Assembly: GCF_001570525.1 (NCBI RefSeq)
Contig: NZ_BBXC01000009.1
Span: 550,363-614,362, forward strand
Direction: 5' to 3'
Length of the DNA stretch: 64,000 nt
Origin: Herbidospora sakaeratensis
GTDB lineage: Bacteria > Actinomycetota > Actinomycetes > Streptosporangiales > Streptosporangiaceae
The notes beneath the pieces were generated by a model. That model did not search any database and was not told where the DNA came from. It saw nothing but the letters and a program-made list of their open reading frames with translations. Below are positions 1-64,000 of this stretch, piece after piece (positions within the stretch are counted from its first letter, which is position 1; every line of letters starts with the position of its first letter). The position numbers and the translations under genes are program-made.

Positions 1-1
1 C

Positions 2-220
2 ACCCTCAAGGTCGAGGTGGCCCCCATCGCGCCCGGCGACACCCACGTCCTGACCATCAAGGCCGGCGTCTCCAGCGCGCCGCCCGCCACCAGCCAGCCC
101 GTCTCGGCGTTCTTCGTTGACGGCAGCGGCAACCTCTCCCGCAACGACCCCCGCCAGCTCACCCTGCCCGGCGTCGTCCAGGAAGTCCCCTCCCTCACCC
201 AGGCCCGGAGCGCCCAGTGA
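2..220 (+). CDS. Hypothetical phage protein, 5' end outside window
   Basis: The reading frame is open from the first bases of the window, so the start is missing. The visible C-terminal part (about 72 residues) is rich in V, T, P and S and ends in LTQARSAQ. The stop codon overlaps the GTG start of the DUF2303 gene (GTGA overlap), indicating translational coupling in the early operon. I do not recognise the family. Confidence 0.6.
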   Translation, partial: TLKVEVAPIAPGDTHVLTIKAGVSSAPPATSQPVSAFFVDGSGNLSRNDPRQLTLPGVVQEVPSLTQARSAQ

Positions 221-1095
221 CCATCCCCACCCCTCAGCGGACCGAGAACGACGCCATCATCGACGCCCTGGAAAACCTCCAGGAGCCCGACCAGCTCGCG
301 CCCGGCTACATCTACGCCTTCAAGCTCCGCGACCGCGTCGAGATCGTCGACCTGGCCGACAACCAGCTGGCCCAGCCCCGCCGGAAGACCGGCACCATCA
401 ACGTCGCCGAGGCCGCCAGCTTCGCCGTCTACTACCGCAAGCACGCCGACGACGGCACCGAGACGTACGCCAACATCGACGCCGACACCATCACCGCGGT
501 CCTCAACGCCCACCAGGCCACCGACGGCGCCCTGTTCCGGGACGACACCGCCCGGTGGGGCGACCACCGCCTCATCCTCACCCTCAAGCGCACCCCCGCC
601 TGGACACAGTGGCTCGCCCTCAACGGCAAGGACCTCGACCAGGTCGGCTTCGCCGAGTTCCTCGAGGACCACCTCCCCGACGTCGTCCTGCCGTCCGGCG
701 CCGACATGCTCGAGATGGCCCTCAAGTTCCAGGCCACCTCGGAGGCGTCGTTCTCCAGCGCGGTGGTCCTGCAGAACGGCGACCGCCAGCTGGTCTACAC
801 CGACACCACGAACGCCCGCGCCGGCGGCGGCAGCGTCGACATCCCCAAGACGTTCACCATCCGCCTGAAGCCGTACGAGGACGCCCTCCCGATCGACATC
901 ACTGCCCGGTTCCGCTACCGGGTCCGCGGCGGCCGCCTCACCCTCGGCTACCTCCTCGACAACCCCGAGGAGCGGCTCCGCGACGCGTTCCGCCAGGTCG
1001 TCGCCTCGATCGAGGGCGACCTGGAGATCCCCATCCTGCACGGCGTCCCGGCCGCCGCCACCGCGCCGCCCAGCCGCATCGCCACCACCCGCTGA
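217..1095 (+). CDS. DUF2303 (YfdQ-like) phage protein
   Basis: A 292-residue protein with the features of DUF2303, a family common in phage recombination/replication regions but of unknown biochemical function. Recognisable stretches are FAVYYRKHADDGTETYAN near residue 70, FAEFLEDHLPD near 148 and FTIRLKPYEDA near 213, in the usual family order; the length is also usual. The GTG start overlaps the upstream stop. It opens a cassette with a UvrD-type helicase, a PD-(D/E)XK nuclease and a putative ssDNA-binding protein, so a role in phage DNA recombination or replication is inferred from context only. Confidence 0.75.
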   Translation: MTIPTPQRTENDAIIDALENLQEPDQLAPGYIYAFKLRDRVEIVDLADNQLAQPRRKTGTINVAEAASFAVYYRKHADDGTETYANIDADTITAVLNAHQATDGALFRDDTARWGDHRLILTLKRTPAWTQWLALNGKDLDQVGFAEFLEDHLPDVVLPSGADMLEMALKFQATSEASFSSAVVLQNGDRQLVYTDTTNARAGGGSVDIPKTFTIRLKPYEDALPIDITARFRYRVRGGRLTLGYLLDNPEERLRDAFRQVVASIEGDLEIPILHGVPAAATAPPSRIATTR

Positions 1096-1111
1096 CCCGC
1101 ACCGCCCCATA

Positions 1112-1150
1112 GCGCCGGTGGCTACAGCGACCCGCCGTAGCCACCGGCGC
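1112..1150 (+). terminator. Perfect 14-bp hairpin after the DUF2303 gene
   Basis: GCGCCGGTGGCTAC (1112-1125) is perfectly complementary to 1137-1150, with an 11-nt loop. It lies in the 81-bp gap between the DUF2303 gene and the next gene. There is no T tract, so it may be a weak terminator, an RNA-stability element or a protein-binding dyad. Confidence 0.5.
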
Positions 1151-1176
1151 CCACCCTCAACCAGAAGGCCCGCCTC

Positions 1177-1761
1177 ATGATCTGGCCCTTCCGCCGCCGC
1201 GACCGCGAACCCATCGGCGACCCCTTCGCCGTCGACCTCGAGGCGGCATACCTGACCAGCAACGCCCGCGACATCATCACGAACACGATCTTCGTCAGCG
1301 ACACCCGCGACGCCCACAAGCTCGCCACCGCCGTCATCGACGACCTCCTCGCCGCCGGATACGGGCTCACCGACGGCTCCGGGGCCGGGAACGAGCTCGC
1401 GCGGGAGATGCTGGCGGAGAACCTGGAACTCAACCGCGATCTCGTCGCCGCCCGCGGCCAGAACACCGCGCTGGCCGACCAGCTCAGCGACGCGCGGAAA
1501 TTGCAGGGCGACCTCGCCAACGCCAACGCCCGCGTCACCGAACTCGAGGCCGCCGTCGCCGCTCTCGCCGCGGCCGACCAGCCGACCGAACCGGCCCAGC
1601 ACCGCCTCGGCTACCGGCCCGCGCACCAGCTCAGCGAGATGAGGCAGGTCCAGACGCTCATCTGCGGCCAGCCCCGCTCGGTCTGCCTGCGTGAGACCGC
1701 CCGAGCCAACCAGCTCGCCGCCCGCCTCCAGGGCCTGACGGAGAGGCAGCTGGCGCGATGA
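1177..1761 (+). CDS. Hypothetical phage coiled-coil protein
   Basis: A 194-residue protein I cannot assign. The N-terminus is basic (MIWPFRRRDRE). Residues about 70-130 form a likely coiled coil rich in L, A, E, N and D (NELAREMLAENLELNRDLV ... LQGDLANANARVTELEAAV). The C-terminus is basic with one CGQPRSVC motif. The stop overlaps the ATG of the helicase gene (ATGA overlap), so the two are probably co-translated. It could be a structural partner of the replication machinery; this is inference. Confidence 0.6.
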   Translation: MIWPFRRRDREPIGDPFAVDLEAAYLTSNARDIITNTIFVSDTRDAHKLATAVIDDLLAAGYGLTDGSGAGNELAREMLAENLELNRDLVAARGQNTALADQLSDARKLQGDLANANARVTELEAAVAALAAADQPTEPAQHRLGYRPAHQLSEMRQVQTLICGQPRSVCLRETARANQLAARLQGLTERQLAR

Positions 1762-3629
1762 CGTTCACCTTCTCCCAGCCCGGCGGCGCCCCCGCCGCCC
1801 CGGCCGCGCCCGTCTACGAGGTGCCGCCCACGCCGGAGCAGCAGGCCATCATCGACGCCGCCGCCACCGGAGCCGACCTCACCATCACCGCCGGCGCGGG
1901 CACCGGCAAGACGACCACGCTCAAGATGCTCGGGCAGCACACGCGCGGCCGCGGCCTCTACGTGGCCTACAACAGGGCCATCGCGGACGAGGCCCGCGCC
2001 AGCTTCCCGCCCAACGTGCACTGCTCGACCGCGCACGGCCTCGCCTTCGCCGCCGTCGGCAAGAAGTTCCAGCACCGGCTCAACGGTGCCCGCCAGCCCG
2101 CCCGTGTCGTCGCGCAGCTGCTCGCCATCCCCGCCGTCCTCCACATCGGCGACACCGGCCTCACCGCCGCCAAGGTCGCCCGGCTCGTCTCCGACACCAT
2201 CGCCCGCTTCTGCTGGTCCGCCGCCGACCAGATCGGCTGGGACCACGTCCCCGACGTCCCCGGCCTCGACACCCCGGCCCTTCGCACCGAGCTGCGGACC
2301 GCCATCGTTCCCATCGCGGTGCGCGCCTGGGCCGACATCCGCGACGAGAAGGGTGGCGTGCTCCGCTTCACCCACGACCACTACCTGAAGCTGTGGGCCC
2401 TCACCAACCCCGCCCTGCCCTACAACCTCGTCATGCTGGACGAGGCCCAGGACGCCAACCCCGTCATCGCCTCTGTCATCAACGGCCAGTCCGCCCAGCG
2501 GATCCTCGTCGGCGACTCTTCGCAGGCCATCTACGGCTGGCGGGGCGCGGTCGACGCCATGAGCGGCTTCAACGGGCAGCGCCTGGCCCTCACCCAGTCC
2601 TGGCGGTTCGGGCAGCGCATCGCTGAGGAAGCCAACCACTGGCTCGGCCTCCTCGACGCACCCCTGCGCCTGACCGGCAACCCGGGCCGCGACTCCCGGC
2701 TCGCCCCGCTCGCCCAGGCCGACGCGATCCTCTGCCGCTCCAACGCGGGCGCGGTCTCCCACGCCATGGCCGCCCAGGCCGCCGGCCACCCTACCGCCCT
2801 CGTCGGCGGCGGCACCGACATCCGGATGCTCGCCGAGGCCGCCCGTGACCTCCAGGCCGGACGCTCCGTCCACCACCCCGAACTCATGGCCTTCTCCTCG
2901 TGGAGCGAAGTTCAGGAGTACGCCGAACACGACGCCGGCGGCGCCGACCTCAAGACGTTCGTCAAGCTCATCGACTCCCTGGGCGTCAACCGCGTGCTCG
3001 GCGTGCTGTCCTCGCTCGTCGACGAGTACAACGCCCGCGTCATCGTCTCCACGGCCCACAAGGCCAAGGGCCGCGAGTGGGGCACCGTCCAGCTCGCCAG
3101 CGACTTCGGCGACATCTACGACCCCCAGACCGGCGAGCTGCGCACCACCGAGGTGATGCTCACCTACGTCGCCGTCACCCGCGGCAAGGACGTCCTGGAC
3201 CGGACGATGCTCGGCACCGGCGGCGGCCAGCCCGCCATCCCCGGCCTCGGCCAGGCCGCCGCGCCGACGAGCATCTCCACGCTTCCGCAACCCGCAGCCC
3301 TCGCCGCGCCGACGGCGCCCGAAGACGACGACGCGATCGAGCTGCCGGCCGAGGCGCGGAACTGGCTCACGGAGATCAAGGAAGCCGCCGCCGAAGAGGC
3401 AGCCGCCAAGGCCAGGAAGGAACGCGCCGAAGAGCAGCTGCAGGCGATGGTCGGCGACCACCACGCCGCCACCCTCGACGGCCGCCCCGCCATCACATGG
3501 AAGCCCTCCGCCGTCAGCTACTCCGTCGACAGCAAGGGCCTCCGCGAGGAGCACCCCGAGATCTGGGCCAAGTTCGCCAAGCCGAAGAAGCAGGCCCGCC
3601 CCTTCAAGCTCGCCGGAGAGTGGAAGTGA
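1758..3629 (+). CDS. UvrD/Rep-like superfamily 1 DNA helicase
   Basis: A 623-residue ATP-dependent DNA helicase of the UvrD/Rep (SF1A) type. Seen: Q-motif region TPEQQAIIDAA near residue 25, Walker A GAGTGKT at 46-52, motif II MLDEAQD near 228, motif III VGDSSQAIYGWRG near 252, motif V STAHKAKGREW near 434 and motif VI YVAVTRGKD near 472. A C-terminal extension holds a charged helix (about 535-570), then a small region ending in the RPFKLAGEWK tail, resembling tails of phage YqaJ-type recombination proteins. It is coupled upstream by ATGA and downstream by GTGA. It probably unwinds DNA in phage replication or recombination with the adjacent nuclease. Confidence 0.92.
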   Translation: MTFTFSQPGGAPAAPAAPVYEVPPTPEQQAIIDAAATGADLTITAGAGTGKTTTLKMLGQHTRGRGLYVAYNRAIADEARASFPPNVHCSTAHGLAFAAVGKKFQHRLNGARQPARVVAQLLAIPAVLHIGDTGLTAAKVARLVSDTIARFCWSAADQIGWDHVPDVPGLDTPALRTELRTAIVPIAVRAWADIRDEKGGVLRFTHDHYLKLWALTNPALPYNLVMLDEAQDANPVIASVINGQSAQRILVGDSSQAIYGWRGAVDAMSGFNGQRLALTQSWRFGQRIAEEANHWLGLLDAPLRLTGNPGRDSRLAPLAQADAILCRSNAGAVSHAMAAQAAGHPTALVGGGTDIRMLAEAARDLQAGRSVHHPELMAFSSWSEVQEYAEHDAGGADLKTFVKLIDSLGVNRVLGVLSSLVDEYNARVIVSTAHKAKGREWGTVQLASDFGDIYDPQTGELRTTEVMLTYVAVTRGKDVLDRTMLGTGGGQPAIPGLGQAAAPTSISTLPQPAALAAPTAPEDDDAIELPAEARNWLTEIKEAAAEEAAAKARKERAEEQLQAMVGDHHAATLDGRPAITWKPSAVSYSVDSKGLREEHPEIWAKFAKPKKQARPFKLAGEWK

Positions 3630-4096
3630 CCCAGTACACGTTCACCGACGAGAGTGGCGACCAGCTCCACGTGTGGGTGGAAGGCGATGGTGCCTGCAAG
3701 TTCGCCTCCGCCCGTGACGTGGTGGTGCCCGCCAAAGAGCTCCGCAACGTCCTCGCCGGGATCGCCAAGGGCATGGGCCTGTCGGTCCTCATCCTCGACC
3801 GGCCCGACTGGCCGGATCCCGAGAAGCGCGAATACACCACCCACGGCTTCGCGTTCATCCGCGAGGGCAAGCAGATCCGATTCGCCGGTGGTCGCGTCCA
3901 CGCGGCCACGGCGCGGGCCATGGCCGCTGTCCTCGCCGAGATGGCCGACGCCGCCGACGCCGAACCTGACCCCGAGCAGCTCGCCGCACTCACCAGTGCG
4001 GTGCGCGAAAGCCTCTGGGAGGGCGGTGAGGTGGCCCCCGCGACCGCCGACAGGATCGCACGCCACCTGCTGCGCAAGGGCTGGAAATCCGCCTGA
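3626..4096 (+). CDS. Hypothetical phage protein between helicase and nuclease
   Basis: A 156-residue protein starting at a GTG that overlaps the helicase stop. The N-terminal half is predicted beta-rich (YTFTDESGDQLHVWVEGDG ... FASARDVVVPAKEL). The C-terminal half is helical and ends in DRIARHLLRKGWKSA. No catalytic motif is seen. The stop overlaps the ATG of the nuclease gene (TGATG). Its position suggests an accessory role in the recombination cassette, but the function is unknown. Confidence 0.65.
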   Translation: MTQYTFTDESGDQLHVWVEGDGACKFASARDVVVPAKELRNVLAGIAKGMGLSVLILDRPDWPDPEKREYTTHGFAFIREGKQIRFAGGRVHAATARAMAAVLAEMADAADAEPDPEQLAALTSAVRESLWEGGEVAPATADRIARHLLRKGWKSA

Positions 4097-4881
4097 TGTT
4101 CACCCAGCCCGCCGTCGCCCCGGTCAACCCTCCTCTGCTTGACGGGCTGGCCGCCCAGATCGCCGCCAACGTCGTCGGCACCATCCGGCACGCCTCCGCC
4201 AACGCCCCGCGCTCCCGCCAGGTCGCGATCGGCCCCTCCGAGATCGGCACCCCCTGCGTCAGGAAGCTCGCCTACAAGCTCCTCGACTGGGACCCCAAGC
4301 CGAACAAGGACACCGACCCGCTCGCCTCCGTCATAGGCACGGCCGCGCACGGCTGGATGGAAGAGACGTTCAACAAGTTCAACCCCACCCTCCCGGACGG
4401 CCGGCCCCGCTACATCACCGAGCAGCGCGTCGCCGCCGACGCCACCCTCAAGGGGTCCTGCGACCTGTTCGACCGGCAGGCCAAGACCGTCATCGACTGG
4501 AAGTTCCCCGGCACCACCTCCATGGAGAAGGTCCGGAAGAACCGCGACCCCGGCGTCACCTACCGCGTCCAGGCCCACGTCTACGGGCTCGGCTACCGCA
4601 ACGCCGGCGAGGACGTCGAACACGTCGCCGTCGTCTTCCTGCCCCGCGCCGGACGCCTCGACGGCGTCTACGTGTGGACCGAACCCTTCCAGCCCCAGAT
4701 CGCCCTCGACGCCCTGACGCGCCGCGACAACGTCATGAAGGTCCTGGCCGACCTCGACCCCGAGAACAACCCGGCCATCTGGGGCGCGTTCCCCGTCGGC
4801 GACGCCTACTGCACCTACTGCCCCTGGCACCTCCCCAAGTCCACCAACCTCGCCCGGGGCTGCCCCGGGATCACCAACTGA
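4096..4881 (+). CDS. PD-(D/E)XK nuclease (RecB/Cas4-type exonuclease)
   Basis: A 261-residue nuclease of the PD-(D/E)XK superfamily. Seen: H in GTAAHGWMEE (near residue 85), the active-site core GSCDLFDRQAKTVIDWKF (D near 122, D-W-K near 132-134), a Q-x-x-x-Y motif in YRVQAHVYG (near 158), and a C-terminal Cys pair YCTYCPW that, with C52 (TPCVRK) and C255 (RGCPG), could bind an Fe-S cluster as in Cas4/AddB. It probably processes DNA ends for recombination alongside the UvrD-type helicase and ssDNA-binding protein, an arrangement reminiscent of helicase-nuclease pairs. Confidence 0.85.
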   Translation: MFTQPAVAPVNPPLLDGLAAQIAANVVGTIRHASANAPRSRQVAIGPSEIGTPCVRKLAYKLLDWDPKPNKDTDPLASVIGTAAHGWMEETFNKFNPTLPDGRPRYITEQRVAADATLKGSCDLFDRQAKTVIDWKFPGTTSMEKVRKNRDPGVTYRVQAHVYGLGYRNAGEDVEHVAVVFLPRAGRLDGVYVWTEPFQPQIALDALTRRDNVMKVLADLDPENNPAIWGAFPVGDAYCTYCPWHLPKSTNLARGCPGITN

Positions 4882-4895
4882 AAGGAACCACCCGC

Positions 4896-5576
4896 ATGTC
4901 GTTCAACTTCAGCCAGCCCGCCGCCGGTTCGGACTGGAAGGCCAAGGACTTCGTCGGCCACCTCATCGTTTTCTTCCCGCGCCGCCTGGAGGAGAACATC
5001 GCCACCCAGTTCGGCACCAGCGACGCCCTCCGCGTCGACCTCGTCGTCCTCACCGCCCAGGGCGGCCCCCAGGTCGAGGAGAACGTGCTGCTGTTCCAGA
5101 AGCCCCTGATCGGCTCCCTGTCCGGCAACATCGGCAAGGACCCCGTCCTCGCCCGCCTCGCCCAGGGCACCGCGAAGGCCAACCAGTCCGCGCCCTACAT
5201 CCTCCAGCCCTTCAGCCAGGAGGACGCCGCCTACGCGGGCCAGTACATGCAGTCCGTCGGCGGCAACCCTTTCCAGTCCGCTCCGCAGTTCGGATCTGCC
5301 GCCGGTAACCCCGCCCCCCAGGTCCCGCACGTCCCGCTCCCGACCGCCGCCCCGGCGCCCGCGCCCGCCTACGCGCCGCCCGCCCAGCAGCAGCCCGCCC
5401 CCGCCTACCAGGCGGCCCAGCCCAACCCCGGCTACCAGGCCGCCCCGCCGGCCCAGCCGCAGCCGCCCGCCGGCGGGATGGTCACCATGCCCAACGGCCA
5501 GGTCGTCTCCGCCGAAACCGCCGCCGCGGCCGCCAACCTCGGCATGACCTTCGGCACGCCCCCGCCCCAGGCCTAA
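4896..5576 (+). CDS. Putative phage ssDNA-binding protein with Pro/Gln-rich tail
   Basis: A 226-residue protein starting at ATG 4896 after an AAAGGA ribosome site. Residues 1-120 are a compact, probably OB-like domain (FVGHLIVFFPRRLEEN; a conserved-looking LLFQKPLIGSL). Residues about 130-200 are a disordered P/A/Q-rich tail with YQAAQP-type repeats, as in many phage SSB-like proteins. Position after a helicase and nuclease and before the primase supports an ssDNA-binding role, but no diagnostic motif is visible. It shares the MxFxFSQPxxG N-terminus with the helicase gene product, perhaps a shared interaction peptide. Confidence 0.5.
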   Translation: MSFNFSQPAAGSDWKAKDFVGHLIVFFPRRLEENIATQFGTSDALRVDLVVLTAQGGPQVEENVLLFQKPLIGSLSGNIGKDPVLARLAQGTAKANQSAPYILQPFSQEDAAYAGQYMQSVGGNPFQSAPQFGSAAGNPAPQVPHVPLPTAAPAPAPAYAPPAQQQPAPAYQAAQPNPGYQAAPPAQPQPPAGGMVTMPNGQVVSAETAAAAANLGMTFGTPPPQA

Positions 5577-5595
5577 CCCGCACCCGAACCACCAC

Positions 5596-5636
5596 GCGGG
5601 GCAGCGACCGAAACGCGGGCCCGGTCACTGCCCCGC
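5596..5636 (+). terminator. Hairpin before the primase gene
   Basis: GCGGGGCAG (5596-5604) pairs with CTGCCCCGC (5628-5636). After one mismatch, GACCG (5606-5610) pairs with CGGTC (5622-5626), leaving an 11-nt loop. No T tract follows. It may attenuate transcription between the recombination cassette and the primase. Confidence 0.5.
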
Positions 5637-5669
5637 CCCATCACGGCTGGCACCGAGGGGACGTAGTAC

Positions 5670-8444
5670 GTGAACCACAGCACCATCCACAGCACCGCCC
5701 AGGCCCTGCACAACGCAGGGCTCTGCGTCCTACCAGCCGCCACCGATGGCACCAAACGCCCGAGCGTGTCCAGCTGGCGGCAGTACACCCAGAAGGGCGG
5801 CAGCCACCCCCGGCCCGACACCGACCGGATCACCCGCTGGTTCATCGACGGCCCCTTCGACGGCCTCGGCATCGTCACCGGCGCCGCATCCGGCAACATC
5901 GAAATGCTCGAACTCGAAGGCCGCGCCGTCGCCGAAGGCATCCTGGCCGAACTCACCGAGCTCGCCACCAACAGCAGCCTCGGAGACCTGTGGACGCGCG
6001 TCGTCCAGGGCTACAGCGAGTGGACCCCCAGCGGCGGCCTCCACATCCTCTACCGCGTCGACGCCGACCCCGTCGCCGGCAACACCCACCTCGCCCGACG
6101 GCCGTCCACCCCCGAGGAGTTCGCCGCGTGGAAGGCCGAGCGCCAGGCCGAGCTCGACGGCGAGGACCTCGCCGCCGACGAGCGCGCCCGCCGCCAGGCC
6201 AAGCTCGACAACATCACCCGCCCCGAGCAGGTCCCCCAGGTCCTCATCGAAACCCGAGGCGAAGGCGGCTGGGTCGTCCTCGCGCCCTCCGGCGGGCGCA
6301 CCCACCCGACCGGCCGCCCCTGGACCATGGCCGCTGGCGGGCCCGCCACCATCGCCACCGTCACCGCCGACGAACGCGACGCGCTCCACCACCTCGCCGG
6401 GGCGTTCGACCGGATGCCCATCACCGCGCCGCCCGTCGCCGCGCCCCGGCCCGCCCTCAGGGCGCTCCCCACCTCGCCGTGGTTCTCCCAGCCCGCCACC
6501 CCGTACGGCGTCGACGGCGGGATCAGCCCCGGCGACGACTACAACGAGAAGGCCGACTGGCAGCGCGACATCCTCGGCCCCCTCGGCTGGACCATCGTCT
6601 GGGTCCGCTCCGACGGAGAAGTCCACTGGCGGCGCCCCGGCAAAACCCACGGCATCTCCGCCACCACCGGCCGCGGTGGCGCCGACAACCTCTACGTCTT
6701 CACCACCAGCACGGTGTTCGACACCGAACGCCCCTACGACAAGTTCGGCGCCTACACCCTCCTCAACCACGGCTCCACCAGCCAGACCGCGTTTGAAGCC
6801 GCCGCCAAGGACCTCGCCGCCCAGGGCTACGGCCACCGCACCGAACCCACCCGCCCCGCGCCCGGCCCCACCCCGCCACCCACCCACACCGTCCAGGCCG
6901 GGCCCGTCATCGGCAACCTCGCCACCGTCCACCAGCTCGACCCGCCGCCCCCGCCTGCCCTCGCCTTAGTCGAGGAGCGCACCTACGAGCACAGCGACGA
7001 CGGCAACGCCCTGGCCCTCATCGACCGGTTCGGCGACGTCATCCGCTACTGCGCCGACCGAGGCCGCTGGCTCTCCTGGGACGGGCAGCGCTGGGAGTGG
7101 CAGCCCGCCGGTGGCGGGATCGTCCGGGAATACGCCAAGCGCGTCTGCCGCAGCTTCCCCGACGACGGCAAGACCGCCGTCGAACACAAGAAGAAGGCCC
7201 TGTCCGCCGGCGGCATCACCAGCATGCTCGCCCAGGCCCAGACCGACGTCCGCGCCGTCGTCGCCTACGCCGACCTCGACGCCCGCCCCATGGAACTCAA
7301 CACCCCCGCCGGGATCGTCGACCTGGCCACCGGCGAGCTCCTGGCCGCCGACGCCGCCCACCTCCACACCCGCATCACCCGGGTCGCCCCCGACCCCGGC
7401 GCCGACCCCAGCCGCTGGCACGAGTTCCTCGACGACACCTTCGGCGCCGACCCCGACCTCATCGCCTACCTGCGCCGCCTCGTCGGCTACAGCGCCACCG
7501 GATCGGTCAAACACCACCGGCTGCCCTTCTGCGTCGGCTCCGGAGGAAACGGCAAAGGCGTATTCCTGGAAGCCATTATCGCCGTTCTTGGAGATTACGC
7601 TACCACCGCCCCGAGCGGTTTCTTGATGGCTAAAGCACATTCACAGCACGAAACCGAGATTGCCCGACTTGCCGGAATGAGAATGGTCGTCTGCTCCGAA
7701 GTCGGAGACGACGACCGATTCGACGAAGTGAAAGTCAAGCTGCTCACGGGCGGCGATTCTCTGACCGCCCGGTTCATGCGCGCGGACCATTTTACTTTTG
7801 AACCGACTCACAAATTGTGGCTCATGGGCAACCATCAGCCGAAGGTCCGCGCCGGCGGCCGGAGCTTCTGGCGGCGCCTGCGGCTCATCCCGTTTGACCA
7901 CGAGGTGCCCGAGGAGAAGGTCGTCGAGGACCTGCAGGGAATCCTCGCCCGCGACCACGGGCCCGCCCTGCTCGCCTGGATTATCGCCGGAGCCGTCGAA
8001 GCCACCGCCCAGGGCCTCGCCGACCCTGAGCGCGTCAAGGCCGCCACGCTCGCCTACGAGGCCGACCAGGACACCGTCAGCAGGTTCGTCGAGGACTGCT
8101 GCCGCATCGGCGGCGGAGAGCACGTCCAGATCAAAATCAGCAAGCTCCGCGAAGCCTACGAACGCTGGTGCTTCACCGAGGGGGAGACCCCCGTCACCCC
8201 GAAGACTCTCAGCACCGAGCTCGCCCGCCGCCACAACGTCGGATCCACCCGCACCAAGGCCGCCCGCCTCTACACCGGCATCAGCCTCTACACCGAGGAC
8301 ACCGACGACTCCGCGGACGCCTCCTGGCCCACCGCCCCCGCCGGAGTCGACGAGCCGGGATCTGTCACCCAGACCAACCAACCTGTCACCCCGGCCGCCA
8401 CCGACCCAGGCGACCCGTGGGCATCGCAGGGATCGGCATGGTGA
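5670..8444 (+). CDS. Prim-pol / P4-type primase-helicase
   Basis: A 924-residue replication protein starting at GTG 5670. Residues about 5-270 look like an archaeo-eukaryotic primase/prim-pol domain (GLCVLPA, GLGIVTG, LELEG at 80-84, SGGLHILYRV near 117). A linker follows, then a D5_N/phage-plasmid primase P4 domain and SF3-like helicase with Walker A GSGGNGKG (623-630), MVVCSEVGDD near 672 and LWLMGNHQPKVR near 713. A C-terminal helical domain may bind DNA. It should prime and unwind at the phage origin; iterons directly downstream fit that. The stretch from about 7555 to 7840 is visibly richer in A/T at third positions than its flanks, suggesting intragenic recombination. Confidence 0.9.
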   Translation: MNHSTIHSTAQALHNAGLCVLPAATDGTKRPSVSSWRQYTQKGGSHPRPDTDRITRWFIDGPFDGLGIVTGAASGNIEMLELEGRAVAEGILAELTELATNSSLGDLWTRVVQGYSEWTPSGGLHILYRVDADPVAGNTHLARRPSTPEEFAAWKAERQAELDGEDLAADERARRQAKLDNITRPEQVPQVLIETRGEGGWVVLAPSGGRTHPTGRPWTMAAGGPATIATVTADERDALHHLAGAFDRMPITAPPVAAPRPALRALPTSPWFSQPATPYGVDGGISPGDDYNEKADWQRDILGPLGWTIVWVRSDGEVHWRRPGKTHGISATTGRGGADNLYVFTTSTVFDTERPYDKFGAYTLLNHGSTSQTAFEAAAKDLAAQGYGHRTEPTRPAPGPTPPPTHTVQAGPVIGNLATVHQLDPPPPPALALVEERTYEHSDDGNALALIDRFGDVIRYCADRGRWLSWDGQRWEWQPAGGGIVREYAKRVCRSFPDDGKTAVEHKKKALSAGGITSMLAQAQTDVRAVVAYADLDARPMELNTPAGIVDLATGELLAADAAHLHTRITRVAPDPGADPSRWHEFLDDTFGADPDLIAYLRRLVGYSATGSVKHHRLPFCVGSGGNGKGVFLEAIIAVLGDYATTAPSGFLMAKAHSQHETEIARLAGMRMVVCSEVGDDDRFDEVKVKLLTGGDSLTARFMRADHFTFEPTHKLWLMGNHQPKVRAGGRSFWRRLRLIPFDHEVPEEKVVEDLQGILARDHGPALLAWIIAGAVEATAQGLADPERVKAATLAYEADQDTVSRFVEDCCRIGGGEHVQIKISKLREAYERWCFTEGETPVTPKTLSTELARRHNVGSTRTKAARLYTGISLYTEDTDDSADASWPTAPAGVDEPGSVTQTNQPVTPAATDPGDPWASQGSAW

Positions 8445-8660
8445 CGGGTCCGATGACGGGTGACAGATGTGTCATCGCCCCGTCACCCGCACTGAGCTGC
8501 AGAAAGGGGGCTTTCAACCCCCCTCGGGTGACAGGTGACAGGTTGTCTCACATTAAGCCCCTCACATGCGCGTGTATGTGCGCGCATACGTACGCGCGCA
8601 TAACGCGCGCGCATGTGGGCCGTCAATACGGAGCGAACCTGTCACCTGTCACCCGGGGTC
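8440..8660. other. Candidate phage replication origin (iterons, inverted repeats, purine-pyrimidine tract)
   Basis: A non-coding block directly after the primase-helicase gene. Seen: GGTGACAG-type iterons at 8459-8466 and twice within 8525-8542, and on the other strand within 8638-8654, plus a related GTGACG form at 8481-8489. The 20-bp block 8525-8544 is perfectly inverted at 8636-8655. Between them lies a strictly alternating pyrimidine-purine run (8563-8602), then a second at 8603-8617. Known: P4 alpha protein binds GGTGAACAG-type iterons at its ori. Assignment as ori is inference from this similarity and position. Confidence 0.6.
8525..8655. repeat. 20-bp perfect inverted repeat flanking alternating CG/CA/TA tract
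   Basis: Arm 1 CGGGTGACAGGTGACAGGTT (8525-8544) and arm 2 at 8636-8655 are exact reverse complements separated by 91 bp. Each arm holds two tandem GGTGACAG units. Confidence 0.9.
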
Positions 8661-8676
8661 TGGGAAGGCCCTCCGG

Positions 8677-9039
8677 ATGAGCGGCCACCTGATCTCCACA
8701 GCCGCCGCCCTCGTCGGCTGCCGGCGATGCGCCCGAACCGTCCTGGAGGGCTACGACGGCGGCCAACTGATCCGAGCCGACCCCGCCCCCCTCGCCCCCG
8801 AAGACGAACTCCTCGCCCTCCTCGGCGGCCGCCACACCTACGACCTCCACCTCATGGGACTCCCACGCCGGCCCTACCTCATCTGGCGCTGCACCTTCCG
8901 GCTCCGAGCCCCCCGACGCCACCAAGTCGTCGCTACCCACGAATGCACCCCCACCCAGCACCTCAACGCTGGCGGACCACCCATCAACCTCATCGCCTCA
9001 TACCGAAAACAGCCACTCCCCGAAAAACCCCCATTCTGA
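8677..9039 (+). CDS. Hypothetical phage protein (120 aa)
   Basis: Starts at ATG 8677, chosen because upstream in-frame codons run through the iteron block. N-terminal CRRC pair; central LLALLGGRHTYDLHLMGLPRRPYLIWRC; the C-terminus is basic and proline-rich. Family not recognised. Possibly a small zinc-binding protein, though only the CxxC pair and scattered C/H residues support that. Confidence 0.55.
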   Translation: MSGHLISTAAALVGCRRCARTVLEGYDGGQLIRADPAPLAPEDELLALLGGRHTYDLHLMGLPRRPYLIWRCTFRLRAPRRHQVVATHECTPTQHLNAGGPPINLIASYRKQPLPEKPPF

Positions 9040-9050
9040 AAAGGAACGCC

Positions 9051-9854
9051 ATGGACAACCGCGACATCACACCGAACGACACCGAACTCCGGGAATGCCC
9101 AATCGATGAATGCCGGGAGACTTTCACCGCGCAGCCGTTGAAAACGTATGAGACGGCCGCAGACATCTATTCACACCTCACGACGACCCACGGCCTTAAC
9201 CGGATGCAGGCAGAATCGCTGACCTTCGGCTGGCCCATGCCGGAACTCAAGCAGCGCCCCGAAGATCAACCGCTGCCGGTCCCGAACGACCACACTGACA
9301 TCCAGTCGCTCGTCATCTCCGACATCGAGGCTCGACGCCGGCTCGGCATCCAGCGATACGGCACCGCGCTCCAGCCCCACAACGGACGCAACGGTCTCCG
9401 CGATCTGTACGAGGAGCTCCTCGACGGCGCCATGTACGCCAAGCAGGTCCTGATCGAGACCGCCGGCCTCAGCCGCGTCGAGCAGGAGATCCGCGACGAA
9501 CGCCGCCGCCAAGACGAGCGCTGGGGCGAGCAGAACCACCCCGACCTCGACCCGCGAGACATCGACGTCGCCACCCGCCACCACTACGCCTTCCGCGCCG
9601 AGTGCTGGAAGAACGTCAACGCTGAACGCGCGACGCCTTCCCGCAGTCCTGGCCGATGCTTCGGCCACCCCGACGAGCCCCACACCCATGTCGCGTGGGA
9701 CGGCGTGCTCCTCGAGGAGGTCTACGAAGCGCTCGTCGAGTCAGACCCGGCCCAGCTACGCGCCGAGCTGCTCCAGGTGGCCGCCGTCTCCGTGGCGTGG
9801 ATCGAAGCGCTCGACCGTCGGCTGGCCGCGACCCCGGAAGGACCCCAGACGTGA
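9051..9854 (+). CDS. MazG-like all-alpha NTP pyrophosphatase family protein (possibly two domains)
   Basis: A 267-residue protein starting at ATG 9051 after AAAAGGA. N-terminus (about 15-45) is a C2H2-like element, CPIDEC...HLTTTH. Residues about 85-140 (DIEARRRLGIQRYGTAL ... DLYEELLDGAMYAKQVL) match the pattern of MazG-like/all-alpha NTP pyrophosphatases, with E-E-L-x-D. The last 120 residues (EQEIRDERRRQDERWGEQ ... LLEEVYEALVE ... LRAELLQVAAVSVAWIEAL) look like a second related domain. Such enzymes hydrolyse NTPs to NMPs; in phages they may alter nucleotide pools or stress alarmones. Catalysis is not proven from sequence. Confidence 0.65.
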   Translation: MDNRDITPNDTELRECPIDECRETFTAQPLKTYETAADIYSHLTTTHGLNRMQAESLTFGWPMPELKQRPEDQPLPVPNDHTDIQSLVISDIEARRRLGIQRYGTALQPHNGRNGLRDLYEELLDGAMYAKQVLIETAGLSRVEQEIRDERRRQDERWGEQNHPDLDPRDIDVATRHHYAFRAECWKNVNAERATPSRSPGRCFGHPDEPHTHVAWDGVLLEEVYEALVESDPAQLRAELLQVAAVSVAWIEALDRRLAATPEGPQT

Positions 9855-10012
9855 AAGAGACCATCGAGGTCGAGGACGACGAGATTGCCATCACCTACGA
9901 AGCCGAGACCCCTGAGGACGAAGCCGAGCTGAAGGAACTCGCCCTCGACATCCTCTACGGCCGTGTCCGCGACGGCATCACGCTCGACGAATGGCGGGCT
10001 GGCCGTGCGTGA
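9851..10012 (+). CDS. Small acidic phage protein (53 aa)
   Basis: GTG start at 9851 overlaps the stop of the MazG-like gene. Highly acidic N-terminus (KETIEVEDDEIAITYEAETPEDEAELKEL is spread over residues 2-30), ending LDEWRAGRA. It overlaps the next gene by 8 bp. Function unknown; chosen for the coupled start and preserved codon bias. Confidence 0.45.
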   Translation: MKETIEVEDDEIAITYEAETPEDEAELKELALDILYGRVRDGITLDEWRAGRA

Positions 10013-10307
10013 TCCACGAGCTGCCGTCAAGAAAGTGCGCGCCGCCGCCGAGGTCGCAGGGCTCAAGGTGGACGGCCGCGAAAACTACGACCGTGCCTCA
10101 CTGAACATCCAGGCCCCCCACGCTGCCATCGACGTCCAGTTCGTCGTCCGCAACCCCAACAGCGGCTACGCCTCGTTCTGCAACGCGACCATCACCCGGG
10201 CCGGAGCCGACAAGGAGATCGTCTGGGCGATGCGCGACCTCATCCCGCGCCTGGCCCAACTCGGAGCCGAAGAGCAGCCTGCTGCACGGCCCTCAGATCA
10301 CACCTGA
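10005..10307 (+). CDS. Hypothetical phage protein (100 aa)
   Basis: GTG at 10005 gives MRDPRAAVKKVRAAAEVAG at the N-terminus and overlaps the previous stop. Middle part is beta-rich (NIQAPHAAIDVQFVVRNPNSGYASFCNATITRAG). No known motif. An upstream in-frame ATG at 9963 exists but lies deep within the previous gene. Confidence 0.5.
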   Translation: MRDPRAAVKKVRAAAEVAGLKVDGRENYDRASLNIQAPHAAIDVQFVVRNPNSGYASFCNATITRAGADKEIVWAMRDLIPRLAQLGAEEQPAARPSDHT

Positions 10308-10382
10308 GACCTCGTCCTCAAGATCCCCTGCACCACCACCGCACATTGCCCCACCGAAGATCACAGCCCTCCGGAGCGCCCC

Positions 10383-10649
10383 TTGATCGCCCGCCTCACT
10401 CCACTCGGTCCCACCGCTCGAGCCGTAGCCGCCAACATCCGCGCACGACGAGCGACCCTCGGGCTCTCCTACGAAGGCGTCGTCGCCCGCCTCCAACTGC
10501 AGGGCCACTACGCCACTCAGCAGCTCCTCAGCCGCATCGAACTCGGGCAGCGACGGGTCGACGTCGACGACCTCGTCGCGCTCGCCGCAGCGCTCGACAC
10601 CACCCCCGCAGAACTGCTCACACCAGCCTCCACAAGGAAGTCCTCGTGA
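10383..10649 (+). CDS. Cro/CI-type (XRE) helix-turn-helix regulator
   Basis: An 88-residue protein starting at TTG 10383. ANIRARRATLGLSYEGVVARLQLQG... QQLLSRIELGQRRVDVDDLVALAAALDTTPAELL is a complete XRE HTH domain. It may act as a phage transcription regulator, though its place inside the small-gene operon and plus-strand orientation argue against it being the main immunity repressor. The stop overlaps the GTG of the next gene. Confidence 0.8.
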   Translation: MIARLTPLGPTARAVAANIRARRATLGLSYEGVVARLQLQGHYATQQLLSRIELGQRRVDVDDLVALAAALDTTPAELLTPASTRKSS

Positions 10650-11176
10650 AGATCCTCCGCCGCATCCCGGCTGGCGAGCTCAGCCTCGGCGCCCTCTGGA
10701 CCCTCGCCAGCGTCTGGAACTTCGCCTCCGGACAGGCATACATCGCGACCCTCATGCTCATCGCCGCTGCCCTCAACCTCCACTCCGGTGACCGCAAAGG
10801 CCGCCTCATCGCCGTCACCGCCGAACGCGACCGACTCCGCGAGCAGGCCACCGCGCCCCGCTGTGACTCCACCACCCGAGGCATCCTCAAGGGCGACAAC
10901 CGGTTCTGGTTCTGCCGCCACCCCGTCCGGCACGAAGGCCTCCACGAAGCCGACGACGGCATGAAGTGGCTCAACCGCCAAGGAGACCCTGAGCAGCGCA
11001 TCACCAACGCCATCCGCGCCGCCGAAACCTGGGAGCGGCACGTAAAGGCCGTGCTCGGCTCCGACGAGGCCGCCAACTGGACCACTATCAGCGGCGAGGT
11101 CGTCGACGTCCTCAACGGCCTGGAAACCCGGCTCCCCGACGGCACCACCATCCCCGCCGCGCAGGCACAGCCGTGA
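10646..11176 (+). CDS. Membrane protein with C-terminal EQRITNA-type domain
   Basis: A 176-residue protein from GTG 10646. Residues about 13-45 form one or two membrane helices (LGALWTLASVWNF, AYIATLMLIAAALNL). A CDSTTRG...CRHPVRHEGLHEADDGMKW stretch could be a small Cys/His zinc site. The last 55 residues (EQRITNAIRAAETWERHV ... DVLNGLETRLPDGTTIPA) are clearly related to the C-terminus of the protein encoded at 11415-11891, showing a shared domain of unknown function. Confidence 0.6.
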   Translation: MKILRRIPAGELSLGALWTLASVWNFASGQAYIATLMLIAAALNLHSGDRKGRLIAVTAERDRLREQATAPRCDSTTRGILKGDNRFWFCRHPVRHEGLHEADDGMKWLNRQGDPEQRITNAIRAAETWERHVKAVLGSDEAANWTTISGEVVDVLNGLETRLPDGTTIPAAQAQP

Positions 11177-11418
11177 TCGCCCGCACCTGGACCCTCGAAG
11201 AAGCCGCCATCGCGCGAGCCAACTGGGCCGCCGGCGGATGCCCGTGCTGCCCCGCCCCAGAGCTCGACAACTACGAAGGCATCGAACCCGCCGTCATCGG
11301 GGAGGGCGTCCAGATCTGCGCGCTATGTACCCGAGGACGCCACGACGACCCCGCCATCGCCGCAGTCCTGCTCGCCATGCTCGTCGACCCCCGCGTCCCG
11401 AAAGGCCCGCCCCGATGA
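11173..11418 (+). CDS. Small Cys-rich phage protein (81 aa)
   Basis: GTG start overlaps the upstream stop. Two Cys pairs (CPCC near 23-26 and CALC near 48-51) spaced as in a zinc ribbon. C-terminus DDPAIAAVLLAMLVDPR looks helical. Possibly a zinc-binding adaptor; function unknown. Confidence 0.55.
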   Translation: MIARTWTLEEAAIARANWAAGGCPCCPAPELDNYEGIEPAVIGEGVQICALCTRGRHDDPAIAAVLLAMLVDPRVPKGPPR

Positions 11419-11891
11419 ACCTCTTCCGCCGCCGTCCCAAGTTGCCCGTCTTCGAGTTCAGCCACACCGTGCCGAACGGCTACGGGCAGGTCGTCATCCT
11501 CAACGACGCCCCCGACACCCTCGCCCGCTACAACGCTGAACGCGGCCGCGGCATCGTCCACACCCCCGAGTGGGACGCCGCCATGGCCGACCTCCAGCGC
11601 GAGCACGACCACGCCACCTACTGCGCCGACCGGTGGATGCACACCGCGGACGAAGCCACCGACTACGCGATCCAGGCCGCCGACGCCGAACAGCGCATCA
11701 CCAACGCGCTCCGCGTGGCCGAAAGCTGGCGCGACGCCAGCAGAGCAGCCACCGATGCCACGCCGGAGGAGCAGCTCTCCAGCGCGCTCATCGCCATGGT
11801 CTGCAACGAGGTCACCGCCGCGCTCAACGGCCAGAAGGCCACCCTCGCCGACGCCACCACCATCCCCGCCACCCGGGAGCCGCAGCGATGA
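11415..11891 (+). CDS. Hypothetical phage protein with C-terminal EQRITNA-type domain
   Basis: 158 residues from ATG 11415 (ATGA overlap with the upstream stop). N-terminus is basic (MNLFRRRPKLPVF). Residues from about 95 on (EQRITNALRVAESWRDAS ... VTAALNGQKATLADATTIPA) are paralogous to the C-terminus of the membrane protein at 10646-11176. The duplicated domain suggests two versions of one module attached to a membrane anchor and to a soluble N-terminus. Confidence 0.6.
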   Translation: MNLFRRRPKLPVFEFSHTVPNGYGQVVILNDAPDTLARYNAERGRGIVHTPEWDAAMADLQREHDHATYCADRWMHTADEATDYAIQAADAEQRITNALRVAESWRDASRAATDATPEEQLSSALIAMVCNEVTAALNGQKATLADATTIPATREPQR

Positions 11892-12433
11892 CGACCCGCC
11901 GATGGATCACGGACCGCACGGTCTACACCCCGCCCAAGCCAGCCCCTGAAGTCCTCAGCGAGCTCGACATCGCCCTGGCGGCGATCCAGCGCGTCCGCGA
12001 CCTCCACACGCCGGAGCAGCCCCCAGAAGGGCACGCCTGGATCGACACCGGCGACGCCCGCCCGAAGTGCGAAGGCTGCGACCAGGGCGACCCCTACCTC
12101 ACCCCCGACTGGCCCTGCGCCACCATCCGCGCCCTCGACGACACCACCCCGACCGAACATGCTCCGCAGACGGTCGGCGGCCTCGATATCGCCCAGGCCG
12201 CCGTCGCCCGGGTCACCAAGCTCGCCCTCGACATGCGCACCTGGTGTAGCCCCCACGGCGTCGCCGTGCAGTACGCCGACGACATCGCGAAGGCGATCCT
12301 CGGCGAGGCCGGCCTGCTGCCGTTCGGTGAAGCCCTCAAGCGCCTCGAAGCCGAACACCGCCAGCGAAAGCACACCCCAGCGCCACTTGTGCCCCCGCTT
12401 TCCAACGGAGCGCCCGGCGACTACGACGGCTGA
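11888..12433 (+). CDS. Hypothetical phage protein (181 aa)
   Basis: ATG 11888 overlaps the preceding stop. The motif SELDIALAAIQRVRDL near residue 25 recurs as GGLDIAQAAVARVTKLAL near 97, so it probably contains two copies of a helical repeat. Between them is a KCEGCDQGDPYLTPDWPC stretch with three cysteines. Family unknown. Confidence 0.55.
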   Translation: MTTRRWITDRTVYTPPKPAPEVLSELDIALAAIQRVRDLHTPEQPPEGHAWIDTGDARPKCEGCDQGDPYLTPDWPCATIRALDDTTPTEHAPQTVGGLDIAQAAVARVTKLALDMRTWCSPHGVAVQYADDIAKAILGEAGLLPFGEALKRLEAEHRQRKHTPAPLVPPLSNGAPGDYDG

Positions 12434-12487
12434 CCGCGCCTCACCACAGCAGCGAGAGATCAACCCCACACCATCAGGAAGGCCACG

Positions 12488-13354
12488 TTGACGCACGCCG
12501 AACACCTCGCCGACTACGTCCGCCAGCTGCTGGACGAGGTCACCGTCCGCGTGGAATGGACCGAATACCGGAAGGGCGCCCACGGCCGCCGACCCGAGCA
12601 GCGCATCGTCACCCGCCGCGACCCCGGCCTGCTCCCGCAACTCGGCGCAACCACCGGCCGCAGCCGCCACGCCTGGCTCGTCGAGGACCTCCTGACGACC
12701 GTGCCCACCACCATCCCGGGCAAGCCGGCCCGCGTGATCCGCACGGGCCACAAGAGCACGACAACCACCCACCAGGCCGCCAGCTTCGCCGAAGTTGGGG
12801 CCGCCACCCCGTCCGGTAGCCCCGGCTGGGACGCCGACGGCGCGCTCTCCGCCACCCGAGGCGGCGGCTACGGATCCCGCGAACCCGTCACCCCCGCGCT
12901 CCTCCTGGCCGACCAGATCGCCTCCGAAGTCGCCCAGGTCTACACCCACCTCTACAGCCGGGTTTTCCAGCTCACCGTCGGCTCCGGCCGCGTCAGCGTC
13001 GGCGGCCGACTCCACCACATGGTCGCCCTCGTCGCCCAAACCGAAGACGACGACCTCGCCCGCTGGGCACTCGGCCGCGTCCGCACCTGGGTCGTCGCCG
13101 CGCGCACCCTGCTGGGCTACGACGCCCGCGTGATCGAGCTCGTCTCATGGTCGTGCCCGGAGTGCGGCGGCCGGCTGCGCACCCGCGCCGACGACGAGAG
13201 CCTCGTTTGGTGCGCCGGCCTCGGCTCCGTCATCGGCCCGCGCGAGCACATGGAAGACCCGATGCCCGTCAGCTACCCCGGGTGCGGGGCCACCTGGAGC
13301 AAACTCGGGTGGGTGGACCTCATGACCCGAGCAGGACGGAAGGCGGCCCAGTGA
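12488..13354 (+). CDS. Phage protein with C-terminal zinc ribbon
   Basis: A 288-residue protein from TTG 12488 (GGAAGG site upstream). The middle half is helical (LADQIASEVAQVYTHLYSRVF; LARWALGRVRTWVVAARTLLG). The C-terminus has a zinc-ribbon pattern: CPECGG (near 222) ... WCAG (near 238) ... YPGCGATW (near 267). Similar architecture occurs in uncharacterised actinophage early proteins. Role unknown; a DNA- or RNA-binding regulator is plausible. Confidence 0.6.
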   Translation: MTHAEHLADYVRQLLDEVTVRVEWTEYRKGAHGRRPEQRIVTRRDPGLLPQLGATTGRSRHAWLVEDLLTTVPTTIPGKPARVIRTGHKSTTTTHQAASFAEVGAATPSGSPGWDADGALSATRGGGYGSREPVTPALLLADQIASEVAQVYTHLYSRVFQLTVGSGRVSVGGRLHHMVALVAQTEDDDLARWALGRVRTWVVAARTLLGYDARVIELVSWSCPECGGRLRTRADDESLVWCAGLGSVIGPREHMEDPMPVSYPGCGATWSKLGWVDLMTRAGRKAAQ

Positions 13355-13620
13355 GCATCTGGAACACCTTCAAGACGTTCAGAGAACACGGCGTAGACAA
13401 CCACCTCACCCTGTCCCACGGCTATGAGGGCAATCCGCTCCGCATCGGCGTCGACGAAGGGCCAGCCGAGGCGTACATCGAACTCACCCGCGAACAGGTG
13501 CGCGAACTCGCCGCAGACCTGAACGCATGGGCTGACGATGACGAGCAGCGCGTTGACGCACGATCCATGAGGAAGTCCGACGGGCTAATCGCCGGGGGCC
13601 GTGAGGGGTGGCGGCTATGA
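13351..13620 (+). CDS. Small hypothetical phage protein (89 aa)
   Basis: GTG 13351 overlaps the upstream stop. Sequence pattern: LTLSHGYEGNPLRIGVDEG ... AYIELTREQVRELAADLNAWAD. It resembles the next gene product in layout (MSIW start, beta-rich first half, helix with a regular L/A pattern at the end), suggesting tandem duplication. Confidence 0.55.
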   Translation: MSIWNTFKTFREHGVDNHLTLSHGYEGNPLRIGVDEGPAEAYIELTREQVRELAADLNAWADDDEQRVDARSMRKSDGLIAGGREGWRL

Positions 13621-13871
13621 GCATCTGGGGAAACGTCGGCATCGGCGGCCCGGACATCCTGGCAGCGCACGACGGGCTGGAAGATGACCTGCCGACCGTC
13701 CGGCTCGGCATCGCCACCAGCGGAATGGATGAACACATCCGGCTGGCCGTGGACGACGACAGCATCGTGAACGTGCGCCTGCTGCTGTCCCACGAAGCCG
13801 CCGCGCTCCTGCGCGACCGGCTCACCGAGGCGCTCGCGGGCGAGCTCAAGCGCGAAAGGACCACGCCATGA
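13617..13871 (+). CDS. Small hypothetical phage protein (84 aa), paralogue of previous
   Basis: ATG 13617 overlaps the upstream TGA (ATGA). The motif pair VRLGIATSGMDEHIRLAVDDDSIVN and LSHEAAALLRDRLTEAL parallels the previous protein's RIGVDEG / LTREQVRELAADL. Function unknown. Confidence 0.55.
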   Translation: MSIWGNVGIGGPDILAAHDGLEDDLPTVRLGIATSGMDEHIRLAVDDDSIVNVRLLLSHEAAALLRDRLTEALAGELKRERTTP

Positions 13872-14248
13872 CGGACCGTCAGCCCGACTTCTACGGTGAC
13901 CTCAACAGGGCCTTTGCGGAGATCGGCAAGGCCTTCCAGCCCGTCGTCGAGTCCTTAGGTCGGGCCTTCCACCAGATCGTCAACGCCCCCGGCATGCCCG
14001 AACTCCTCGAATGGGCCAACTCGCCCGAGGGGAAGGCGTGGATCGCGGCGATGGAGCGCGGCGAGATCGAGCGCTCCAAGCCGTGCCACTGCCTCTGCGG
14101 GTTTTACGACCATCTCGGGATCTGCGAAGGCGACGCCGTCGGAACCCTGCCGTTCGATTCGCCGCCCGGCGTCCGGGTCGACGTCGCGATGTGCCGCCCG
14201 TGCATGGAGTCGGCGATCGCTCACTTCGCCGGAGGACGTCGTGGCTGA
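13868..14248 (+). CDS. Cys-rich hypothetical phage protein (126 aa)
   Basis: ATG overlaps the preceding stop. N-terminal half is helical; C-terminal half has CHCLCGFYDHLGICEG ... MCRPCMESA, with six cysteines in zinc-finger-like spacing. Probable small zinc-binding protein of unknown role in the phage early operon. Confidence 0.55.
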   Translation: MTDRQPDFYGDLNRAFAEIGKAFQPVVESLGRAFHQIVNAPGMPELLEWANSPEGKAWIAAMERGEIERSKPCHCLCGFYDHLGICEGDAVGTLPFDSPPGVRVDVAMCRPCMESAIAHFAGGRRG

Positions 14249-14474
14249 AGAGCCAGAACCGCTGAAAGGCATCTCCGAGAGCCTCGCCCGACTGAGTCAT
14301 GTCCTCGAAGCTCAAGCCGCCATGAACTGGGCCTACCGAGGCAACCTGGAACGGCTACAGATCACGCTTGCGCGGATGACCCCCGAGCAGCTGCGCGAGC
14401 TGTCGACCGCCGCCGCGATGCTCAGCTCCGCCGCAGACGACGTCCTCGCCGAGAAAGGCAGAATGACCCCATGA
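14241..14474 (+). CDS. Small helical phage protein (77 aa)
   Basis: GTG 14241 overlaps the upstream gene by 8 bp. Almost entirely helical (ISESLARLSHVLEAQAAMN ... LQITLARMTPEQLRELSTAAAML), so a coiled-coil protein is likely. Function unknown. Confidence 0.5.
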   Translation: MAEEPEPLKGISESLARLSHVLEAQAAMNWAYRGNLERLQITLARMTPEQLRELSTAAAMLSSAADDVLAEKGRMTP

Positions 14475-14722
14475 GCCAGCTCCGCCGCACCGCCGACCCC
14501 ATCCCGCCCGGTCAGGCCCGGGTGCTGCTCAACGTCGGCGACGACTCCGAACTCGTCACCTCGCGCCACCCCGCCACCGCGCCCCTACGCGTTCCCTCGG
14601 CTCGTATCGCCCAGCAGGCCGGGCTGCCGACAGGGGAACTGCCCGGCCGGACCTTCGCCGTCCACATGATCGGCGAGAACGACGCCGACGGCTTCACTCT
14701 CCTGAACGATCCTCGTCAGTAG
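14471..14722 (+). CDS. Small hypothetical phage protein (83 aa)
   Basis: ATG 14471 overlaps the upstream stop (ATGA). Beta-rich pattern (ARVLLNVGDDSELVTSR ... RTFAVHMIGENDADGFTLLND). It converges with and overlaps the minus-strand HTH gene by 29 bp. Function unknown. Confidence 0.5.
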   Translation: MSQLRRTADPIPPGQARVLLNVGDDSELVTSRHPATAPLRVPSARIAQQAGLPTGELPGRTFAVHMIGENDADGFTLLNDPRQ

Positions 14723-15098
14723 CCTTCCGGGGCCGGCCGCCCTTCGTGTTCCGCGTCGGCGCGTAGGCCACTATGGCGGCCCGCGCCCAGAGCTTCCCGG
14801 CCGCCAGGTCGTATACCGGCGCGGGGAACGCCCCGTCCGTCTCAGCGATTTTCGCCGCGCGGGCCCGGGAGACTCCGAGGATCTCGCCGACCTCGGCCAT
14901 GCCCACCACGTCGGGAGCTGGCGGGCTGGCCGGGGCGAGCTCGTACAGGGCCATGAGCAATGCGTCGCTGTAGGGCCGGTCGGGCTGCTCGGCGGTCGCG
15001 GTGAGCGTGGTGTCGTGCAGTTTCCCGAGGTCGATCCCCAGGAGTCGGCCGATGGTGGTCGCGGCGGTGATCAGCTGCTCATCTCGGTTCGCTTCCAT
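14694..15098 (-). CDS. Small HTH protein (AlpA/excisionase-like domain)
   Basis: A 134-residue protein and the only minus-strand gene in the early region. Residues about 64-105 (DVVGMAEVGEILGVSRARAAKIAETDGAFPAPVYDLAAGKLWARAAIVAYA is spread across this part) form the HTH and wing typical of AlpA/MerR-like small DNA-binding proteins. The N-terminus is a helical extension and the C-terminus is basic (GGRPRKATDEDR). It is divergent from 15217-15594 across a 118-bp region with a clear dyad, so it may repress its own and the divergent promoter. Confidence 0.7.
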   Translation of the reverse strand: MEANRDEQLITAATTIGRLLGIDLGKLHDTTLTATAEQPDRPYSDALLMALYELAPASPPAPDVVGMAEVGEILGVSRARAAKIAETDGAFPAPVYDLAAGKLWARAAIVAYAPTRNTKGGRPRKATDEDRSGE

Positions 15099-15116
15099 GG
15101 ATTGAGCATGTCAGAA

Positions 15117-15149
15117 CTATTGCGAAGCTGCAATAGATAGTGCCATAAT
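15117..15149. promoter_or_regulatory. Divergent operator/promoter: CTATTGC dyad and -10-like box
   Basis: CTATTGC (15117-15123) and GCAATAG (15130-15136) form a perfect 7-bp inverted repeat with a 6-bp spacer, 18 bp upstream of the minus-strand HTH start. On the plus strand TTGCGA (15120-15125) and CATAAT (15144-15149) with 18-bp spacing look like a sigma-70 type promoter overlapping the dyad. The HTH protein is the obvious candidate binder; inference. Confidence 0.6.
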
Positions 15150-15216
15150 AGAGAAGTCGGCAGGGAGGTCAGAGCCCCGGACGACAAGCAGATTCACAAC
15201 TCAACAGAGGAGAGAC

Positions 15217-15594
15217 ATGAGCGACCCGCTCGACCACTTCGGGGAACTCCTGCTGGGGGCCTACGTGCTCATCAGCAAGACCCTCGGGTGGCTGCCCCTG
15301 GCAATCGAGCTCCCCCCGGTCGGCAACGACTGGACCGGAGAACAGGGCGCACAGGCCATCGACAGGGCCCGGATCGCAGTCCGAGACCTTCCCCTCGACG
15401 AGACCACCAGCAGCCTGCTGGTGAGGCTCCTCCTGGAATGGCTCGACGGCTACACCATCTGGGAACACGCGATGGACCGCCGCGAAACGCTCACCGCGAG
15501 CGCCTGGCAGTACGAATCGATCGCCTACACGCTGGTGCGAATCGAATCCCTCCACCAGGTCCTCGCCCCTCGGCTCCGCCCCGAAACGGACTGA
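15217..15594 (+). CDS. Hypothetical phage protein (125 aa)
   Basis: ATG 15217 after an AGAGGAGAG site. Helical protein (LDHFGELLLGAYVLISKTLGW ... SSLLVRLLLEWLDGYTIWEHAM ... YTLVRIESLHQVLAPRL). It is monocistronic: own promoter-like region upstream and strong terminator downstream, divergent from an HTH gene. Family unknown; the arrangement suggests expression in the lysogen or a switch-region product. Confidence 0.6.
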   Translation: MSDPLDHFGELLLGAYVLISKTLGWLPLAIELPPVGNDWTGEQGAQAIDRARIAVRDLPLDETTSSLLVRLLLEWLDGYTIWEHAMDRRETLTASAWQYESIAYTLVRIESLHQVLAPRLRPETD

Positions 15595-15601
15595 GCCACC
15601 C

Positions 15602-15626
15602 CGCCCCCGCCAGCCAGGCGGGGGCG
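15602..15626 (+). terminator. Strong hairpin terminator
   Basis: CGCCCCCGCC (15602-15611) and GGCGGGGGCG (15617-15626) are perfect complements with a 5-nt loop, directly after the stop at 15594. The downstream sequence is pyrimidine-rich (ACCCCTCTCTCCTC). Confidence 0.75.
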
Positions 15627-15663
15627 ACCCCTCTCTCCTCACGAGCTGCTGAAGACGCAAAAC

Positions 15664-15712
15664 GGGACCGGCGAGTGGCGCTATGCGCCAAGGTCAGAGC
15701 CTCGCCGGTCCC
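15664..15712. repeat. Nested inverted repeat / possible structured RNA
   Basis: GGGACCGGCGAG (15664-15675) pairs perfectly with 15701-15712. Inside it TGGCGC (15676-15681) pairs with GCGCCA (15685-15690) over a TAT loop, leaving a 10-nt one-sided bulge (15691-15700). The stems abut on the 5' side, which gives an 18-bp coaxial helix. It lies in the 197-bp gap between two phage genes and may be a small RNA, a second terminator or a protein-binding site. Confidence 0.55.
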
Positions 15713-15791
15713 ACAGATTCACACCCCAACAGGTGCCATCCCAGTCTAGGCGGCCCCCGTCCCAGGGCGGGTACGGACGCATACTGAACCC

Positions 15792-16001
15792 ATGGCCTAC
15801 GACCCCCACACACCCCATCTGATCGGCCTCGTAGAGGCCATGGCCTGGACCGGCCGTCCGGCCGGAACCCTGCACCGATGGGCCTCCGAGGGACGCATCA
15901 CCCGGCATGGCTCCGGGCGCACCAGCCAGTGGGATTGGCATGAGCTCCCGTGCGCAGGCTCCGGCATCGTCCCGCCACGCCGGGCCGGCCAGGCGGCTTG
16001 A
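15792..16001 (+). CDS. Small AlpA/excisionase-type HTH protein
   Basis: A 69-residue protein. LIGLVEAMAWTGRPAGTLHRWASEGRITRHGSG...WDWHELP is a helix-turn-helix plus wing as in HTH_17/excisionase proteins. It is the last gene before the 409-bp non-coding block and terminase module. It could be an excisionase (xis) or a late-gene regulator; no integrase is nearby to help choose. Confidence 0.65.
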   Translation: MAYDPHTPHLIGLVEAMAWTGRPAGTLHRWASEGRITRHGSGRTSQWDWHELPCAGSGIVPPRRAGQAA

Positions 16002-16031
16002 CGCTCTGACCAGCGGCGAAGCATAATCTGC

Positions 16032-16066
16032 AGCAAGTCCCCGTGTGTCCATTCCACGGGGTTGCT
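16032..16066 (+). terminator. Terminator after small HTH gene
   Basis: CCCCGTG (16039-16045) pairs with CACGGGG (16055-16061) over a 9-nt loop; AGCAA (16032-16036) and TTGCT (16062-16066) extend the stem after a 2-nt bulge. Followed by CTGTTTCTGG. Confidence 0.7.
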
Positions 16067-16114
16067 CTGTTTCTGGGGTACCCCCGCCCCCCACCCACGG
16101 TTACATTCCGCTAG

Positions 16115-16398
16115 ATCTCACGCTGTGTGATTGATCGTGGATTGCAGCGATCTCACGGGGTGTGATCGGCTCAAGATCGCCAACGCTTCCGGAGCGACGG
16201 ACGCGAGCCGCCTGTACGCCGCCCCGGAGAGTAATCAAGGCTCTGACCTGCACAAATACATCTGCGCAGGTCGGGGGCGGGTCAAAAGTTCGGGACCTGG
16301 CCTACGGGGACCCCGCGAGCAGCTCGCTTTTTTTCTGTACGGGTCTGGAGTGACGGAGCGTAGTCAGTCACAGATTGTGACCAGTTACGCTATGTGAT
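16115..16398. promoter_or_regulatory. Cluster of four TCAC-N5-GTGA dyads (operator or packaging site)
   Basis: Seen: near-identical 17-mers at 16115-16131 and 16150-16166 (ATCTCACGCTGTGTGAT and its GG variant), 35 bp apart; TCACAGATTGTGA at 16368-16380; and TTACGCTATGTGA at 16385-16397. All share [TC/TT]AC-N5-GTGA. They lie in the 409-bp non-coding region before the HNH-terminase genes, together with a hairpin GACCTGC/GCAGGTC (16245-16251 / 16266-16272). Candidate cos/pac binding sites for the small terminase, or operators of a late or immunity regulator. Confidence 0.55.
16315..16334 (+). terminator. Intrinsic terminator with T7 tract
   Basis: GCGAG (16315-16319) and CTCGC (16323-16327) with a 3-nt loop, followed by seven T residues (16328-16334). 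This is the only classic T-tract terminator noticed in the phage part, placed just before the late gene block. Confidence 0.65.
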
Positions 16399-16410
16399 GG
16401 GCGGGCGGCC

Positions 16411-17193
16411 GTGGTCCAGATGCCGAAGATCTGCCCAGGGTGCCGCCAACGGGTGACGGGCACCTGCCCGAGGTGCTCTCCGGCGACTTCGCGGGGCCCG
16501 CGTCCATCGCGTCGCCCAGGATACGGCAGGCAGGAACGGAACCGCAGGGCCGACACGGTACGGGTGCACGTCGAGCAGTTCGGGGCGGTGTGTCCGGGCT
16601 GGGAGCGGCCGTCGCATCCTGCCGACGACCTGACTGCCGACCACATCCTGCCGCCGGGGCGCGGGGGAGCGGAGAACGGCCCGCTGCGGGTGCTGTGCAG
16701 GACCTGCAATTCGGCCCGGCGAGCCGAGCTCGACGCGCCGAACGTGCCCGGCCTGGTGGTGACGCTGGTGGCCGGCCCGCCGTGCGCCGGGAAGTCGGCG
16801 TACGTCCGGGCGAATGCGCTGCCGTCCGACCTGGTCGTCGACTATGACGCGCTTGCCCAGGCGCTGCAGGTGCCCGGCCGGGAGCTCTATCAGCACCTCG
16901 CCTCGCACCGGCCGATCGTGACCGAGGCCCGGGACGCGGTGCTCGACCGGCTTGTGCTCGGCAACCACGACGTGAAGCGGGTGTGGGTGCTCGCGACGGC
17001 CGCCACGAAGGCCGACCGGGACCGCTATCGGCGTCGGTACGCGGCCCGGGTGGTCATGGTCCTGGCCCCTGAGGAGGTGTGTCTGCGGCGGGCGATGGGG
17101 GAGCGGCCGGAGGCGTGGTGGGGATATGTGCGGTCCTGGTTCGCGGCCTACGAGCCGGATGAGCGTGACGAGGTCGTGAAGAGCGGGGGGTGA
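16411..17193 (+). CDS. HNH endonuclease fused to P-loop kinase
   Basis: A 260-residue protein from GTG 16411. N-terminal CPGC...CPRC zinc ribbon (8-22). HNH domain about 50-105: D77-H78 in TADHILPPGRGG, N89, and C96-x-x-C99-N100. Then a P-loop domain with Walker A GPPCAGKS at 122-129, VVDYDAL near 142 and a LID-like arginine-rich stretch DRDRYRRRY near 202, resembling AAA_33/polynucleotide-kinase-type enzymes. HNH proteins next to terminase genes are needed for packaging-related cleavage in HK97-like phages (known); fusion to a kinase could couple nicking to 5'-end phosphorylation (inference). Confidence 0.8.
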   Translation: MVQMPKICPGCRQRVTGTCPRCSPATSRGPRPSRRPGYGRQERNRRADTVRVHVEQFGAVCPGWERPSHPADDLTADHILPPGRGGAENGPLRVLCRTCNSARRAELDAPNVPGLVVTLVAGPPCAGKSAYVRANALPSDLVVDYDALAQALQVPGRELYQHLASHRPIVTEARDAVLDRLVLGNHDVKRVWVLATAATKADRDRYRRRYAARVVMVLAPEEVCLRRAMGERPEAWWGYVRSWFAAYEPDERDEVVKSGG

Positions 17194-17198
17194 GGCCG

Positions 17199-17750
17199 GT
17201 GGCCGGTCGTGGCCCGGCGCCGAAGGACCCGTCGAAGCGCCAGAGGCGCAACGCGCCGGCACCGCTCGAGGTCGTGCAAGAGGTCCAGGTCGAGGTGAAC
17301 GTTCAGCCACCTCATCCTCCGGCACCCAGCTACCTGCTCAAGGTCACCAAGGACCGGTGGGTGGCGTACTGGGCGACGCCCGTGGCCAGGCTCGTCGACG
17401 CCGTCTCCGACCTGCCCGCCCTGGAGCGCCTGTTCTGGCTTTACGACGACCTGGAGCGGTCGCGGCGATCGGTCGCCTCCACGGGCCACATGGTCGAGGG
17501 CAGCCAGGGCCAGAAGGTCATGAACCCGCTCCTGCGGCACATGCAGACGCAGAGCGCCGAGATCCGCCAGCTTGAGGATCGGTTCGGGCTGTCCCCGCGG
17601 GCCCGGCTGTCGCTCAACGTGACCCTCGGTGAGGCCGCCAAGTCGCTCGCCGATCTCAACGCGCCGTTTCTGAACTCCGGGGGTGACGACGATGACCCGA
17701 GAGGCGATCTCGACGTCGTCGAGGGGTACGTCGTCGACGACGTGGGCTGA
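17199..17750 (+). CDS. Terminase small subunit (P27 family)
   Basis: I chose GTG 17199 (MAGRGPAPKDPSKRQRRN), the usual N-terminus of this family, behind a G-rich ribosome site; GTG 17190 is an alternative. About 183 residues. Pattern GRGPAPKDP, then helical core VAYWATPVARLVDAVSDLPALERLFWLYDDLERSRR and NPLLRHMQTQSAEIRQLEDRFGLSPRARLSL is typical of P27/HK97-type TerS, which recognises the packaging site and recruits TerL. The acidic C-terminus (GGDDDDPRGDLD) is unusual in degree. Confidence 0.85.
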   Translation: MAGRGPAPKDPSKRQRRNAPAPLEVVQEVQVEVNVQPPHPPAPSYLLKVTKDRWVAYWATPVARLVDAVSDLPALERLFWLYDDLERSRRSVASTGHMVEGSQGQKVMNPLLRHMQTQSAEIRQLEDRFGLSPRARLSLNVTLGEAAKSLADLNAPFLNSGGDDDDPRGDLDVVEGYVVDDVG

Positions 17751-17753
17751 CCG

Positions 17754-19247
17754 GTGAGCCTGGCCGTCGCCTGCCGTCCGCTGTCGGCGCCGAAGTCTCT
17801 CGGGTGGCCATCGCACGGCCGGATCGTGTGCGCGTGGATCGAGCGCCACTGCGTGTACGGCGAGGGTGACTACTTCGGCCAGCCGGTGAAGCTCCAGCGG
17901 TGGCAGAAGCAGATCCTTTACTGGCTGTACGAGTACAACCCGATCACCGGGGAGCGGCGGTTCCGCGAGGCCCTGATCGAGGTGCCCAAGGGGCAGGGGA
18001 AGACGCCCCTGAACGGCTGGATTCAGCTGTTCGAGCTCCTTGGCCCGCCGCTGTTCGGGCCGAAGGGGTCGCCGCTGATCCCGGTGGCGGCCGCCAGCTT
18101 CGAACAGGCTGACCTGCTGTTCGGCGACATGAAGCACGCGTGCCGGGAGTCGCCGACGTTGCGGCATCACGTCGACGCTTACGACACCGAGATCGTGGTG
18201 CGTAACGGTCCGGGCCGGTCGTACCGGGTCGCTGCGGTGGCCGGCACCAACGACGGTCAGCGGCCTTCGTCGCTGGGCGCCGACGAGCTGCACGAGTGGC
18301 TGGGCCCGAAGGAGCGCGTCCACCTGGTGCTCGTGAACGGCATGTCCAAGCGGGCCAACAGCATCGCGGTGAACACGACGACGCCCGGGTCGAACTTGGA
18401 CACGATGGCCGGCCGGAAGCATCTGTACGGCTACCGCGTGAACGCCGGCGAGGTGGACGACCCCCGGTTCATGTTTGTCCACTACGGCGCGGCCGACGTG
18501 TACGACCTGACGGACCCCGAGCAGTTGCTCCAGGCGGTGCTCGCCGCGAACCCGGCGGCCGGGACGTTCCTGCGGACAGACGATGTGGTCGCGCGGTTCT
18601 ACCAGATCCCGGAGTTCGAGTTCCGCCGCTACCACCTGGGCCAGTGGACGCGCGCCGACGAATCGTGGCTCCCGCCGGGAGCTTGGGAGGCGTGCCAGGG
18701 CGACGGGCCGGTGGCGCTGCGGCCGGACCTCCCGGCGCATGCCGCGGTGGATATGGCGCTCAAGCACGACAGCGTGGCGGTCGTGGTGTCGCAGGTCCAG
18801 CCTGACGGCCGCGTGGCCGTCGTCTCGAAGGTCTGGGAGCCCTCCGGGGACACCATCGACACTCACGCGGTCGAGAACCATCTCCGCCAGCTGCACCGCG
18901 AGCTGAACCTGCTGACCGTCGCCTACGACCCGGCCTACTTTCAGAGGTCGGCGGAGGTGCTGCTCGACGAAGGCCTTCCGATGGCGGAGTTCTCGCAGGG
19001 CGCCGCGTCGATGGTGCCGGCCTGCCAGGACGCCTACCGGCTCATCTGCGAGGGCCTGGTCCTGCACGGCGGCGACCCCACGCTCACCGACCACGTGCTC
19101 AGCGCGGCGGTGCGAGAGACCGACTCGGGCTGGCGGCTGAGCAAGGGCCGTAGCAAGCGGAAGATCGACGCCTGCATCGCGATGGTCATGGCCCTGTTCC
19201 TGTCCCAAGTGCCCGTCCTGGTCGAAGAGGGCCCGAATCTGTGGTGA
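17754..19247 (+). CDS. Terminase large subunit
   Basis: A 497-residue ATPase/nuclease that packages phage DNA. Seen: Walker A-like PKGQGKT (78-84), Walker B region SLGADELHEW near 176-185, coupling motif NTTTPGSN near 204, and RNase H-like nuclease residues: D in AAVDMALKHDSVAVVV (near 330), AYDPAYF near 388, and D in KRKIDACIAMVMAL (near 470). Length and motif order match the Terminase_1/Terminase_6 family of siphophages. GTG start 3 bp after the TerS stop. Confidence 0.95.
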   Translation: MSLAVACRPLSAPKSLGWPSHGRIVCAWIERHCVYGEGDYFGQPVKLQRWQKQILYWLYEYNPITGERRFREALIEVPKGQGKTPLNGWIQLFELLGPPLFGPKGSPLIPVAAASFEQADLLFGDMKHACRESPTLRHHVDAYDTEIVVRNGPGRSYRVAAVAGTNDGQRPSSLGADELHEWLGPKERVHLVLVNGMSKRANSIAVNTTTPGSNLDTMAGRKHLYGYRVNAGEVDDPRFMFVHYGAADVYDLTDPEQLLQAVLAANPAAGTFLRTDDVVARFYQIPEFEFRRYHLGQWTRADESWLPPGAWEACQGDGPVALRPDLPAHAAVDMALKHDSVAVVVSQVQPDGRVAVVSKVWEPSGDTIDTHAVENHLRQLHRELNLLTVAYDPAYFQRSAEVLLDEGLPMAEFSQGAASMVPACQDAYRLICEGLVLHGGDPTLTDHVLSAAVRETDSGWRLSKGRSKRKIDACIAMVMALFLSQVPVLVEEGPNLW

Positions 19248-19257
19248 GGAGGCCCGG

Positions 19258-19440
19258 GTGCTGATCCTTGCGGAGATCGGGTTCGTGCTGATGGCACTGG
19301 TCGGCGTGGCGCTGTGGAGTGTCCCGGCAGCGCTGATCATCGGTGGCGTGCTGGGCGTGGTCGCCATGGAGCGGGCGTCGGCAGCCCGGCCGCGCGCGGT
19401 CGCCACGGTGACCGATCTGGACAGCCGGAGGGCCGCGTGA
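19258..19440 (+). CDS. Small membrane protein between terminase and portal
   Basis: 60 residues from GTG 19258 with two hydrophobic segments (ILAEIGFVLMALVGVALW and VPAALIIGGVLGVVAM) and a basic tail. The stop overlaps the GTG start of the portal gene. Small membrane proteins in this place are known in some actinophages; function unknown. Confidence 0.55.
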   Translation: MLILAEIGFVLMALVGVALWSVPAALIIGGVLGVVAMERASAARPRAVATVTDLDSRRAA

Positions 19441-20693
19441 GCCTGTTCGGCCTGTTCGAGCGCCGCAGCAACCCGGAGAACCCGTCGGTTCCGCTGACCT
19501 CCTCCAGCCTGTTGGAGTGGCTCGGAGGGATGACGACGAGCTCGGGCAAGCAGGTGTCGGAGAAGGGCGCGCTCGCCATGAGCGCGGTCTACCGGTGCGT
19601 AGGCCTGGTGGCCGGCGTCAGCAGCAGCGTGCCCCTGCACACCTACCAGTACGGCACCCACGACCGGGTCACGTCGCGCCTGCTGAACGATCCCCACCCG
19701 GAGCTCACCGCGCTGGAAGTCTGGCGGCTCGCCTACACTCACCGCGCGATGTGGGGCAACGCCTACCTGCAGAAGGTGCGCAACGGGGCCGGCCAGGTCC
19801 GTGAGCTCTGGCCCGTCACGCCCGATCGGGCGATCGTCGACCGGGAGAAGCCCTCCGACGCCAACCCATCGGGGAAGTACTTCTACGTCACCGACGACTG
19901 GGGCGTGACCCACCGGCTGACGCCCTACGAGATCCTTCACCTGCCCAGCTGGGGATACGACGGCCTGATGGGGCTGAGCCCGATCGCCGCGGCGCGGAAC
20001 GCGATCGGCCTGGGCCTGTCCGCTGAGGAGTACGGCGCCAAACTGTTCGCCTCGGGCAACATGATGGGCGGCATCCTGTCCACCGAGCAGCGGCTCAACA
20101 AGGAGCAGGCAGACACGCTGAAGGCCCGGTGGAAGGCCCGCGTCGGCAGCGGTCTGGACAACGCGCACGACGTGGCCGTGCTCGACTCCGGCGCGTCCTT
20201 CACCCCGGTCACGATGCCCGCGCGGGACTCCCAGTTCCTGGAGTCGAGGACGTTCTCGGTCGAGGAGATCGGCCGCTGGTTCGGCGTCCCGCACTTCCTG
20301 CTCGGTCTGACGGCGAAGAGCACGAGCTGGGGCACCGGCCTGGAGCAGCAGGCCATCGGATGGGTGAAGTTCGATCTCCACCCGACGTGGCTGGCGCTCA
20401 CCGAGGCCCGGGTCACCAAGGAACTCACCGGCGCCACGGTCCAGGCCCGCTACAAGCTCGAGGGCCTGCTCCGGGGCGACTCCCAGGCTCGCGCCGACTT
20501 CTACCGGGTCATGCGCGACGTCGGTGCCTTCTCGGCGAACGACATCCGCGAGCTCGAGGACCTGGGGCCGGTCGAGGGTGGCGACATGCGGCTGCAGCCG
20601 CTCAACTACACCCCCCTTGGGTCGGACCCATACGACGACAAGCCCGCCCCGTCTGGCCAGGGCGGCCAGGACAACGACGAAGACGAGGACTGA
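19437..20693 (+). CDS. Portal protein (HK97 family)
   Basis: A 418-residue phage portal protein from GTG 19437. Typical pattern: AMSAVYRCVGLVAGVSSSVPLHTYQ near 50, LLNDPHPELTALEVWRLAYTHRAMWGNAYLQKVRN near 85, ILHLPSW near 160, GLSPIAAARNAIGLGLSAEEYGAKLFASG near 175, GRWFGVPHFLLGL near 280 and LEQQAIGWVKFDLHPTW near 303. Forms the dodecameric vertex ring. The C-terminus is acidic (QDNDEDED). Confidence 0.95.
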   Translation: MSLFGLFERRSNPENPSVPLTSSSLLEWLGGMTTSSGKQVSEKGALAMSAVYRCVGLVAGVSSSVPLHTYQYGTHDRVTSRLLNDPHPELTALEVWRLAYTHRAMWGNAYLQKVRNGAGQVRELWPVTPDRAIVDREKPSDANPSGKYFYVTDDWGVTHRLTPYEILHLPSWGYDGLMGLSPIAAARNAIGLGLSAEEYGAKLFASGNMMGGILSTEQRLNKEQADTLKARWKARVGSGLDNAHDVAVLDSGASFTPVTMPARDSQFLESRTFSVEEIGRWFGVPHFLLGLTAKSTSWGTGLEQQAIGWVKFDLHPTWLALTEARVTKELTGATVQARYKLEGLLRGDSQARADFYRVMRDVGAFSANDIRELEDLGPVEGGDMRLQPLNYTPLGSDPYDDKPAPSGQGGQDNDEDED

Positions 20694-20694
20694 G

Positions 20695-21483
20695 ATGCCC
20701 ACCGTGACGCTTGAGGAGCGGCGCAGCCTCGCGCTGGCCGCGACCGGTGCCGAGATCCGGGCCGACGGCGAGGGCGTTGAGCGCTTCCGAGGCCTGGCTT
20801 CGCCGTTCAACGTGCGTGCGCCGATCGGGAACCCGAAGACGTGGGGGTTCTACGAGGAGTTCTCCTTCGGGGCCTACACGAAGACCCTTGCTGAGGGCGA
20901 TCAGCGCATGCTGATCGACCACGCCTCCTACTACGTGGTGTCGCGGGTCTCGGCCGGGAGCCTCAACCTGGCGCAGGCGGCCCGAGGCTTGGACGTCGAC
21001 TCCGCGATGGACAACGAGCTCTCCTACGTGCGTGACCTGAAGGCGAACCTCAGGAACGGCAACATCACCGGGATGAGCATCGGCTTCTACGTGGTCAAGG
21101 ACCAGTGGTCGCTGATCGAGGTAGAAGAGCTCGGAGATGACGGCAAGATTCGCGTCTTCGAGGCGGAGCTCAGGACCGTGCTGGAGGCCCGCCTCCTGGA
21201 GGTCTCCGCTGTCACCTTCCCGGCCTTCGTCGACACGGAGGCCGAACTCAAGAGCGTGTCGCACGCGCTGGTCATGCGCGGCGACGTCGGCGCGGTCGAA
21301 CGCCGCGCTGTCCACCGTCCCGAACTTCGGGACCTGCTGCAGGTCATCGGTCGCGAGCCGGGTGAGACCACTCGCGATGCCGTGCCCTCCGAGCCGGGAG
21401 AGACCACTCGGAAGGGCGTCGACGAGATCGACCTGGCCATGCGGGGGCTGTCCGCCCGCTACGGGCTGAAGCTGCCCGCCTGA
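20695..21483 (+). CDS. HK97-type prohead protease
   Basis: 262 residues from ATG 20695. Features of the U35/HK97 prohead protease: GLASPFNVRAPIG near 36, GAYTKTL near 60, LIDHA (catalytic H near 76), NGNITGMSIGF (catalytic S near 127) and LEARLLEVSAVTFPA near 161. After the protease domain a tail of about 85 residues carries two EPGETTR repeats and could serve as a scaffold fused to the protease. It cleaves capsid and scaffold during maturation. Confidence 0.93.
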   Translation: MPTVTLEERRSLALAATGAEIRADGEGVERFRGLASPFNVRAPIGNPKTWGFYEEFSFGAYTKTLAEGDQRMLIDHASYYVVSRVSAGSLNLAQAARGLDVDSAMDNELSYVRDLKANLRNGNITGMSIGFYVVKDQWSLIEVEELGDDGKIRVFEAELRTVLEARLLEVSAVTFPAFVDTEAELKSVSHALVMRGDVGAVERRAVHRPELRDLLQVIGREPGETTRDAVPSEPGETTRKGVDEIDLAMRGLSARYGLKLPA

Positions 21484-21549
21484 CCCACCGATCCACGCAC
21501 CCGCCGGCCAGCTGCCGCGCGGGTCGTCGTCATGCCCAAGGAGGCACAC

Positions 21550-22800
21550 GTGAGCACGGTCGCTCTACAGCGGCTCATCGACGAGCAGAACACCATCTGG
21601 AACCGGATGCAGGAGCTGCGCCGGGGCATGGATGACCGCGACCTGACCGCCGAGGAGCGGCAGAACTGGGACGAGGCCGAGGCCCGTCTCACCGTGGTCT
21701 CCAGCGACATCGAGCGGCTCCAGCGCGCCGCCCAGCTCGACACCGTCGACCGGTCACAGGTCATCGTCGCCGGCGGCGGCCAGGACGGCGACCAGCGCGG
21801 CAACGACGCTGACCGGCAGGAGCGCTACTCCGAGGCGTTCTACGGCTTCATCCGGCGCGGCCTGGACCGCCTCACCCCCGAGCAGCGGGAGCTCCTCGCC
21901 GCGAACTTCGGTGAGGTCCGCGCTCAGGGCGTCGGCGTCGACTCCGCGGGCGGCTACCTGGTCCCCGAGGGCTTCCGGAACAAGATGACGGAGACCCTCG
22001 TCGCGTTCGGCGGCCTGATGGGCCAGGTCTCCGAGATCGTGACCGGCACCGGCAACGACCTGCCGTGGCCGACCAACGACGACACCGCCAACATCGGCGC
22101 CATCCTGGGCGAGAACACCCAGATCAGCGAGCAGGACCTGACGATCGGCCAGCGCAAGCTGGGCGCGCACATTTACACCAGCAAGCTGGTGCGGGTGAGC
22201 CTGGCCCTGCTCCAGGACAACCAGTTCAACCTGGAAGCCTGGCTCCCGACGAAGCTGGGCACCCGCATCGGCCGCGCGGTCGCCGCGCACCTGTGCACCG
22301 GCACCGGCGTCGGCCAGCCGGAGGGCATCACGGTCGGCGGCACGGTCGGCAAGACCGGCGCCGTGTCGGCGACGGCGGTCATCACCTACGACGACACGAT
22401 CGACCTGGAGCACTCGGTCAACTCGGCCTACCGCGAGGGCGGCAACGCCAAGTACGTGTTCGCCGACTCCATGCTGAAGCTGCTGCGGAAGCTGAAGGAC
22501 GGGGAGGGGCGCCCGATCTGGGTCCCGGTGCCGACCGCTGGGTTCCCGGCGACGATCAACGGCTGGTCCTACACCGTCGACGACGGCATGCCCGCGCCGG
22601 CCCCGGGCGCGAAGTCGATCGCGTTCGGTGACTTCCGGCAGGGCTACGTGGCCCGCCGCGTGCTGGACGTCCAGCTGCAGATTCTGCGAGAGCGCTACGC
22701 CGACTACCTGCAGGTCGGCTTCCACGGTTTCGCCCGCCTCGACGGCCGCGTCGACGACGCCGCCGCGTTCCGCCTGTTCCAGCACGGCGCCGCGTCGTAA
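21550..22800 (+). CDS. Major capsid protein (HK97 fold)
   Basis: 416 residues from GTG 21550; I chose this over the in-frame ATG at 21532 because AAGGAGG (21538-21544) sits at the right distance. N-terminal delta domain is a charged coiled coil (QRLIDEQNTIWNRMQELRRGMDDRD ... ERLQRAAQ), cleaved by the protease in this family. The mature part begins near GVGVDSAGGYLVPEGFRNKM and has the usual IGAILGEN, LGAHIYTSKLVRVSLALLQD and FGDFRQGYVARRVLDV elements. Confidence 0.95.
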   Translation: MSTVALQRLIDEQNTIWNRMQELRRGMDDRDLTAEERQNWDEAEARLTVVSSDIERLQRAAQLDTVDRSQVIVAGGGQDGDQRGNDADRQERYSEAFYGFIRRGLDRLTPEQRELLAANFGEVRAQGVGVDSAGGYLVPEGFRNKMTETLVAFGGLMGQVSEIVTGTGNDLPWPTNDDTANIGAILGENTQISEQDLTIGQRKLGAHIYTSKLVRVSLALLQDNQFNLEAWLPTKLGTRIGRAVAAHLCTGTGVGQPEGITVGGTVGKTGAVSATAVITYDDTIDLEHSVNSAYREGGNAKYVFADSMLKLLRKLKDGEGRPIWVPVPTAGFPATINGWSYTVDDGMPAPAPGAKSIAFGDFRQGYVARRVLDVQLQILRERYADYLQVGFHGFARLDGRVDDAAAFRLFQHGAAS

Positions 22801-22816
22801 CCCCTCTGATCGTCTC

Positions 22817-22842
22817 GCCCGGCGGCTGGTGGGCCGCCGGGC
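22817..22842 (+). terminator. Hairpin after the capsid gene
   Basis: GCCCGGCGGC (22817-22826) and GCCGCCGGGC (22833-22842) are perfect complements with a 6-nt loop. Placed between the major capsid gene and the next structural gene, it may be a partial terminator that sets high capsid expression relative to downstream genes. Confidence 0.65.
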
Positions 22843-22860
22843 TTCTGGAAGGACTGAAGC

Positions 22861-23271
22861 GTGTCTCGAGACGCGTACAACAACCTGCTGGTCAAGCAGA
22901 CCCTCATCCCCGCCGTGCGCAACGCCAGCGCCAACGGCACCGCGGTGGACCGCAACGAGGACGGCTGTGGCTTCCAGTCCGCCCTCGTGGTCGTCAACGC
23001 GGGCACCGTCACCGACGGCACCCACACCATCGAGGTCCAGGACTCCGACGACGGCACCAACTTCACCGCCGTCGCCGACGCCTACCTCCAGGGCGCAGAG
23101 CCGGCCATCGTCGCGGCCGACGACAACAAGGTTTTCGAGATCGGCTACCTCGGCCTCAGGCGCTACCTGCGGGTCGTGCTCACCGTCTCCGGTTCCCCGG
23201 CGACCGGCGCCGCCCTGGGCGCGTTCGTCGTCCTGGCCGAACCCAGCGTCGCGCCCGTGGTGAGGAACTGA
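22861..23271 (+). CDS. Putative capsid-associated protein
   Basis: 136 residues from GTG 22861. Predicted all-beta: ALVVVNAGTVTDGTHTIEVQDSDDGTNFTAVAD and YLGLRRYLRVVLTVSGSPATGAALGAFVVLAEP. The pattern is that of jelly-roll or decoration-like proteins found after the capsid gene of siphophages. Specific function not recognisable. Confidence 0.55.
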   Translation: MSRDAYNNLLVKQTLIPAVRNASANGTAVDRNEDGCGFQSALVVVNAGTVTDGTHTIEVQDSDDGTNFTAVADAYLQGAEPAIVAADDNKVFEIGYLGLRRYLRVVLTVSGSPATGAALGAFVVLAEPSVAPVVRN

Positions 23272-23272
23272 C

Positions 23273-23563
23273 GTGGCGACGCTTAAGGTCAAGATCCGCA
23301 CGCCCGTCTCGGGGGACGGCGTCAACTACGGCGGCGGCGAGGTCGTCGACATGCCCGAAGGCCAGGCGCGGTCGTGGGTCGAGCACGGGATGGCGGAGCT
23401 CGTGGAGGACTCCGCCCCGCCCGCCGGTGCCGAGACGCCGGAAGACCAGCCGAAGCCGGAGACTCCGGAGGGCTCGGGCCCCGAGGTCCCCGAGGCGGAT
23501 GAGCCCGAGACGCCGGAGCAGCCCAAGCGGCGCACCCGCGCGGCGGCGAAGAAGGAGGGCTGA
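23273..23563 (+). CDS. Small phage structural-region protein with acidic PE tail
   Basis: 96 residues from GTG 23273. First 50 residues (LKVKIRTPVSGDGVNYGGGEVVDMPEGQARSWVEHGMAEL is spread over 3-43) look like the small DUF/gpFI-like proteins found near connectors. The rest is a disordered tail with repeated PETPE/ETPE units, ending in basic RRTRAAAKKEG. It resembles the later protein at 28728-28973 in its N-terminal layout. Confidence 0.55.
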   Translation: MATLKVKIRTPVSGDGVNYGGGEVVDMPEGQARSWVEHGMAELVEDSAPPAGAETPEDQPKPETPEGSGPEVPEADEPETPEQPKRRTRAAAKKEG

Positions 23564-23564
23564 G

Positions 23565-23984
23565 ATGCCGACTCGTATCAACACGGCCGCCCGGAACGCG
23601 GCGGCGGACGCCATCGCCGACCTGCTGAACGGCGGCGTGATCCGTATCTACTCCGGCGGCCAGCCCGCGACACCGGCGACGTCCGCCAGCGGCACGCTGC
23701 TGGCGGAGTTCACGCTGTCCAACCCCGCGTTCGCCGATGCGGTCAACGGCGTCGCGGCGCTGGACGTGACTCCTGCGCTGACCGACACGGGCATCGCTGA
23801 CGGTACGGCGGGCTGGGTTCGCATGCTGACCTCGGCGGAGGCCGGCAGCACGGGACTGGGCGTGATCGACGGCGCGGTCACGGCGACCGGCGGCGGGGGG
23901 ACGCTCACGCTCAACACCACGACCATCAGTACCGGGGTGAACGTTGAGGTGACCTCCGGCAACATCACCGTGCCCGCGTCCTAA
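23565..23984 (+). CDS. Hypothetical phage structural protein (139 aa)
   Basis: ATG 23565. Short helical N-terminus (INTAARNAAADAIADLL) then all-beta with many G, T, V, as in virion decoration proteins (AEFTLSNPAFADAVNGVAAL; GGTLTLNTTTISTGVNVEV). Similar proteins are common downstream of actinophage capsid genes. Function unknown. Confidence 0.55.
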   Translation: MPTRINTAARNAAADAIADLLNGGVIRIYSGGQPATPATSASGTLLAEFTLSNPAFADAVNGVAALDVTPALTDTGIADGTAGWVRMLTSAEAGSTGLGVIDGAVTATGGGGTLTLNTTTISTGVNVEVTSGNITVPAS

Positions 23985-23998
23985 GCCGGGGGTGACCG

Positions 23999-26089
23999 AT
24001 GTCCGCTCTGTCGAACAACTTCGAGGGCGGGCCCAGCAGCGGCACCACGGTCAGCACGGGCAACTCCGGCGGTGCCAGCGGAAACGCCTGGAACACGCTC
24101 GTCATCGACAGCGGAGCCTCGTTCGCCTACAGCAACGCCCAGGCGGCACACGGCACTCTGTCCGCCCTGGTGTCGACGGTCGCCTCAGGCAGCTCCTACG
24201 CGGCGTGGACGTCCGGCATTCCGGGCACGTCGGCGACGCTGTGGGGCCGCGGGTACTTCCGTTTCTCAGCGAATCCGTCGTCGGCGATCATCCTGCTGCG
24301 CATCCTGACCGGCGCGAATGGCGTTGTCGGCAGCATCCGCCTCAACACAGCCGGAACGGTGTCGATCCTGAACTCGATCGGCAACGCCGTCGCGACGTCC
24401 ACGAACACGATTCCGACGGGCGCCTGGTGGCGGGCCGAGCTCATGGTCACCTCCAGCACGACAACCGGCGTGATCACGGCCCGGCTCTACCTGTCGTCAC
24501 CGGACGGGACGACGGCGACCGAGACGCTCTCGGTGTCCAACACCAACATGGGCAGCGCCAACCCGGCTCGTTTGCGGGTTGGGGTCGTGACGAACACGGC
24601 CAGCATCAGTGGGTTCCACATCGACGAGGTAGCGCTCAGCGATGTCGACTGGATAGGCCCTGCCGGTGGCGGCGGGAGCGTCGCTGGCGTGCTCGACGTC
24701 GCTCTGCCCGCAGTCACCATGGAAGCGGCAGGGACGGTCACGGTCGCGGGCGTCGCCGACGTCGCGCTTCCGGCAGTTCAGGTCGCGGCCGCTGGCGACG
24801 TCGAGGAGACAGAGCCCGACGTCGTCGAGGCGGTCCTCGACGCGGTTCTTCCAGCAGTGGTCGTGGACGCTGCTGGAGAGGTCTCCGTCGATGGGGAGCT
24901 GGCGGCTACGCTCCCGGCGGTCACGGTTGAGGCGGCCGGTGCGGTCGCGGTTGAGGCCGTCGTGGACGCGCTGTTGCCCGCCGTGCAGGTCGAGGCCGTC
25001 GGCACCGTTGCCGTCGGCGGTGAACTCGGCGTGGCTCTTCCTGCCGTGCAGGTCGACGTTGTGGCCGCGGTTGAGGTCGACGGTGTTGTCTCGGCCGAGC
25101 TGCCGGCGGTCGTGGTCGAGGTCGTCGGTGAAGTCGAGATTGAAGGCGTCGCGGGCGTTCTGGCCGTAGCCCTGCCGGCCGTGGTCGTTGAGGCGGCCGG
25201 GGCCTTGGGCGTTGCCGGTGACCTCGACGGGGTCCTCCCGGCGGTCGTTGTCGACGCGGCCGGCGCGGTCACTGCGCTGGCCGTGGTTGATGCGGCTCTT
25301 CCCGCAGTGGTGGTCGAGGTCTCTGGGGCTGTTTCGGCCGTCGGGACGATCGACGCCAGCCTGCCTGCGGTGGTGGTGGACGCCGCCAGCAAGGTGGCGG
25401 TCGCAGGTGAGCTGTCCGCCGTTCTTCCTGCTGTTTCGGTCGGGGTGGCTGGCGAGGTCTCCGTCGATGCGGTCGTCGATGCGGCGCTTCCGGTTGTCGT
25501 CGTCGCCGCGGCGGGAGTGGTTGGCGGGGGCGTCGTGGGGGCGCTCGACGTCCAGCTGCCCGCCGTTCAGGTGGTCGCTGCGGGCCAGGTCGTCGTGTCG
25601 GGCGCGGCCGACGTCCTGCTCCCGGCCGTTCAGGTCGGGGTGGCGGGCAGTGTCCAGGGCGAGCCTGTTGAGGGTGCTCTCGACCTGGTGCTGCCCGCCG
25701 TGCAGGTCGCCGCTGCCGGTTCGGTCACGGTGGCCGGTTCGGTGGATGCGCTGCTGCCGGCTGTGCAGGTCGCTGCGGAGGCTGAGGCGATCGTGGCGGG
25801 CGCGCTGGGGGCGTTGCTTCCGGCGGTGGTGGTCGAGGCATCGGGCGGGGTCGCCGTCCGGGGCGAGCTCGACGCCGCCCTCCCTGCGGTCGTGGTGTCC
25901 GTGACCGCGCTGCATGACGTCACCGGTGTGTTGGCCGCCTCGCTCCCGGCTGTGCAGGTGTCGGTGGCCGGGGTGATCGCGGCGTCGGGGATCGGTCAGG
26001 TGGGCCGTCTGCGGTCGGCCGCTGCGGCTGCTGCTGGTCTGGCGTCGGCTGCCGAGCCGCTGGCGAAACTTCGTGGGGGTGTCGAGTGA
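23999..26089 (+). CDS. Lectin-like protein with about 20 tandem LPAV repeats (putative virion fibre)
   Basis: A 696-residue protein. Residues 1-225 look like a concanavalin/LamG-type beta-sandwich (WGRGYFRFSANPSSAIILLRI; GAWWRAELMVTSSTTTGVI; FHIDEVALSDVDW). From residue 233 there are about 20 tandem units of roughly 21 residues with consensus D-x-x-LPAVxVxAAGxVxVxGxL, then a short Ala-rich end. The periodic V/A/G pattern suggests a beta-solenoid or rod. Units are divergent at DNA level, so the repeat is preserved by protein selection. Position between capsid and connector genes suggests a head-attached or tail fibre. It overlaps the next gene by 4 bp. Confidence 0.75.
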   Translation: MSALSNNFEGGPSSGTTVSTGNSGGASGNAWNTLVIDSGASFAYSNAQAAHGTLSALVSTVASGSSYAAWTSGIPGTSATLWGRGYFRFSANPSSAIILLRILTGANGVVGSIRLNTAGTVSILNSIGNAVATSTNTIPTGAWWRAELMVTSSTTTGVITARLYLSSPDGTTATETLSVSNTNMGSANPARLRVGVVTNTASISGFHIDEVALSDVDWIGPAGGGGSVAGVLDVALPAVTMEAAGTVTVAGVADVALPAVQVAAAGDVEETEPDVVEAVLDAVLPAVVVDAAGEVSVDGELAATLPAVTVEAAGAVAVEAVVDALLPAVQVEAVGTVAVGGELGVALPAVQVDVVAAVEVDGVVSAELPAVVVEVVGEVEIEGVAGVLAVALPAVVVEAAGALGVAGDLDGVLPAVVVDAAGAVTALAVVDAALPAVVVEVSGAVSAVGTIDASLPAVVVDAASKVAVAGELSAVLPAVSVGVAGEVSVDAVVDAALPVVVVAAAGVVGGGVVGALDVQLPAVQVVAAGQVVVSGAADVLLPAVQVGVAGSVQGEPVEGALDLVLPAVQVAAAGSVTVAGSVDALLPAVQVAAEAEAIVAGALGALLPAVVVEASGGVAVRGELDAALPAVVVSVTALHDVTGVLAASLPAVQVSVAGVIAASGIGQVGRLRSAAAAAAGLASAAEPLAKLRGGVE
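24695..25996 (+). repeat. About 20 degenerate tandem repeats coding LPAVxVxAAG units
   Basis: The 1.3-kb stretch encodes repeat units of mostly 21 residues (63 bp); a few units carry 2-6 extra residues. LPAV is present in 19 units and LPVV in one. Confidence 0.9.
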
Positions 26090-27144
26090 GCACGACGGGC
26101 TACACGTCGGGAGACCCGACGAAGGTGTCGGCCGACGCTGTCGGCCAGCCGGGCGGCCCGGCCGGCCCGCTCGACGAGGACGGGCTGATCCCGGCCGAGC
26201 AGATCCCCGGCGGCGGTGGCGGGCCGGGCGGCGCGGTGGCCAGCGTCAACGGGCAGTCCGGCGTCGTCGTCCTGGACGCCGGAGACGTCGGGGCCGATGC
26301 GGTCGGTACGGCCGCCAACGAGATCACCGACCACGAGGGCGACGACGACCCACACGAGGATCGCGCCCACGCCAGCGGGCTCGTCAGCGCGCTCGAGGTT
26401 GCCCTGCGGGCCGACCTGCTGGCCAAGACCGGCGGCACGGTGACCGGCCCCATCACCCTGCAGGCGCTGCTCACTCTGGCCCGGCTGACGATGACCAGCC
26501 CGAATGACCTGACCACGCTGATCACCTTGGTCGCCCCGTCCGCTGCGTCGACGGACCCGGACGACTCTGCGAACCTCCTGGAGGTCCTCCAGGATTCACA
26601 GCCGACATGGTGGCTCAACGAGAACGGCAACCCCAGGGCCAGAGCCGCGAAGACGACGGAGGCCGCCGAGAGGCTGTACGGGCTGAGCGGCCAGGCCGCT
26701 GACATCTTCCAGGTCCTGCGGACTCGCGCCGATCCGACGGTGCTCGTTGCTGCGAAGCCGAACGGCAACTTGGAGATCCTCGGGAACCTCGTGGCGGCGA
26801 ACCACGCCAACTCGGCATGGACCCTGCTGACGTCGAACGACCCGGACTACACGGCCGTCGACGGCGACCACGCGGAATGGCAGCCCGCTGTGCGCCTGGT
26901 CGGCGCGGCCGGGGAGACGGTCGAAATGCGCGGCCGATTCACTGTCGCGACCACCGTCCTCAACGACGTCATGACCATCCTGCCCAGCCAGTTCCGGCCA
27001 TCGAAGACGGTCAGGGTGTCATTCGCGAACGGTCAGAGCACCGCTATCCACGGCCTCATCAATCCGTCCGGACAGGTCACGATCGGCCGCGCGACGGCGG
27101 CCACGTTCCTCTCCTTGGACGGGATCAACTTCTCGCGGATCTAG
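26086..27144 (+). CDS. Phage fibre-like protein
   Basis: 352 residues from GTG 26086. N-terminal short linker with GPLDEDGLIPAEQIPGGGGG, then VASVNGQSGVVVLDAGDVGADAVG, a motif common at the start of phage fibre proteins, followed by GGTVTGPITLQ, another fibre motif. The C-terminal part is beta-rich (YTAVDGDHAEWQPAVRLVGAAGETVEMRGRF ... FLSLDGINFSRI). Coupled to the LPAV-repeat gene, it likely forms part of the same appendage. Confidence 0.7.
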   Translation: MSTTGYTSGDPTKVSADAVGQPGGPAGPLDEDGLIPAEQIPGGGGGPGGAVASVNGQSGVVVLDAGDVGADAVGTAANEITDHEGDDDPHEDRAHASGLVSALEVALRADLLAKTGGTVTGPITLQALLTLARLTMTSPNDLTTLITLVAPSAASTDPDDSANLLEVLQDSQPTWWLNENGNPRARAAKTTEAAERLYGLSGQAADIFQVLRTRADPTVLVAAKPNGNLEILGNLVAANHANSAWTLLTSNDPDYTAVDGDHAEWQPAVRLVGAAGETVEMRGRFTVATTVLNDVMTILPSQFRPSKTVRVSFANGQSTAIHGLINPSGQVTIGRATAATFLSLDGINFSRI

Positions 27145-27152
27145 GAGCCCGG

Positions 27153-28250
27153 ATGATCGTCGCCCAGGGCCAGACCGGCACGCTGCTCGCCTCGTGGCTG
27201 GAGTACCCCGGCGGGCCCGCCGTCGACGTCACCGGCATCACCATCACGATCACCCCACTGCCGAGCGGGAGCCCCGTCGTGGGGCCGACGTCGGCCGGGG
27301 TCAGCCACCCGGCGACCGGCATCTACACCTACTCCTGGGCAGTCCCGGCCGACCTCGAGGTGGGCACCTACCTCGCGGTGTGGAACGCCGTCGACGTCGG
27401 CGGCGGCGCCGTACAGGCCAGCGAGATCGTCACAGTCACCGGCGCGGGCGGCCCTGGCGGGTTCCCGCCCAAGCGGCTGACGACGAAGGTGACGACCGCC
27501 TCCGGGTTGGTGGACCCGATCACGATCCAGGTCACCGTCTACCAGCCGGACGGCACCAGCGCGGGCCCGTTCACTGGGGTGCGCGACGCGCAGGGCCTCT
27601 ACTACTACGACTTCGTGCCGAGCATGGCCGGTCGGCACATCGCCCGCTGGGTCACCACCGCGCCGGACGCCGCCGACGAGGAACCCTTCGACGTCCCGCC
27701 CCCGTGGGGCGAGGCCGGGATCATCAGCCTCACCCAGGCCAAGAGCACCCTCAACATCGACCTCGACGACCACCAGGACGATGACGAGATCACGGGCTTC
27801 ATCCAGGCGATGACGGGCCCGATCGAGCGCATCGTCGGCGCCACCGTCCGCCATACCCATCGGGAGAAAGTCGACGGCGGCCACGCCATCGCGCTCAACC
27901 ACACCCCGGTCATGTCCATCGTCTCGATCACCGCGATCCGGACGGGCGTCACCGCGCCGGCCCTCGACGCCCTCGACGTCGACGGGCCGACCGGCATCAT
28001 CGAACGCCTCGACGGCGGCCGCATCTACGGCCCGCTGCGGATCGAGTATGTCGCCGGCCGATCCGTGATCGAGGCCTACATCACCCTGGCCGCGAACCTG
28101 ATCCTGCAGCACATGTGGGAGACCCAGCGCGGGTCCCAGGGCGTGGTGCGTCGCGGCGGTCAGGACGAGATCTGGGACCCGCGGTTCGGGTTCAGCATCC
28201 CTCGCCGGGCCCACGAGCTGCTCGGCGACCAACCTCCTGGAGTGGCCTGA
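27153..28250 (+). CDS. Ig-like domain fused to gp6-type head-tail connector
   Basis: 365 residues from ATG 27153. Residues about 1-185 hold two beta-sandwich, Ig-like units (TGTLLASWLEYPGGPAVDVTG ... TYLAVWNAVDV; TIQVTVYQPDGTSAGPFTGV ... YYYDFVPSMAGRHIARWVTT). Residues about 190-365 match HK97 gp6-like head-tail connectors (IISLTQAKSTLNIDLDDHQDDDEITGFIQAMTG is spread over 190-225; then RIEYVAGR and a helical end). The connector docks under the portal; the added Ig domains might decorate the neck. The fusion is unusual in length for gp6-like proteins. Confidence 0.75.
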   Translation: MIVAQGQTGTLLASWLEYPGGPAVDVTGITITITPLPSGSPVVGPTSAGVSHPATGIYTYSWAVPADLEVGTYLAVWNAVDVGGGAVQASEIVTVTGAGGPGGFPPKRLTTKVTTASGLVDPITIQVTVYQPDGTSAGPFTGVRDAQGLYYYDFVPSMAGRHIARWVTTAPDAADEEPFDVPPPWGEAGIISLTQAKSTLNIDLDDHQDDDEITGFIQAMTGPIERIVGATVRHTHREKVDGGHAIALNHTPVMSIVSITAIRTGVTAPALDALDVDGPTGIIERLDGGRIYGPLRIEYVAGRSVIEAYITLAANLILQHMWETQRGSQGVVRRGGQDEIWDPRFGFSIPRRAHELLGDQPPGVA

Positions 28251-28714
28251 TGGCCGAGGTTTCCCGCGCGCCGGCCATTGTCGACGCGCTCGTCGCGCTC
28301 GCCGAGGGCCTGGCCCTGGACGACTGCGTCGTCTACGACGGCCCGAGCCTGGACAGCGCCACTCGTCAGCGGGTGATCTGCGTCGGCTGGGACGGCGGCG
28401 ACAGCGACAGCGAGTCGCAGGCGATCGAGTCCACGTCGGATTGGGCGGGGATCGGCATCCGGGCCCGGGACGAGCAGCTCGTCATCACCGGCGCGGTCAT
28501 CGCCTGGGAGGGCGCCGGGACGGTCAAGACGGTCCGGGACGAGGCATACGCGATGGCCGGCGCGCTGGAGCTCGCCCTGCGAGCCGATCCGTCGCTGGGC
28601 TTCCCGTCGCCGACGGTGGCGGCGTTTCGCACCGTCGGCCTGTTCCAGGCGCAGGACAAGCAGGGTCCGCTGGCGCGGCTGGTGTGGCAGATCGCCGTGA
28701 GTACTCGCATCTGA
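28250..28714 (+). CDS. Head-tail joining / tail terminator-like protein
   Basis: 154 residues; ATG overlaps the previous stop (TGATG). Pattern ALVALAEGLALDDCVVYDGPSL ... LVITGAVIAWEGAGTVKTVRDEAYAMAGALELALRADPSLG ... LARLVWQIAVSTRI is that of actinophage tail terminator or minor capsid proteins of this locus. Assigned mainly by order: connector, this gene, tail tube. Confidence 0.6.
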   Translation: MAEVSRAPAIVDALVALAEGLALDDCVVYDGPSLDSATRQRVICVGWDGGDSDSESQAIESTSDWAGIGIRARDEQLVITGAVIAWEGAGTVKTVRDEAYAMAGALELALRADPSLGFPSPTVAAFRTVGLFQAQDKQGPLARLVWQIAVSTRI

Positions 28715-28727
28715 GAAGGGGGCCCGC

Positions 28728-28973
28728 GTGGCCAAGTTCAAGAACGTCTCCGGCGTCGACGTCCACGTGGGGCGTGCCGACGGCCGGATCGTGAAGTCCG
28801 GAGAGTTTTTCGAGGTCGCGGGCGAGCGGGTCGAGGTCGAGGGCGTCGACGACGCCGTCGTGATCAAGACTCCAGACGGCGATCTGCGGTCGTGGCCGAC
28901 GGCCACGTGGGAGTACGTGCCCGACGTGGTGCCGACGCCTTCGCGGGCGGCGCGTAACAGCGAGGAGAGCTAA
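28728..28973 (+). CDS. Small phage structural-region protein (81 aa)
   Basis: GTG 28728 after GAAGGGGG. Beta-rich: FKNVSGVDVHVGRADGRIVKSGEFFEVAGERVEVE. A small SH3-like or gpFII-like fold is possible. Located just before the tail tube gene. Function unknown. Confidence 0.5.
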   Translation: MAKFKNVSGVDVHVGRADGRIVKSGEFFEVAGERVEVEGVDDAVVIKTPDGDLRSWPTATWEYVPDVVPTPSRAARNSEES

Positions 28974-28975
28974 CG

Positions 28976-30007
28976 ATGGCGACCGGATCGGGCCTTGACG
29001 CCCAGCTGGGGTTCGCGCAGGAGTCGGTGGTCGGCACCGGCGTCACTGTGACCAAGTTCGCGGAGTTCAACTCGGAATCCCTGTCTCTCGACGTCGGCTA
29101 CCTGGAGCCCGCCGGACTGCGGGTCGGCCGGTACCACAAGCGCGCCTCGCGGGTGAAGCAGTCGCGGCGGAGCGTGTCGGGCGACATCGAGTTCGAGGTC
29201 GCGACGCGCGGCCTCGGCATGCTCTTCAAGCACATGCTCGGGTCGAACGCGACGGCCACGCAGATCGGTTCGACGACGGCGTACCGGCAGATCCACACCC
29301 CGCAGGGCAAGGTAGGCAAGAGCCTGACCATCCAGGTCGGCCGCCCGGAGCCCGGCTCGGGCCTGGTCAAGCCCTTCACGTACCGGGGCTGCAAGATCAC
29401 GTCGTGGGAGCTCAAGCTCACCGACAACGGCATCATGACCCTCAACGTGTCGGTGAACGGCTGGGACGAGACGACGGCCACGGCGCTCGCGGCGGCCAGC
29501 TACACGGCCAACGCCGGGGTCTGGTCGTTCCCGCAGGCGACCTTCAAGATCGGCGGCACCCCGTCAACGTCGAGCGGTCTGCTCAGCGTCGCCGGCGGCA
29601 CGGCCGTGGCGACGGTCGTCAAGGAGATCTCGATCAAGTGCGAGTACCCGATGGCGACGGAGCGATACGGGATCGGCAACGCGGGGATCAAGCGGGAGCC
29701 GCTGGAGAACTCGTGGCCGACGATCACCGGTTCACTGTCGGCCGAGTTCAGCCAGGCAGAGCTGTACGACGTCTACACCGCTGGCGACTACACACCGATC
29801 GAGTTGTCGCTGGTGGGTGACGAGATCGGCGAGTCGGGCGAGAACGACACGTTCTCCGTGATCATGCCCGCCGTGATTCTCAAGAGCGCCGCGCCGACGG
29901 TCTCCGGTCCGGACATCGTCCAGATGACCACCGGCTACGAGGCGTACGACAACGAGGTGGACGCGCCGATCCAGCTGATGACGATCAGCGCCGACACCGC
30001 GCTGTAG
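28976..30007 (+). CDS. Major tail tube protein
   Basis: 343 residues. Pattern GLDAQLGFAQESVVGTGVTVTKFAEFNSESL at the N-terminus, GDIEFEVATRGLGMLFKHMLGS near 66, KPFTYRGCKITSWELKLTDNGIMTLNVSVNGWDE near 128 and the long beta-rich remainder fit the phage tail tube (TTP) family of actinophages. Forms the hexameric tube rings. Length is at the upper end for siphophage tube proteins, so it may carry an added surface domain. Confidence 0.88.
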   Translation: MATGSGLDAQLGFAQESVVGTGVTVTKFAEFNSESLSLDVGYLEPAGLRVGRYHKRASRVKQSRRSVSGDIEFEVATRGLGMLFKHMLGSNATATQIGSTTAYRQIHTPQGKVGKSLTIQVGRPEPGSGLVKPFTYRGCKITSWELKLTDNGIMTLNVSVNGWDETTATALAAASYTANAGVWSFPQATFKIGGTPSTSSGLLSVAGGTAVATVVKEISIKCEYPMATERYGIGNAGIKREPLENSWPTITGSLSAEFSQAELYDVYTAGDYTPIELSLVGDEIGESGENDTFSVIMPAVILKSAAPTVSGPDIVQMTTGYEAYDNEVDAPIQLMTISADTAL

Positions 30008-30009
30008 CC

Positions 30010-30630
30010 ATGCCCGAGGTGCGCGTGGTCGGCGCCGAGAAGCTCGGCGAACTGGCCAAACGCCTCAAGGACGTGGAGCGGGAGCGCAAGCTTCCGCGCA
30101 AGTTGAGCACGGGCATTCGGAACGCGGCCAAGCCGGTCGTCGCCCACGTTCAGCAGGAGATCCGGACCCTGCCCGTGAAGGGCACTCGAGGAGGCGGCGC
30201 ACGGCGGCGGGAGACCTACGCCTACCGCCGGTCGTCCGCCCGGGCGCTCGACCGCGCCGAAGACAAGGACCTCGGTTCGGATGAGCTGAACCAGGTGCTC
30301 GATCGGCATCGCCGCCGTGCCCGGCAACGGTCGGGGCTGCGGGACACGATCGCCCGCAGCATCAAGACCGAGATCAAGACCGGCCCCAAGTCGGCCGCCG
30401 TGCGCATCGTCGTCGACGAGAAGCAGCTCCCGCCCGACCAGCGGAAATTGCCGCGCTACCTGGACAGCACAAAGGGCTGGCGGAAGCCCACCTTCGGACG
30501 TGACCCGTGGACTGTCCAGAAGGGCCGGCCATGGTTCGCCTCCACCATCCGCAAGCACGCCGCCGAGCTGCGGACACAAATCCTGAAGGTGATGGACGAC
30601 ATCGCCGACGAAATCGAGAGAGGACTCTGA
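30010..30630 (+). CDS. HK97 gp10-like neck/tail completion protein
   Basis: 206 residues, very basic. KLGELAKRLKDVERERKLPRKLSTGIRNAAKPVVAHVQQEIRTLP at the N-terminus and the C-terminal helix TIRKHAAELRTQILKVMDDIADEIE follow the gp10 pattern, with a central beta region (AAVRIVVDEKQLPPDQRKLPRYLD). This gene lies after the tail tube here rather than before it. Confidence 0.6.
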   Translation: MPEVRVVGAEKLGELAKRLKDVERERKLPRKLSTGIRNAAKPVVAHVQQEIRTLPVKGTRGGGARRRETYAYRRSSARALDRAEDKDLGSDELNQVLDRHRRRARQRSGLRDTIARSIKTEIKTGPKSAAVRIVVDEKQLPPDQRKLPRYLDSTKGWRKPTFGRDPWTVQKGRPWFASTIRKHAAELRTQILKVMDDIADEIERGL

Positions 30631-30963
30631 ATGGCGCGCATCACCATCGGCGACCAAGTCGCCGAGGTCAACCTCGGACGCCTGCCGCTCCACCAGGGCA
30701 TCGCCCTGCAGAAGGCGACCAAGATGCGGTCCAACGAGTTGGGCACCGCGATGCAGCAGGGTGACCTGGAAGCCGTCGCCGCGCTCGCCTGGCTGGTCCT
30801 CAAGTTCTACATGGGCCATGACGACCTCACGTTCGACGACGTGGTCGAGGGCCGGTTCGTCATCAACATGGACGCCATCAAGGTCGAGGACGCGGAGGCG
30901 GCCGAGGAGGACAAGGTGGAGTCGTCCCCTACGCCCGCCGCCGTCGAGGCGGCCCCGATTTAG
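30631..30963 (+). CDS. Tail assembly chaperone (gpG-like)
   Basis: 110 residues; conserved position between tail tube and tape measure. Pattern LPLHQGIALQKATKMRSNELGTAMQQGDLEAVAALAWLVLKFYMG is typical for gpG-like chaperones, which bind the tape measure during tail assembly. The acidic C-terminus (EDAEAAEEDKVESS) precedes the shift region. A second overlapping frame continues after the stop (next entry). Confidence 0.8.
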   Translation: MARITIGDQVAEVNLGRLPLHQGIALQKATKMRSNELGTAMQQGDLEAVAALAWLVLKFYMGHDDLTFDDVVEGRFVINMDAIKVEDAEAAEEDKVESSPTPAAVEAAPI

Positions 30964-31109
30964 AACGGCGCGTACTCGAATACCTCGCGCTGCTGGCGCA
31001 CTACTGCCATCTCAGGCCGCGTGATGTGTACGAGCTCGATGAGCTCGAATTCGAGTTGATGGTCGCCTTCGTCGACGCCCAGCTCGAAGCCGCGAAGAAG
31101 CAGTCCTGA
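30927..31109 (+). CDS. Tail assembly chaperone extension (gpGT-like, -1 frameshift)
   Basis: The -1 frame is open through the end of the gpG-like gene and continues 146 bp past its stop: PYARRRRGGPD then LERRVLEYLALLAHYCHLRP and a helical, acidic/basic end finishing AAKKQS. Known: siphophages make a minor GT fusion by -1 (sometimes +1) frameshift here. A C4 run at 30926-30929 within zero-frame codons TCC CCT is a possible slip site, but it is not a classical XXXYYYZ heptamer, so the exact shift point is uncertain (30880-30960). Confidence 0.7.
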   Translation, partial: PYARRRRGGPDLERRVLEYLALLAHYCHLRPRDVYELDELEFELMVAFVDAQLEAAKKQS

Positions 31110-31162
31110 ACACCTGACCGCGCGCACCGCGCAGACCAACACCACACCCGGGGGAGGTCTGC

Positions 31163-34100
31163 GTGGCGTCGCTGTCGTTCGACCTGTTCGCAAGGGACCA
31201 CGCCAGCAAGGCTTTCCGCGATCTCGGCGACACCGCCGACCGCACCGAGGCGCGCCTCAAGCGGTTCGGCGCGTCGGCCGCGCAGGTCGGCGGGCAGACG
31301 GCTCAGCTCGGCGGCCAGGTCAAGCAGCTCGGCGGCCACTTCCAGGAGATGGGCGGCCGCGTCTCAGCCGCCGGTGGCCGCGTACGGGAGTTCGGCGGCC
31401 GCCTGGGCAGCGTTGGCGGGCAGATCGGCTCGTTCGGCGGCCAGCTGGGCTCGCTGACCGGCCGTCTTCGTGGCCTGTCCGCCGGCCTCGGCGACCTCAA
31501 CGGGCGTATGCAGCTGCTGGGCGGGGTGATGGCCCGGCTCGGCAGCCAGTCGGCCGACCTGGGCCGCGACATGACCCGGCTCGGGTCGCAGGTGTCGCTC
31601 GCCGCTGTTTCGTTCTCCCTGCTGGCGGTGGGCGCTGCCGGGTCCGCGCTCGCCCTCGGCCAGCTGGTCGCGGCGGTCGCCCCGGCCGTCGGCATCCTGT
31701 CGGCCCTGCCCGGCGCCCTGGCCCTGGGCGCCGCCGCCTCCGCCACGCTCCGGGTCGGTCTGCTCGGCATCCAGGAGGGCTTCGCCGCAGCCATCAGCGG
31801 CGACTACGAGACCTTCATCGCAGGCACGAAGAACCTCGCCGCCTCCGCTCAGAACGTCTCCTACGAGCTGTTCCAGATGGCCGGCGCCTTCCAGGGGATC
31901 AAGTTCCGCACGCAGGAGGCTCTCTTCGCGCCGCTGGTCGGCACGATGTCGGAACTCCTGCCCGTGATCAAGGCCGTCGCCGACGGGATGGAGCTCGCCG
32001 CCGCCGCGTTCGGCCGGGCCGCCGTGCGGGTCAAGGAGTTCCTCCAGGAGGCAGAGAGCGTCTCGGCAGTCGAGGCCGTTTTCCGGGACCTCGCGACCAT
32101 CGTTGACACGCTCGCCCCAGCCCTGGCCCCGTTCCTCGGCGGTCTGCGGGACCTGGCCGTCGTCGGCAGCGCGTTCACGACGTCCCTGGCTCCGGGCATC
32201 GCCGCCCTGCTGACCCGGTTCGGGGAGTTCCTCAGCGCGGCCTCGGCCAGCGGTGAGGCTCTGGCCTGGATGGAGGACGCGCTCGCCGTCCTCCGCCAGC
32301 TCGGGCGACTCCTCGCAGACGTGTGGGGTGTCCTGGCCGGCCTCAACACCGCCCTGCAGGCAACCGGCGAAGGCGCGCTCGGCGTCCTGGGCCAGCTCGC
32401 CGCGGCCGCGCACGCCTGGGTCGATTCGGCCGAGGGCCAGCAGGTCCTCATCTCCATCTTCGGCGCGGTGCAGCAGGCCGCTGCCGCGCTGTGGCCGGTC
32501 GTGACCGCGCTCGGCGTTGCCCTGGCCGACCTGGCCCCGAGCGTTGTCGTGCTCGCCCAGGCGATCGGCCCGGTCCTGGTCGCGGCGATCGAGGCGGTGA
32601 CGCCCGCGCTGGCGGCGCTGGTGCCCGGCATGGTTGCCGTGATCTCCGGTGTCGGCGCGGCCATCGGCGCGCTCGCCCCCGCGCTGGTCCCGATCGCCCA
32701 GGTCGCCGCTCAGGTCCTCGCCGGTGTCGGCGGCCTGGTGGCCGCTCTGGGCGGCGCGATCGCCGCCCTCCTGCCCGGCCTACAGGCGCTCGGCGGAGCG
32801 ATCGCCGAGGCCTTCGGCATCATCGCGCCGGTACTCGCGCCGATCGCCGCGCTGCTCGCCCAGGTCGTCGTCGAGCTTGCGCCGCTCATCCCGGCCCTGG
32901 CCCGGCTGGCCGTGACCGTCGTCAACGCGGTCCTGCCCGCCCTGTCCGCCGTGCTGCCGGTCGTCGAGGACATGATCAGCGGGATCGCCGGCCTGGTCCG
33001 CAGCCTGGTCCCGCTGCTGACACCGATCGGCGGCATCCTCGAGCAGAGCCTCGGGCTGCTCCCGCCGCTGCTCGCCGCGCTGACCCCGGTGCTGCAGGCG
33101 CTCATCCCTGCTGCCCGCGCGGTCGGCGCCGCGCTAACCGACGCGTTCCGGCTGGTGATCCCCGAGCTCGCGCCGATCGCGGCCATGCTCGCCCAGCTCG
33201 TCGGCGCGCTGGCTCCGCTGATCCCGATCATCACGCAGATCGCCTTGCTCGTCGTCGACATGCTGCTCCCGGCGCTGATCACGATCGCGCCGTCGCTGCA
33301 GGTAGTCGCGGCCAGCTTGCGGGGCGCGTTCGCCGACCCTCGGGTTCAGGGCGGCATCGCCGGGCTCGCCCAGGCCGTCGCCGACCTGATCCGGCTGGTG
33401 GGCCCGCTGCTGGGCGAGGCCGTGAGGGCGATCGTGCCCGCCCTCACCGCGGTGCTACCCGGTGTCCGGTCGTTCTTCGACACCGTGGTGGCCGGGGCCC
33501 GTGCGCTGGCGCCGTCGCTGGTCCCGATCGGTTCGGCCATCGGCACCGTGTTCCGAGCGCTGGGCCCGGTACTGGTCGAGGTCGCCAGGGCGTTCGCTCT
33601 GCTGATCCCCGCAGGTGCCCAGGTTGTTGCCGCCCTCGCGCCGATCGTGACGGCGATCGTCAGCGCCCTCGCCCCGGCCCTGGCCGCACTCCAGCCGGCG
33701 CTGGTCGTCGTCGGTCAGGCGCTGGCGGCGGCGTTCGCGGACCCGATGGTCGCACCGGCGCTGATGGAGCTCGCGCGCGGCCTGGCGGCGGTGTTCGCCG
33801 GACTGGCCCCGTTGGCGGTGCCGCTGGTCGAGATTGCGGCGATCATCGTGGGCCGCCTCGGCACTGGGTTGCAGCTGCTGGCGGCGCTGCTGGCGCCGGT
33901 GATCGCGCAGCTGGCCGACATGCTGCTGCCGCTCCTGCCGCAGATCGGCGCGCTGCTGTCGGAGCTGCAGAAGGCTGTCCTCCCGGTCGCCGCCGCGTTC
34001 GGTGACCAGCTGGCGACGGCCCTCGAGGCCGTCATGCCGTACCTGGAGCCGATCATGCTCGCCCTCCGCGAAGTCGGCGAGAAGATCATGGCCACGCTGG

Positions 34101-35104
34101 CGGAAGTGATTCCGCAGGTCACACCCTATCTAGGTGCCATGGCCCAAGCCTTCGGGTTGATCTTCGTCGAGGTCGCCAAGATGATGCCGGATCTGATCCG
34201 GCTGGCCGGCGACATCCTCGTCCTGTTCCTGCAGCAGCTCCCGGTGATCGCGCCCATGCTGCTGGACCTGGCGATCGCGTTCCTGGCGATCACGCGAGAG
34301 ATCACGCCGCTGGTGCCCGACCTCGTCCGGCTGTTCCTGGAGTTCGTGACGCCGATCATCCCCAAGCTCCCCGGGCTGATCGGGATGGTGCTGGAGCTGG
34401 CGTGGGCGTTCCAGGACCTGGTGAGCCAGGTCGCGCCCTGGCTGGACAAGTTCCTCGCCAGCCCGGAGGCGATGGCCGGCGTCCAGCTAGCCGCCGCCGG
34501 GGTCGTGCTGGCGATCGACACGCTGGGGCGCGCCTTCAGCATCGCGCTCGGCGCCGTCGAGCTCTTCTTCGGCTGGTTCATCGGCAGCCCCGAAGCGATG
34601 GAGCGCGGCCTCGGCCGCATGGCCGGCGCGATCAAGGGCTGGATCAACGACCTGATCGGCTGGCTGGAGTCCGCCTACAACGCGCTGGCGCGGATGGTCC
34701 CCACCATGCCGCAGATGACCTTCCCTCGCCTGCTCGCCGACGGCGCGATCATCCGCCGGGAAACCCTGGCCGTCGTCGGTGAAGCCGGCCCCGAGGTCGT
34801 CATCCCGCTGACCCGGCCGAAGCGCGCTGTTCAGCTCGCCCAGGAGTCGGGGCTCCTCGATCTCCTCACCCGGACGGCGTCACTCGGGGGCGCCCTGCAA
34901 CGCGGCCCGCAGCTGACGGCCGCGGCGGTGATGGCGGACAGCAGGCGGGCCGCGCCGGTGGTGGTCCGTGGGGCGACGTTCGTCCTGAACTTCCCGGGCC
35001 AGCCGCTGGTCAGCCAGGACGAGATCTTCCGGATGATCCAGTCGGCGGTTTCTGAAGCTGAGTCGCGTGGGTTCCCTTTGACGAGGATCGGGGTCGCGCC
35101 GTGA
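31163..35104 (+). CDS. Tape measure protein
   Basis: 1313 residues from GTG 31163, setting tail length and carrying membrane-active segments. Residues about 35-110 hold a regular series of roughly 7-residue GG units (VGGQ, LGGQ, LGGH, MGGR, AGGR, FGGR, VGGQ, FGGQ), probably coiled coil. From about 150 on, long hydrophobic, Ala/Leu/Pro-rich segments repeat the theme LAPxIAxLLAQLVxALAPLIPxI, typical for actinophage tape measures. The C-terminal 150 residues include a GEAGPEVVIPL motif common in these proteins. At about 1.5 angstrom per residue (known rule) the tail would be near 0.2 micrometres. Confidence 0.93.
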   Translation: MASLSFDLFARDHASKAFRDLGDTADRTEARLKRFGASAAQVGGQTAQLGGQVKQLGGHFQEMGGRVSAAGGRVREFGGRLGSVGGQIGSFGGQLGSLTGRLRGLSAGLGDLNGRMQLLGGVMARLGSQSADLGRDMTRLGSQVSLAAVSFSLLAVGAAGSALALGQLVAAVAPAVGILSALPGALALGAAASATLRVGLLGIQEGFAAAISGDYETFIAGTKNLAASAQNVSYELFQMAGAFQGIKFRTQEALFAPLVGTMSELLPVIKAVADGMELAAAAFGRAAVRVKEFLQEAESVSAVEAVFRDLATIVDTLAPALAPFLGGLRDLAVVGSAFTTSLAPGIAALLTRFGEFLSAASASGEALAWMEDALAVLRQLGRLLADVWGVLAGLNTALQATGEGALGVLGQLAAAAHAWVDSAEGQQVLISIFGAVQQAAAALWPVVTALGVALADLAPSVVVLAQAIGPVLVAAIEAVTPALAALVPGMVAVISGVGAAIGALAPALVPIAQVAAQVLAGVGGLVAALGGAIAALLPGLQALGGAIAEAFGIIAPVLAPIAALLAQVVVELAPLIPALARLAVTVVNAVLPALSAVLPVVEDMISGIAGLVRSLVPLLTPIGGILEQSLGLLPPLLAALTPVLQALIPAARAVGAALTDAFRLVIPELAPIAAMLAQLVGALAPLIPIITQIALLVVDMLLPALITIAPSLQVVAASLRGAFADPRVQGGIAGLAQAVADLIRLVGPLLGEAVRAIVPALTAVLPGVRSFFDTVVAGARALAPSLVPIGSAIGTVFRALGPVLVEVARAFALLIPAGAQVVAALAPIVTAIVSALAPALAALQPALVVVGQALAAAFADPMVAPALMELARGLAAVFAGLAPLAVPLVEIAAIIVGRLGTGLQLLAALLAPVIAQLADMLLPLLPQIGALLSELQKAVLPVAAAFGDQLATALEAVMPYLEPIMLALREVGEKIMATLAEVIPQVTPYLGAMAQAFGLIFVEVAKMMPDLIRLAGDILVLFLQQLPVIAPMLLDLAIAFLAITREITPLVPDLVRLFLEFVTPIIPKLPGLIGMVLELAWAFQDLVSQVAPWLDKFLASPEAMAGVQLAAAGVVLAIDTLGRAFSIALGAVELFFGWFIGSPEAMERGLGRMAGAIKGWINDLIGWLESAYNALARMVPTMPQMTFPRLLADGAIIRRETLAVVGEAGPEVVIPLTRPKRAVQLAQESGLLDLLTRTASLGGALQRGPQLTAAAVMADSRRAAPVVVRGATFVLNFPGQPLVSQDEIFRMIQSAVSEAESRGFPLTRIGVAP

Positions 35105-36783
35105 CGATGCCGGATGTACGGGTGGAGATCGCATGGACGACGGACACCTCGAATTCGGACATGTGGTTGTTCACCGATGTGACGCCGTGGGTGGAGTGGC
35201 AGGACAGCGTCAAGATCAGTCGGCGTCGTCAGCACGAACTTGACCAGGTCACGCCCGGGACGCTCACTCTGACGTTGGACAACTCAGATGGCCGGTTCAC
35301 CGCGGCTCGGGCGGCGTCACCGTACTACCCGCACGTGAAGATCAACCGCCCGATCCGTGTCCGCGCCTACTGGCCACCGTCGCGGAACCTGCTTGCGCGC
35401 AACGCGTCGTTTTCGGTCAGCGTCGGGAGCCGGACCACTACATTCGTGTCTCCGCCGCCTGGCGCAGATCGCAGTGAACAGTGGTCAGCGGGGGTGCTCG
35501 CAGGGGCTGCGTCCATCTGGCTCGGGACCAGCGCACTGACCACCGCCACCAACCAGGCGAACCCCGTAACCCCCGGGCAGACGTACACGTTTAGCGTCCA
35601 GGTGAAGTCCACAGTCGCGGTCAGCATCCGGCCGATCATCCGCTGGTACGGCCTGGACGGCGCGTTCATCATCCAGTCGGGCAGCCCTTCGTTCACCCCG
35701 TTGACGTCGTCCTATCAGGGGCTATCCGTCACCGCGACCGCTCCCACTGGCGCCTTCTTCGCCCGGGTCGTCCTGACCACCACCGGGACCACGGGGAGCG
35801 CGACGACGATCAACGCCGGCGCATGGCAGCTGGAGGCGGCGGCGGCGCCATCCGCGTACGAGCTGGCCGAACTCGACAGGACGCGCTACCAGGGCTTCGT
35901 CGACAAATGGCCTGCCGCGTGGTGGAACGGCTGGCTTTCCCGCGTCGCCCTGACGGCAACCGACCTGCAAAAGCTCCTCTCTCGTCAGCGGCTTACGAAC
36001 GTCGGCTGGATCACCGATAACCAACTCTCCGGCGCCCGGATCGAAGGGCTGCTCGCGGCGGCGCAGGCGTTCTTCTCCTTCAACACGCTGGTTGATACGG
36101 GGGCCAGCGTCCTGGGGCTCTCGGGCCAGGAGTTCGAGCAGTCGATCATGGCGTCGATCCGGGCGGCGGCGGTTTCCGAGGGTGGCGTCTTCTTCATCGC
36201 AGGCGGCGGCTACCCCCGCTTCTACGATCGGGAACACAGGCAGCGGCCAGTCGAAAGCCAGTCCCCGGCGATTGAGCTCTCCGCTGACCAACTCGGCACC
36301 GACCTGACCTTCGTGCTCGACGATGTGCTGCTGATGAACGAGGTCATAGTCACGGGGGCCGGCGGGATCGAGGCCGACCCGTATGTGGACCTGACGAGCA
36401 TGTCCAGCTACGGCACCTACTCCGGCCGTTTCGAGACGCTCCTGAAATCGCTGAGCGAGTGCGAAGCGCGGGCCGCGTTCATGGCCTTGCAATATGCGGA
36501 CCCGCAGCCCCGTGTGGGCCGCGTGAGCCTGGAGGCACGCACCCAGCCGAGCCTATGGTCCGTGCTGCTGGGCTCCGACATCGGCCGGCGCCTGCAGATC
36601 ACGGACCTGCCGCCGGAGGCCCCGGACGGCGTCCTCAACCTTTGGATCGAGGGCCTGCAAGAGACGATCACGGATGAGTCGTGGACGTTCGCGTTCGATA
36701 CGTCGCCGGCGTCGTTGACTGCCGGATTCATTCTCAACGACGCCAATTACGGTTTCTTGGATGAGAATCGATTGGGCTGGTAA
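35101..36783 (+). CDS. Minor tail protein with inserted carbohydrate-binding-like module
   Basis: 560 residues from GTG 35101. N-terminus (DVRVEIAWTTD ... LFTDVTPWVEWQDSVKISRRRQHELDQVTPGTLTLTLDNSDGRF spread over 5-60) is the distal tail/hub pattern. Residues about 95-255 form a separate beta-sandwich (NLLARNASFSVSVG ... TYTFSVQVKSTVAVSIRPIIRWYG ... INAGAWQLE), as in CBM-type modules. The rest resumes the hub with RYQGFVDKWPAAWW and GIRIEG-like segments. It probably forms the tail tip that binds the cell wall. Confidence 0.75.
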   Translation: MTMPDVRVEIAWTTDTSNSDMWLFTDVTPWVEWQDSVKISRRRQHELDQVTPGTLTLTLDNSDGRFTAARAASPYYPHVKINRPIRVRAYWPPSRNLLARNASFSVSVGSRTTTFVSPPPGADRSEQWSAGVLAGAASIWLGTSALTTATNQANPVTPGQTYTFSVQVKSTVAVSIRPIIRWYGLDGAFIIQSGSPSFTPLTSSYQGLSVTATAPTGAFFARVVLTTTGTTGSATTINAGAWQLEAAAAPSAYELAELDRTRYQGFVDKWPAAWWNGWLSRVALTATDLQKLLSRQRLTNVGWITDNQLSGARIEGLLAAAQAFFSFNTLVDTGASVLGLSGQEFEQSIMASIRAAAVSEGGVFFIAGGGYPRFYDREHRQRPVESQSPAIELSADQLGTDLTFVLDDVLLMNEVIVTGAGGIEADPYVDLTSMSSYGTYSGRFETLLKSLSECEARAAFMALQYADPQPRVGRVSLEARTQPSLWSVLLGSDIGRRLQITDLPPEAPDGVLNLWIEGLQETITDESWTFAFDTSPASLTAGFILNDANYGFLDENRLGW

Positions 36784-37301
36784 TGGTATTTCGTGCTTTC
36801 GACTTTCAGCCGGGCGACCTTCTGACGGCAGCGGATATGAACGATGTGCCGCAGTTCGCGACGGTGGTGAAACCCTCAGACGAGTCGGTGTCGTCCAGCA
36901 CAACCCTGCAAAATGATGATCATCTGATTCTGTCACTGCCGACGAACAGCACGTTCATCATGGACGCGATGATCATCTACCTGTCGCCGGGTAACGCCGA
37001 CTTCAAGGGCGCATGGTCCGGCCCATCCGGAGCGACGCTGCAATGGTTCACCGATGCCGGAAGCAGCGCGGAAACCGTCGGTGTCCATGCGGTCAACCGG
37101 ATCGTCTACCAAATCTCGGAGACCACGTCCATTCTCGCTCCCGGGCTCGATCCGTTCCTTATGTGCTACAAGCCGAAAGGGATTCTCACCACCGGCGGAA
37201 GCAACGGAAATCTCACGTTCCGATGGGCTCAGGCGACCAGCCAGGCTTCGGCCGCCGTGGCGAAAGCCGGGTCGTGGATTCGTCTCCACAAGATCGCGTA
37301 G
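36783..37301 (+). CDS. Tail tip / receptor-binding candidate
   Basis: 172 residues; ATG overlaps the previous stop (TAATG). Starts FRAFDFQPGDLLTAADMNDVPQFATVV, a motif seen in phage fibre/tip proteins; the remainder is beta-rich. Third-position A/T is higher than in the neighbouring structural genes, as in the last 60 bp of the upstream gene. That is compatible with exchange of a host-range determinant. Confidence 0.6.
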   Translation: MVFRAFDFQPGDLLTAADMNDVPQFATVVKPSDESVSSSTTLQNDDHLILSLPTNSTFIMDAMIIYLSPGNADFKGAWSGPSGATLQWFTDAGSSAETVGVHAVNRIVYQISETTSILAPGLDPFLMCYKPKGILTTGGSNGNLTFRWAQATSQASAAVAKAGSWIRLHKIA

Positions 37302-37313
37302 AAGGGCATCGCC

Positions 37314-37517
37314 ATGCACACCCATAAGCAAGGGTTCCCGTCAGGTACGCCCCACGGGCTGGCCATCGCCGCGGCGACCGAGGCCGCGCAGCGGTTCGTC
37401 GGCGACGGCGAGCAGGTCCTGGCCGCCGAGGTGATGGAGCAGAGCCCGGAGCACGAGGAGGCTGGCGAGTTCCTCGTCCGCGTCGAGATCGGGCCGTTGA
37501 CCAGTCCTTCGTCGTAG
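37314..37517 (+). CDS. Small hypothetical phage protein (67 aa)
   Basis: ATG 37314. HTHKQGFPSGTPHGLAIAAATEAAQRFVG ... VRVEIGPLTSPSS. No motif recognised. Located between tail tip and lysis genes. Confidence 0.45.
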   Translation: MHTHKQGFPSGTPHGLAIAAATEAAQRFVGDGEQVLAAEVMEQSPEHEEAGEFLVRVEIGPLTSPSS

Positions 37518-37580
37518 TCGTCATGCAGGCCTTGCCCCCGCCTGTCGTTTATCTACTCACTTCAAAGGGGGGCCTCACGG

Positions 37581-37955
37581 GTGGTGGACTGGCTCCAAAC
37601 GCCAGTAGGTCAGCTCGGAGTCATCGGGGCCGTCTTCAGCGCGATGCTCGCTCTTTTCGGGCTGGTCCTGCGGCTCATCTTCACTGGCAAGTTGGTTCCG
37701 TCGAACCTCGTCCCTCGTTCGACCCTGGAGGACGTTAGGGCCGACCGCGACGCCCGTATTGCCGAGGCCGTCGAGGACGCCGAAGCGTGGCAAAAGCTCT
37801 TCCAGCAGGAATGCGCCGCACACAACACCACGCGCGAAGCCCGCATCGAGGACCTGGTCGGTCGTCTGGCGGTCAACACCGAAGCGGCCAACCTGGCCGC
37901 GACGCTTCTCACGGAAATCCGTCGCAGCCAGATCGAGGCCCGGGATGACCACTGA
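37581..37955 (+). CDS. Single-pass membrane protein of the lysis region
   Basis: 124 residues from GTG 37581. One hydrophobic N-terminal segment (GVIGAVFSAMLALFGLVLRLIF), then a charged coiled coil (DVRADRDARIAEAVEDAEAWQKLF). The layout is like small phage membrane proteins near holins. It overlaps the next gene by 11 bp. Confidence 0.55.
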   Translation: MVDWLQTPVGQLGVIGAVFSAMLALFGLVLRLIFTGKLVPSNLVPRSTLEDVRADRDARIAEAVEDAEAWQKLFQQECAAHNTTREARIEDLVGRLAVNTEAANLAATLLTEIRRSQIEARDDH

Positions 37956-38148
37956 CGACGACCGCCCCGACCTCCACCAAGCCGCCCGCCATGTGCAGGA
38001 GTCCGCCGAACGGGCCCAGCGCGACCTCGACGAGGCCCGGAAGCGGTCACGTCAGGCGCGTTCTCTGGCCGACAAGCTGCGGGGCCTACGCGAAGAGAAC
38101 GGATTCAGGGACATGTTCATCCAGGCCATGAGGGGTTCCGGTGGTTGA
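37945..38148 (+). CDS. Small charged helical phage protein (67 aa)
   Basis: ATG 37945 overlaps the previous gene. Highly charged helix (ARHVQESAERAQRDLDEARKRSRQARSLADKLRGLREENG). Proteins of this kind are common in actinophage lysis regions; function unknown. Overlaps the next gene by 8 bp. Confidence 0.5.
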   Translation: MTTDDDRPDLHQAARHVQESAERAQRDLDEARKRSRQARSLADKLRGLREENGFRDMFIQAMRGSGG

Positions 38149-38479
38149 GCTCGTCCAGTCGATCGGCAGCGTCGAAGTGGTCATCTCCGCGCTGCTCGCC
38201 ACGGCCGTCGTCATCGTCCACCACGTGCTGGCCCGGTGGTGGGAGACCGCCGCAGGCCGCCACGTATTCACCTTCGAGGCCGTCCTGGCCGCGTGCCTGG
38301 ACCTGTGGGCCATCCGGCTTCTCTTCCCCGATGGCGACTGGTTCCTGATCCCCCGGCTGGTCGCGTTCACGGGAGTGCCCATCGTCCTGGCCTGGCGGAT
38401 CCAGGTCCTCCTCTCGCACCGGAACGCCGGCCGCCGGAAGCGGACCCAGTCGAACGAACCGACCCCAGAGGAGTCGTGA
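38141..38479 (+). CDS. Putative holin-region membrane protein
   Basis: 112 residues from GTG 38141 with three hydrophobic stretches (VEVVISALLATAVVIVHHVLA, FEAVLAACLDLWAIRLLF, LIPRLVAFTGVPIVLAWRIQVLL) and a basic hydrophilic tail. The stop overlaps the ATG of the endolysin gene. It could be a holin or antiholin; a second holin candidate follows at 39695. Confidence 0.6.
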   Translation: MVELVQSIGSVEVVISALLATAVVIVHHVLARWWETAAGRHVFTFEAVLAACLDLWAIRLLFPDGDWFLIPRLVAFTGVPIVLAWRIQVLLSHRNAGRRKRTQSNEPTPEES

Positions 38480-39270
38480 TGGTCCAAGTCCAGCTGATCA
38501 CTCGCGCCGGTTGGGGTGCCCGAGCCCCCAAGCAGGATGTTCCCGCGCTGTACTCCACGAAGGGCGTCAAGGTCCACTACACCGGCGGCCGCGTCGACCC
38601 CGCCATCGTCAGCAACCACAACATCTGCGTCGGCCTGGTCCGCGGCTACCAGCGCATGCACATGGACGACAACGGCTGGTCGGATCTGGGCTACACAGCC
38701 GCGGCCTGCCCTCATCGGAAGGTGTTCGTCGGCCGCGGCCCGAACCGGCTGCCCGCCGCGAACGGGGCCGGCCGGAACTCGGGCCACTACGCCGTGCTCG
38801 GCCTGGTCGGCAACGCGGGCTTCGTCCGGCCTAACGACGGCCTGCTGCACGGGATCGTCGACGCGATCGAATACCTGCGTGCCGAGGGCCGCGCGGGTCG
38901 GGAGGTCAAGGGCCACCGCGACGGCTACTCCACCAGCTGCCCCGGCGACGCGCTCTACGCGTGGGTCCAGCGGGGCGCGCCCCGGCCTGGTGGCGCTCCG
39001 CCGAAGGCGCCCGTCGAGGAGCTGCCCGTCGTCAACGGCATCCCGACGTGGCTGCGGCCGATCCGGCTACAGACGCCGATGCTCGCCGGCCTCGACGTCC
39101 GCGAATGGCAGGAGAAGGCCCGCCAGTGGGTGGCGTCGCTGGTCGCCGATGGCATCTACGGCAAGCAGTCCCAGACCGCGTGCCGCGCCCTGCAGAAGTT
39201 GTTCGGCCTGCCCGTCACGGGCGTGGTCGACGAGGAGACCTGGACGGTCACCTTCGCCCTCGAGTCCTGA
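38479..39270 (+). CDS. Endolysin: N-acetylmuramoyl-L-alanine amidase with PG-binding domain
   Basis: 263 residues. Amidase_2/PGRP domain about 1-165 with predicted zinc ligands H33 (VHYTGG), H146 (GHRDG) and C154 (TSCPGD). A linker rich in P/A follows (RGAPRPGGAPPKAPVEELP), then a peptidoglycan-binding domain about 195-263 (DVREWQEKARQWVASL ... DGIYGKQSQTACRALQKLFGLPVTGVVDEETW). It cleaves the bond between MurNAc and the stem peptide for lysis. No signal peptide, so it relies on a holin. Confidence 0.93.
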   Translation: MVQVQLITRAGWGARAPKQDVPALYSTKGVKVHYTGGRVDPAIVSNHNICVGLVRGYQRMHMDDNGWSDLGYTAAACPHRKVFVGRGPNRLPAANGAGRNSGHYAVLGLVGNAGFVRPNDGLLHGIVDAIEYLRAEGRAGREVKGHRDGYSTSCPGDALYAWVQRGAPRPGGAPPKAPVEELPVVNGIPTWLRPIRLQTPMLAGLDVREWQEKARQWVASLVADGIYGKQSQTACRALQKLFGLPVTGVVDEETWTVTFALES

Positions 39271-39280
39271 GAGGACCCTC

Positions 39281-39685
39281 ATGAGGAAGCTCATCGCCGG
39301 CATCGGCGTCGCGCTGCTCGCCCTCGTCAGCATCGGCCCCGCCGCCGCGAACGTCTCGACGACCACGGCCCTGGCCGCCGTTGAGCCCGCCCCGGCCTAC
39401 GGGGCGTGTGGCAACAAGAGCACCGGCCTGCTCCGGATCCTGGAGCGGAACAACCTGGCCAGCAGCAAGGACGGGAAGTGCCGCGACACCGAGCGGAAGA
39501 TCACCCTGCCGTCGATCGCAGGGGGCCCGAACAAGCTCGTCTTCAAGCGCGGCCTCGCCACGGAGACGTGCACCCGGGCGACCCGAACCTTCAGCGCCAC
39601 GTGGACGTTCACGTGCACCACGGTGACGGTCCCCGCTCCGTCTCCGAGCCCCACCCCCACGCCGTCCCCGACGGCCACCCCGTAA
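39281..39685 (+). CDS. Secreted protein with Ser/Pro/Thr tail
   Basis: 134 residues from ATG 39281. Clear signal peptide (MRKLIAGIGVALLALVSIGPAAANV). Mature part has four cysteines (GACGN, GKCRD, ETCTR, FTCTT) that could form two disulfides, and a C-terminal PSPSPTPTPSPTATP spacer. Not a usual lysis protein. A secreted factor could modify the host surface or act on the envelope; function unknown. Confidence 0.65.
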   Translation: MRKLIAGIGVALLALVSIGPAAANVSTTTALAAVEPAPAYGACGNKSTGLLRILERNNLASSKDGKCRDTERKITLPSIAGGPNKLVFKRGLATETCTRATRTFSATWTFTCTTVTVPAPSPSPTPTPSPTATP

Positions 39686-39694
39686 GGAGTCCTC

Positions 39695-40054
39695 ATGCCC
39701 GATTCGGAGCTGACCGGCGAACCGGCACTGTGGGCCGGCCTCGTCAGCGGCATCATCGGCATCATCGCCGCGTTCCTGCTGCCCCTGACCGACGAGCACG
39801 TCGCCGCGTTGAACGCCGTCGTGGTCGCCGTCGCCGGCGTCTACGTCGCATTCGTGACCAGGTCGCCGGACAACGGCGGCAGCATCAAAGCCGCGATCCT
39901 CGGTCTCGGCCAGGCCGTGCTCACGCTGGCGCTGACGTTCGGCTGGAAGGTCGAGCCGGAGCAGACCGCGCCGATCATGCTGGTGCTCGGTCTCGCGGTG
40001 TCGCTGTGGCTTCGACAGACCTCGGTGCCGAAGGCAGCGGTGACCCGCGCCTGA
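39695..40054 (+). CDS. Holin-like membrane protein
   Basis: 119 residues with about four hydrophobic segments (ALWAGLVSGIIGIIAAFLLPL, LNAVVVAVAGVYVAFV, AAILGLGQAVLTLALTFGW, APIMLVLGLAVSLWL). Small size, position after the endolysin and last gene of the late operon fit a holin. A strong bidirectional hairpin follows. Confidence 0.7.
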   Translation: MPDSELTGEPALWAGLVSGIIGIIAAFLLPLTDEHVAALNAVVVAVAGVYVAFVTRSPDNGGSIKAAILGLGQAVLTLALTFGWKVEPEQTAPIMLVLGLAVSLWLRQTSVPKAAVTRA

Positions 40055-40069
40055 CCCCGGGACTACGAA

Positions 40070-40097
40070 CGCCCCGCTCTCTTCGGAGGGCGGGGCG
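40070..40097. terminator. Bidirectional terminator ending the late operon
   Basis: CGCCCCGCTCTC (40070-40081), TTCG tetraloop and GAGGGCGGGGCG (40086-40097): a 12-bp stem with one G-U pair. Located between convergent genes (39695-40054 plus, 40117-40356 minus). Confidence 0.8.
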
Positions 40098-40116
40098 CCT
40101 TCGTCATGTCTGAGGC

Positions 40117-40356
40117 TCAGCGGCGTTCGTGCTCGGCTTGCAGGCGACGGCCTTCCTCGGTGTCGGCGTACTTCAGGACGGCCTGTACCGGCGTGCTCGA
40201 ATACCAGGCGGTGAGGTTGTCGGCGGCAGCCTGGAGGTTATCGAGTTGGGCCGGGTAGACCACGGCGGCGCTATTGAGCACGTGGGCCAGGCCCTGAAGG
40301 TGATGCTCAATCTGGGCGGCCACGGTGTCGGCGAGTTCCTCGGTCATGCCGTCCAT
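40117..40356 (-). CDS. Hypothetical helical protein (79 aa)
   Basis: Mostly helical (TEELADTVAAQIEHHLQGLAHVLNSAA ... LDNLQAAADNLTAWYSSTPV), ending in basic/acidic residues. It lies 3 bp downstream of the MmpS-like gene on the same strand, so the two form an operon. Family not recognised. Confidence 0.55.
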   Translation of the reverse strand: MDGMTEELADTVAAQIEHHLQGLAHVLNSAAVVYPAQLDNLQAAADNLTAWYSSTPVQAVLKYADTEEGRRLQAEHERR

Positions 40357-40359
40357 CTT

Positions 40360-40836
40360 CTACCGGTCGGCCTGAAGGTCGCAGCGGTCCAGCATCGTTC
40401 GCGCGGTCTGCTCGCGCACGACCTGGCCGTCGATGATGATCCGGCACGTGATGCCGGAGGCGATCCCGGCCGCCGTGGCGGTCATGGACACGCGGGGCGC
40501 GACGCCCAGGGCGGGCACGGTCTTCCGCCAGGGGAGCGTCACGCCCCTTTCCTGGCCGCGCTCGGTGGCGACGGCGTGGGTGACGTTCGCGGTGGTGGCC
40601 GTCGAGTCGGCCGACTGGACGATCTCGAAGACCACGGTGTGCGCGCCGACCTGGTCGGGTGAGGTGGCGGGCCGGCTGAGAACCGATGCGAGGGCGACGG
40701 CGCCGAGGACGAGCGCGCCGATGACGACGGCGATGATGAGCACGATCCTGAGGCCGCTGCTGCGCGGTGGCGGCTGAGGGGCGGGGGGCGGGGGTAAGTA
40801 TTGCGGCCGGGGTGGCGGGCCGGGCTGGTAGGTCAT
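40360..40836 (-). CDS. MmpS-like membrane protein (prophage cargo)
   Basis: 158 residues: Pro-rich cytosolic start (PGPPPRPQYLPPPPAPQPPP), one membrane helix near 29-52 (IVLIIAVVIGALVLGAVALASVL), then an extracytoplasmic beta domain whose pattern (VVFEIVQS ... ATTANVTHAV ... GVTLPWRKTV ... ITCRIIIDGQVV) matches MmpS/transport-accessory-like proteins of actinobacteria. Opposite to the late operon and beside a hypothetical gene, it looks like a lysogenic conversion gene. Its role in the lysogen is unknown. Confidence 0.65.
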   Translation of the reverse strand: MTYQPGPPPRPQYLPPPPAPQPPPRSSGLRIVLIIAVVIGALVLGAVALASVLSRPATSPDQVGAHTVVFEIVQSADSTATTANVTHAVATERGQERGVTLPWRKTVPALGVAPRVSMTATAAGIASGITCRIIIDGQVVREQTARTMLDRCDLQADR

Positions 40837-40933
40837 CGGGGCTCCTGAGGTCGTGGCGTCTTGTGGGACGCGGCGCCCTTGGAGGTGGTTGCCCGGGGTG
40901 GCCGGATCGTTGCTAGCGGCCCTTAACGCAAGC

Positions 40934-40975
40934 TGATCAAGGGGTCGTGATCATCCAACATAATCGGTGTTATGT
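40934..40975. promoter_or_regulatory. Regulatory region with TGATCA boxes and ACATAA/TTATGT dyad
   Basis: TGATCA at 40934-40939 and 40948-40953, then ACATAA (40958-40963) and TTATGT (40970-40975) as a 6-bp inverted repeat. The motif GTGATCAT (40947-40954) recurs in both arms of the large palindrome at 41772-41810. It probably controls the plus-strand genes starting at 40972 or 41058. Confidence 0.45.
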
Positions 40976-41061
40976 GGGGCGATTTGGCGATCTTGCTCGA
41001 CGGGCCCGACCCGATGTGGGAGCTGGAAGCCCCGGTCGACGAAGACGAGGAACCCTCATGA
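40972..41061 (+). CDS. Possible leader peptide (29 aa)
   Basis: ATG 40972 opens a 29-codon frame (MWGDLAILLDGPDPMWELEA then an acidic end PVDEDEEPS). Its stop overlaps the ATG at 41058 (ATGA), the hallmark of translational coupling. No clear ribosome site; the start sits in the TTATGT half of a dyad. Confidence 0.35.
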   Translation: MWGDLAILLDGPDPMWELEAPVDEDEEPS

Positions 41062-41552
41062 CGCCGGACATCAGCCTGCCCGTCCACTACGCCGTGCACC
41101 GCTACGGCGTCCTGTCGTGCCAGGCCGCGATCATCACCGATCTGCACTGGAGCGACACGGCCGGAGGCGAAGACTGGCAGGGCATCGAACAGGATGCGCG
41201 GCTCGGAGACGAACAGGCGCGCCCGTACATCGACGGGGTCGCCCTCTGCGTCCTGTCCACCGAGGGCATGCGGTTCATCGAGTGCAGCGACTACGACCCC
41301 GGCGCCTCCCGGGGCAAGGCCGGGCGTCGAGTCGGGGGGTGGCACTTCCGCGAGAGCTGCCCCGTCATGGTGCCGCCCGCGCCCGCCAACCCCACACCGG
41401 TACGGCCGAAGCTTCTCGCCGGGCTGGTCCCGGGCGCGATCATCGTGATCGGCGACAAGCGGTACGAGGTGAAGGAAGTCGACGACATCTCGGGCATGGA
41501 GAGAGGCGAGGTGCTCCTCAGCCTCACCGAGGCATCTGCCAGTAGCTGCTAG
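41058..41552 (+). CDS. Hypothetical protein (164 aa)
   Basis: ATG 41058. N-terminal part HYAVHRYGVLSCQAAIITDLHWSDTAGGEDWQGIEQD, middle GGWHFRESCPVMVPPAPANP, C-terminal beta-rich LLAGLVPGAIIVIGDKRYEVKEVDDI, which looks like a small SH3/KOW-like barrel. Not recognised. It lies between the late operon and the tRNA gene, so it may be cargo. Confidence 0.5.
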   Translation: MTPDISLPVHYAVHRYGVLSCQAAIITDLHWSDTAGGEDWQGIEQDARLGDEQARPYIDGVALCVLSTEGMRFIECSDYDPGASRGKAGRRVGGWHFRESCPVMVPPAPANPTPVRPKLLAGLVPGAIIVIGDKRYEVKEVDDISGMERGEVLLSLTEASASSC

Positions 41553-41624
41553 TTTCGCCAGATTTAGCAGCTCACGGAAACCACTGGAGCCCGCCCCGCC
41601 TCTCGGGAGATAGTCGGATCACAC

Positions 41625-41705
41625 GCAGGGGCTGAGCACGTGGTGGGCTCACCTGGCTGTAACCCAGGCGCTTCGGCCGTGGCGGTTCGACTCCGTCCTC
41701 CTGCA
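41625..41705 (+). tRNA. tRNA-Tyr (anticodon GUA), class II
   Basis: Folds as a class II tRNA: acceptor GCAGGGG (41625-41631) with CTCCTGC (41698-41704, one G-U); D arm GAG/CTC with GG in the loop; anticodon stem CCTGG/CCAGG (41652-41656/41664-41668) with loop CTGTAAC, anticodon GTA; long variable arm CGCTTCGGCCGT (41669-41680) as expected for bacterial tRNA-Tyr; T arm GGCGG-TTCGACT-CCGTC. Discriminator A; CCA not encoded. It sits inside the element, between phage late genes and the transfer module. Known: the AICE SLP1 integrates at a tRNA-Tyr gene. Confidence 0.87.
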
Positions 41706-41718
41706 CCCACGCACGGCA

Positions 41719-41745
41719 ACGCCCCCACCATCACGGCGGGGGCGT
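41719..41745 (+). terminator. Terminator after tRNA-Tyr
   Basis: ACGCCCCC (41719-41726) and GGGGGCGT (41738-41745) are perfect complements, followed by TCGTCATTCC. Confidence 0.7.
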
Positions 41746-41771
41746 TCGTCATTCCAGGGAGCGCTCAGCGA

Positions 41772-41810
41772 TGTGTGATCATGGCTTATAAAATTAGCCA
41801 TGATCACACA
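41772..41810. repeat. Perfect 15-bp palindrome with AT-only 9-bp centre
   Basis: TGTGTGATCATGGCT (41772-41786) is exactly inverted at 41796-41810 around TATAAAATT. Very A/T-rich for this genome. Contains GTGATCAT in each arm, also present at 40947-40954, and ATGGCT/AGCCAT, similar to the ATGGC(C/T)AT boxes before the second GntR gene. Operator, origin or transfer-related site are all possible; it is a poor terminator because no G/C stem or T tract follows. Confidence 0.75.
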
Positions 41811-41865
41811 CGGGTGATCTGAGCTGCGGAATCACCGCGATTCCTGGCGTCACAGCCTCGCCCCG

Positions 41866-42051
41866 ATGTACGGATCCGCCGCCGGGCCGCCTCTTGCAGG
41901 TATGGACATCAACCCGCTCGCGCTCCTGCCCACCGACCTGACCGCCGCGATGCACCCCGGCGAGCGCCTCGCCTACCTCGCGGCCCTCGACGAGGACCCG
42001 CCGCCCGCGCCTTCTTGGGCCGCCGGGCTCCTGGCCCTCCGGTTCAGCTGA
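41866..42051 (+). CDS. Small hypothetical protein (49-61 aa)
   Basis: Open from ATG 41866; the internal ATG 41902 (MDINPLALLPTDLTAAMHPG) may be the true start. Helical, acidic C-terminus (LAYLAALDEDPPPAPSWAAGLLALRF). Located just downstream of the large palindrome and ended by a hairpin. Weakly supported. Confidence 0.4.
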   Translation: MYGSAAGPPLAGMDINPLALLPTDLTAAMHPGERLAYLAALDEDPPPAPSWAAGLLALRFS

Positions 42052-42065
42052 CCCAGACACGACGA

Positions 42066-42095
42066 AGCCCCCGACGCCATCAGGCACCGGGGGCT
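42066..42095. terminator. Bidirectional terminator between convergent genes
   Basis: AGCCCCCG (42066-42073) and CGGGGGCT (42088-42095) are perfect complements; located between the small plus-strand gene and the 3' end of the PP2C gene. Confidence 0.7.
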
Positions 42096-42109
42096 CCTCC
42101 AGCGGGGGC

Positions 42110-42802
42110 TCAGCCCACGCGCAACAGGACCACCGTCGCGTCGTCCCGGTAGCCGTCCGCCTCCTGCTCGGCAGCCGCGACGATCAGGTCAGCGAGCGCC
42201 TGGAGGTCACCGTCGGCGTGCTTGCGCACGAGGGCCTCGAGCGTCTCGCGCGGCATCTGGTCGTGTACGCCGTCGCTCGTGAGCACGAGCAGCTGCTCCG
42301 CCGGGATGTCCACCTCGCAGACGGTTCCCGGGGTGGCCTGGGCGAGCGAGAGCGTCAGGATGTTGTCGCTCGCCTTGGCGACCTCCTCGGGGATATCGCC
42401 GCGCTCGCGTAACCGCTGCCCGGCGGTGTGGTCGACGGTGTACTGGTGCAACGCCACGCCGTCCCAGCCGTAGGCCCGGCAGTCGCCGATCCACGCGACC
42501 GCGACGTGCGGGGATCCGGGCGCGGCCACGGCGACCACCCCGACGGCGGTGGGGGTGGCGTCGTCGGCGCCTGGGTCGGCGACCATGCCGCCGGCGGTGA
42601 GGATGCCGGCCAGGGCGCCGCGCTGGGCTCCGTAGTGGGCGGCCACCTTGGCGAGCGTGGGCGCGAGGTCGTGGATCTGGTCGGCGTGTCCGACGCCGTC
42701 GATGACGGCTGCGGCGAGGGTCCAGTCTCCGGCGGTGTAGGTGGCGGTGGCGTCGGCCAGGCCGTTGTCGGTGCCCTGTCGCTGGGCTACGGCGGTGATC
42801 AT
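42110..42802 (-). CDS. PP2C-family Ser/Thr phosphatase
   Basis: 230 residues; ATG at 42802 chosen because GGAGGA lies just upstream, whereas upstream in-frame codons run through the repeat cluster. PP2C motifs: VIDGVGH (D35-G36), DDATPTAVGVVAV near 83, AWIGDCRAYGWDG near 105, LTSDGVHD near 178 and YRDDATVVLL at the end, including the metal-binding aspartates. It has the minimal catalytic-domain length without extra sensors. It lies downstream of the transfer genes and could dephosphorylate a regulator; the HATPase protein at the other end of the module is a possible partner. Confidence 0.85.
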   Translation of the reverse strand: MITAVAQRQGTDNGLADATATYTAGDWTLAAAVIDGVGHADQIHDLAPTLAKVAAHYGAQRGALAGILTAGGMVADPGADDATPTAVGVVAVAAPGSPHVAVAWIGDCRAYGWDGVALHQYTVDHTAGQRLRERGDIPEEVAKASDNILTLSLAQATPGTVCEVDIPAEQLLVLTSDGVHDQMPRETLEALVRKHADGDLQALADLIVAAAEQEADGYRDDATVVLLRVG

Positions 42803-42859
42803 GTGTCCTCCTTCACGGCTGCGCGTGGGATGCGCGAGCCATAGTTTTTGATCTTGAAT

Positions 42860-42988
42860 GGGGGTGCAACAGATGGTGCAACACCCCCTGCAACGCAGGG
42901 CTGTTGCAGGGGTGCAACGGGGGTGCCACGGCGCTCTGACCTGTAACACCCTCGCCCGTTGCACCCCCAGCCCCTCGCGAGGCGCAAC
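42860..42988. repeat. Cluster of GGTGCAAC repeats 3' of the translocase gene (candidate transfer locus)
   Basis: Copies on the plus strand: GGGGGTGCAAC 42860-42870, GGTGCAAC 42875-42882, CTGCAAC 42888-42894, GGGGTGCAAC 42909-42918, degenerate GGGGGTGCCAC 42919-42929, GGCGCAAC 42981-42988; inverted: GTTGCAG 42903-42909 and GTTGCACCCCC 42958-42968. Known: Streptomyces TraB binds 8-bp direct repeats in clt, near traB. Here the repeats lie directly 3' of a TraB-like gene. They also precede the PP2C gene and could instead be operators. Confidence 0.65.
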
Positions 42989-42990
42989 AC

Positions 42991-45237
42991 CTACTCCGGC
43001 CGGGCCAGCATGAGGTGGCGCTGGGCCTCCTCGTCGTAGCCGAGCACGCCCTCGTCGCGGAGTTTCCGCAGGCGCTTCTGCGCCCAGGACCGCGTCGCGT
43101 CCGTCGTCGTCCACAACGCGGCCAGATCACCGGTCTGGAACTCACGTCGGTCGGCGTCCCACCAGTCCCGCAGCAGGGTGAGCAGCGCCGCCCGCTTCTC
43201 GGCGTCGGTCATCTTCGGCCCCGACTCGAACCGCCACGGCGGGTCGCCCTCGGGGATGTCCGGGATCTCACCGTCGGCGTCGGCCACCAGCTCCGGGTCT
43301 GGGTCGTCGGTCTCCACGTACTCCCCGGCGACGTCGCCCAGGTCCTCCTCATCCTCGTCCACGACCTCCTCCTCAGGGTCGTCGCCCTTCAGCCGGGCCA
43401 GCAGCTCCGGCAGCTCATCAGGACCCACCAGCACCTGGCGGGCGGCACCCTCACGGGGCGGGCCGAGAACCCCGATGTCGGCCAGCGCCGACTCCAGCGC
43501 CTTCGCCTGCTCGAACGGCACCCGCGCCTTACGGTGGATCATCTGCGGCGACCCGAACTGGCTCTCCACCACCATGGCGGCCGCGAGCGCCAGCAGCTCG
43601 GGGTCGACGGCGGACGCCGCCGGTGCCACTGCCGATGCCGGCGCCTCCGGCTGGACGAGCCGCGACAGCCGGGCCGTCGTCTCGTCCACGTCCCTCGCCG
43701 CCGCCGGCCACTGCGCGGCGTACTCCCGCATCGACGCGTTCGCCAGCTCGTCGTCGAACACGCCATGCTCGTCGATGCCCCACGCGAACGTGCGCATCGG
43801 CATCGCAATCCGGCCGTCATCGATCCCCGGCGCGTCGAGGTAGGCCATCCCAGGCTTGGCGTTCGTCCACAGCTCCGGCCGCGCCCCCGCGTCCTCCTGC
43901 CGCTCGCTCAACCCGAAACTGGCGTCGCCGCTGTTCTCGACGCCGAAGCACATCTTCGCCAGCTGGCCCCTGGCCAGGGTCGGCATCTGCGTGTAGTCCG
44001 ATCGCTGCAGCGACATGACGATCGTGCCGCCGGCCGACCGGATCGCCTTGAGCATCGACAGGAACTTCTCCTGCTCATCGGAGGTCATGCAGTCGAAGAT
44101 GTCGGGGAACTCCTCCAGCCAGATCAGCCAGTAGGTGAGCCCGCACCCGGGCTTCCACTTGGCCAGCCCCTTGCTGGCGAGGTAGTCGGTGCGCGGCTTC
44201 ACCTCCTTCTGCAGCTCCGACAACATGGCTCTGACCCCGGCCTTGGTCGTCTCGAACCGGTGCAGCGCCGGGCGGAGCGGGCCGAGCGTCTGCTCGCCCT
44301 TGGTGATGTCCCCGGCGAACACCGCACCGTCCTTGCGGGACATGAACTCGGCCAGGTAGTTCCAGGCGCCGCCGAATCCCTTCCCGGCACCGGTCATGCC
44401 CATCATCTGGAGGTGATGGCCGGGGATGACGTAGGCAAGTTCGTCGAGGTCCTGCCACAGCGCCAGCCGGAACGGCTCGGCCACGCTCGCTCCAGGGCGG
44501 GATGGGCCCGGCCACGGGATGGCGGCGTTCATTACGCGCGGATCCGAGATGACGACCTTTGCCTTGCTGGAGTTGTCGGGGTCGATGCTCGTGGTGACCG
44601 ACCCGGGCGGCAGCTCCATCCCCGACTCGATGTAGGCGATCTTCCGCTGCAGGTCCTCAGCCGTCATCTGGCCGGGCGGCAGCTGCACGTCGGCCTCGAC
44701 CTTGTGGTCGCCGCGGGCCGTCGTGGTCGCCTCCAGTTCGGGCATCCCGGCTCGCTTCGCCCCGTCGCCGAACAGCGCCTTGAGCGGGTCGCTGGCGACG
44801 GCCTGGACGTCGACGCCCTTCACGCGGATGACCGACCGGATGTTGAACGAGATGGCGAGGGCGACCCCGCCGATGATGATGGCCCGCCCGGTGAAGGGGG
44901 AGACCGGGCTGTTGATCGTGGCGGCGCACACCCACATCCCGGCCGCGAATGTCGTCAGCGTGGTGTGGAGCCGCCCCTGCAGGCTCCGGGCGTGGGACTG
45001 CGTCCACGTGTAGACGGTCAGGCCGAGCACGCACGCGGTGATCCCCGCCGTCGTCCACGCGACCACCTGGGGGTCGTCGCTGGACAGCGTCGCGAAGAAG
45101 AACCAGCCGAGGCCGTACAGCAGAACCCCGGCGATCCACGGCGGCGTGTAGAGCAGCACCTTGTTGAGCTCGCGCTCGCCGGGCTTGCTGCCGGTCTGCT
45201 CCTCGACCGGGGCGGGGCGCGTAGTGGTGCGGGCCAT
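42991..45237 (-). CDS. FtsK/TraB-like membrane DNA translocase
   Basis: 748 residues. About four membrane helices in residues 30-137. Motor domain with Walker A GMTGAGKG (280-287; the residue after Lys is Gly, not S/T, which is unusual), MSRKDGAVFAGDITKGEQ near 305, Walker B-like YWLIWLEEFPDIF near 371 and TIVMSLQRSDYTQMP near 413. Residues about 545-625 resemble the FtsK gamma winged helix that reads short repeats. An acidic linker and a second winged-helix-like end (GDLAALWTTTDATRSWAQKRLRKL) follow. Known: in Streptomyces plasmids and AICEs one such protein (TraB/TraSA) suffices to move dsDNA. It overlaps the upstream gene end to end. Confidence 0.85.
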   Translation of the reverse strand: MARTTTRPAPVEEQTGSKPGERELNKVLLYTPPWIAGVLLYGLGWFFFATLSSDDPQVVAWTTAGITACVLGLTVYTWTQSHARSLQGRLHTTLTTFAAGMWVCAATINSPVSPFTGRAIIIGGVALAISFNIRSVIRVKGVDVQAVASDPLKALFGDGAKRAGMPELEATTTARGDHKVEADVQLPPGQMTAEDLQRKIAYIESGMELPPGSVTTSIDPDNSSKAKVVISDPRVMNAAIPWPGPSRPGASVAEPFRLALWQDLDELAYVIPGHHLQMMGMTGAGKGFGGAWNYLAEFMSRKDGAVFAGDITKGEQTLGPLRPALHRFETTKAGVRAMLSELQKEVKPRTDYLASKGLAKWKPGCGLTYWLIWLEEFPDIFDCMTSDEQEKFLSMLKAIRSAGGTIVMSLQRSDYTQMPTLARGQLAKMCFGVENSGDASFGLSERQEDAGARPELWTNAKPGMAYLDAPGIDDGRIAMPMRTFAWGIDEHGVFDDELANASMREYAAQWPAAARDVDETTARLSRLVQPEAPASAVAPAASAVDPELLALAAAMVVESQFGSPQMIHRKARVPFEQAKALESALADIGVLGPPREGAARQVLVGPDELPELLARLKGDDPEEEVVDEDEEDLGDVAGEYVETDDPDPELVADADGEIPDIPEGDPPWRFESGPKMTDAEKRAALLTLLRDWWDADRREFQTGDLAALWTTTDATRSWAQKRLRKLRDEGVLGYDEEAQRHLMLARPE

Positions 45238-45635
45238 CAGTCGTCATCCCAGTTGAACGAGCTCTTCTGCTGCTTCTCCGGCTTCGCCTGCGGCAGCACG
45301 TCGACGAACTCCTTACGGAACTGCGCGTGGAACTTCACCAGCTCCACCGACGCACCCCGCTCCAGCTCGGCCGCGCGCTTCAGCCGGCGCACGACGCGGC
45401 GGGCGCGCAGCCGGACGTCGGGGGCGCCGAACAGGGCGAGCACCGGGTGGCCCTTGAAGGAGCGGATGAGGACGGCGTACAGCTCGGTCGAGGCGAGGTT
45501 GAACTCCTCGCCGAGGTCGCGGACGAGGGCGCGGCCGACGCGGGCGTAGTCGGTGATCGCGCGCGGCCCCTCCCAGGGGATCTGCTCCAGCTCGGGGATC
45601 CGGGCGCGGCCGGGCTTATCGGGTGTGGCGGCCAT
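45237..45635 (-). CDS. Transfer-module protein of unknown family (132 aa)
   Basis: Helical, basic middle (VRLRARRVVRRLKRAAELERG) and acidic end (KSSFNWDDD). The stop abuts the translocase start. The first half (EFNLASTELYAVLIRSFKGHPVLALFGAPDV) has no motif known to me. Possibly an accessory of the translocase, as small Tra/Spd proteins often sit here in AICEs. Confidence 0.55.
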   Translation of the reverse strand: MAATPDKPGRARIPELEQIPWEGPRAITDYARVGRALVRDLGEEFNLASTELYAVLIRSFKGHPVLALFGAPDVRLRARRVVRRLKRAAELERGASVELVKFHAQFRKEFVDVLPQAKPEKQQKSSFNWDDD

Positions 45636-45831
45636 GGTGCGCCTCCAGGTCGTTCTTGATCAGCGTGCGGATCTGGCGGATGAGGGTGGCGGCGCGGCGC
45701 GTTCCGAGCCGGGCAGTGACCCACGCGTCGACCGCGCCGGCGACCAGGACGGCGAGGGCGCCGACCCAGACCACGGCGTAGAGGAACGCGGCGAACAGCT
45801 CCCGGGCGAGCGCTCGAAGGTCGTCCATCAC
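45616..45831 (-). CDS. Small membrane protein (71 aa)
   Basis: One long hydrophobic segment (LFAAFLYAVVWVGALAVLVAGAVDAWV) flanked by charged ends; basic C-terminus. It overlaps the genes on both sides, so it belongs to the same transcript as the DUF2637-like gene and the translocase. Spd-type small membrane proteins are typical of actinomycete transfer operons. Confidence 0.55.
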   Translation of the reverse strand: MMDDLRALARELFAAFLYAVVWVGALAVLVAGAVDAWVTARLGTRRAATLIRQIRTLIKNDLEAHHGRHTR

Positions 45832-47363
45832 GAGTCCCGACCGGTCGTGGCGGCGACCAGTTCGGCGACCGGCGGGATGGGGGTCCCGTCCTCAGCGAAC
45901 GTCCACCTTTCGTCGGCGAGAAGCTCGCGGCCTTCCCTGATGCGGTCGAGGCACCAGGTCTTCTTGAAGCCCGACCGGTCGGCGAGGGCTCGGTTCGAGA
46001 GGACCTCACCAGCCTTCACGCGCTTGGCCCAGTACCGTGCGACACGGCGTCTGTCCTGCTCGGTGGGCTGTTTCTGGTCGCGCGACCGGTCGTCATCTGG
46101 TCGCGACCGCTCCTCATCGGCGACCACTTCCGCGACCGCCACGGACCCGTTGACCGCGACCGACCCGCGACCGGCGATCAGCTCTCGCACCGGTCGCGCG
46201 ACCGGTCGCCCGTCGAGGGTGACGAACCGGCTCCCGGAGACCGGCCAGACGGCCCGAGCGAGCCTCGACCCGAACGCGTCCACCGGGGCCTCGGCTCCGT
46301 CCCGACCGGTCGCGTGAATGGTCGCGACCGGCAGGGTGGTCGCGACCAGTCCGCGGCCAGTCCGCGTCCGCCACGCCTCGAAGTCGGCGACCGCTTCGGC
46401 GCCGCGGGCGTCCGCTGCCGCGACCACCTCGTGGTCGACCGGGCCGCGCAGCGCCGGGTGGTTGAGTCGCTTCCACGGGCCGACCGGGGTCAGTTCCACG
46501 AACGTCTGCGCGTCCATCGCCGCGGCGTAGTCGACCAGCCGACGCTGGATGGTCTCGTCGGAGGCCAGGCCGGTGTGCTCGACCGCCTTGTCCATCGCGC
46601 GGTCGACGCGGTCGAGGGCGGCGCGCTGGCGGCGCTGCGAGGCGCCGGTCTCGCGTAGGTGGCGGGCGCGCTTGGCGGCCAGGGCGACGCGGGTGAGGCG
46701 GCGGTGGGCGTCGACGTCGCTGGCGGTGCGGTCGCTCGACTCGGCCAGGCCGAGGCGGACCATCGCGCGCTCGGGGGTGAGCCGCCAGTGGATGCGGTGC
46801 CGGCCGGTCAGCTTGACCCGCTCGATGGCCATGCCGCGCTCCCACAACCACGCGGCGACCAGCGGCGCGGCGAGGCGGAAGATCGCCTCGGCGACGCTGG
46901 CGGCGTCCATGGCCGACAGGACGGCCGACAGGCCGGTGAGCACCCACACCGCGAGGCCGTCGATGCCGGCCGCGTAGTTCTCGCGCATGTTCCGGCGGGC
47001 GCGCACCGCCGAGGTGATGACGGCGACCTCGATGAAGGCGAACAGCAGCAGCCGCAGCGGGCCGTCGAACCCCAGCACGTCGCCGGCGAACTGCCACATG
47101 CCCTGCGCGGACACACCGGTCGCGACACCGGCCGCGACGATGGTCAGAACGTCCTCGAGGGTGCGGGGCCTGACGAAGAGCACCAGGCGCCGGAGGACGT
47201 AGGCTGCGGCCGCGCCGATGGCTACCCATTTGAGTGCCCAGAGGCCGAACTCGATCCAGGCGACGAGCTGGGCGTCGAGCGGCACGGGGAGTTCCACGCC
47301 GAGCAGGTGCCCGGTTTGTGGGGGTGGACCAGCGGCGATGCCGTGGTCAGGATATGTGGTCAT
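45828..47363 (-). CDS. DUF2637/Spd-like membrane protein
   Basis: 511 residues from ATG 47363; TTG 47384 is an alternative but AGGGA fits the ATG. About five membrane helices in residues 30-180 (LWALKWVAIGAAAAYVL, LTIVAAGVATGVSAQGMWQFAGDVLG, LRLLLFAFIEVAVITSAVRARRNMRE, GLAVWVLTGLSAVLSAMDA, IFRLAAPLVAAWLW): the pattern of DUF2637 proteins of Streptomyces conjugative elements. A long cytosolic part follows, ending in an HTH-like stretch (LSNRALADRSGFKKTWCLDRIREGRELL). A role in plasmid spread through mycelium is inferred from family context. Confidence 0.75.
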   Translation of the reverse strand: MTTYPDHGIAAGPPPQTGHLLGVELPVPLDAQLVAWIEFGLWALKWVAIGAAAAYVLRRLVLFVRPRTLEDVLTIVAAGVATGVSAQGMWQFAGDVLGFDGPLRLLLFAFIEVAVITSAVRARRNMRENYAAGIDGLAVWVLTGLSAVLSAMDAASVAEAIFRLAAPLVAAWLWERGMAIERVKLTGRHRIHWRLTPERAMVRLGLAESSDRTASDVDAHRRLTRVALAAKRARHLRETGASQRRQRAALDRVDRAMDKAVEHTGLASDETIQRRLVDYAAAMDAQTFVELTPVGPWKRLNHPALRGPVDHEVVAAADARGAEAVADFEAWRTRTGRGLVATTLPVATIHATGRDGAEAPVDAFGSRLARAVWPVSGSRFVTLDGRPVARPVRELIAGRGSVAVNGSVAVAEVVADEERSRPDDDRSRDQKQPTEQDRRRVARYWAKRVKAGEVLSNRALADRSGFKKTWCLDRIREGRELLADERWTFAEDGTPIPPVAELVAATTGRDS

Positions 47364-47405
47364 CGGGTCATCCCTGGGTTGCAAGGGGTGATGGTCTTCG
47401 GGCCC

Positions 47406-47493
47406 GGCCCCGTCTGGCGCTTCGATCGCTCAGACGGGGCCGTCGTACTTGGTGGGGTCCGGCCTCCGCTCTCCCAAGTCAGAGACCGGACCC
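47406..47493 (-). terminator. Two strong hairpins in the gap before the DUF2637-like gene
   Basis: GGCCCCGTCTG (about 47406-47416) with its exact complement at 47431-47441, and GGGTCCGG (about 47455-47462) with CCGGACCC (47486-47493). The 172-bp gap between the 47536-47817 gene and the DUF2637-like gene holds nothing else clear. They may separate two minus-strand transcripts or shield a promoter for the transfer genes. Confidence 0.6.
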
Positions 47494-47535
47494 GGGCCTG
47501 CCCCCCGCTCGGGGGCCCACGGGCGGGCAGGCGGT

Positions 47536-47817
47536 CTAAGGGGCCAGTCGGAGCCCGGCGGCCACCACGCGCTGCTCCGGGTCCGCCCCCGCCGGAGCCT
47601 CGTCCACGACGACCATCACCGCGCGCCCGTTACCGGCGACGCGCGTGACCGTGGCCGTGCAGCCCATCAGCCACTTGGGCGGTTTGAACGGGGCCACCGC
47701 CCACTCGTCGGTGAGGAGCTTGTCGACGACCACCCGGTCGCCGACCTTGAAGCCCGCCAACTCGGCGGCCCCCACGGGCTCCGAGATGCGGCGGAACAAC
47801 TCTCTGTCCGTCGTCAC
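47536..47817 (-). CDS. Small hypothetical protein (93 aa), SH3/KOW-like
   Basis: FKVGDRVVVDKLLTDEWAVAPFKPPKWLMGCTATVTRV... is a beta-barrel-like pattern as in KOW/SH3 modules. ATG 47817 overlaps the upstream gene stop by 4 bp. Function unknown. Confidence 0.5.
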   Translation of the reverse strand: MTTDRELFRRISEPVGAAELAGFKVGDRVVVDKLLTDEWAVAPFKPPKWLMGCTATVTRVAGNGRAVMVVVDEAPAGADPEQRVVAAGLRLAP

Positions 47818-48134
47818 CGCGCCCTCCCTGCCAGCAGGTCAGCCCAAAGACGGGCAACCTCGGGTTCGGCCGCGGGCGCCGTCTCCTTCAGGCTGTCGGT
47901 CCGGGTGCCGGTGCTCGTGCGCCACCGGATCCGCAGCAGCGGCACGCCGGTGTCGTGCGAGACACACAGCTCGTAATCGTGTCCGTCCTCGGGGGAGGCG
48001 GTGTCGACGACGCGCACCTCGGCGGACAGGTCGGCCTTGCGCCAAACGAGCTTGGTGGCATCGGGCTGGGGCGGCTGGATCGGGGGGCGACTGCTGGTGA
48101 GAGGCCCCCGCCCGAACGGGCGGCGAGTGGTCAT
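47814..48134 (-). CDS. Hypothetical protein (106 aa)
   Basis: N-terminal basic/proline-rich linker (RRPFGRGPLTSSRPPIQPPQP), then a beta-rich part (LSAEVRVVDTASPEDGHDYELCVSHDTGVPLLRIRW) and a terminal helix. It overlaps its neighbours by 4 bp on both sides, so it is part of the 48538-47536 transcript. Family unknown. Confidence 0.5.
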   Translation of the reverse strand: MTTRRPFGRGPLTSSRPPIQPPQPDATKLVWRKADLSAEVRVVDTASPEDGHDYELCVSHDTGVPLLRIRWRTSTGTRTDSLKETAPAAEPEVARLWADLLAGRAR

Positions 48135-48538
48135 CGCGATCTCCCCGCGAGCATCTCGGGGCCGAACTCCACCCAGGCCAGATACTCACCACCTGCGGTA
48201 CACCCTCCGAAGTCCCGCACCTTCCGTGACACGTCGTCCCACACCGCAGGGCCGGGCCGGGTCGGCTGGCCGGCCGGGTCGCGGACTTCGACACGCAGCC
48301 TGCCGCCGTCGAGCATCTGAGCCCGGACCGAGATCTGGTCGCGCTCGCGCGTGTGACGGACAGCCGACGCGACGAGGGCGTAGACGACTTCGGCGGCCCG
48401 GTCGGCGAGGTCGGGCTGCTCGTGCTCAGCGATCGTCCGGATCCATTGCGCGGCCTGGAGAGGGGCGGCGTCGGTCCCGGGGAGTGTCTGGTTGTAGGGG
48501 GCCAGTGCGGCGGGTGGTTCACTCACAGGGGATCCCAA
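48131..48538 (-). CDS. Anti-sigma-type HATPase protein
   Basis: 135 residues, start TTG 48538 (GTG 48526 possible). Features of the small HATPase_c/anti-sigma regulatory kinase family: N-box-like AAEVVYALVASAVRHTRE near 50-65, and DPAGQPTRPG (G1-like D-x-x-G) near 88. No N-terminal sensor. Known members bind ATP and sometimes phosphorylate anti-anti-sigma factors; in actinobacteria many copies are of unknown role. It is divergent from the GntR gene with an operator dyad directly in front. Confidence 0.6.
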   Translation of the reverse strand: MGSPVSEPPAALAPYNQTLPGTDAAPLQAAQWIRTIAEHEQPDLADRAAEVVYALVASAVRHTRERDQISVRAQMLDGGRLRVEVRDPAGQPTRPGPAVWDDVSRKVRDFGGCTAGGEYLAWVEFGPEMLAGRSR

Positions 48539-48592
48539 CCTTAGGCGTAAGGCTCTGTATCATCGGCCTTAGCTTGCAACCTTACGGGTAAG
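48539..48592. promoter_or_regulatory. Two CTTA-N4-TAAG operators between divergent genes
   Basis: CCTTAGGCGTAAGG (48539-48552) and CCTTACGGGTAAG (48580-48592), 41 bp apart centre to centre, flank the divergent promoter region of the HATPase operon and the GntR gene. Such CTTAC-GTAAG dyads are plausible GntR sites; autoregulation in the manner of KorSA is inferred. Confidence 0.7.
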
Positions 48593-48610
48593 CACGTCAA
48601 GCTATGGCGT

Positions 48611-49381
48611 GTGGATCACACCTACCAGCGCATCGCCGACGACCTGCGGCGCAAGATCACCTCAGGAGAGCTCGCCGTCGGCGACCAGCTGCCGTCGATC
48701 CCGACGATCAAGCGCGACTACGGGGTAACCAGCGGCACAGCCCAAGCCGCCATCCGCCTCCTCGTCGCCGAAGGCCACGTCCTCACAAGGAGCGGGTCGG
48801 GCTCCTACGTTCGCGACCGGCCACAACTCCGCGCCCTCACCCGCTGCTGGGACCGCGCCCGCCGATCCGGGAGCCCCTTCGCCGCCGAGATGGAAGCCCA
48901 AGGCCGCGTCGGGTCCTGGGAGTACGACTCCCGCACCGCACAGGCCCCCGACCACGTCCGCGAACGCCTCGACCTCGCTGCCCCCGACGGCGACAACCCC
49001 GACGTCCTCCACACCCGCTACCGCTTCAAAGCCGACGGCCGCACCGTGATGCTGAGCGACAGCTGGGAGCGGCTCGACGACACCCGCGGCACCGCGATCG
49101 TCCTGCCCGAGGAGGGCCCGCACGCCGGCCGCGGCGTGGTCGAGCGCATGCTGGCGATCGGCATCCGAATCGATGGGACCGACGAGGTCGTGGGGGCCCG
49201 GCTCGGGTCGGCGGATGAGTGCAGGCTGCTGGAGAGACCGCCGGGCTCTGTCGTGTTGACGATCAAGCGGTCGTACGTGGCGAGCGGACGGGCCGTCGAG
49301 ACCGCCGACCTGGTGCTGCCCGCGGACTTGTTCGAGCTCGTGTACGGGTGGCGGATCGATCCGCCGGACGAGCAGGACTGA
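48611..49381 (+). CDS. GntR/HutC-family regulator (KorSA-like)
   Basis: 256 residues from GTG 48611. Winged HTH about 1-70 (YQRIADDLRRKITSGELAVGDQLPSIPTIKRDYGVTSGTAQAAIRLLVAEGHVLTRSGSGSYV is spread across it), then a UTRA effector domain about 90-245 (GSWEYDSRTAQAPDHVRERL ... LHTRYRFKADGRTVMLSDSWERL ... VLTIKRSYVASGRAVETADLVLPADLFELVYGW). Known: KorSA/KorA of this family represses transfer and excision genes of Streptomyces elements. Divergent placement and dyads support a repressor of the minus-strand module. Confidence 0.88.
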   Translation: MDHTYQRIADDLRRKITSGELAVGDQLPSIPTIKRDYGVTSGTAQAAIRLLVAEGHVLTRSGSGSYVRDRPQLRALTRCWDRARRSGSPFAAEMEAQGRVGSWEYDSRTAQAPDHVRERLDLAAPDGDNPDVLHTRYRFKADGRTVMLSDSWERLDDTRGTAIVLPEEGPHAGRGVVERMLAIGIRIDGTDEVVGARLGSADECRLLERPPGSVVLTIKRSYVASGRAVETADLVLPADLFELVYGWRIDPPDEQD

Positions 49382-49395
49382 GTTGACCGTCGAAC

Positions 49396-49424
49396 GGCCG
49401 TCTTCCCTGCGAGGGAGGGCGGCC
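49396..49424 (+). terminator. Terminator after GntR gene
   Basis: GGCCG + TCTTCCCT (49396-49408) pairs with AGGGAGGG + CGGCC (49412-49424) via a 3-nt loop, including G-U pairs; followed by CTTCGTGTTTTCG. Confidence 0.7.
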
Positions 49425-49452
49425 CTTCGTGTTTTCGCAGCTAGTGATCCTC

Positions 49453-49500
49453 ATGGCCATGATGGCTATATGGCCATATGGGGATGTGGCCATCATGGCC
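49453..49500. promoter_or_regulatory. Four GGCCA(T)-type palindromes upstream of second GntR gene
   Basis: ATGGCCAT (49453-49460), ATGGC-TATATG-GCCAT (49462-49477) overlapping the perfect ATATGGCCATAT (49468-49479), and TGGCCA (49487-49492) followed by another ATGGCC at 49495-49500. The stretch is A/T-rich. It reads as a tandem operator for the adjacent GntR-type regulator. This also shows that translation should start downstream, at ATG 49516. Confidence 0.7.
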
Positions 49501-49515
49501 AGTACGGTCGCGATC

Positions 49516-49974
49516 ATGGTCAGGGGGTCAGGCGCCGGGCAGATCAAGCCCCACACGGGTGTGGCGGTCTACCGCCAGCTGGCCAGCATCATCCGCGACC
49601 AGATCGCCACCGGCCGGCTCCGGCCCGGGGACAAACTGCTGACCCAGGACACCTACGTCTACGAGTACGGAATCGGCGTTGACGCCGTCCGCGACGCTCT
49701 CGCCATCCTCCGCTCGGAAGGGCTGATCGACACCACCCGGCAGGGTTCGGTGGTGCGCCGGCCTCCGCAGCGCGCCGACGTGACGCTGGGGCCCGGGATG
49801 CGGGCCATTGTTCGCATGCCTACGGAGCGGGAGCGTCATGACATTGGGCTGCCGGAGGGGGTGCCGGTAGTCGTGTTCGAGAAGCCCGGGGGAGAGATGG
49901 AAGTTCTAGCGGGTGATCGAATCGCGCTCGTCGGCAATCATGAGCAGGACGCGGCGGGGGGGCGGTCCGGTTGA
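49516..49974 (+). CDS. Short GntR-type winged-HTH regulator
   Basis: About 152 residues from ATG 49516; an in-frame ATG at 49429 is unlikely because it would place the operators inside the gene. GVAVYRQLASIIRDQIATGRLRPGDKLLTQDTYVYEYGIGVDAVRDALAILRSEGLI spans a complete winged HTH. The rest is too short for a UTRA domain (MRAIVRMPTERERHDIGLPEGVPVVVFEKPGG), with only an N-terminal UTRA-like part, so it may lack an effector site or be truncated at the element border. It is the last gene before attR. Confidence 0.75.
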   Translation: MVRGSGAGQIKPHTGVAVYRQLASIIRDQIATGRLRPGDKLLTQDTYVYEYGIGVDAVRDALAILRSEGLIDTTRQGSVVRRPPQRADVTLGPGMRAIVRMPTERERHDIGLPEGVPVVVFEKPGGEMEVLAGDRIALVGNHEQDAAGGRSG

Positions 49975-49975
49975 C

Positions 49976-50010
49976 GGGTCACCCCGGCACTATCCATGCC
50001 GGGGTGACCC
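49976..50010 (+). terminator. Strong hairpin after the last element gene
   Basis: GGGTCACCCCGGC (49976-49988) and GCCGGGGTGACCC (49998-50010), a perfect 13-bp stem with a 9-nt loop, directly after the GntR stop. Confidence 0.8.
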
Positions 50011-50125
50011 CCATGTAGACCGCACCGACAGCCTCTCGCCCCGGGAAGGACAAGGCCGGCGGTGCGGCGCCCAACCCTCGCCTAAGGCGGCGGTGCAGAC
50101 ACACATGGAATGTCGGATCGTAGCT

Positions 50126-50155
50126 GACGTATTACGTCATGTCACGTAATACGTC
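50126..50155. repeat. Perfect 12-bp inverted repeat near the att junction
   Basis: GACGTATTACGT (50126-50137) and ACGTAATACGTC (50144-50155) around CATGTC. Each arm is itself close to a palindrome (GACGTA-T-TACGTC). A second dyad, TCTCTTGA (50173-50180) and TCAAGAGA (50194-50201), follows. Both lie on the element side of the junction and may be recombinase or excisionase binding sites. Confidence 0.75.
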
Positions 50156-50199
50156 GTCTGACTGATCAATACTCTCTTGACCAGCGACAATGCTCAAGA

Positions 50200-50222
50200 G
50201 ACATTGGCGTATGGTGGCGCAT
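50200..50222. other. Inferred right attachment junction (attR) in comM
   Basis: From GCGCATCGCGGC (50217 on) the sequence encodes the conserved comM core AHRGILFLDEAPEF; just upstream (MLKRHWRMV) it no longer resembles ComM, which normally reads as a continuous AAA+ domain with a Walker A. The crossover is therefore inferred at roughly 50200-50222. The duplicated core cannot be defined because attL is outside the window. Confidence 0.65.
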
Positions 50223-50852
50223 CGCGGCATCCTGTTCCTCGACGAGGCGCCGGAGTTCCCGCCCCGGGTGCTCGACTCGCTCCGCCAGCCGGTCGAGTCG
50301 GGCCAGGTCACGGTCTCGCGGGCGAACGGCTCGGTGACGTTCCCGGCCAGGTTCACCCTGGTGCTGGCCGCCAACCCGTGCCCGTGCGGGCTCAGCGGCG
50401 AAGCGGGGCGGTTCTGCACCTGCACTCCGTCCGTCCGGCGGCGCTATCTGTCCCGCCTGTCCGGCCCGCTGCTCGACCGGGTCGACGTGAAGGTACGGCT
50501 CTCGCCCCCCACCCGGGCCGAACTCCTCGCCGACCGCGCGCTCACCGAATCCAGCGCCACCGTCGCCGAACGGGTCGTCGAAGCCCGCGAACGCGCCGCC
50601 GCCCGCCTGACCGGCACCCCCTGGCGCCTCAACGCCGAGGTCCCCTCGTCGCTCCTGCACGGCGGCTGGCGCCTCGATCATCGCGTACTGGCCCCCCTGC
50701 ACCGCGCCGTCGACGTGGGCACCCTCAGCGCCCGGGGGGTCGACCGCGTGCTCCGGGTGGCCTGGACGATCGCCGACATCAGCCGGCGTCCCCGGCCGTC
50801 GGCCGACGAGATCTCACTGGCACTCACGATGTGGATGGGAGAGGAACTGTGA
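50211..50852 (+). pseudogene. comM: comM/yifB (Mg-chelatase-like AAA+ ATPase), 3' part
   Basis: Encodes the Walker B region (HRGILFLDEAPEF), sensor segment VLAANPCPCGL with the Cys cluster (CPCG ... FCTC), SGPLLDRVDVKVRL and the C-terminal Mg_chelatase_C domain. The N-terminal Lon-like domain and Walker A are missing because the prophage replaces the 5' part. Upstream in-frame ATGs (50190, 50211) could give a truncated product that should be inactive as an ATPase. Intact ComM is a helicase-like factor for natural transformation; here the lysogen would lack it unless the element excises. The stop overlaps the dprA start. Confidence 0.9.
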
Positions 50853-51958
50853 CCGGTGACCGGACCGCACGCGCGGCCCTGACCCGGATCGCCGAGACCG
50901 GCGACGAGACCATGGGCCGCCAGATCGCGGCCCACGGAGCGGAGGCCGTCCTGGCCGCAATCCGGAAGGGCACCCTGGAAGGCGTGGACGACCGCCGGGC
51001 GGCGGCCTGGCGGACGCGGGCCCTGGCGGCCGGCGACCCCGACGACGACCTGGCGCGCCACCGCTTCGTCATTCCCGGCGACCCCGACTGGCCGAGTCAA
51101 CTTGACGACCTGGGCGACGCCCGCCCCATCGGCCTGTGGGCAGACGGCCGGGGAGACCTCCGCCGTGCCTGCGCCCGCTCGATCGCGCTGGTCGGAGCCC
51201 GGGCGGCCAGCGCCTACGGGGTGAACGTGGCCTCCGAACTGGCCTGCCGCCTGTCCGACCGGGGTTACTCGGTGATCTCCGGGGGCGCGTACGGCATCGA
51301 CGCCGCCGCCCATCGAGGCTGCCTGGCCGGCCCGTCTCCGACGATCGCGATCCTGGCCTGCGGCGTGGACGTCCCCTACCCGGCGGCCCACCAGGACCTG
51401 TTCGCCGCCATCCGCGAGGAGGGCTTGGTGATCAGCGAATCGCCGCCCGGAGTGAACCCGACGCGGTTACGCTTCCTCGTCCGCAACCGGGTCATCGCGG
51501 CCCTGTCGCGGGGAACGGTGGTCGTCCAGGCGGCCCCTCGCTCGGGCGCGCTGAACACCGCCCACCACGCCTTCCAGCTGAACCGCCACCTGATGGCCAT
51601 CCCGGGCCCGGTGACCAGCGACGTCTCGGTCGGCTGCAACAACCTGATCCGTCTCGGAAAAGCCATGTGCGTGACGTCGGCCGACGAGATCCTGGAACAG
51701 GTCGGCCAGGCCGGAGACGACATCGCCCCCATCCCGCGCGGCCCCGTCACCCGTCGAGACCTGCTCAGCCTGGAGTCCAAGCGCATCCTCGACGCGATGC
51801 CGGGCGGACTCGGGGTGATCGGACCGGCCGAGGTCGCGCTGAAGGCCGGTCTGCCCCTGCCGGTGGCCCTGGCCTGCCTGGGCAACCTGGAAGCCGGCGG
51901 CTACCTGAAGCGGGAGGAATCCGGCTGGCGGCTGACCGCCCGAGGAAGGGGAAGATAG
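50849..51958 (+). CDS. dprA: DNA-processing protein DprA (Smf)
   Basis: 369 residues from GTG 50849, overlapping the comM stop. Rossmann-like DprA core: IALVGARAASAYG near 112, GGAYGIDAAAHRGCL near 146, ILACGVDVPYP near 172, SESPPG near 199, FLVRNRVIAALSRGTVVVQAAPRSGALNTAHHAFQLNRHLMAIPGP near 212-258. A C-terminal winged-helix-like domain (GPAEVALKAGLPLPVALACLGNLEAGGYL) follows. DprA loads RecA onto incoming ssDNA. The comM-dprA-xerC order is a conserved actinobacterial cluster. Confidence 0.93.
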   Translation: MTGDRTARAALTRIAETGDETMGRQIAAHGAEAVLAAIRKGTLEGVDDRRAAAWRTRALAAGDPDDDLARHRFVIPGDPDWPSQLDDLGDARPIGLWADGRGDLRRACARSIALVGARAASAYGVNVASELACRLSDRGYSVISGGAYGIDAAAHRGCLAGPSPTIAILACGVDVPYPAAHQDLFAAIREEGLVISESPPGVNPTRLRFLVRNRVIAALSRGTVVVQAAPRSGALNTAHHAFQLNRHLMAIPGPVTSDVSVGCNNLIRLGKAMCVTSADEILEQVGQAGDDIAPIPRGPVTRRDLLSLESKRILDAMPGGLGVIGPAEVALKAGLPLPVALACLGNLEAGGYLKREESGWRLTARGRGR

Positions 51959-51964
51959 ACGGAT

Positions 51965-53908
51965 ATGTCGGGAGATCTTGAGGACGCGATACGAGCCTTC
52001 GAACGCCACCTCCGGGTCGAACGCGGCCTGGCGGCCAACACGGTACGGGCTTACACGGGCGACATGGCGTCCCTGGCCGAACACCTCATCGACGCGGGCG
52101 TCGACCGAGTGGAACTGATCGACGTGGGCGTGCTTCGGGACTGGCTGGGGGAGCAACACGAAACCGGCAAGTCCCGGGCGACCCTGGCCCGGCGCACGGC
52201 CTGTGTCCGTTCTTTCACGGCGTTCTGCCACAGGGCGGGGTGGCTCTCTTCCGATCCGGGCCTCCTGCTCGGCACGGCCCGGGCCAAGCGGACTCTGCCG
52301 AAGGTGCTCGACCAGGCTGAGGCGATCCGGATGCTGGACCTCAGGAGACCTGGTGCAGCTCTGTCTGGCGGAGATTCGGCCGGCAGGGGTCTTCCAGGCC
52401 CAGGTCTGTCCGGCAGAGATCTCTCCGACGAAGGTCTCTCTGGTAGAGGAAAGGCGTCAGGTAGTGGCGTGCCTCTAGGTGGCGGCCGTTGGGGTGACAC
52501 CGGCGATCGTCATGGGCGGGTCTTCTATGGGCCGGACCTGAGCAGTTCTGCTGAGGAGGTCGGCAAACCGTCAGTTGACGAGTCGCGCCTCAACGATCCG
52601 GCACAGGCGTCTGGTGATGGCGTGCCTCTAGGCGGCGGCCGTTGGGGAGACACCGGCGATCGTCATGGGCGGGTCTTCTATAGGCCGGACCTGAGCAGTT
52701 CTGCTGAGGAGGTCGGCAAACCATCAGTTGACGAGTCGCGCCTCAGCGATCCAGCTCAGGCGTCTGGTGATGGCGTGCCTTCAGGCCGGGGCCAATGGAG
52801 GGCGACCGGTGATCGTTACGGTCAGGTCTTCCATGGGCCAGATCCGAGCGGCTTGGTTACTGCGGCCGAGCATCAAAGGGTCGGCCAGCCCTGCCTCAGC
52901 AATCCGGCAGAGGCGTCTGTTGATGGCTTGCCTTCGGTCGGAGGCCCGGGGGAGGAGACCGATGATCGTTACGGTCAGGTCTTGTACGGGCTGGAACCAA
53001 GTGGCTCGGTTTCTACGGCTGGGTATCCAGGGGTCGCCCACCCCCGCATCAGCGATTCAGAGAAGGCGTTTGGCGGTGCCGCGCCTCTAGATGGCGGCCG
53101 TCGAGGGGAGACCGACGATGGTTACGGCCAGGTCTTCGATAGGCCGGATCCGAACTGCTCGGCTGCTGAGGCCGGGGAACCACTGGGCGACGGTCCCCAC
53201 GATTCTCGTCGTGGCCACTCCGGATACCGAGATGTCCCGCTTGACTCCGCTGAAGTTCCGCTTGATCCGGATCGTGAAAGCCTGAGCTCGGGTTGGAAGG
53301 CTCTTCGCGATCGAGCACCCGTCGCGGATACCGAGAGGGCGCGGGATCCCGCACACGGGCGAGTGACGGGGCCGGAACCGGCCGAAGACGATCCGCTCAC
53401 TTTGGCGAAGGAACTGCGTGACCAGGCTCTGCTTGAGGTGCTCTACGCCACCGGCATCCGGGTCAGTGAACTCTGCGGACTCGACGTGGACGACGTCGAT
53501 CGGGAGCGGCGGACCATCCGGGTACTCGGCAAAGGCGGCAGGGAGCGGGTCGTGCCGCTGGGCCTGCCGGCGCTCGATGCGGTGGACGCCTGGCGTGTCC
53601 GAGGACGGCCCATCCTCGTCTGCGGGCGCTCTGGCCCGGCGCTCTTCCTCGGGGTCAAGGGCGGGCGGATCGATCAGAGCGCGGTCCGGCGGGTCGTGCA
53701 CGCCCGCTTGGGCGAAGCGGGCGTGACGGACATGGGTCCGCACGGTCTCCGCCACACGGCGGCCACCCATCTTCTGGAGGGCGGTGCCGATCTCCGCAGC
53801 GTGCAGGAACTACTCGGCCACGCGTCGCTGGGAACCACCCAGATCTACACCCACGTCTCGATCGAGCGCCTGAGGGCCGCCTACCAGCAGGCCCACCCCC
53901 GAGCTTGA
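51965..53908 (+). CDS. xerC: XerC-like tyrosine recombinase with about 350-residue repeat insertion
   Basis: 647 residues, twice the usual length. Residues 1-126 are the SAM-like core-binding domain ([30 protein letters not shown] ... [16 protein letters not shown]). Residues about 476-647 are the catalytic domain with a full active site: R499 (TGIRVSEL), K523 (GKGGRER), H593 and R596 (HGLRH), H619 (LGHASL) and Y628 (IYTHV). Between them lies an in-frame insertion at the start of the catalytic domain, consisting of short LSGR/GLSG units and about five 51-residue tandem repeats. All catalytic residues and the frame are kept, so the gene is probably functional for dimer resolution at dif. Confidence 0.9.
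52457..53221 (+). repeat. 153-bp tandem repeats (about five units) inside xerC
   Basis: Units start at 52457, 52610, 52763, 52916 and 53069. Units 1 and 2 are almost identical ([20 protein letters not shown] / [20 protein letters not shown] ... SLDESR-like ends); units 3-5 are progressively diverged but keep the period and the DDRYGQV/DRHGRV core. Every unit is 51 codons, so copy-number change keeps the frame. Upstream (about 52370-52456) a shorter family of [16 protein letters not shown] units is present. The inserted DNA is lower in G/C than the flanking xerC parts. Confidence 0.9.
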
Positions 53909-54709
53909 TCGGGAGATGCTGCCGAAGCATTGATCGTGCAGGTGGACGCAGGCCCAGGGGAAGTCGCGCAGGCCGCACTGGAGGTCGGCCAGACAGTCAG
54001 CGCGGGATGGACCAGGGGGCGGTGCAAACCGGGCAGAGCGCCGAAGGACGAGGTGATCTGGCTGCGCCACCTCGATACCGTCGCGAGACACCTTTGCCCA
54101 GTCCGTCAGATCGGAGGACCGTGTCCGCGAGGGGGAGACTCGCGGGCAAGTGCCTTCGCGCGACTCCAGCGGTGCACTGCGGTTAGACGGCATGCAGCGG
54201 TTTGGCGTAGGTGCCGGTGCAACAGACGCGAAACTGCGGCTGGTTTCGGCCTGTATGGCCTGGGTCGGCGGGTCTTGCCTCGAGTGTCTCCGCTCGCGTT
54301 CTGCCTCGAGTGTTTCTGCTCGAGTGTTTCGCCCGGATTCTCCGCTCTGCTGGTCCCCGAATCGGTCCACGGTTCGGTCGGTCTTGGTTCGGTCGGTCTT
54401 GTTGGATGTCTCCAGCCGAATTGTCCTCGTCGGGTGCTGCATTCAGGTCCCCAGCCGACTGGTCCCCGATCGGTCGGGTCTCCGCCGGCTGAGCTGCAGT
54501 TGGCTAGCTCCATCCGGCCGATTCGAAACCCTCCTTGCCCTCAAGCGTCGCTATCGCCCGGGCGGCTCTTTGGCGGGCTCGCAAGCAACCCGGCTGGGCT
54601 GTGTCGCCTGGCTCGTCGCCGCCTCGCAGTCACCAAGACCTTGTGGACACGGGCCCGCCCACGCCCTGCGGGCTCAGGGCGATCGCCGTGTGCAAGTGAG
54701 CGCAGCCCA
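53909..54709. other. Repeat-rich gap without convincing gene
   Basis: 800 bp between xerC and the M23 peptidase gene. Several frames are open but none shows third-position bias or a recognisable product. Short direct repeats are present: CTCGAGTGT(C/T)TC at 54279-54290, 54305-54316 and 54319-54330; the 15-bp unit GGTTCGGTCGGTCTT twice in tandem at 54371-54400. Base composition is lower in G/C than the neighbours. It may be decayed coding sequence related to the repeat expansion in xerC. Confidence 0.6.
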
Positions 54710-55189
54710 TCAGTCCTCTGGCAGGGGCAGCAGTCTGACCTGGCCCAAGCCCAGCAAGAGCAGCGGATCCAAATACAGCTCCCCGCTCACCAACCCCCAA
54801 TGCAGGCACGTAGCCGGACAGTGCCCCTCAGCCCCGCCCACCGTCCCCAGCACCTCCCCCGCCCGCACCCGCCGCCCCTCCGTAACCAACGCGTCCACCG
54901 GCAGATACGTAGTCCGCAGCCCGTTGGCGTGTGTCACCGTCACCACCCCCCGCCCCGCCACCCGCCGCGCCACCGTCACGACTCCCTCCCCGGCCGCCAG
55001 CACCTCCTGCCCCGTCACGGCAGGCAGGTCGACCCCGCGATGCCCGGAAAGCCACCGCTCCGCCGGAGGAGCGAACACCCGCACCGGCCGGGACGCCCCG
55101 GCCAACGGCCACCCCCATTGGGCAGCGATCACGAGTGCCATCGAAGCTGGGAACAACATGGGCCACAGCCTGGCGAAATCGATACGCAC
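54710..55189 (-). CDS. M23-family peptidase, membrane-anchored
   Basis: 159 residues. N-terminal hydrophobic segment (LWPMLFPASMALVIAAQWGWPLAG), then a LytM/M23 domain: H50 and D54 in GHRGVDLP, and CLHWGL near 129-134 where the usual H-x-H has Cys in the first place. The missing first His of H-x-H could lower or change catalysis; the zinc ligand His is kept. An extracytoplasmic cell-wall hydrolase or scaffold role is likely. M23 genes in the dprA-rpsB interval are common in actinobacteria. Confidence 0.8.
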   Translation of the reverse strand: MRIDFARLWPMLFPASMALVIAAQWGWPLAGASRPVRVFAPPAERWLSGHRGVDLPAVTGQEVLAAGEGVVTVARRVAGRGVVTVTHANGLRTTYLPVDALVTEGRRVRAGEVLGTVGGAEGHCPATCLHWGLVSGELYLDPLLLLGLGQVRLLPLPED

Positions 55190-55210
55190 CGCGATCCGTC
55201 GGCGACCGCT

Positions 55211-55275
55211 TGTGGAAAACCGTTCGAGGTATGTCCGGATCTGAGGGATCAGCCTGTGGAAGAGCTTGTGGATAA
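55211..55275. promoter_or_regulatory. Three DnaA-box-like 9-mers in an intergenic region
   Basis: TGTGGAAAA (55211-55219), TGTGGAAGA (55255-55263) and TGTGGATAA (55267-55275). The last is the exact complement of TTATCCACA. They lie in the 98-bp divergent gap between the M23 and CoA-transferase genes. May be DnaA-titrating or regulatory sites, or chance. Confidence 0.35.
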
Positions 55276-55287
55276 CTTGGGGATGCG

Positions 55288-56547
55288 GTGAACGTCATCC
55301 ATGACCTGGGGCGGCTCGTCGGCGTCGACCTCGGCCACGTCACTGTCACCGGCCGTGAGCCGGTCATGCCCTCGCCCTTTCGCATCGGGACCGCCGCAGC
55401 GGCCAGTGTCGGGGCGGCGACGGCCGCCCTCGCCGTCCTGACCGGGCAGCGCGGGCGGGCGGAGGTCGACATGAGGCACGCCGCCGTCGCCTTCCGCAGT
55501 GAGCGGCACTTCCGCATCGACGGGGAGCCGATCCCTTTGTGGGCTCCGCTCAGTGGCGACTACGCCTGCGCCGACGGGCGCGTCAGGATCCACGCCAACT
55601 TCGACCACCACAGAGACGCGGCGCTGGAAGCTCTCGGGCTGCCTCCGGACGCCACCCGGGAGGAGGTGGGGGAGGCGTGCGGACGACGTACCGGCGAAGA
55701 GATCGAGGACCGGGTCACCCGGGCGGGCGGATGCGCGGCCGCGATGCGTGGCAGGAGCGAATGGGCCGGCCACCCCCAGGGCCGGGCGGTGGCGGCGCGG
55801 CCGCTGATCACGCTCGACAGGCTTCCCGGGCCGCCGCCCCGTCAGCCGGGGATGCGGGTGGTCGATCTGACCAGGGTGATCGCCGGGCCTGTCGCCGGCC
55901 GGTTTCTCGCCTCGCGCGGGGCCGACGTCATGCACGTCTGCGGGCCGGGAATCCCCGAGGTCCCGGGGCTGGTGCTGGAGACGGCGGCGGGCAAACGGTC
56001 GTGCCTCGTCGATCTGCCCGCCGAGGGCGACCGGCTCAGGGAGCTCGTCAGGGGGGCCGACGTCGTCATCCGCGGCTATCGCCCGGGGGCGCTCGACCGG
56101 CTCGGGTTCGGCGTCACCGATCTCGTGGCGCTGCGGCCGGGGCTCGTCGTGGTCGACCTCTCCGCCTATGGTCCGGGGCCGTGGCACGGGAGGCGCGGGT
56201 TCGACAGTCTCGTGCAGATGTCCACGGGGATCGTGGCCGAATCGGGGGCGCTGCCCTGTCAGGCCCTCGATCACGCCACCGGTTATCTGGCCGCCTTCGC
56301 GGCGGCCGCGGCGCTCGTCCGCCGGGGGCGGGAGGGCGGATCCTGGCACGCCACGCTCTCGCTCGCGGCGACCGCCCACTGGCTCGACTCGCTCGGTCGC
56401 GTCCCTCCCGGCGGGGAGCCCGAGGTGGACGACCTCCTGGAGACCCGCGACGGGTACACCTTCGTCCGGCCGCCCGGTCTCATCGGCGGGCGTCCTCCCA
56501 CATGGGCGCCGCCGCCGCTTCCCGGGGAGCACGAGCCCGCCTGGTGA
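55288..56547 (+). CDS. Family III CoA-transferase (CaiB/BaiF-like)
   Basis: 419 residues from GTG 55288. The C-terminal 230 residues have the family III pattern: GMRVVDLTRVIAGPVAGRFLASRGADVMHVCGPG near 190, DVVIRGYRPGALDRLGFG near 268, LVVVDLSAYGPGPWHGRRGFDSLVQMSTGI near 290 (FD is the usual site of the catalytic Asp region), ALDHATGYLAAFAAAAALVRRGREG near 330. The N-terminal part is a shorter, diverged copy of the same fold. Transfers CoA between acyl groups; substrate unknown. It overlaps the MFS gene by 68 bp, tail to tail. Confidence 0.82.
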   Translation: MNVIHDLGRLVGVDLGHVTVTGREPVMPSPFRIGTAAAASVGAATAALAVLTGQRGRAEVDMRHAAVAFRSERHFRIDGEPIPLWAPLSGDYACADGRVRIHANFDHHRDAALEALGLPPDATREEVGEACGRRTGEEIEDRVTRAGGCAAAMRGRSEWAGHPQGRAVAARPLITLDRLPGPPPRQPGMRVVDLTRVIAGPVAGRFLASRGADVMHVCGPGIPEVPGLVLETAAGKRSCLVDLPAEGDRLRELVRGADVVIRGYRPGALDRLGFGVTDLVALRPGLVVVDLSAYGPGPWHGRRGFDSLVQMSTGIVAESGALPCQALDHATGYLAAFAAAAALVRRGREGGSWHATLSLAATAHWLDSLGRVPPGGEPEVDDLLETRDGYTFVRPPGLIGGRPPTWAPPPLPGEHEPAW

Positions 56548-57757
56548 AGCCCGCCAGCGGCGACAACCACAGGCACGGGATGGTCAGCAGCGCGCCGGCG
56601 AAGCACACCCACATCGCCGGGCGCAGGCCCAGGAGCTCTCCCGCCACGCCGCCGAGCAGGCCGCCGACACCCAGCGCGCCCTGCGTCAGGAAGTTGATCG
56701 ACGCGTTCACCCGGCCGATGAGCTCGGGGGGCGTCTCGCGCAGCGACAACGCGCCCGAGCAGACGCTGAAGCAGACCACGGCCACGCCCACCACGGCCTC
56801 GGCCGTGCCGATCAGCAGCACGCACCACCACACGGGCCCGCTCACGGCCGCCATGACCAGAAAGCCGAGCGGGAAGAACAGCACCGCCCCCAGCAGCACC
56901 GGGCCGCCGCCGAAGCGCCGCGAGAGCTTCGGGGCGGCGAACGCGCCGACGAGCCCTCCCGCGCCGAAGCCGATCATCATGATGCCGACCAGGCCGCCGG
57001 GCAGGCCCAGCACGTGGACGGCGTACAGCACGTAGACCGCCAGCTGGGCCGCCGCGAACAGGTTGACCGTCATCCCGCACAGCGCCAGCGCCCGCAGGAC
57101 CGGGTGGCGGACCAGCGCCGACATGCCCTCGGCGATCTCCCGCCGCAGCGACCGCCTCGGGGAGGCCGGGCGGGCCGGCTCCTCGGCGCGGATCGAGCGC
57201 AGCAGCAGGGCCGAGGTCACGAACGTCACGGCGTTCACCAGCAGGGCCAGGGGCGCCGACAACACGCTCACCAGGACGCCCGCCAGGCCGGGGCCGCCGA
57301 GCTGGGCGATGGCGAAGACCGACTGCATGCCGGCGATGGCCTCGGTCCGCTGGGGTTCGGCGACCACGCTGGTCAGGTGGGGCATCGTGAAGTTCCGGAA
57401 GGTCACGGTGCAGGCGCCGACCACCAGGGCCACGCCGATCAGCCAGGTGACCGTCAGCAGGCCGAGCAGCCAGGCGACGGGGACGGTCGCGACGGCCGTA
57501 CCGGAGATCAGTTCGCAGAGCACCAGCACGGGGCGGCGGCGACGGACGCGGTCGGCCCAGACCCCGACGGGGAGGCCCACGAACAGGAACGGGAGCGAGG
57601 CGGCGGCGGTGAGCACGCCCATCTCCAGCGGCGAGGCGGCGAGCAGGGTGACGGCGGTGAGCGGGACGGCCAGCCGGGACACCTCGCTGCCCGTCTCGGT
57701 GACGGCGCGGGCGGACCAGAGGAGGCGGTAGTCGCGCTGACGGCGAAGGGGGATCAT
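56480..57757 (-). CDS. MFS transporter (EntS/DHA3-like)
   Basis: 425 residues with about 12 membrane helices. N-terminus RQRDYRLLWSARAVTETGSEVSRLAVPLTAV and the loop VWADRVRRRRPVLVLCE fit the DHA3/EntS-like exporter group; FRNFTMPHLTSVV near 120 is also typical. Divergent from an ArsR regulator with two dyads in the shared region, so expression is probably induced by a ligand of that regulator. Substrate unknown. Confidence 0.88.
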   Translation of the reverse strand: MIPLRRQRDYRLLWSARAVTETGSEVSRLAVPLTAVTLLAASPLEMGVLTAAASLPFLFVGLPVGVWADRVRRRRPVLVLCELISGTAVATVPVAWLLGLLTVTWLIGVALVVGACTVTFRNFTMPHLTSVVAEPQRTEAIAGMQSVFAIAQLGGPGLAGVLVSVLSAPLALLVNAVTFVTSALLLRSIRAEEPARPASPRRSLRREIAEGMSALVRHPVLRALALCGMTVNLFAAAQLAVYVLYAVHVLGLPGGLVGIMMIGFGAGGLVGAFAAPKLSRRFGGGPVLLGAVLFFPLGFLVMAAVSGPVWWCVLLIGTAEAVVGVAVVCFSVCSGALSLRETPPELIGRVNASINFLTQGALGVGGLLGGVAGELLGLRPAMWVCFAGALLTIPCLWLSPLAGFTRRARAPREAAAAPMWEDARR

Positions 57758-57762
57758 ATTTA

Positions 57763-57801
57763 TGAAAGTACTCTTTCAGAGTTATGAAGGCAATGCTTCA
57801 T
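57763..57801. promoter_or_regulatory. Two operator dyads between MFS and ArsR genes
   Basis: TGAAAG-TACT-CTTTCA (57763-57778) and ATGAAG-GCAATG-CTTCAT (57784-57801) are perfect 6-bp inverted repeats, 5 bp apart, in the 72-bp divergent region. Likely binding sites of the ArsR-type regulator. Confidence 0.7.
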
Positions 57802-57829
57802 ATCTCCCGACGCCCTACCGTGGAGCCCC

Positions 57830-58426
57830 ATGACGAGCCATCGGATGGTCACCGACGACGTCGGGCTGCTGCGCGCGATGGCCCACCCGGCGAGGCTGGC
57901 GATCCTGGGCCGCCTGCAGGAGGAGGGCCCGGCGACGGCCACCGAGTGCGCCGAGATCGCCGGGTTGTCGCCGAGCGCGTGCAGCTACCACCTGCGCACC
58001 CTCGCCAAGCACGGCCTCATCGAGGCGGCCCCCGCGCGCGGCGACGGGCGCGAACGCGTGTGGCGGGCGCTCCAGAAGGGCTGGGGTATGAAAGACCCCG
58101 AAAGCGGCGAACTCACCCCCGAGTTGCTCGCCGCCCAGGGCGCGGTCATCCAGACGGTGCTCGACGAGGCGTCGCGGCGGCTGTCGGAGTATCTGGCCCA
58201 GTCGTCGCGGGAGTCCGCCGACTGGCGGCACGCGACCCGCCTCGCCCACGTGGTGCTCCTGATGGATCCCGACGAGATCCGCGACCTGGCCGGGCGGATC
58301 GACGAGCTCATCGCCCCCTACCGGATCACCGACCGCGACCCCGAGACCACCCCCAACGGCGCCCGCGTGACCGAGTTCCAGCTCCGGCTCTTCCCGCGCG
58401 CCCCCAAGAGGCCGTCACAGGGCTGA
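57830..58426 (+). CDS. ArsR-family transcriptional regulator
   Basis: 198 residues. Winged HTH about 8-85 (LLRAMAHPARLAILGRLQEEGPATATECAEIAGLSPSACSYHLRTLAKHGLIEAAPARGDGRERVWRAL is spread over it). The C-terminal 110 residues (AVIQTVLDEASRRLSEYLAQSS ... MDPDEIRDLAGRIDELIAPYR) form the helical extension found in HTH_20 regulators. No metal-binding Cys pair is seen, so it is not a metal sensor. Controls the divergent MFS exporter. Confidence 0.88.
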   Translation: MTSHRMVTDDVGLLRAMAHPARLAILGRLQEEGPATATECAEIAGLSPSACSYHLRTLAKHGLIEAAPARGDGRERVWRALQKGWGMKDPESGELTPELLAAQGAVIQTVLDEASRRLSEYLAQSSRESADWRHATRLAHVVLLMDPDEIRDLAGRIDELIAPYRITDRDPETTPNGARVTEFQLRLFPRAPKRPSQG

Positions 58427-58532
58427 TCGAGGCGCCATCCCGCCGCGCCGTCTCGGCTCAAGAGCTCTTTCCGTTACGGCTCCGCCCGGCCGGCCACCCG
58501 ACCGGCTCCGGCCACCCGGGGTGCGCGGGCAG

Positions 58533-58712
58533 GTCAAGTCGTCCACCGGTTCCGGGTAGACTGTCCGGTGGTCTCCATAGCTGAGGCCGAATTCGCACGC
58601 CCATTCACGAAACGTCCTCTCGGTCCGCCGGTAAGGCGGCTGGAACGGTTCGGGGCGTCAGGGCGCGGGCCGCCGGCCCGTGCGTATAACCGAGATCGTG
58701 GAGGACCATTTC
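58533..58712 (+). promoter_or_regulatory. rpsB promoter and hairpin-rich leader
   Basis: GTCAAG (58533-58538) and TAGACT (58557-58562), 18 bp apart, look like a vegetative actinobacterial promoter. The about 145-nt leader holds a CCGCC-ggtaa-GGCGG hairpin (58628-58642) and GGGCC-gcc-GGCCC (58667-58679). Such leaders may carry S2 autoregulation as known in other bacteria, but no specific motif is confirmed. Confidence 0.5.
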
Positions 58713-59609
<897 letters not shown>

Positions 59610-59630
59610 TTCCTTCCCCAAAGCTCTCCC

Positions 59631-59662
59631 GGGTGGGCGTGTCGACCGTGACGCGCCCACCC
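59631..59662 (+). terminator. Hairpin between rpsB and tsf
   Basis: GGGTGGGCG (59631-59639) and CGCCCACCC (59654-59662) are perfect complements. Probably a partial terminator or processing site; in other bacteria rpsB and tsf are also separated by such an element. Confidence 0.6.
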
Positions 59663-59693
59663 GCTCCACGACGAAACCCATGAGGAAATGACA

Positions 59694-60527
59694 ATGGCTT
59701 CCGTGAACATGGCCGATGTCAAGCGGCTTCGCGAGCTGACGGCCGCCGGCATGATGGACTGCAAGAAGGCGCTGGAGGAGTCCGAGGGCGACTTCGACCG
59801 CGCGGTCGAGCTCCTGCGTCTCAAGGGCGCCAAGGACGTCGGCAAGCGCGAGGCCCGCACCGCCTCCAACGGCCTGGTCGCCCTCAAGCAGAACGGCGAC
59901 TCCGCCGCGGCCCTGCTCGAGCTCAACTGCGAGACCGACTTCGTCGCCAAGGGCGAGCGCTTCCAGGAGCTGGCCGCCCAGATCGTCGAGTTCGTGCTCG
60001 AGACCAAGCCGGCCGACGTGGCCGAGCTGCTCGACTCCAAGCTCGACGGCAAGACCGTCAAGGAGCACCTCGACGAGGCCAACGCGGCCCTCGGCGAGAA
60101 GATCGAGATCCGTCGTTTCTCCGTGCTCGAAGGCGGCTACATCGGCGCCTACATGCACAAGACCGACCCGCAGCTGCCCCCGGCCGTGGGCGTGCTGGTC
60201 CAGCTCGACTCGGCCAACGCCGAGGTCGCCAAGGACATCGCGCAGCACGCCGCCGCGATGGCGCCGAAGTACCTCGACGCCGACGCCGTGCCCGCCGAGG
60301 TCATCGAGAAGGAGCGCGCGCTCTTCGAGGAGATGACCCGCGAGGAGGGCAAGCCCGAGCCCGCGATCGCCAAGATCGTCGAGGGTCGCGTCAACGGCTG
60401 GTACAAGGACTTCACGCTGCTCCAGCAGGCGTTCGTGAAGGACAACAAGAAGTCGATCAAGAAGTACGCGGACGAGGCCGGCGTCAAGGTCCTGGCCTTC
60501 ACCCGCTTCAAGGTCGGCCAGGCATAG
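59694..60527 (+). CDS. tsf: Elongation factor Ts
   Basis: 277 residues from ATG 59694 after GAGGAAA. Conserved VKRLRELTAAGMMDCKKALEE start, LLELNCETDFVAKGERFQELA near 80, and the core EIRRFSVLEGGYIGAYMH near 140. Exchanges nucleotide on EF-Tu. The length is usual for actinobacteria. Confidence 0.98.
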   Translation: MASVNMADVKRLRELTAAGMMDCKKALEESEGDFDRAVELLRLKGAKDVGKREARTASNGLVALKQNGDSAAALLELNCETDFVAKGERFQELAAQIVEFVLETKPADVAELLDSKLDGKTVKEHLDEANAALGEKIEIRRFSVLEGGYIGAYMHKTDPQLPPAVGVLVQLDSANAEVAKDIAQHAAAMAPKYLDADAVPAEVIEKERALFEEMTREEGKPEPAIAKIVEGRVNGWYKDFTLLQQAFVKDNKKSIKKYADEAGVKVLAFTRFKVGQA

Positions 60528-60544
60528 TCTGGGGCTGTCACCCG

Positions 60545-60574
60545 AGGTCGTCCCGTAATCATGCGGGACGACCT
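60545..60574 (+). terminator. Perfect 11-bp hairpin between tsf and pyrH
   Basis: AGGTCGTCCCG (60545-60555) and CGGGACGACCT (60564-60574) with an 8-nt loop. An ATG lies in the loop, so translation of pyrH from that codon (60561) is unlikely. Partial terminator for rpsB-tsf or regulator of pyrH. Confidence 0.7.
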
Positions 60575-60608
60575 GTTCAGCCCGAAATCCACTGAGGAGG
60601 CCGCCGCC

Positions 60609-61376
60609 GTGCAGGAGAACACCGAACCCGCCCCGGCGGCTTCGTCGTATGACGGGCCGCTGCGCTGGAAGCGGGTCATGCTGAAGCTTTCCGGCGAGGC
60701 GTTCGCCGGTGGAGATTCCCTGGGCATCGACCCGGTCGTCGTGGCCAAGATCGCCGACTCGATCGCGGAGGCGGTGCGCGACGGCGTCCAGGTCTCGGTG
60801 GTCGTCGGCGGCGGCAACATGTTCCGGGGCGCCGCGCTGTCCGAGCGCGGCATGGACCGGGCCCGCGCCGACTACATGGGCATGCTGGGCACCGTCATCA
60901 ACTGTCTCGCGCTGCAGGACTTCCTGGAGAAGCGCGGCGTGGAAACGCGCGTGCAGACCGCCATCACGATGCAGCAGGTCGCCGAGCCGTTCCTGCCCCG
61001 CCGGGCGATCCGCCACCTGGAGAAGGGCCGTGTGGTCATCTTCGGGGCCGGGCTGGGCTCGCCCTTCTTCTCCACCGACACCTGCGCCGCCCAGCGCGCG
61101 CTGGAGATCGGCGCGGAGGCCCTGCTCAAGGGCACCCAGGTCGACGGCGTCTACGACGCCGACCCCCGGAAGAACCCCGACGCGGTCCGGTTCGACCGGC
61201 TCGAATACGGCGAGGTCCTCACGCGCGACCTCGCGGTGATGGACGCCACGGCCATCAGCCTGTGCAAGGACAACGGCCTGCCCATCGTGGTGTTCGAGCT
61301 GATGGGCGAAGGCAACATCCTGCGGGCGGTCCGCGGAGAGAAGATCGGCACGCTGGTGAGTCCGGCAGGGAAATAG
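60609..61376 (+). CDS. pyrH: Uridylate kinase
   Basis: 255 residues from GTG 60609, preceded by GAGGAGG at 60594-60600. Amino-acid kinase fold: [12 protein letters not shown] near 23, [14 protein letters not shown] near 63, [18 protein letters not shown] near 94, [47 protein letters not shown] near 138-180. Phosphorylates UMP to UDP. An extended start at 60561 would include the hairpin and adds no conserved sequence. Confidence 0.97.
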
Positions 61377-61386
61377 GGAGCCAACA

Positions 61387-61944
61387 GTGATCGAGGAAAC
61401 CCTCTTCGAGGCCGAAGAGAAGATGGACAAGGCGGTGACCGTCGCGAAGGAGGACTTCGCGGCCATCCGCACCGGCCGGGTCACCCCCGCGATGTTCAAC
61501 AAGATCAATGTTGACTACTACGGGTCGCTGACCCCGGTCCAGCAGCTCGCCTCCTTCCACGTGCCCGAGGCGCGCATGGTGCTGGTCACCCCCTACGACA
61601 AGGGCTCGATGAGCGCCATCGAGAAGGCGATCCGCGACAGCGACCTGGGGGTCAACCCCGGCAACGACGGCTCGGTGATCCGCGTGGTGTTCCCCGAGCT
61701 CTCGGGTGAGCGCCGCAAGGAGTACATCAAGATCGCCCGGACCAAGGCCGAGAACAGCCGGGTGTCCATCCGGAACATCCGGCGGCACGCCAAGGAAGTC
61801 CTCGACAAGCTGGTCAAGGACGGCGAGTCGGGCGAAGACGAGGTCCACCGCGCGGTGAAGGAGCTCGACGACCTGACGCAGAAGCACGTCGCCAAGATCG
61901 ACGAACTGCTCAAGCACAAGGAAGCCGAGCTGCTCGAAGTCTGA
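61387..61944 (+). CDS. frr: Ribosome recycling factor
   Basis: 185 residues from GTG 61387, 10 bp after pyrH. Typical [54 protein letters not shown] near 25-75, [40 protein letters not shown] near 97-137. Splits post-termination ribosomes with EF-G. Confidence 0.98.
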
Positions 61945-61953
61945 CGGCACCAT

Positions 61954-61993
61954 CGCGATCCTTGCCCCGGCGACGCAAGGGGCAGGGATCGCG
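61954..61993 (+). terminator. Hairpin between frr and cdsA
   Basis: CGCGATCC-TTGCCCC (61954-61968) pairs with GGGGCA-GGGATCGCG (61979-61993) with one mismatch, 10-nt loop. Partial terminator at the end of the translation-factor group. Confidence 0.65.
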
Positions 61994-62015
61994 CGCATGT
62001 AGGGAGTAGGACATC

Positions 62016-62849
62016 TTGGACGGAACGGTGTCACCCCCGGCGGGCGGGAGCCGTACCGGCCGGAACCTGCCGGCGGCGATCGTCTCCGCGGTCGGGCTGG
62101 CAGTAGTGATCATCGGGTCGCTCTACCTGTACAAGCCCGCGTTCCTCGTGGTCGTCATCGCCGCTGTGGGCGTGGGCATGCACGAGCTGGTGAAGGGGCT
62201 GGCCACCCGCGACATCCACGTGCCGCTGATCCCCGTTCTGGCGGGCATGGCGGCGATGGTCTCGGGGGCCTACTACTTCGGGCCGGGGGTGTTCCTCGGC
62301 ATCTTCGCGATCACCGTCATGGGCGTGCTGGGCTGGCGGCTCTTCCAGGGGTCCGACGGCTTCGTCCGCGACGCGACGGCGACGGTCTTCATGGCGGTCT
62401 ACCCGGCGCTGTTCGCCGGGTTCGTCGGCCTGCTGCTGGCGCCGCCCGACGGCGCGAACCGGGCGCTGATCTTCGTGGCCGTGACGGCCTCCTCCGACAT
62501 CGGCGGTTACGCCGCCGGGGTCCTGTTCGGCAGGCACAAGATGTCGATCATCAGCCCGAAGAAGACCTGGGAGGGTTTCGCCGGTTCGGCGATCGCCTGC
62601 ATCGCGGTCGGCGGCTGGCTGGTCGCCTGGTTGCTGAAGGGTCAGATCTGGCAGGGCGCGCTGCTCGGGGCCGTGGTGGTGATCTGCGCGACGGTGGGCG
62701 ACCTGATCGAGTCGGTCATCAAGCGCGACCTCGGGATCAAGGACATGGGCTCGGTGCTGCCGGGCCACGGCGGCATGATGGACCGCATCGACTCCCTGCT
62801 CTTCACCCTGGTGCCCTGCTGGTTGCTGCTGGCGGCCTTCATCCGCTAG
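62016..62849 (+). CDS. cdsA: Phosphatidate cytidylyltransferase (CDP-diglyceride synthase)
   Basis: 277 residues from TTG 62016 (GGGAGTAGGA upstream). About eight membrane helices. Signature near the C-terminus: SPKKTWEG near 185, GDLIESVIKRDLGIKDMGSVLPGHGGMMDRIDS near 228-260. Makes CDP-diacylglycerol for phospholipid synthesis. The rpsB-tsf-pyrH-frr-cdsA order is conserved in actinobacteria. Confidence 0.96.
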   Translation: MDGTVSPPAGGSRTGRNLPAAIVSAVGLAVVIIGSLYLYKPAFLVVVIAAVGVGMHELVKGLATRDIHVPLIPVLAGMAAMVSGAYYFGPGVFLGIFAITVMGVLGWRLFQGSDGFVRDATATVFMAVYPALFAGFVGLLLAPPDGANRALIFVAVTASSDIGGYAAGVLFGRHKMSIISPKKTWEGFAGSAIACIAVGGWLVAWLLKGQIWQGALLGAVVVICATVGDLIESVIKRDLGIKDMGSVLPGHGGMMDRIDSLLFTLVPCWLLLAAFIR

Positions 62850-62857
62850 ACGCGCCG

Positions 62858-63892
62858 TCAGATGCGGTGGTAGGCGCTCAGCCGCGAGGCGATGACGTCG
62901 TGGCCGCGTTCGGCGGCGACCTTGAGCTCGGCGTCGGTCACCGGCACCAGCCAGAGCCACCGCACCACGTCTCCGGCGACCTGGAACCCCGACAGGTCGG
63001 GCAGGCCGCGCGGGGCGGCCAGCATCATCACCCCTTCGTAGCCGCCGGGGACCGGGAACGTGCCGGGCTGGTGATACCAGCGGGCCGTGTGGCCGTCGCC
63101 GAGCCAGGTCACCGAGCGCCACGGATACTGGCCCAGCCACAGGAACAGCCGGGCCGCCGACCGGGGGTCGCCCCTGGTGGCGACGGCCAGTTCGACGCGG
63201 GTCGGGGTGTCGTAGAGCTCGGCCGAGGGCATGCGCTGGCAGCTCATGCCCACCGTCGACAGGACCGTGTAGTCGCGGCCGTAGGCGGGCGGGCGTTCGG
63301 TGACCCCGAGGGCGGGCATCAGGCCGCCGCCGGCGTCCCAGAACCGGCCCGGAGGGCCCAGCCGTCCGTCGAGGTGGCCCATCACGAACTGCTGGAACGA
63401 CGTCCACGACGACTCGCCGGCCCGCCACTGCCAGTAGGCCTCGGCCTTGGCGACCCGGGGGCTCAGCCCTTCGAGCGCCTCCGACAACGCCCAGGCGAAC
63501 GGCCATTCGCCGACGGCCTCGCGGGCGTAGCCGGGCATGCCACGTTCCAGATCGGCCCAGCCGGGGATCACGGCCAGCAGGCCCTCGTCGTCGTAGAGGG
63601 CGACGCCGTCACCCTCCTCGAACCACAACACGCGCAGCCGGGAGGCGTCGAGATGGGCGGTGCCGAAAGGGCGGCGGGTGCCCGCCCGGGGCATGACCGG
63701 GGGCCGTCCGGTGTTGAGACGGGCGAGGTCGAGTGACATGGGGGCCGTCACGTGGTTGCCCAGCCAGACGGCTCCACGGACGGATCCGGCCGGGTCGCGC
63801 AGGTAAGCTACCGAGGACACCTGATCGCGCTCGACGGTAAGGGTGCGGCTCCCGTAGGGATTGGTGCTGGTGAGCACGATGGTGCTGTCCAC
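62858..63892 (-). CDS. Probable suppressor-of-fused (SUFU)-like domain protein
   Basis: 344 residues, convergent with cdsA (8-bp gap). The C-terminal half (YTVLSTVGMSCQRMP ... YDTPTRVELAVATRGDPRSAARLFLWLGQYPWRSVTWLGDGHTARWYH ... GVMMLAAP) has the pattern of bacterial SUFU-domain proteins; such proteins often act as immunity proteins for toxins or have unknown roles. The N-terminal half (VRGAVWLGNHVTAPMSLDLARLNTG ... LWFEEGDGVALYDDEGLLAVIPGW) is a second beta-rich part. No toxin gene is adjacent, so this is a tentative family call only. Confidence 0.6.
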   Translation of the reverse strand: MDSTIVLTSTNPYGSRTLTVERDQVSSVAYLRDPAGSVRGAVWLGNHVTAPMSLDLARLNTGRPPVMPRAGTRRPFGTAHLDASRLRVLWFEEGDGVALYDDEGLLAVIPGWADLERGMPGYAREAVGEWPFAWALSEALEGLSPRVAKAEAYWQWRAGESSWTSFQQFVMGHLDGRLGPPGRFWDAGGGLMPALGVTERPPAYGRDYTVLSTVGMSCQRMPSAELYDTPTRVELAVATRGDPRSAARLFLWLGQYPWRSVTWLGDGHTARWYHQPGTFPVPGGYEGVMMLAAPRGLPDLSGFQVAGDVVRWLWLVPVTDAELKVAAERGHDVIASRLSAYHRI

Positions 63893-63976
63893 GCCTGACC
63901 TCCCAGATCAGGACTCTAAGCCCGGTGCCGCCCGGCCGTAAGAGCAGTCGTCGTTTTGAGATCGTGAGGGTTCGTT

Positions 63977-64000
63977 ATGTCCGAGGCCGCCCCCAAGGCC
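63977..64000 (+). CDS. Start of next chromosomal gene (cut by window end)
   Basis: ATG 63977 with GTGAGGG upstream; eight codons visible (MSEAAPKA). In many actinobacteria rlmN follows cdsA, but the fragment is too short to identify. Confidence 0.4.

Follow-up and report, generated by a model that had tools for sequence, protein, structure and literature searches.

The right-hand part of a siphoprophage in the soil actinomycete Herbidospora sakaeratensis raises the question of whether a temperate phage can hold, as its own, the DNA transfer genes of a conjugative element. The first-pass annotation of the 64,000-nucleotide stretch analyzed here (the window) had proposed that an AICE/plasmid-type transfer module occupies 41.6 to 50.2 kb, beside a full siphophage gene set. 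It offered two readings, a single element that moves both as a virion and by conjugation, or two elements nested at one site.

A siphoprophage in comM

The block from 41.6 to 50.2 kb is part of a 59.85-kb siphoprophage, a single att-bounded element integrated in comM, and lies between the phage right-end genes and attR. The att site expected to close the stretch is found at 50220 within comM, and host DNA resumes at 50223. The left flank, which the annotation had marked for examination, supplies attL about 9.63 kb left of the window, and the element has a serine integrase at one end (PF00239/PF07508). The comM frame is open in all six congeners (6/6), which supports the att assignment. The boundaries and phage genes are as follows.

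L003:10367-10369 (about -9632): attL core CAT, read from sequence
5670..8444, plus: Prim-Pol/D5 primase-helicase (PF09250, PF08706)
17190..17750, plus: terminase small subunit (TerS; profile match)
17754..19247, plus, reading towards traB: terminase large subunit (TerL; profile match)
19314..20693, plus: portal (profile match)
20524..21483, plus: head maturation protease (profile match)
21532..22800, plus: major capsid protein (profile match)
31163..35104, plus: tape measure protein, 1313 aa (profile match)
50190..50852, plus: frame that contains the 3' half of the split comM (Mg chelatase) gene (PF01078, PF13335)
50220..50222, no strand: attR core CAT inside comM, read from sequence

Profile matches confirm the annotated siphophage set (TerS, TerL, portal, protease, capsid, head-tail adaptor, tape measure and minor tail). 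TerL, portal, capsid, tape measure and integrase genes all lie within one att pair, as expected of a temperate siphophage. The same integrated element also combines the integrase, a replication gene (PF09250/PF08706) and a Tra protein recognized by a TraB profile, the three components by which an AICE is defined in the available text of PMC3218068 (integrase, Prim-Pol type replication gene and TraB-type translocase). The replication gene is common to related phages, and its product is 60% identical in the phage relative G166.

The transfer block and its repeat cluster

By its sequence, the block is a plasmid-type transfer module in the same att-bounded element as the siphoprophage, as the annotation had claimed, and it includes a clt-like site. 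All open reading frames of the module are open.

41625..41707, plus: prophage-borne tRNA-Tyr(gta), diverged from canonical tRNA-Tyr
42110..42805, minus: SpoIIE/PP2C-type phosphatase (profile match), between the tRNA and the clt-like cluster
42861..42992, no strand: clt-like repeat cluster, 130 bp, directly 3' of traB
42991..45237, minus: TraB, FtsK-type double-stranded-DNA translocase, 748 aa (NF041214; tblastn to plasmid TraB; AlphaFold model, Foldseek)
45237..45635, minus: TraA, 132 aa (NF041213, E 6.9e-10)
45616..45831, minus: 71-aa protein with two hydrophobic segments, Spd-like by position only
45828..47384, minus: 518-aa protein with four hydrophobic segments in its N-terminal part, Spd-like by topology and position only
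47536..47817, minus: small transfer-operon protein, no match over a cut-off
47814..48134, minus: small transfer-operon protein, no match
48131..48538, minus: first gene of the operon, weak phage transcriptional regulator match (phrog_12354, E 2.2e-6)
48536..48592, no strand: putative operator, two CAACCTTAnGnGTAAG copies, between the operon and the divergent GntR gene
48611..49381, plus: GntR/UTRA regulator, divergent from the operon, in a KorSA-like position (PF00392, PF07702)
49429..49974, plus: second GntR-type regulator (PF00392)
49444..49527, no strand: TGGCCAT dyads where the second GntR frame begins

TraB consists of N-terminal membrane helices, a motor, an FtsK_gamma-like winged helix and a C-terminal winged helix. 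It matches the NCBIfam plasmid_TraB model (NF041214) at E 7.9e-114 and 381 bits, under the 800-bit equivalog cut-off of that model, and tblastn confirms its homology to plasmid TraB. The top Foldseek matches are FtsK motors, followed by the conjugation protein TcpA. The AlphaFold model (mean pLDDT 70) places winged helices at residues 546-617 and 678-743, consistent with the annotated FtsK/TraB-type translocase with a winged-helix end. The four N-terminal helices of the annotation are present in the model (33-50, 56-83, 86-109 and 114-139), whereas hydropathy alone gives three clear membrane segments. Pfam PF01580, the Tra criterion of the AICE survey, does not match TraB at E 0.1, in which respect it differs from AICEs; a survey based on PF01580 could thus miss it. 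The PHROGs family phrog_24831, to which no function is assigned there, matches TraB residues 26-484 (E 9.9e-82), indicating that relatives are already known among viral or prophage proteins. The annotation had named, as counting against its reading, close homologs of the translocase and DUF2637 gene in lytic actinophages that have no link to conjugation. For the translocase, only 3 of 50,697 phage records match at E 0.001, over the gamma domain alone (8-10% of the query), making an ordinary actinophage FtsK an unlikely identity.

TraA matches TraA of pWTY27 (E 7.3e-11) and is modeled as two long helices (pLDDT 85), with no PDB fold match at E 0.001 or better. The DUF2637 label given to the 518-aa protein is not supported, since the protein has no match to DUF2637 in Pfam or NCBIfam; the DUF2637 model finds two loci in this genome, both outside the window. 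The 518-aa family occurs in six other contexts, five of them labeled phage, and the two membrane-protein families share just a 48-column C-terminal match. GntR regulators with operator dyads had also been predicted, and the PF00392 pair and the CAACCTTAnGnGTAAG and TGGCCAT repeats agree with this; the GntR domain of the second starts at residue 48, so its real start may be later.

The repeat cluster noted beside the translocase is evident in the counts. Four of the six GGTGCAAC copies in the window fall within 103 bp (42863, 42875 and 42911 on the plus strand and 42958 on the minus strand, with degenerate copies besides), against a whole-window expectation of 1.8. Against this, the top 7-mer count in the 360 bp at the traB 3' end of this locus is weak (four copies), since counts as high arose in 2 of 60 shuffles and in 10 of the 40 control windows. 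Across loci, the 3' side of traB holds a cluster in 29 of 38, and in 49 of 65 in a second, overlapping set, leaving 16 in the latter with no significant cluster. In the other nine of the 38, the top repeat is no better than in shuffles (p > 0.05); in four of these nine, a GGTGCCAC cluster sits about 1 kb or less 3' of traB.

The best evidence that the cluster is a TraB docking site is that the repeat varies with the C-terminal winged helix more than with the motor. Nearest neighbors agree in repeat class in 32 of 35 cases by winged helix versus 27 of 35 by motor, with three loci (G060, G173 and G025) left out. None of 5,000 permutations (0/5000) reached this result, a figure that is not a strict probability because the data were already known when classes and context labels were set, and because related loci do not count as independent. 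The cluster lies beside traB and appears to match the winged helix of its TraB, and its position and sequence style match the experimentally mapped clt of pWTY27. We conclude that the GGTGCAAC cluster is a candidate clt and probably the docking site of TraB.

The 14-kb Streptomyces plasmid pWTY27 (NC_013667.2) is also a close parallel to the module as a whole. It has a GntR gene divergent from an operon that ends in traA-traB, homologous TraA and TraB proteins, and short repeats at the 3' end of traB that form its clt. Its core order (GntR, DUF2637, traA, traB, clt) matches that of the present element. The plasmid differs in its repeat (TGACACC versus GGTGCAAC) and in having no virion gene set, though it has one phage capsid gene; the TraB-profile stretch with the gamma domain is unmatched. 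According to the available text of PMC3583192, the tra gene and the clt are required for its transfer, and the repeats have been footprinted.

The reading we favor, with some reserve, is that a temperate siphophage carries a complete TraA-TraB-clt module of the Streptomyces plasmid/AICE kind, giving it an added double-stranded-DNA transfer route. TraB is of the FtsK motor kind and has an FtsK_gamma-like domain, as do six of the nine TraB copies labeled phage (the present one counted), features that would also suit an intramycelial or segregation aid. TraB and the clt-like cluster would then carry phage DNA across the cross-walls within one mycelium or assist its partition, with no transfer between mycelia. 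We regard this as unlikely, given that the gamma domain is also found in ten AICE- or plasmid-like copies and that the gene order is that of pWTY27, in which it is required for transfer between strains (PMC3583192, available text).

Recurrence and exchange of the module

The contexts read were those of the window, of 34 genome loci out of the 58 counted, and of three loci from a plasmid collection in which 78 records match. Among the 58 loci, TraB and TerL are no more than 47 kb apart in eight cases versus 0.46 expected, which rejects chance linkage. All 12 distinct TraB-TerL pairs counted as phage are convergent; the 12 leave out two of the eight, G200 (not convergent, with a cluster-2 gene nearer) and G003 (a small element). 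Three further loci are labeled phage on weaker grounds and have no phrog_9 TerL near traB: G079 and G239 (tape measure relative), the tape measure of G079 being on the other side, and Tbis (capsid gene). Against the favored reading, the other 50 of the 58 loci have no phrog_9 TerL within 47 kb, a count that misses other terminase families and contig breaks. Many loci have no phage genes nearby, indicating that the module does not need a phage. A TraA homolog adjoins TraB in 35 of 37 other contexts, and a scan placed the translocase on 14 IMG/VR contigs. In close phage relatives, TerL is 77-85% identical while TraB is just 35-36% identical, which indicates that the slot is kept and the module swapped.

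The residue after the Walker A lysine is Gly, as the annotation had pointed out, giving GAGKG in place of the canonical GKS/T and making ATPase activity uncertain. This Gly and a tree that needs at least seven context changes on well-supported branches would fit decayed or chance cargo, a module captured by recombination with an AICE or plasmid in which the Gly marks lost function. Such an outcome seems quite improbable, as every module frame is open, the repeat cluster and helix still match, and position and orientation are kept in many prophages. Nor is the Gly a private change, since GAGKG is found in two of 37 other aligned TraB proteins (G071 and G108, two other elements) and GAAKT in three relatives, with Ser or Thr in most.

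Least probable by far is the nesting of two elements, an AICE inserted into the prophage at tRNA-Tyr, which could draw on the tRNA-Tyr gene at the block start (41625) and on the related prophage of G166, in which a canonical tRNA-Tyr adjoins a gene of cluster 2 (read as tyrosine recombinases), but the left edge is not an att site, no direct repeat of the tRNA of at least 13 bp occurs in the window or the 20 kb to its left, the longest repeat common to both block edges is 11 bp (the shuffled mean), no integrase is found among the ten block genes scanned, and the tRNA is diverged from the canonical form that the host carries elsewhere. With no second att pair or integrase found for it, the block is not a nested element, and the separate bounding repeats that would have spoken for one are absent.

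We tentatively extend the favored reading to a family. Streptosporangiales siphoprophages may reserve a constant position at their right end for an exchangeable TraAB-clt module and hence have two horizontal routes, while the same module rides small integrated elements (about 15 kb where delimited) with a terminase small subunit, capsid or tape measure gene. In these hosts, one transfer system would then be common to phages, phage satellites and conjugative elements, its site specificity changed by a joint swap of winged helix and repeat cluster.

A proposed second route and its precedents

We infer excision, a TraB hexamer, docking, transfer and virion production as follows. The GntR proteins would hold the divergent tra operon off; on its release, TraB would assemble as a membrane hexamer, and its C-terminal winged helix would dock on the GGTGCAAC cluster once the element has been excised as a circle. 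TraB would then drive the entire molecule, still double-stranded, through cross-walls or into a hypha in contact. Aided by the membrane proteins, the molecule would spread through the recipient mycelium, and the serine integrase would re-insert it in comM. The phage would thereby keep two routes, virions and cell-to-cell transfer, and conjugation may complement the spread of the element as a virus particle. Phages are generally regarded as vehicles distinct from conjugative elements, yet several related prophages appear to carry a system that transfers double-stranded DNA by means of one protein and has a recognition site of its own. If the module is functional, the phage could spread without relying on lysis or on receptors. 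The covariation of repeat and helix also offers a way to predict which clt a given TraB reads.

No description of a TraB/clt module in an integrated prophage was found in the titles and abstract openings covered. As far as the available records extend, pZL12 and Phi1207.3 are precedents for phage with conjugation. The Streptomyces plasmid-phage pZL12/phage ZL12 (NC_013420) likewise joins phage genes and a conjugation locus in one element. It differs as a plasmid with ParA/ParB and a gene annotated as Tra3-like (first 45 of the 90 kb of the record), whereas the present element is integrated; as a sequence relative it was rejected, its record giving no match to the present TraB at E 0.001. Phi1207.3 of Streptococcus pyogenes is a prophage of similar size (52.5 kb) inserted in a com gene, and its transfer meets the operational definition of conjugation; how the transfer works is described there as needing elucidation, and the main text makes no mention of "FtsK" (PMC4260502). 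AICEs of the pSAM2, SLP1 and pMEA300 type are likewise single integrated elements with an integrase, a TraB-type translocase and a replication gene of the Prim-Pol type (as far as the sources available describe them). The present element differs in its full siphovirus gene set and is about four times as large as the ~15-kb elements found in this analysis. The 145-kb plasmid of Thermobispora bispora ZC4 (NZ_CP039125) carries a phage capsid gene and a TraB homolog, which shares 45% identity across 58% of the query and whose gene follows small genes and a divergently oriented GntR gene; it differs in being a plasmid record with no phrog_9 TerL. Six copies of GGTGTCAC lie on the 3' side of its traB, and its relative of the 518-aa protein is encoded on the opposite side of traB from that seen in the present element.

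A siphoprophage inserted in comM

In the 8.6-Mb genome that holds the window (C9:550363-614362), the 5' part of comM extends to position 10369 of the left-flank extract L003, 9.63 kb left of the window, and its 3' part restarts at 50220 with the Mg_chelatase and Mg_chelatase_C domains. In all six congeners comM is an open frame, 526-570 aa long, and the unbroken junction is displayed in the three that fit the search pattern. Compared by eye, the two ends of the intervening element, which measures ~59,853 bp (59,856 bp counting both core copies), share only TGGCnCAT, and such short end identity is the expectation for a serine integrase. Starting ~30 bp inside attL is a serine recombinase of 486 aa, with profile matches to Resolvase (1.3e-30) and Recombinase (3.3e-10). 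Open, profile-matched genes encode the terminase small and large subunits, portal, protease, HK97-type capsid, head-tail adaptor, minor tail protein, and a 1313-aa tape measure. The Prim-Pol/D5 gene at 5670-8444 has counterparts in related prophages of two sampled genomes of the host's family, 60% identical in G166 and 57% in G152 (tblastn).

A plasmid-type transfer operon and its repeat cluster

The transfer operon runs from 48538 to 42991 and includes or adjoins the following features:

45828-47384, minus strand: 518-aa protein
45616-45831, minus strand: 71-aa protein
45237-45635, minus strand: TraA, 132 aa
42991-45237, minus strand: TraB, 748-aa translocase
42861-42992: clt-like repeat cluster

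Among NCBIfam models, TraA matches plasmid_TraA at E 6.9e-10 and TraB matches plasmid_TraB at E 7.9e-114, neither score reaching the strict cut-off for an equivalog. The predicted TraB structure (mean pLDDT 70) best matches FtsK motors (E 8e-12), followed by the conjugation protein TcpA (2.3e-10), and has four helices at the N terminus plus a gamma-like (546-617) and a C-terminal (678-743) winged helix. TraA is modeled as two long helices, for which no PDB match was found. Hydrophobic segments occur in both the 518-aa and 71-aa proteins; the DUF2637 identity given to the former in the first-pass annotation is not supported. The same annotation pointed to a Gly after the Walker A Lys, and GAGKG is indeed present. 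The motif is odd, but GAGKG recurs in G071 and G108, and GAAKT occupies this position in Tbis (a Thermobispora bispora plasmid), NgerP1, and G225, which speaks against a private lesion of this TraB.

A GntR/UTRA gene diverges from the operon, with repeated CAACCTTAnGnGTAAG between the two; a further GntR gene, which has TGGCCAT dyads, comes after it. Similar to these dyads is a palindrome at 41765-41817 (25-nt arms, 84% complementary, GATCATGGC half-sites), located between a phage-borne, diverged tRNA-Tyr (41625-41707) and a SpoIIE/PP2C-type phosphatase gene (42110-42805) that lies inside the prophage and adjoins the clt-like cluster. In G166, the related prophage carries a canonical tRNA-Tyr that adjoins a probable tyrosine recombinase gene.

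Four of the six GGTGCAAC copies in the window fall in 42863-42965, right after the traB stop. The Streptomyces plasmid pWTY27 shares the core gene order of the window, which in pWTY27 reads GntR, DUF2637, traA, traB, clt, and the plasmid's TraB and TraA match our TraB and TraA profiles (E 2.5e-88 and 7.3e-11, respectively). As described in PMC3583192, where the translocase is named TraA (TraB in the sequence record), the pWTY27 clt spans 16 bp of the tra gene and 159 bp past its end, is required for transfer, and has TGACACC repeats within the Tra-protected stretch; we located these at 9805, 9816, 9823, and 9842. Work of others cited there describes pSVH1 TraB as a hexamer whose winged helix reads 8-bp repeats.

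Related 8-mer clusters lie on the same side of traB in relatives (GGTGCAAC, GGTGCCAC, GGGGCCAC, GGTGTCGC, GTGACGC, and GTGWCA types). A first scan of 360 bp found clusters above shuffles (p <= 0.05) in 29 of 38 loci; G230, G005, NgerC, and G187 failed it and carry five to seven GGTGCCAC copies within ~1 kb 3' of traB, in agreement with their helices. Named genomes and IMG/VR supplied a second set, partly shared with the first, of 66 distinct loci; 65 of these were testable, and 49 had a cluster at p <= 0.05. Among 35 classified loci, the nearest neighbor by the C-terminal 110 residues gave the right repeat class in 32, compared with 27 for the motor (AUC 0.76 versus 0.66). The motor closest to the window's is that of G071 (class GGTGCCAC). 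The window shares its repeat with G079 and G158, whose helices are similar to the window's. The residue after the helix's conserved Trp is Phe or Ile in all five GGGGCCAC loci; in GGTGCCAC loci, 19 of which have a readable helix, it is Ala, Val, or Cys.

Gene content, boundaries, homology, the repeat cluster, covariation, and recurrence are shown here, and a conjugative function of the module is probable. Derepression of the tra operon and excision of the prophage would be followed by formation of a TraB hexamer, its docking on the clt-like cluster, transfer of element DNA, and reintegration.

Recurrence of the transfer module in prophages

TraB matched 78 of 72,556 plasmid records, at least 16 of them annotated "plasmid transfer protein TraB" (16 of the 40 matches listed), and 3 of 50,697 phage records, there by the gamma domain alone (tblastn, E 0.001). 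It also matches PHROGs family phrog_24831, of unknown function. At E 1e-30, TraB matches occur in 47 of 250 genomes sampled from the host's family, and 35 of 37 other contexts contain a TraA homolog.

Eight TraB-TerL pairs lie <47 kb apart in these 47 genomes, against 0.46 expected from 33 TerL and 58 TraB loci, as counted by hand from our tables. In IMG/VR, a scan yielded 14 contigs with 15 TraB loci in all; a phrog_9 TerL is present on 7 of these contigs. All 12 distinct pairs that we class as phage (G000, G152, G166, G158, G181, G196, L138, L145, L149/L150, L141, L140, and L148) are convergent, with TraB and TerL 20-31 kb apart, a set from which we left out G200 (not convergent), G003 (a small element), and L144, because its TraB C terminus is that of G196, and in which L149/L150, alike across the last 300 residues, count once. 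The combination of prophage and transfer module is real and recurrent. The element would represent a new variety of plasmid-phage, or conjugative prophage, with a transfer module that is itself already known.

TerL of the window shares 77% identity with G152 and 85% with G166; for these two relatives the figures are 56% for the portal and 55-56% for the capsid, but only 35-36% for TraB. Compared with G158, TraB is 62% and TerL 43% identical. The "phage" label, which we assigned to nine rows of the motor tree, needs eight changes, seven of them forced by well-supported branches. Close virion proteins with distant TraB, together with at least seven forced changes, indicate by sequence comparison that the prophage slot was kept while the transfer module was exchanged.

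The 91.9-kb IMGVR_UViG_2895374923_000001 (L140, L148) carries two TraB-TerL pairs, both convergent, and may consist of two adjacent prophages of this kind. In L208, a 223-aa frame fusing a TraB motor piece to a TraB winged-helix end is probably a deletion remnant.

Small TraB elements with phage genes

Six small TraB elements form one TraB clade (support 81/91) and carry the following phage genes:

Phage genes on small TraB elements
G230 (G230:C4): single capsid gene (PF05065)
G003 (G003:C42): terminase small and large subunits
G101 (L081-L082): tape measure
G123 (L053-L055): tape measure and terminase small subunit
G071 (L048-L049): terminase small subunit
G005 (L097-L098): tape measure relative

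Judged from gene strings, further virion genes are absent from all six, and replication genes were assigned by profile or by our reading. They look like candidate phage satellites carrying a conjugation module. A lone phage capsid gene on pWTY27 was called unexpected by that plasmid's authors. The G230 and G003 elements (extracts L050-L052 and L075-L076), the two that were delimited (~15 kb each), have an integrase of protein cluster 33, as does the window, and a cluster 4 gene, whose G169 member matches Prim-Pol. Both sit in comM at another site than the prophage; comM is an insertion hot spot, with two different codon positions taken by serine-integrase elements.
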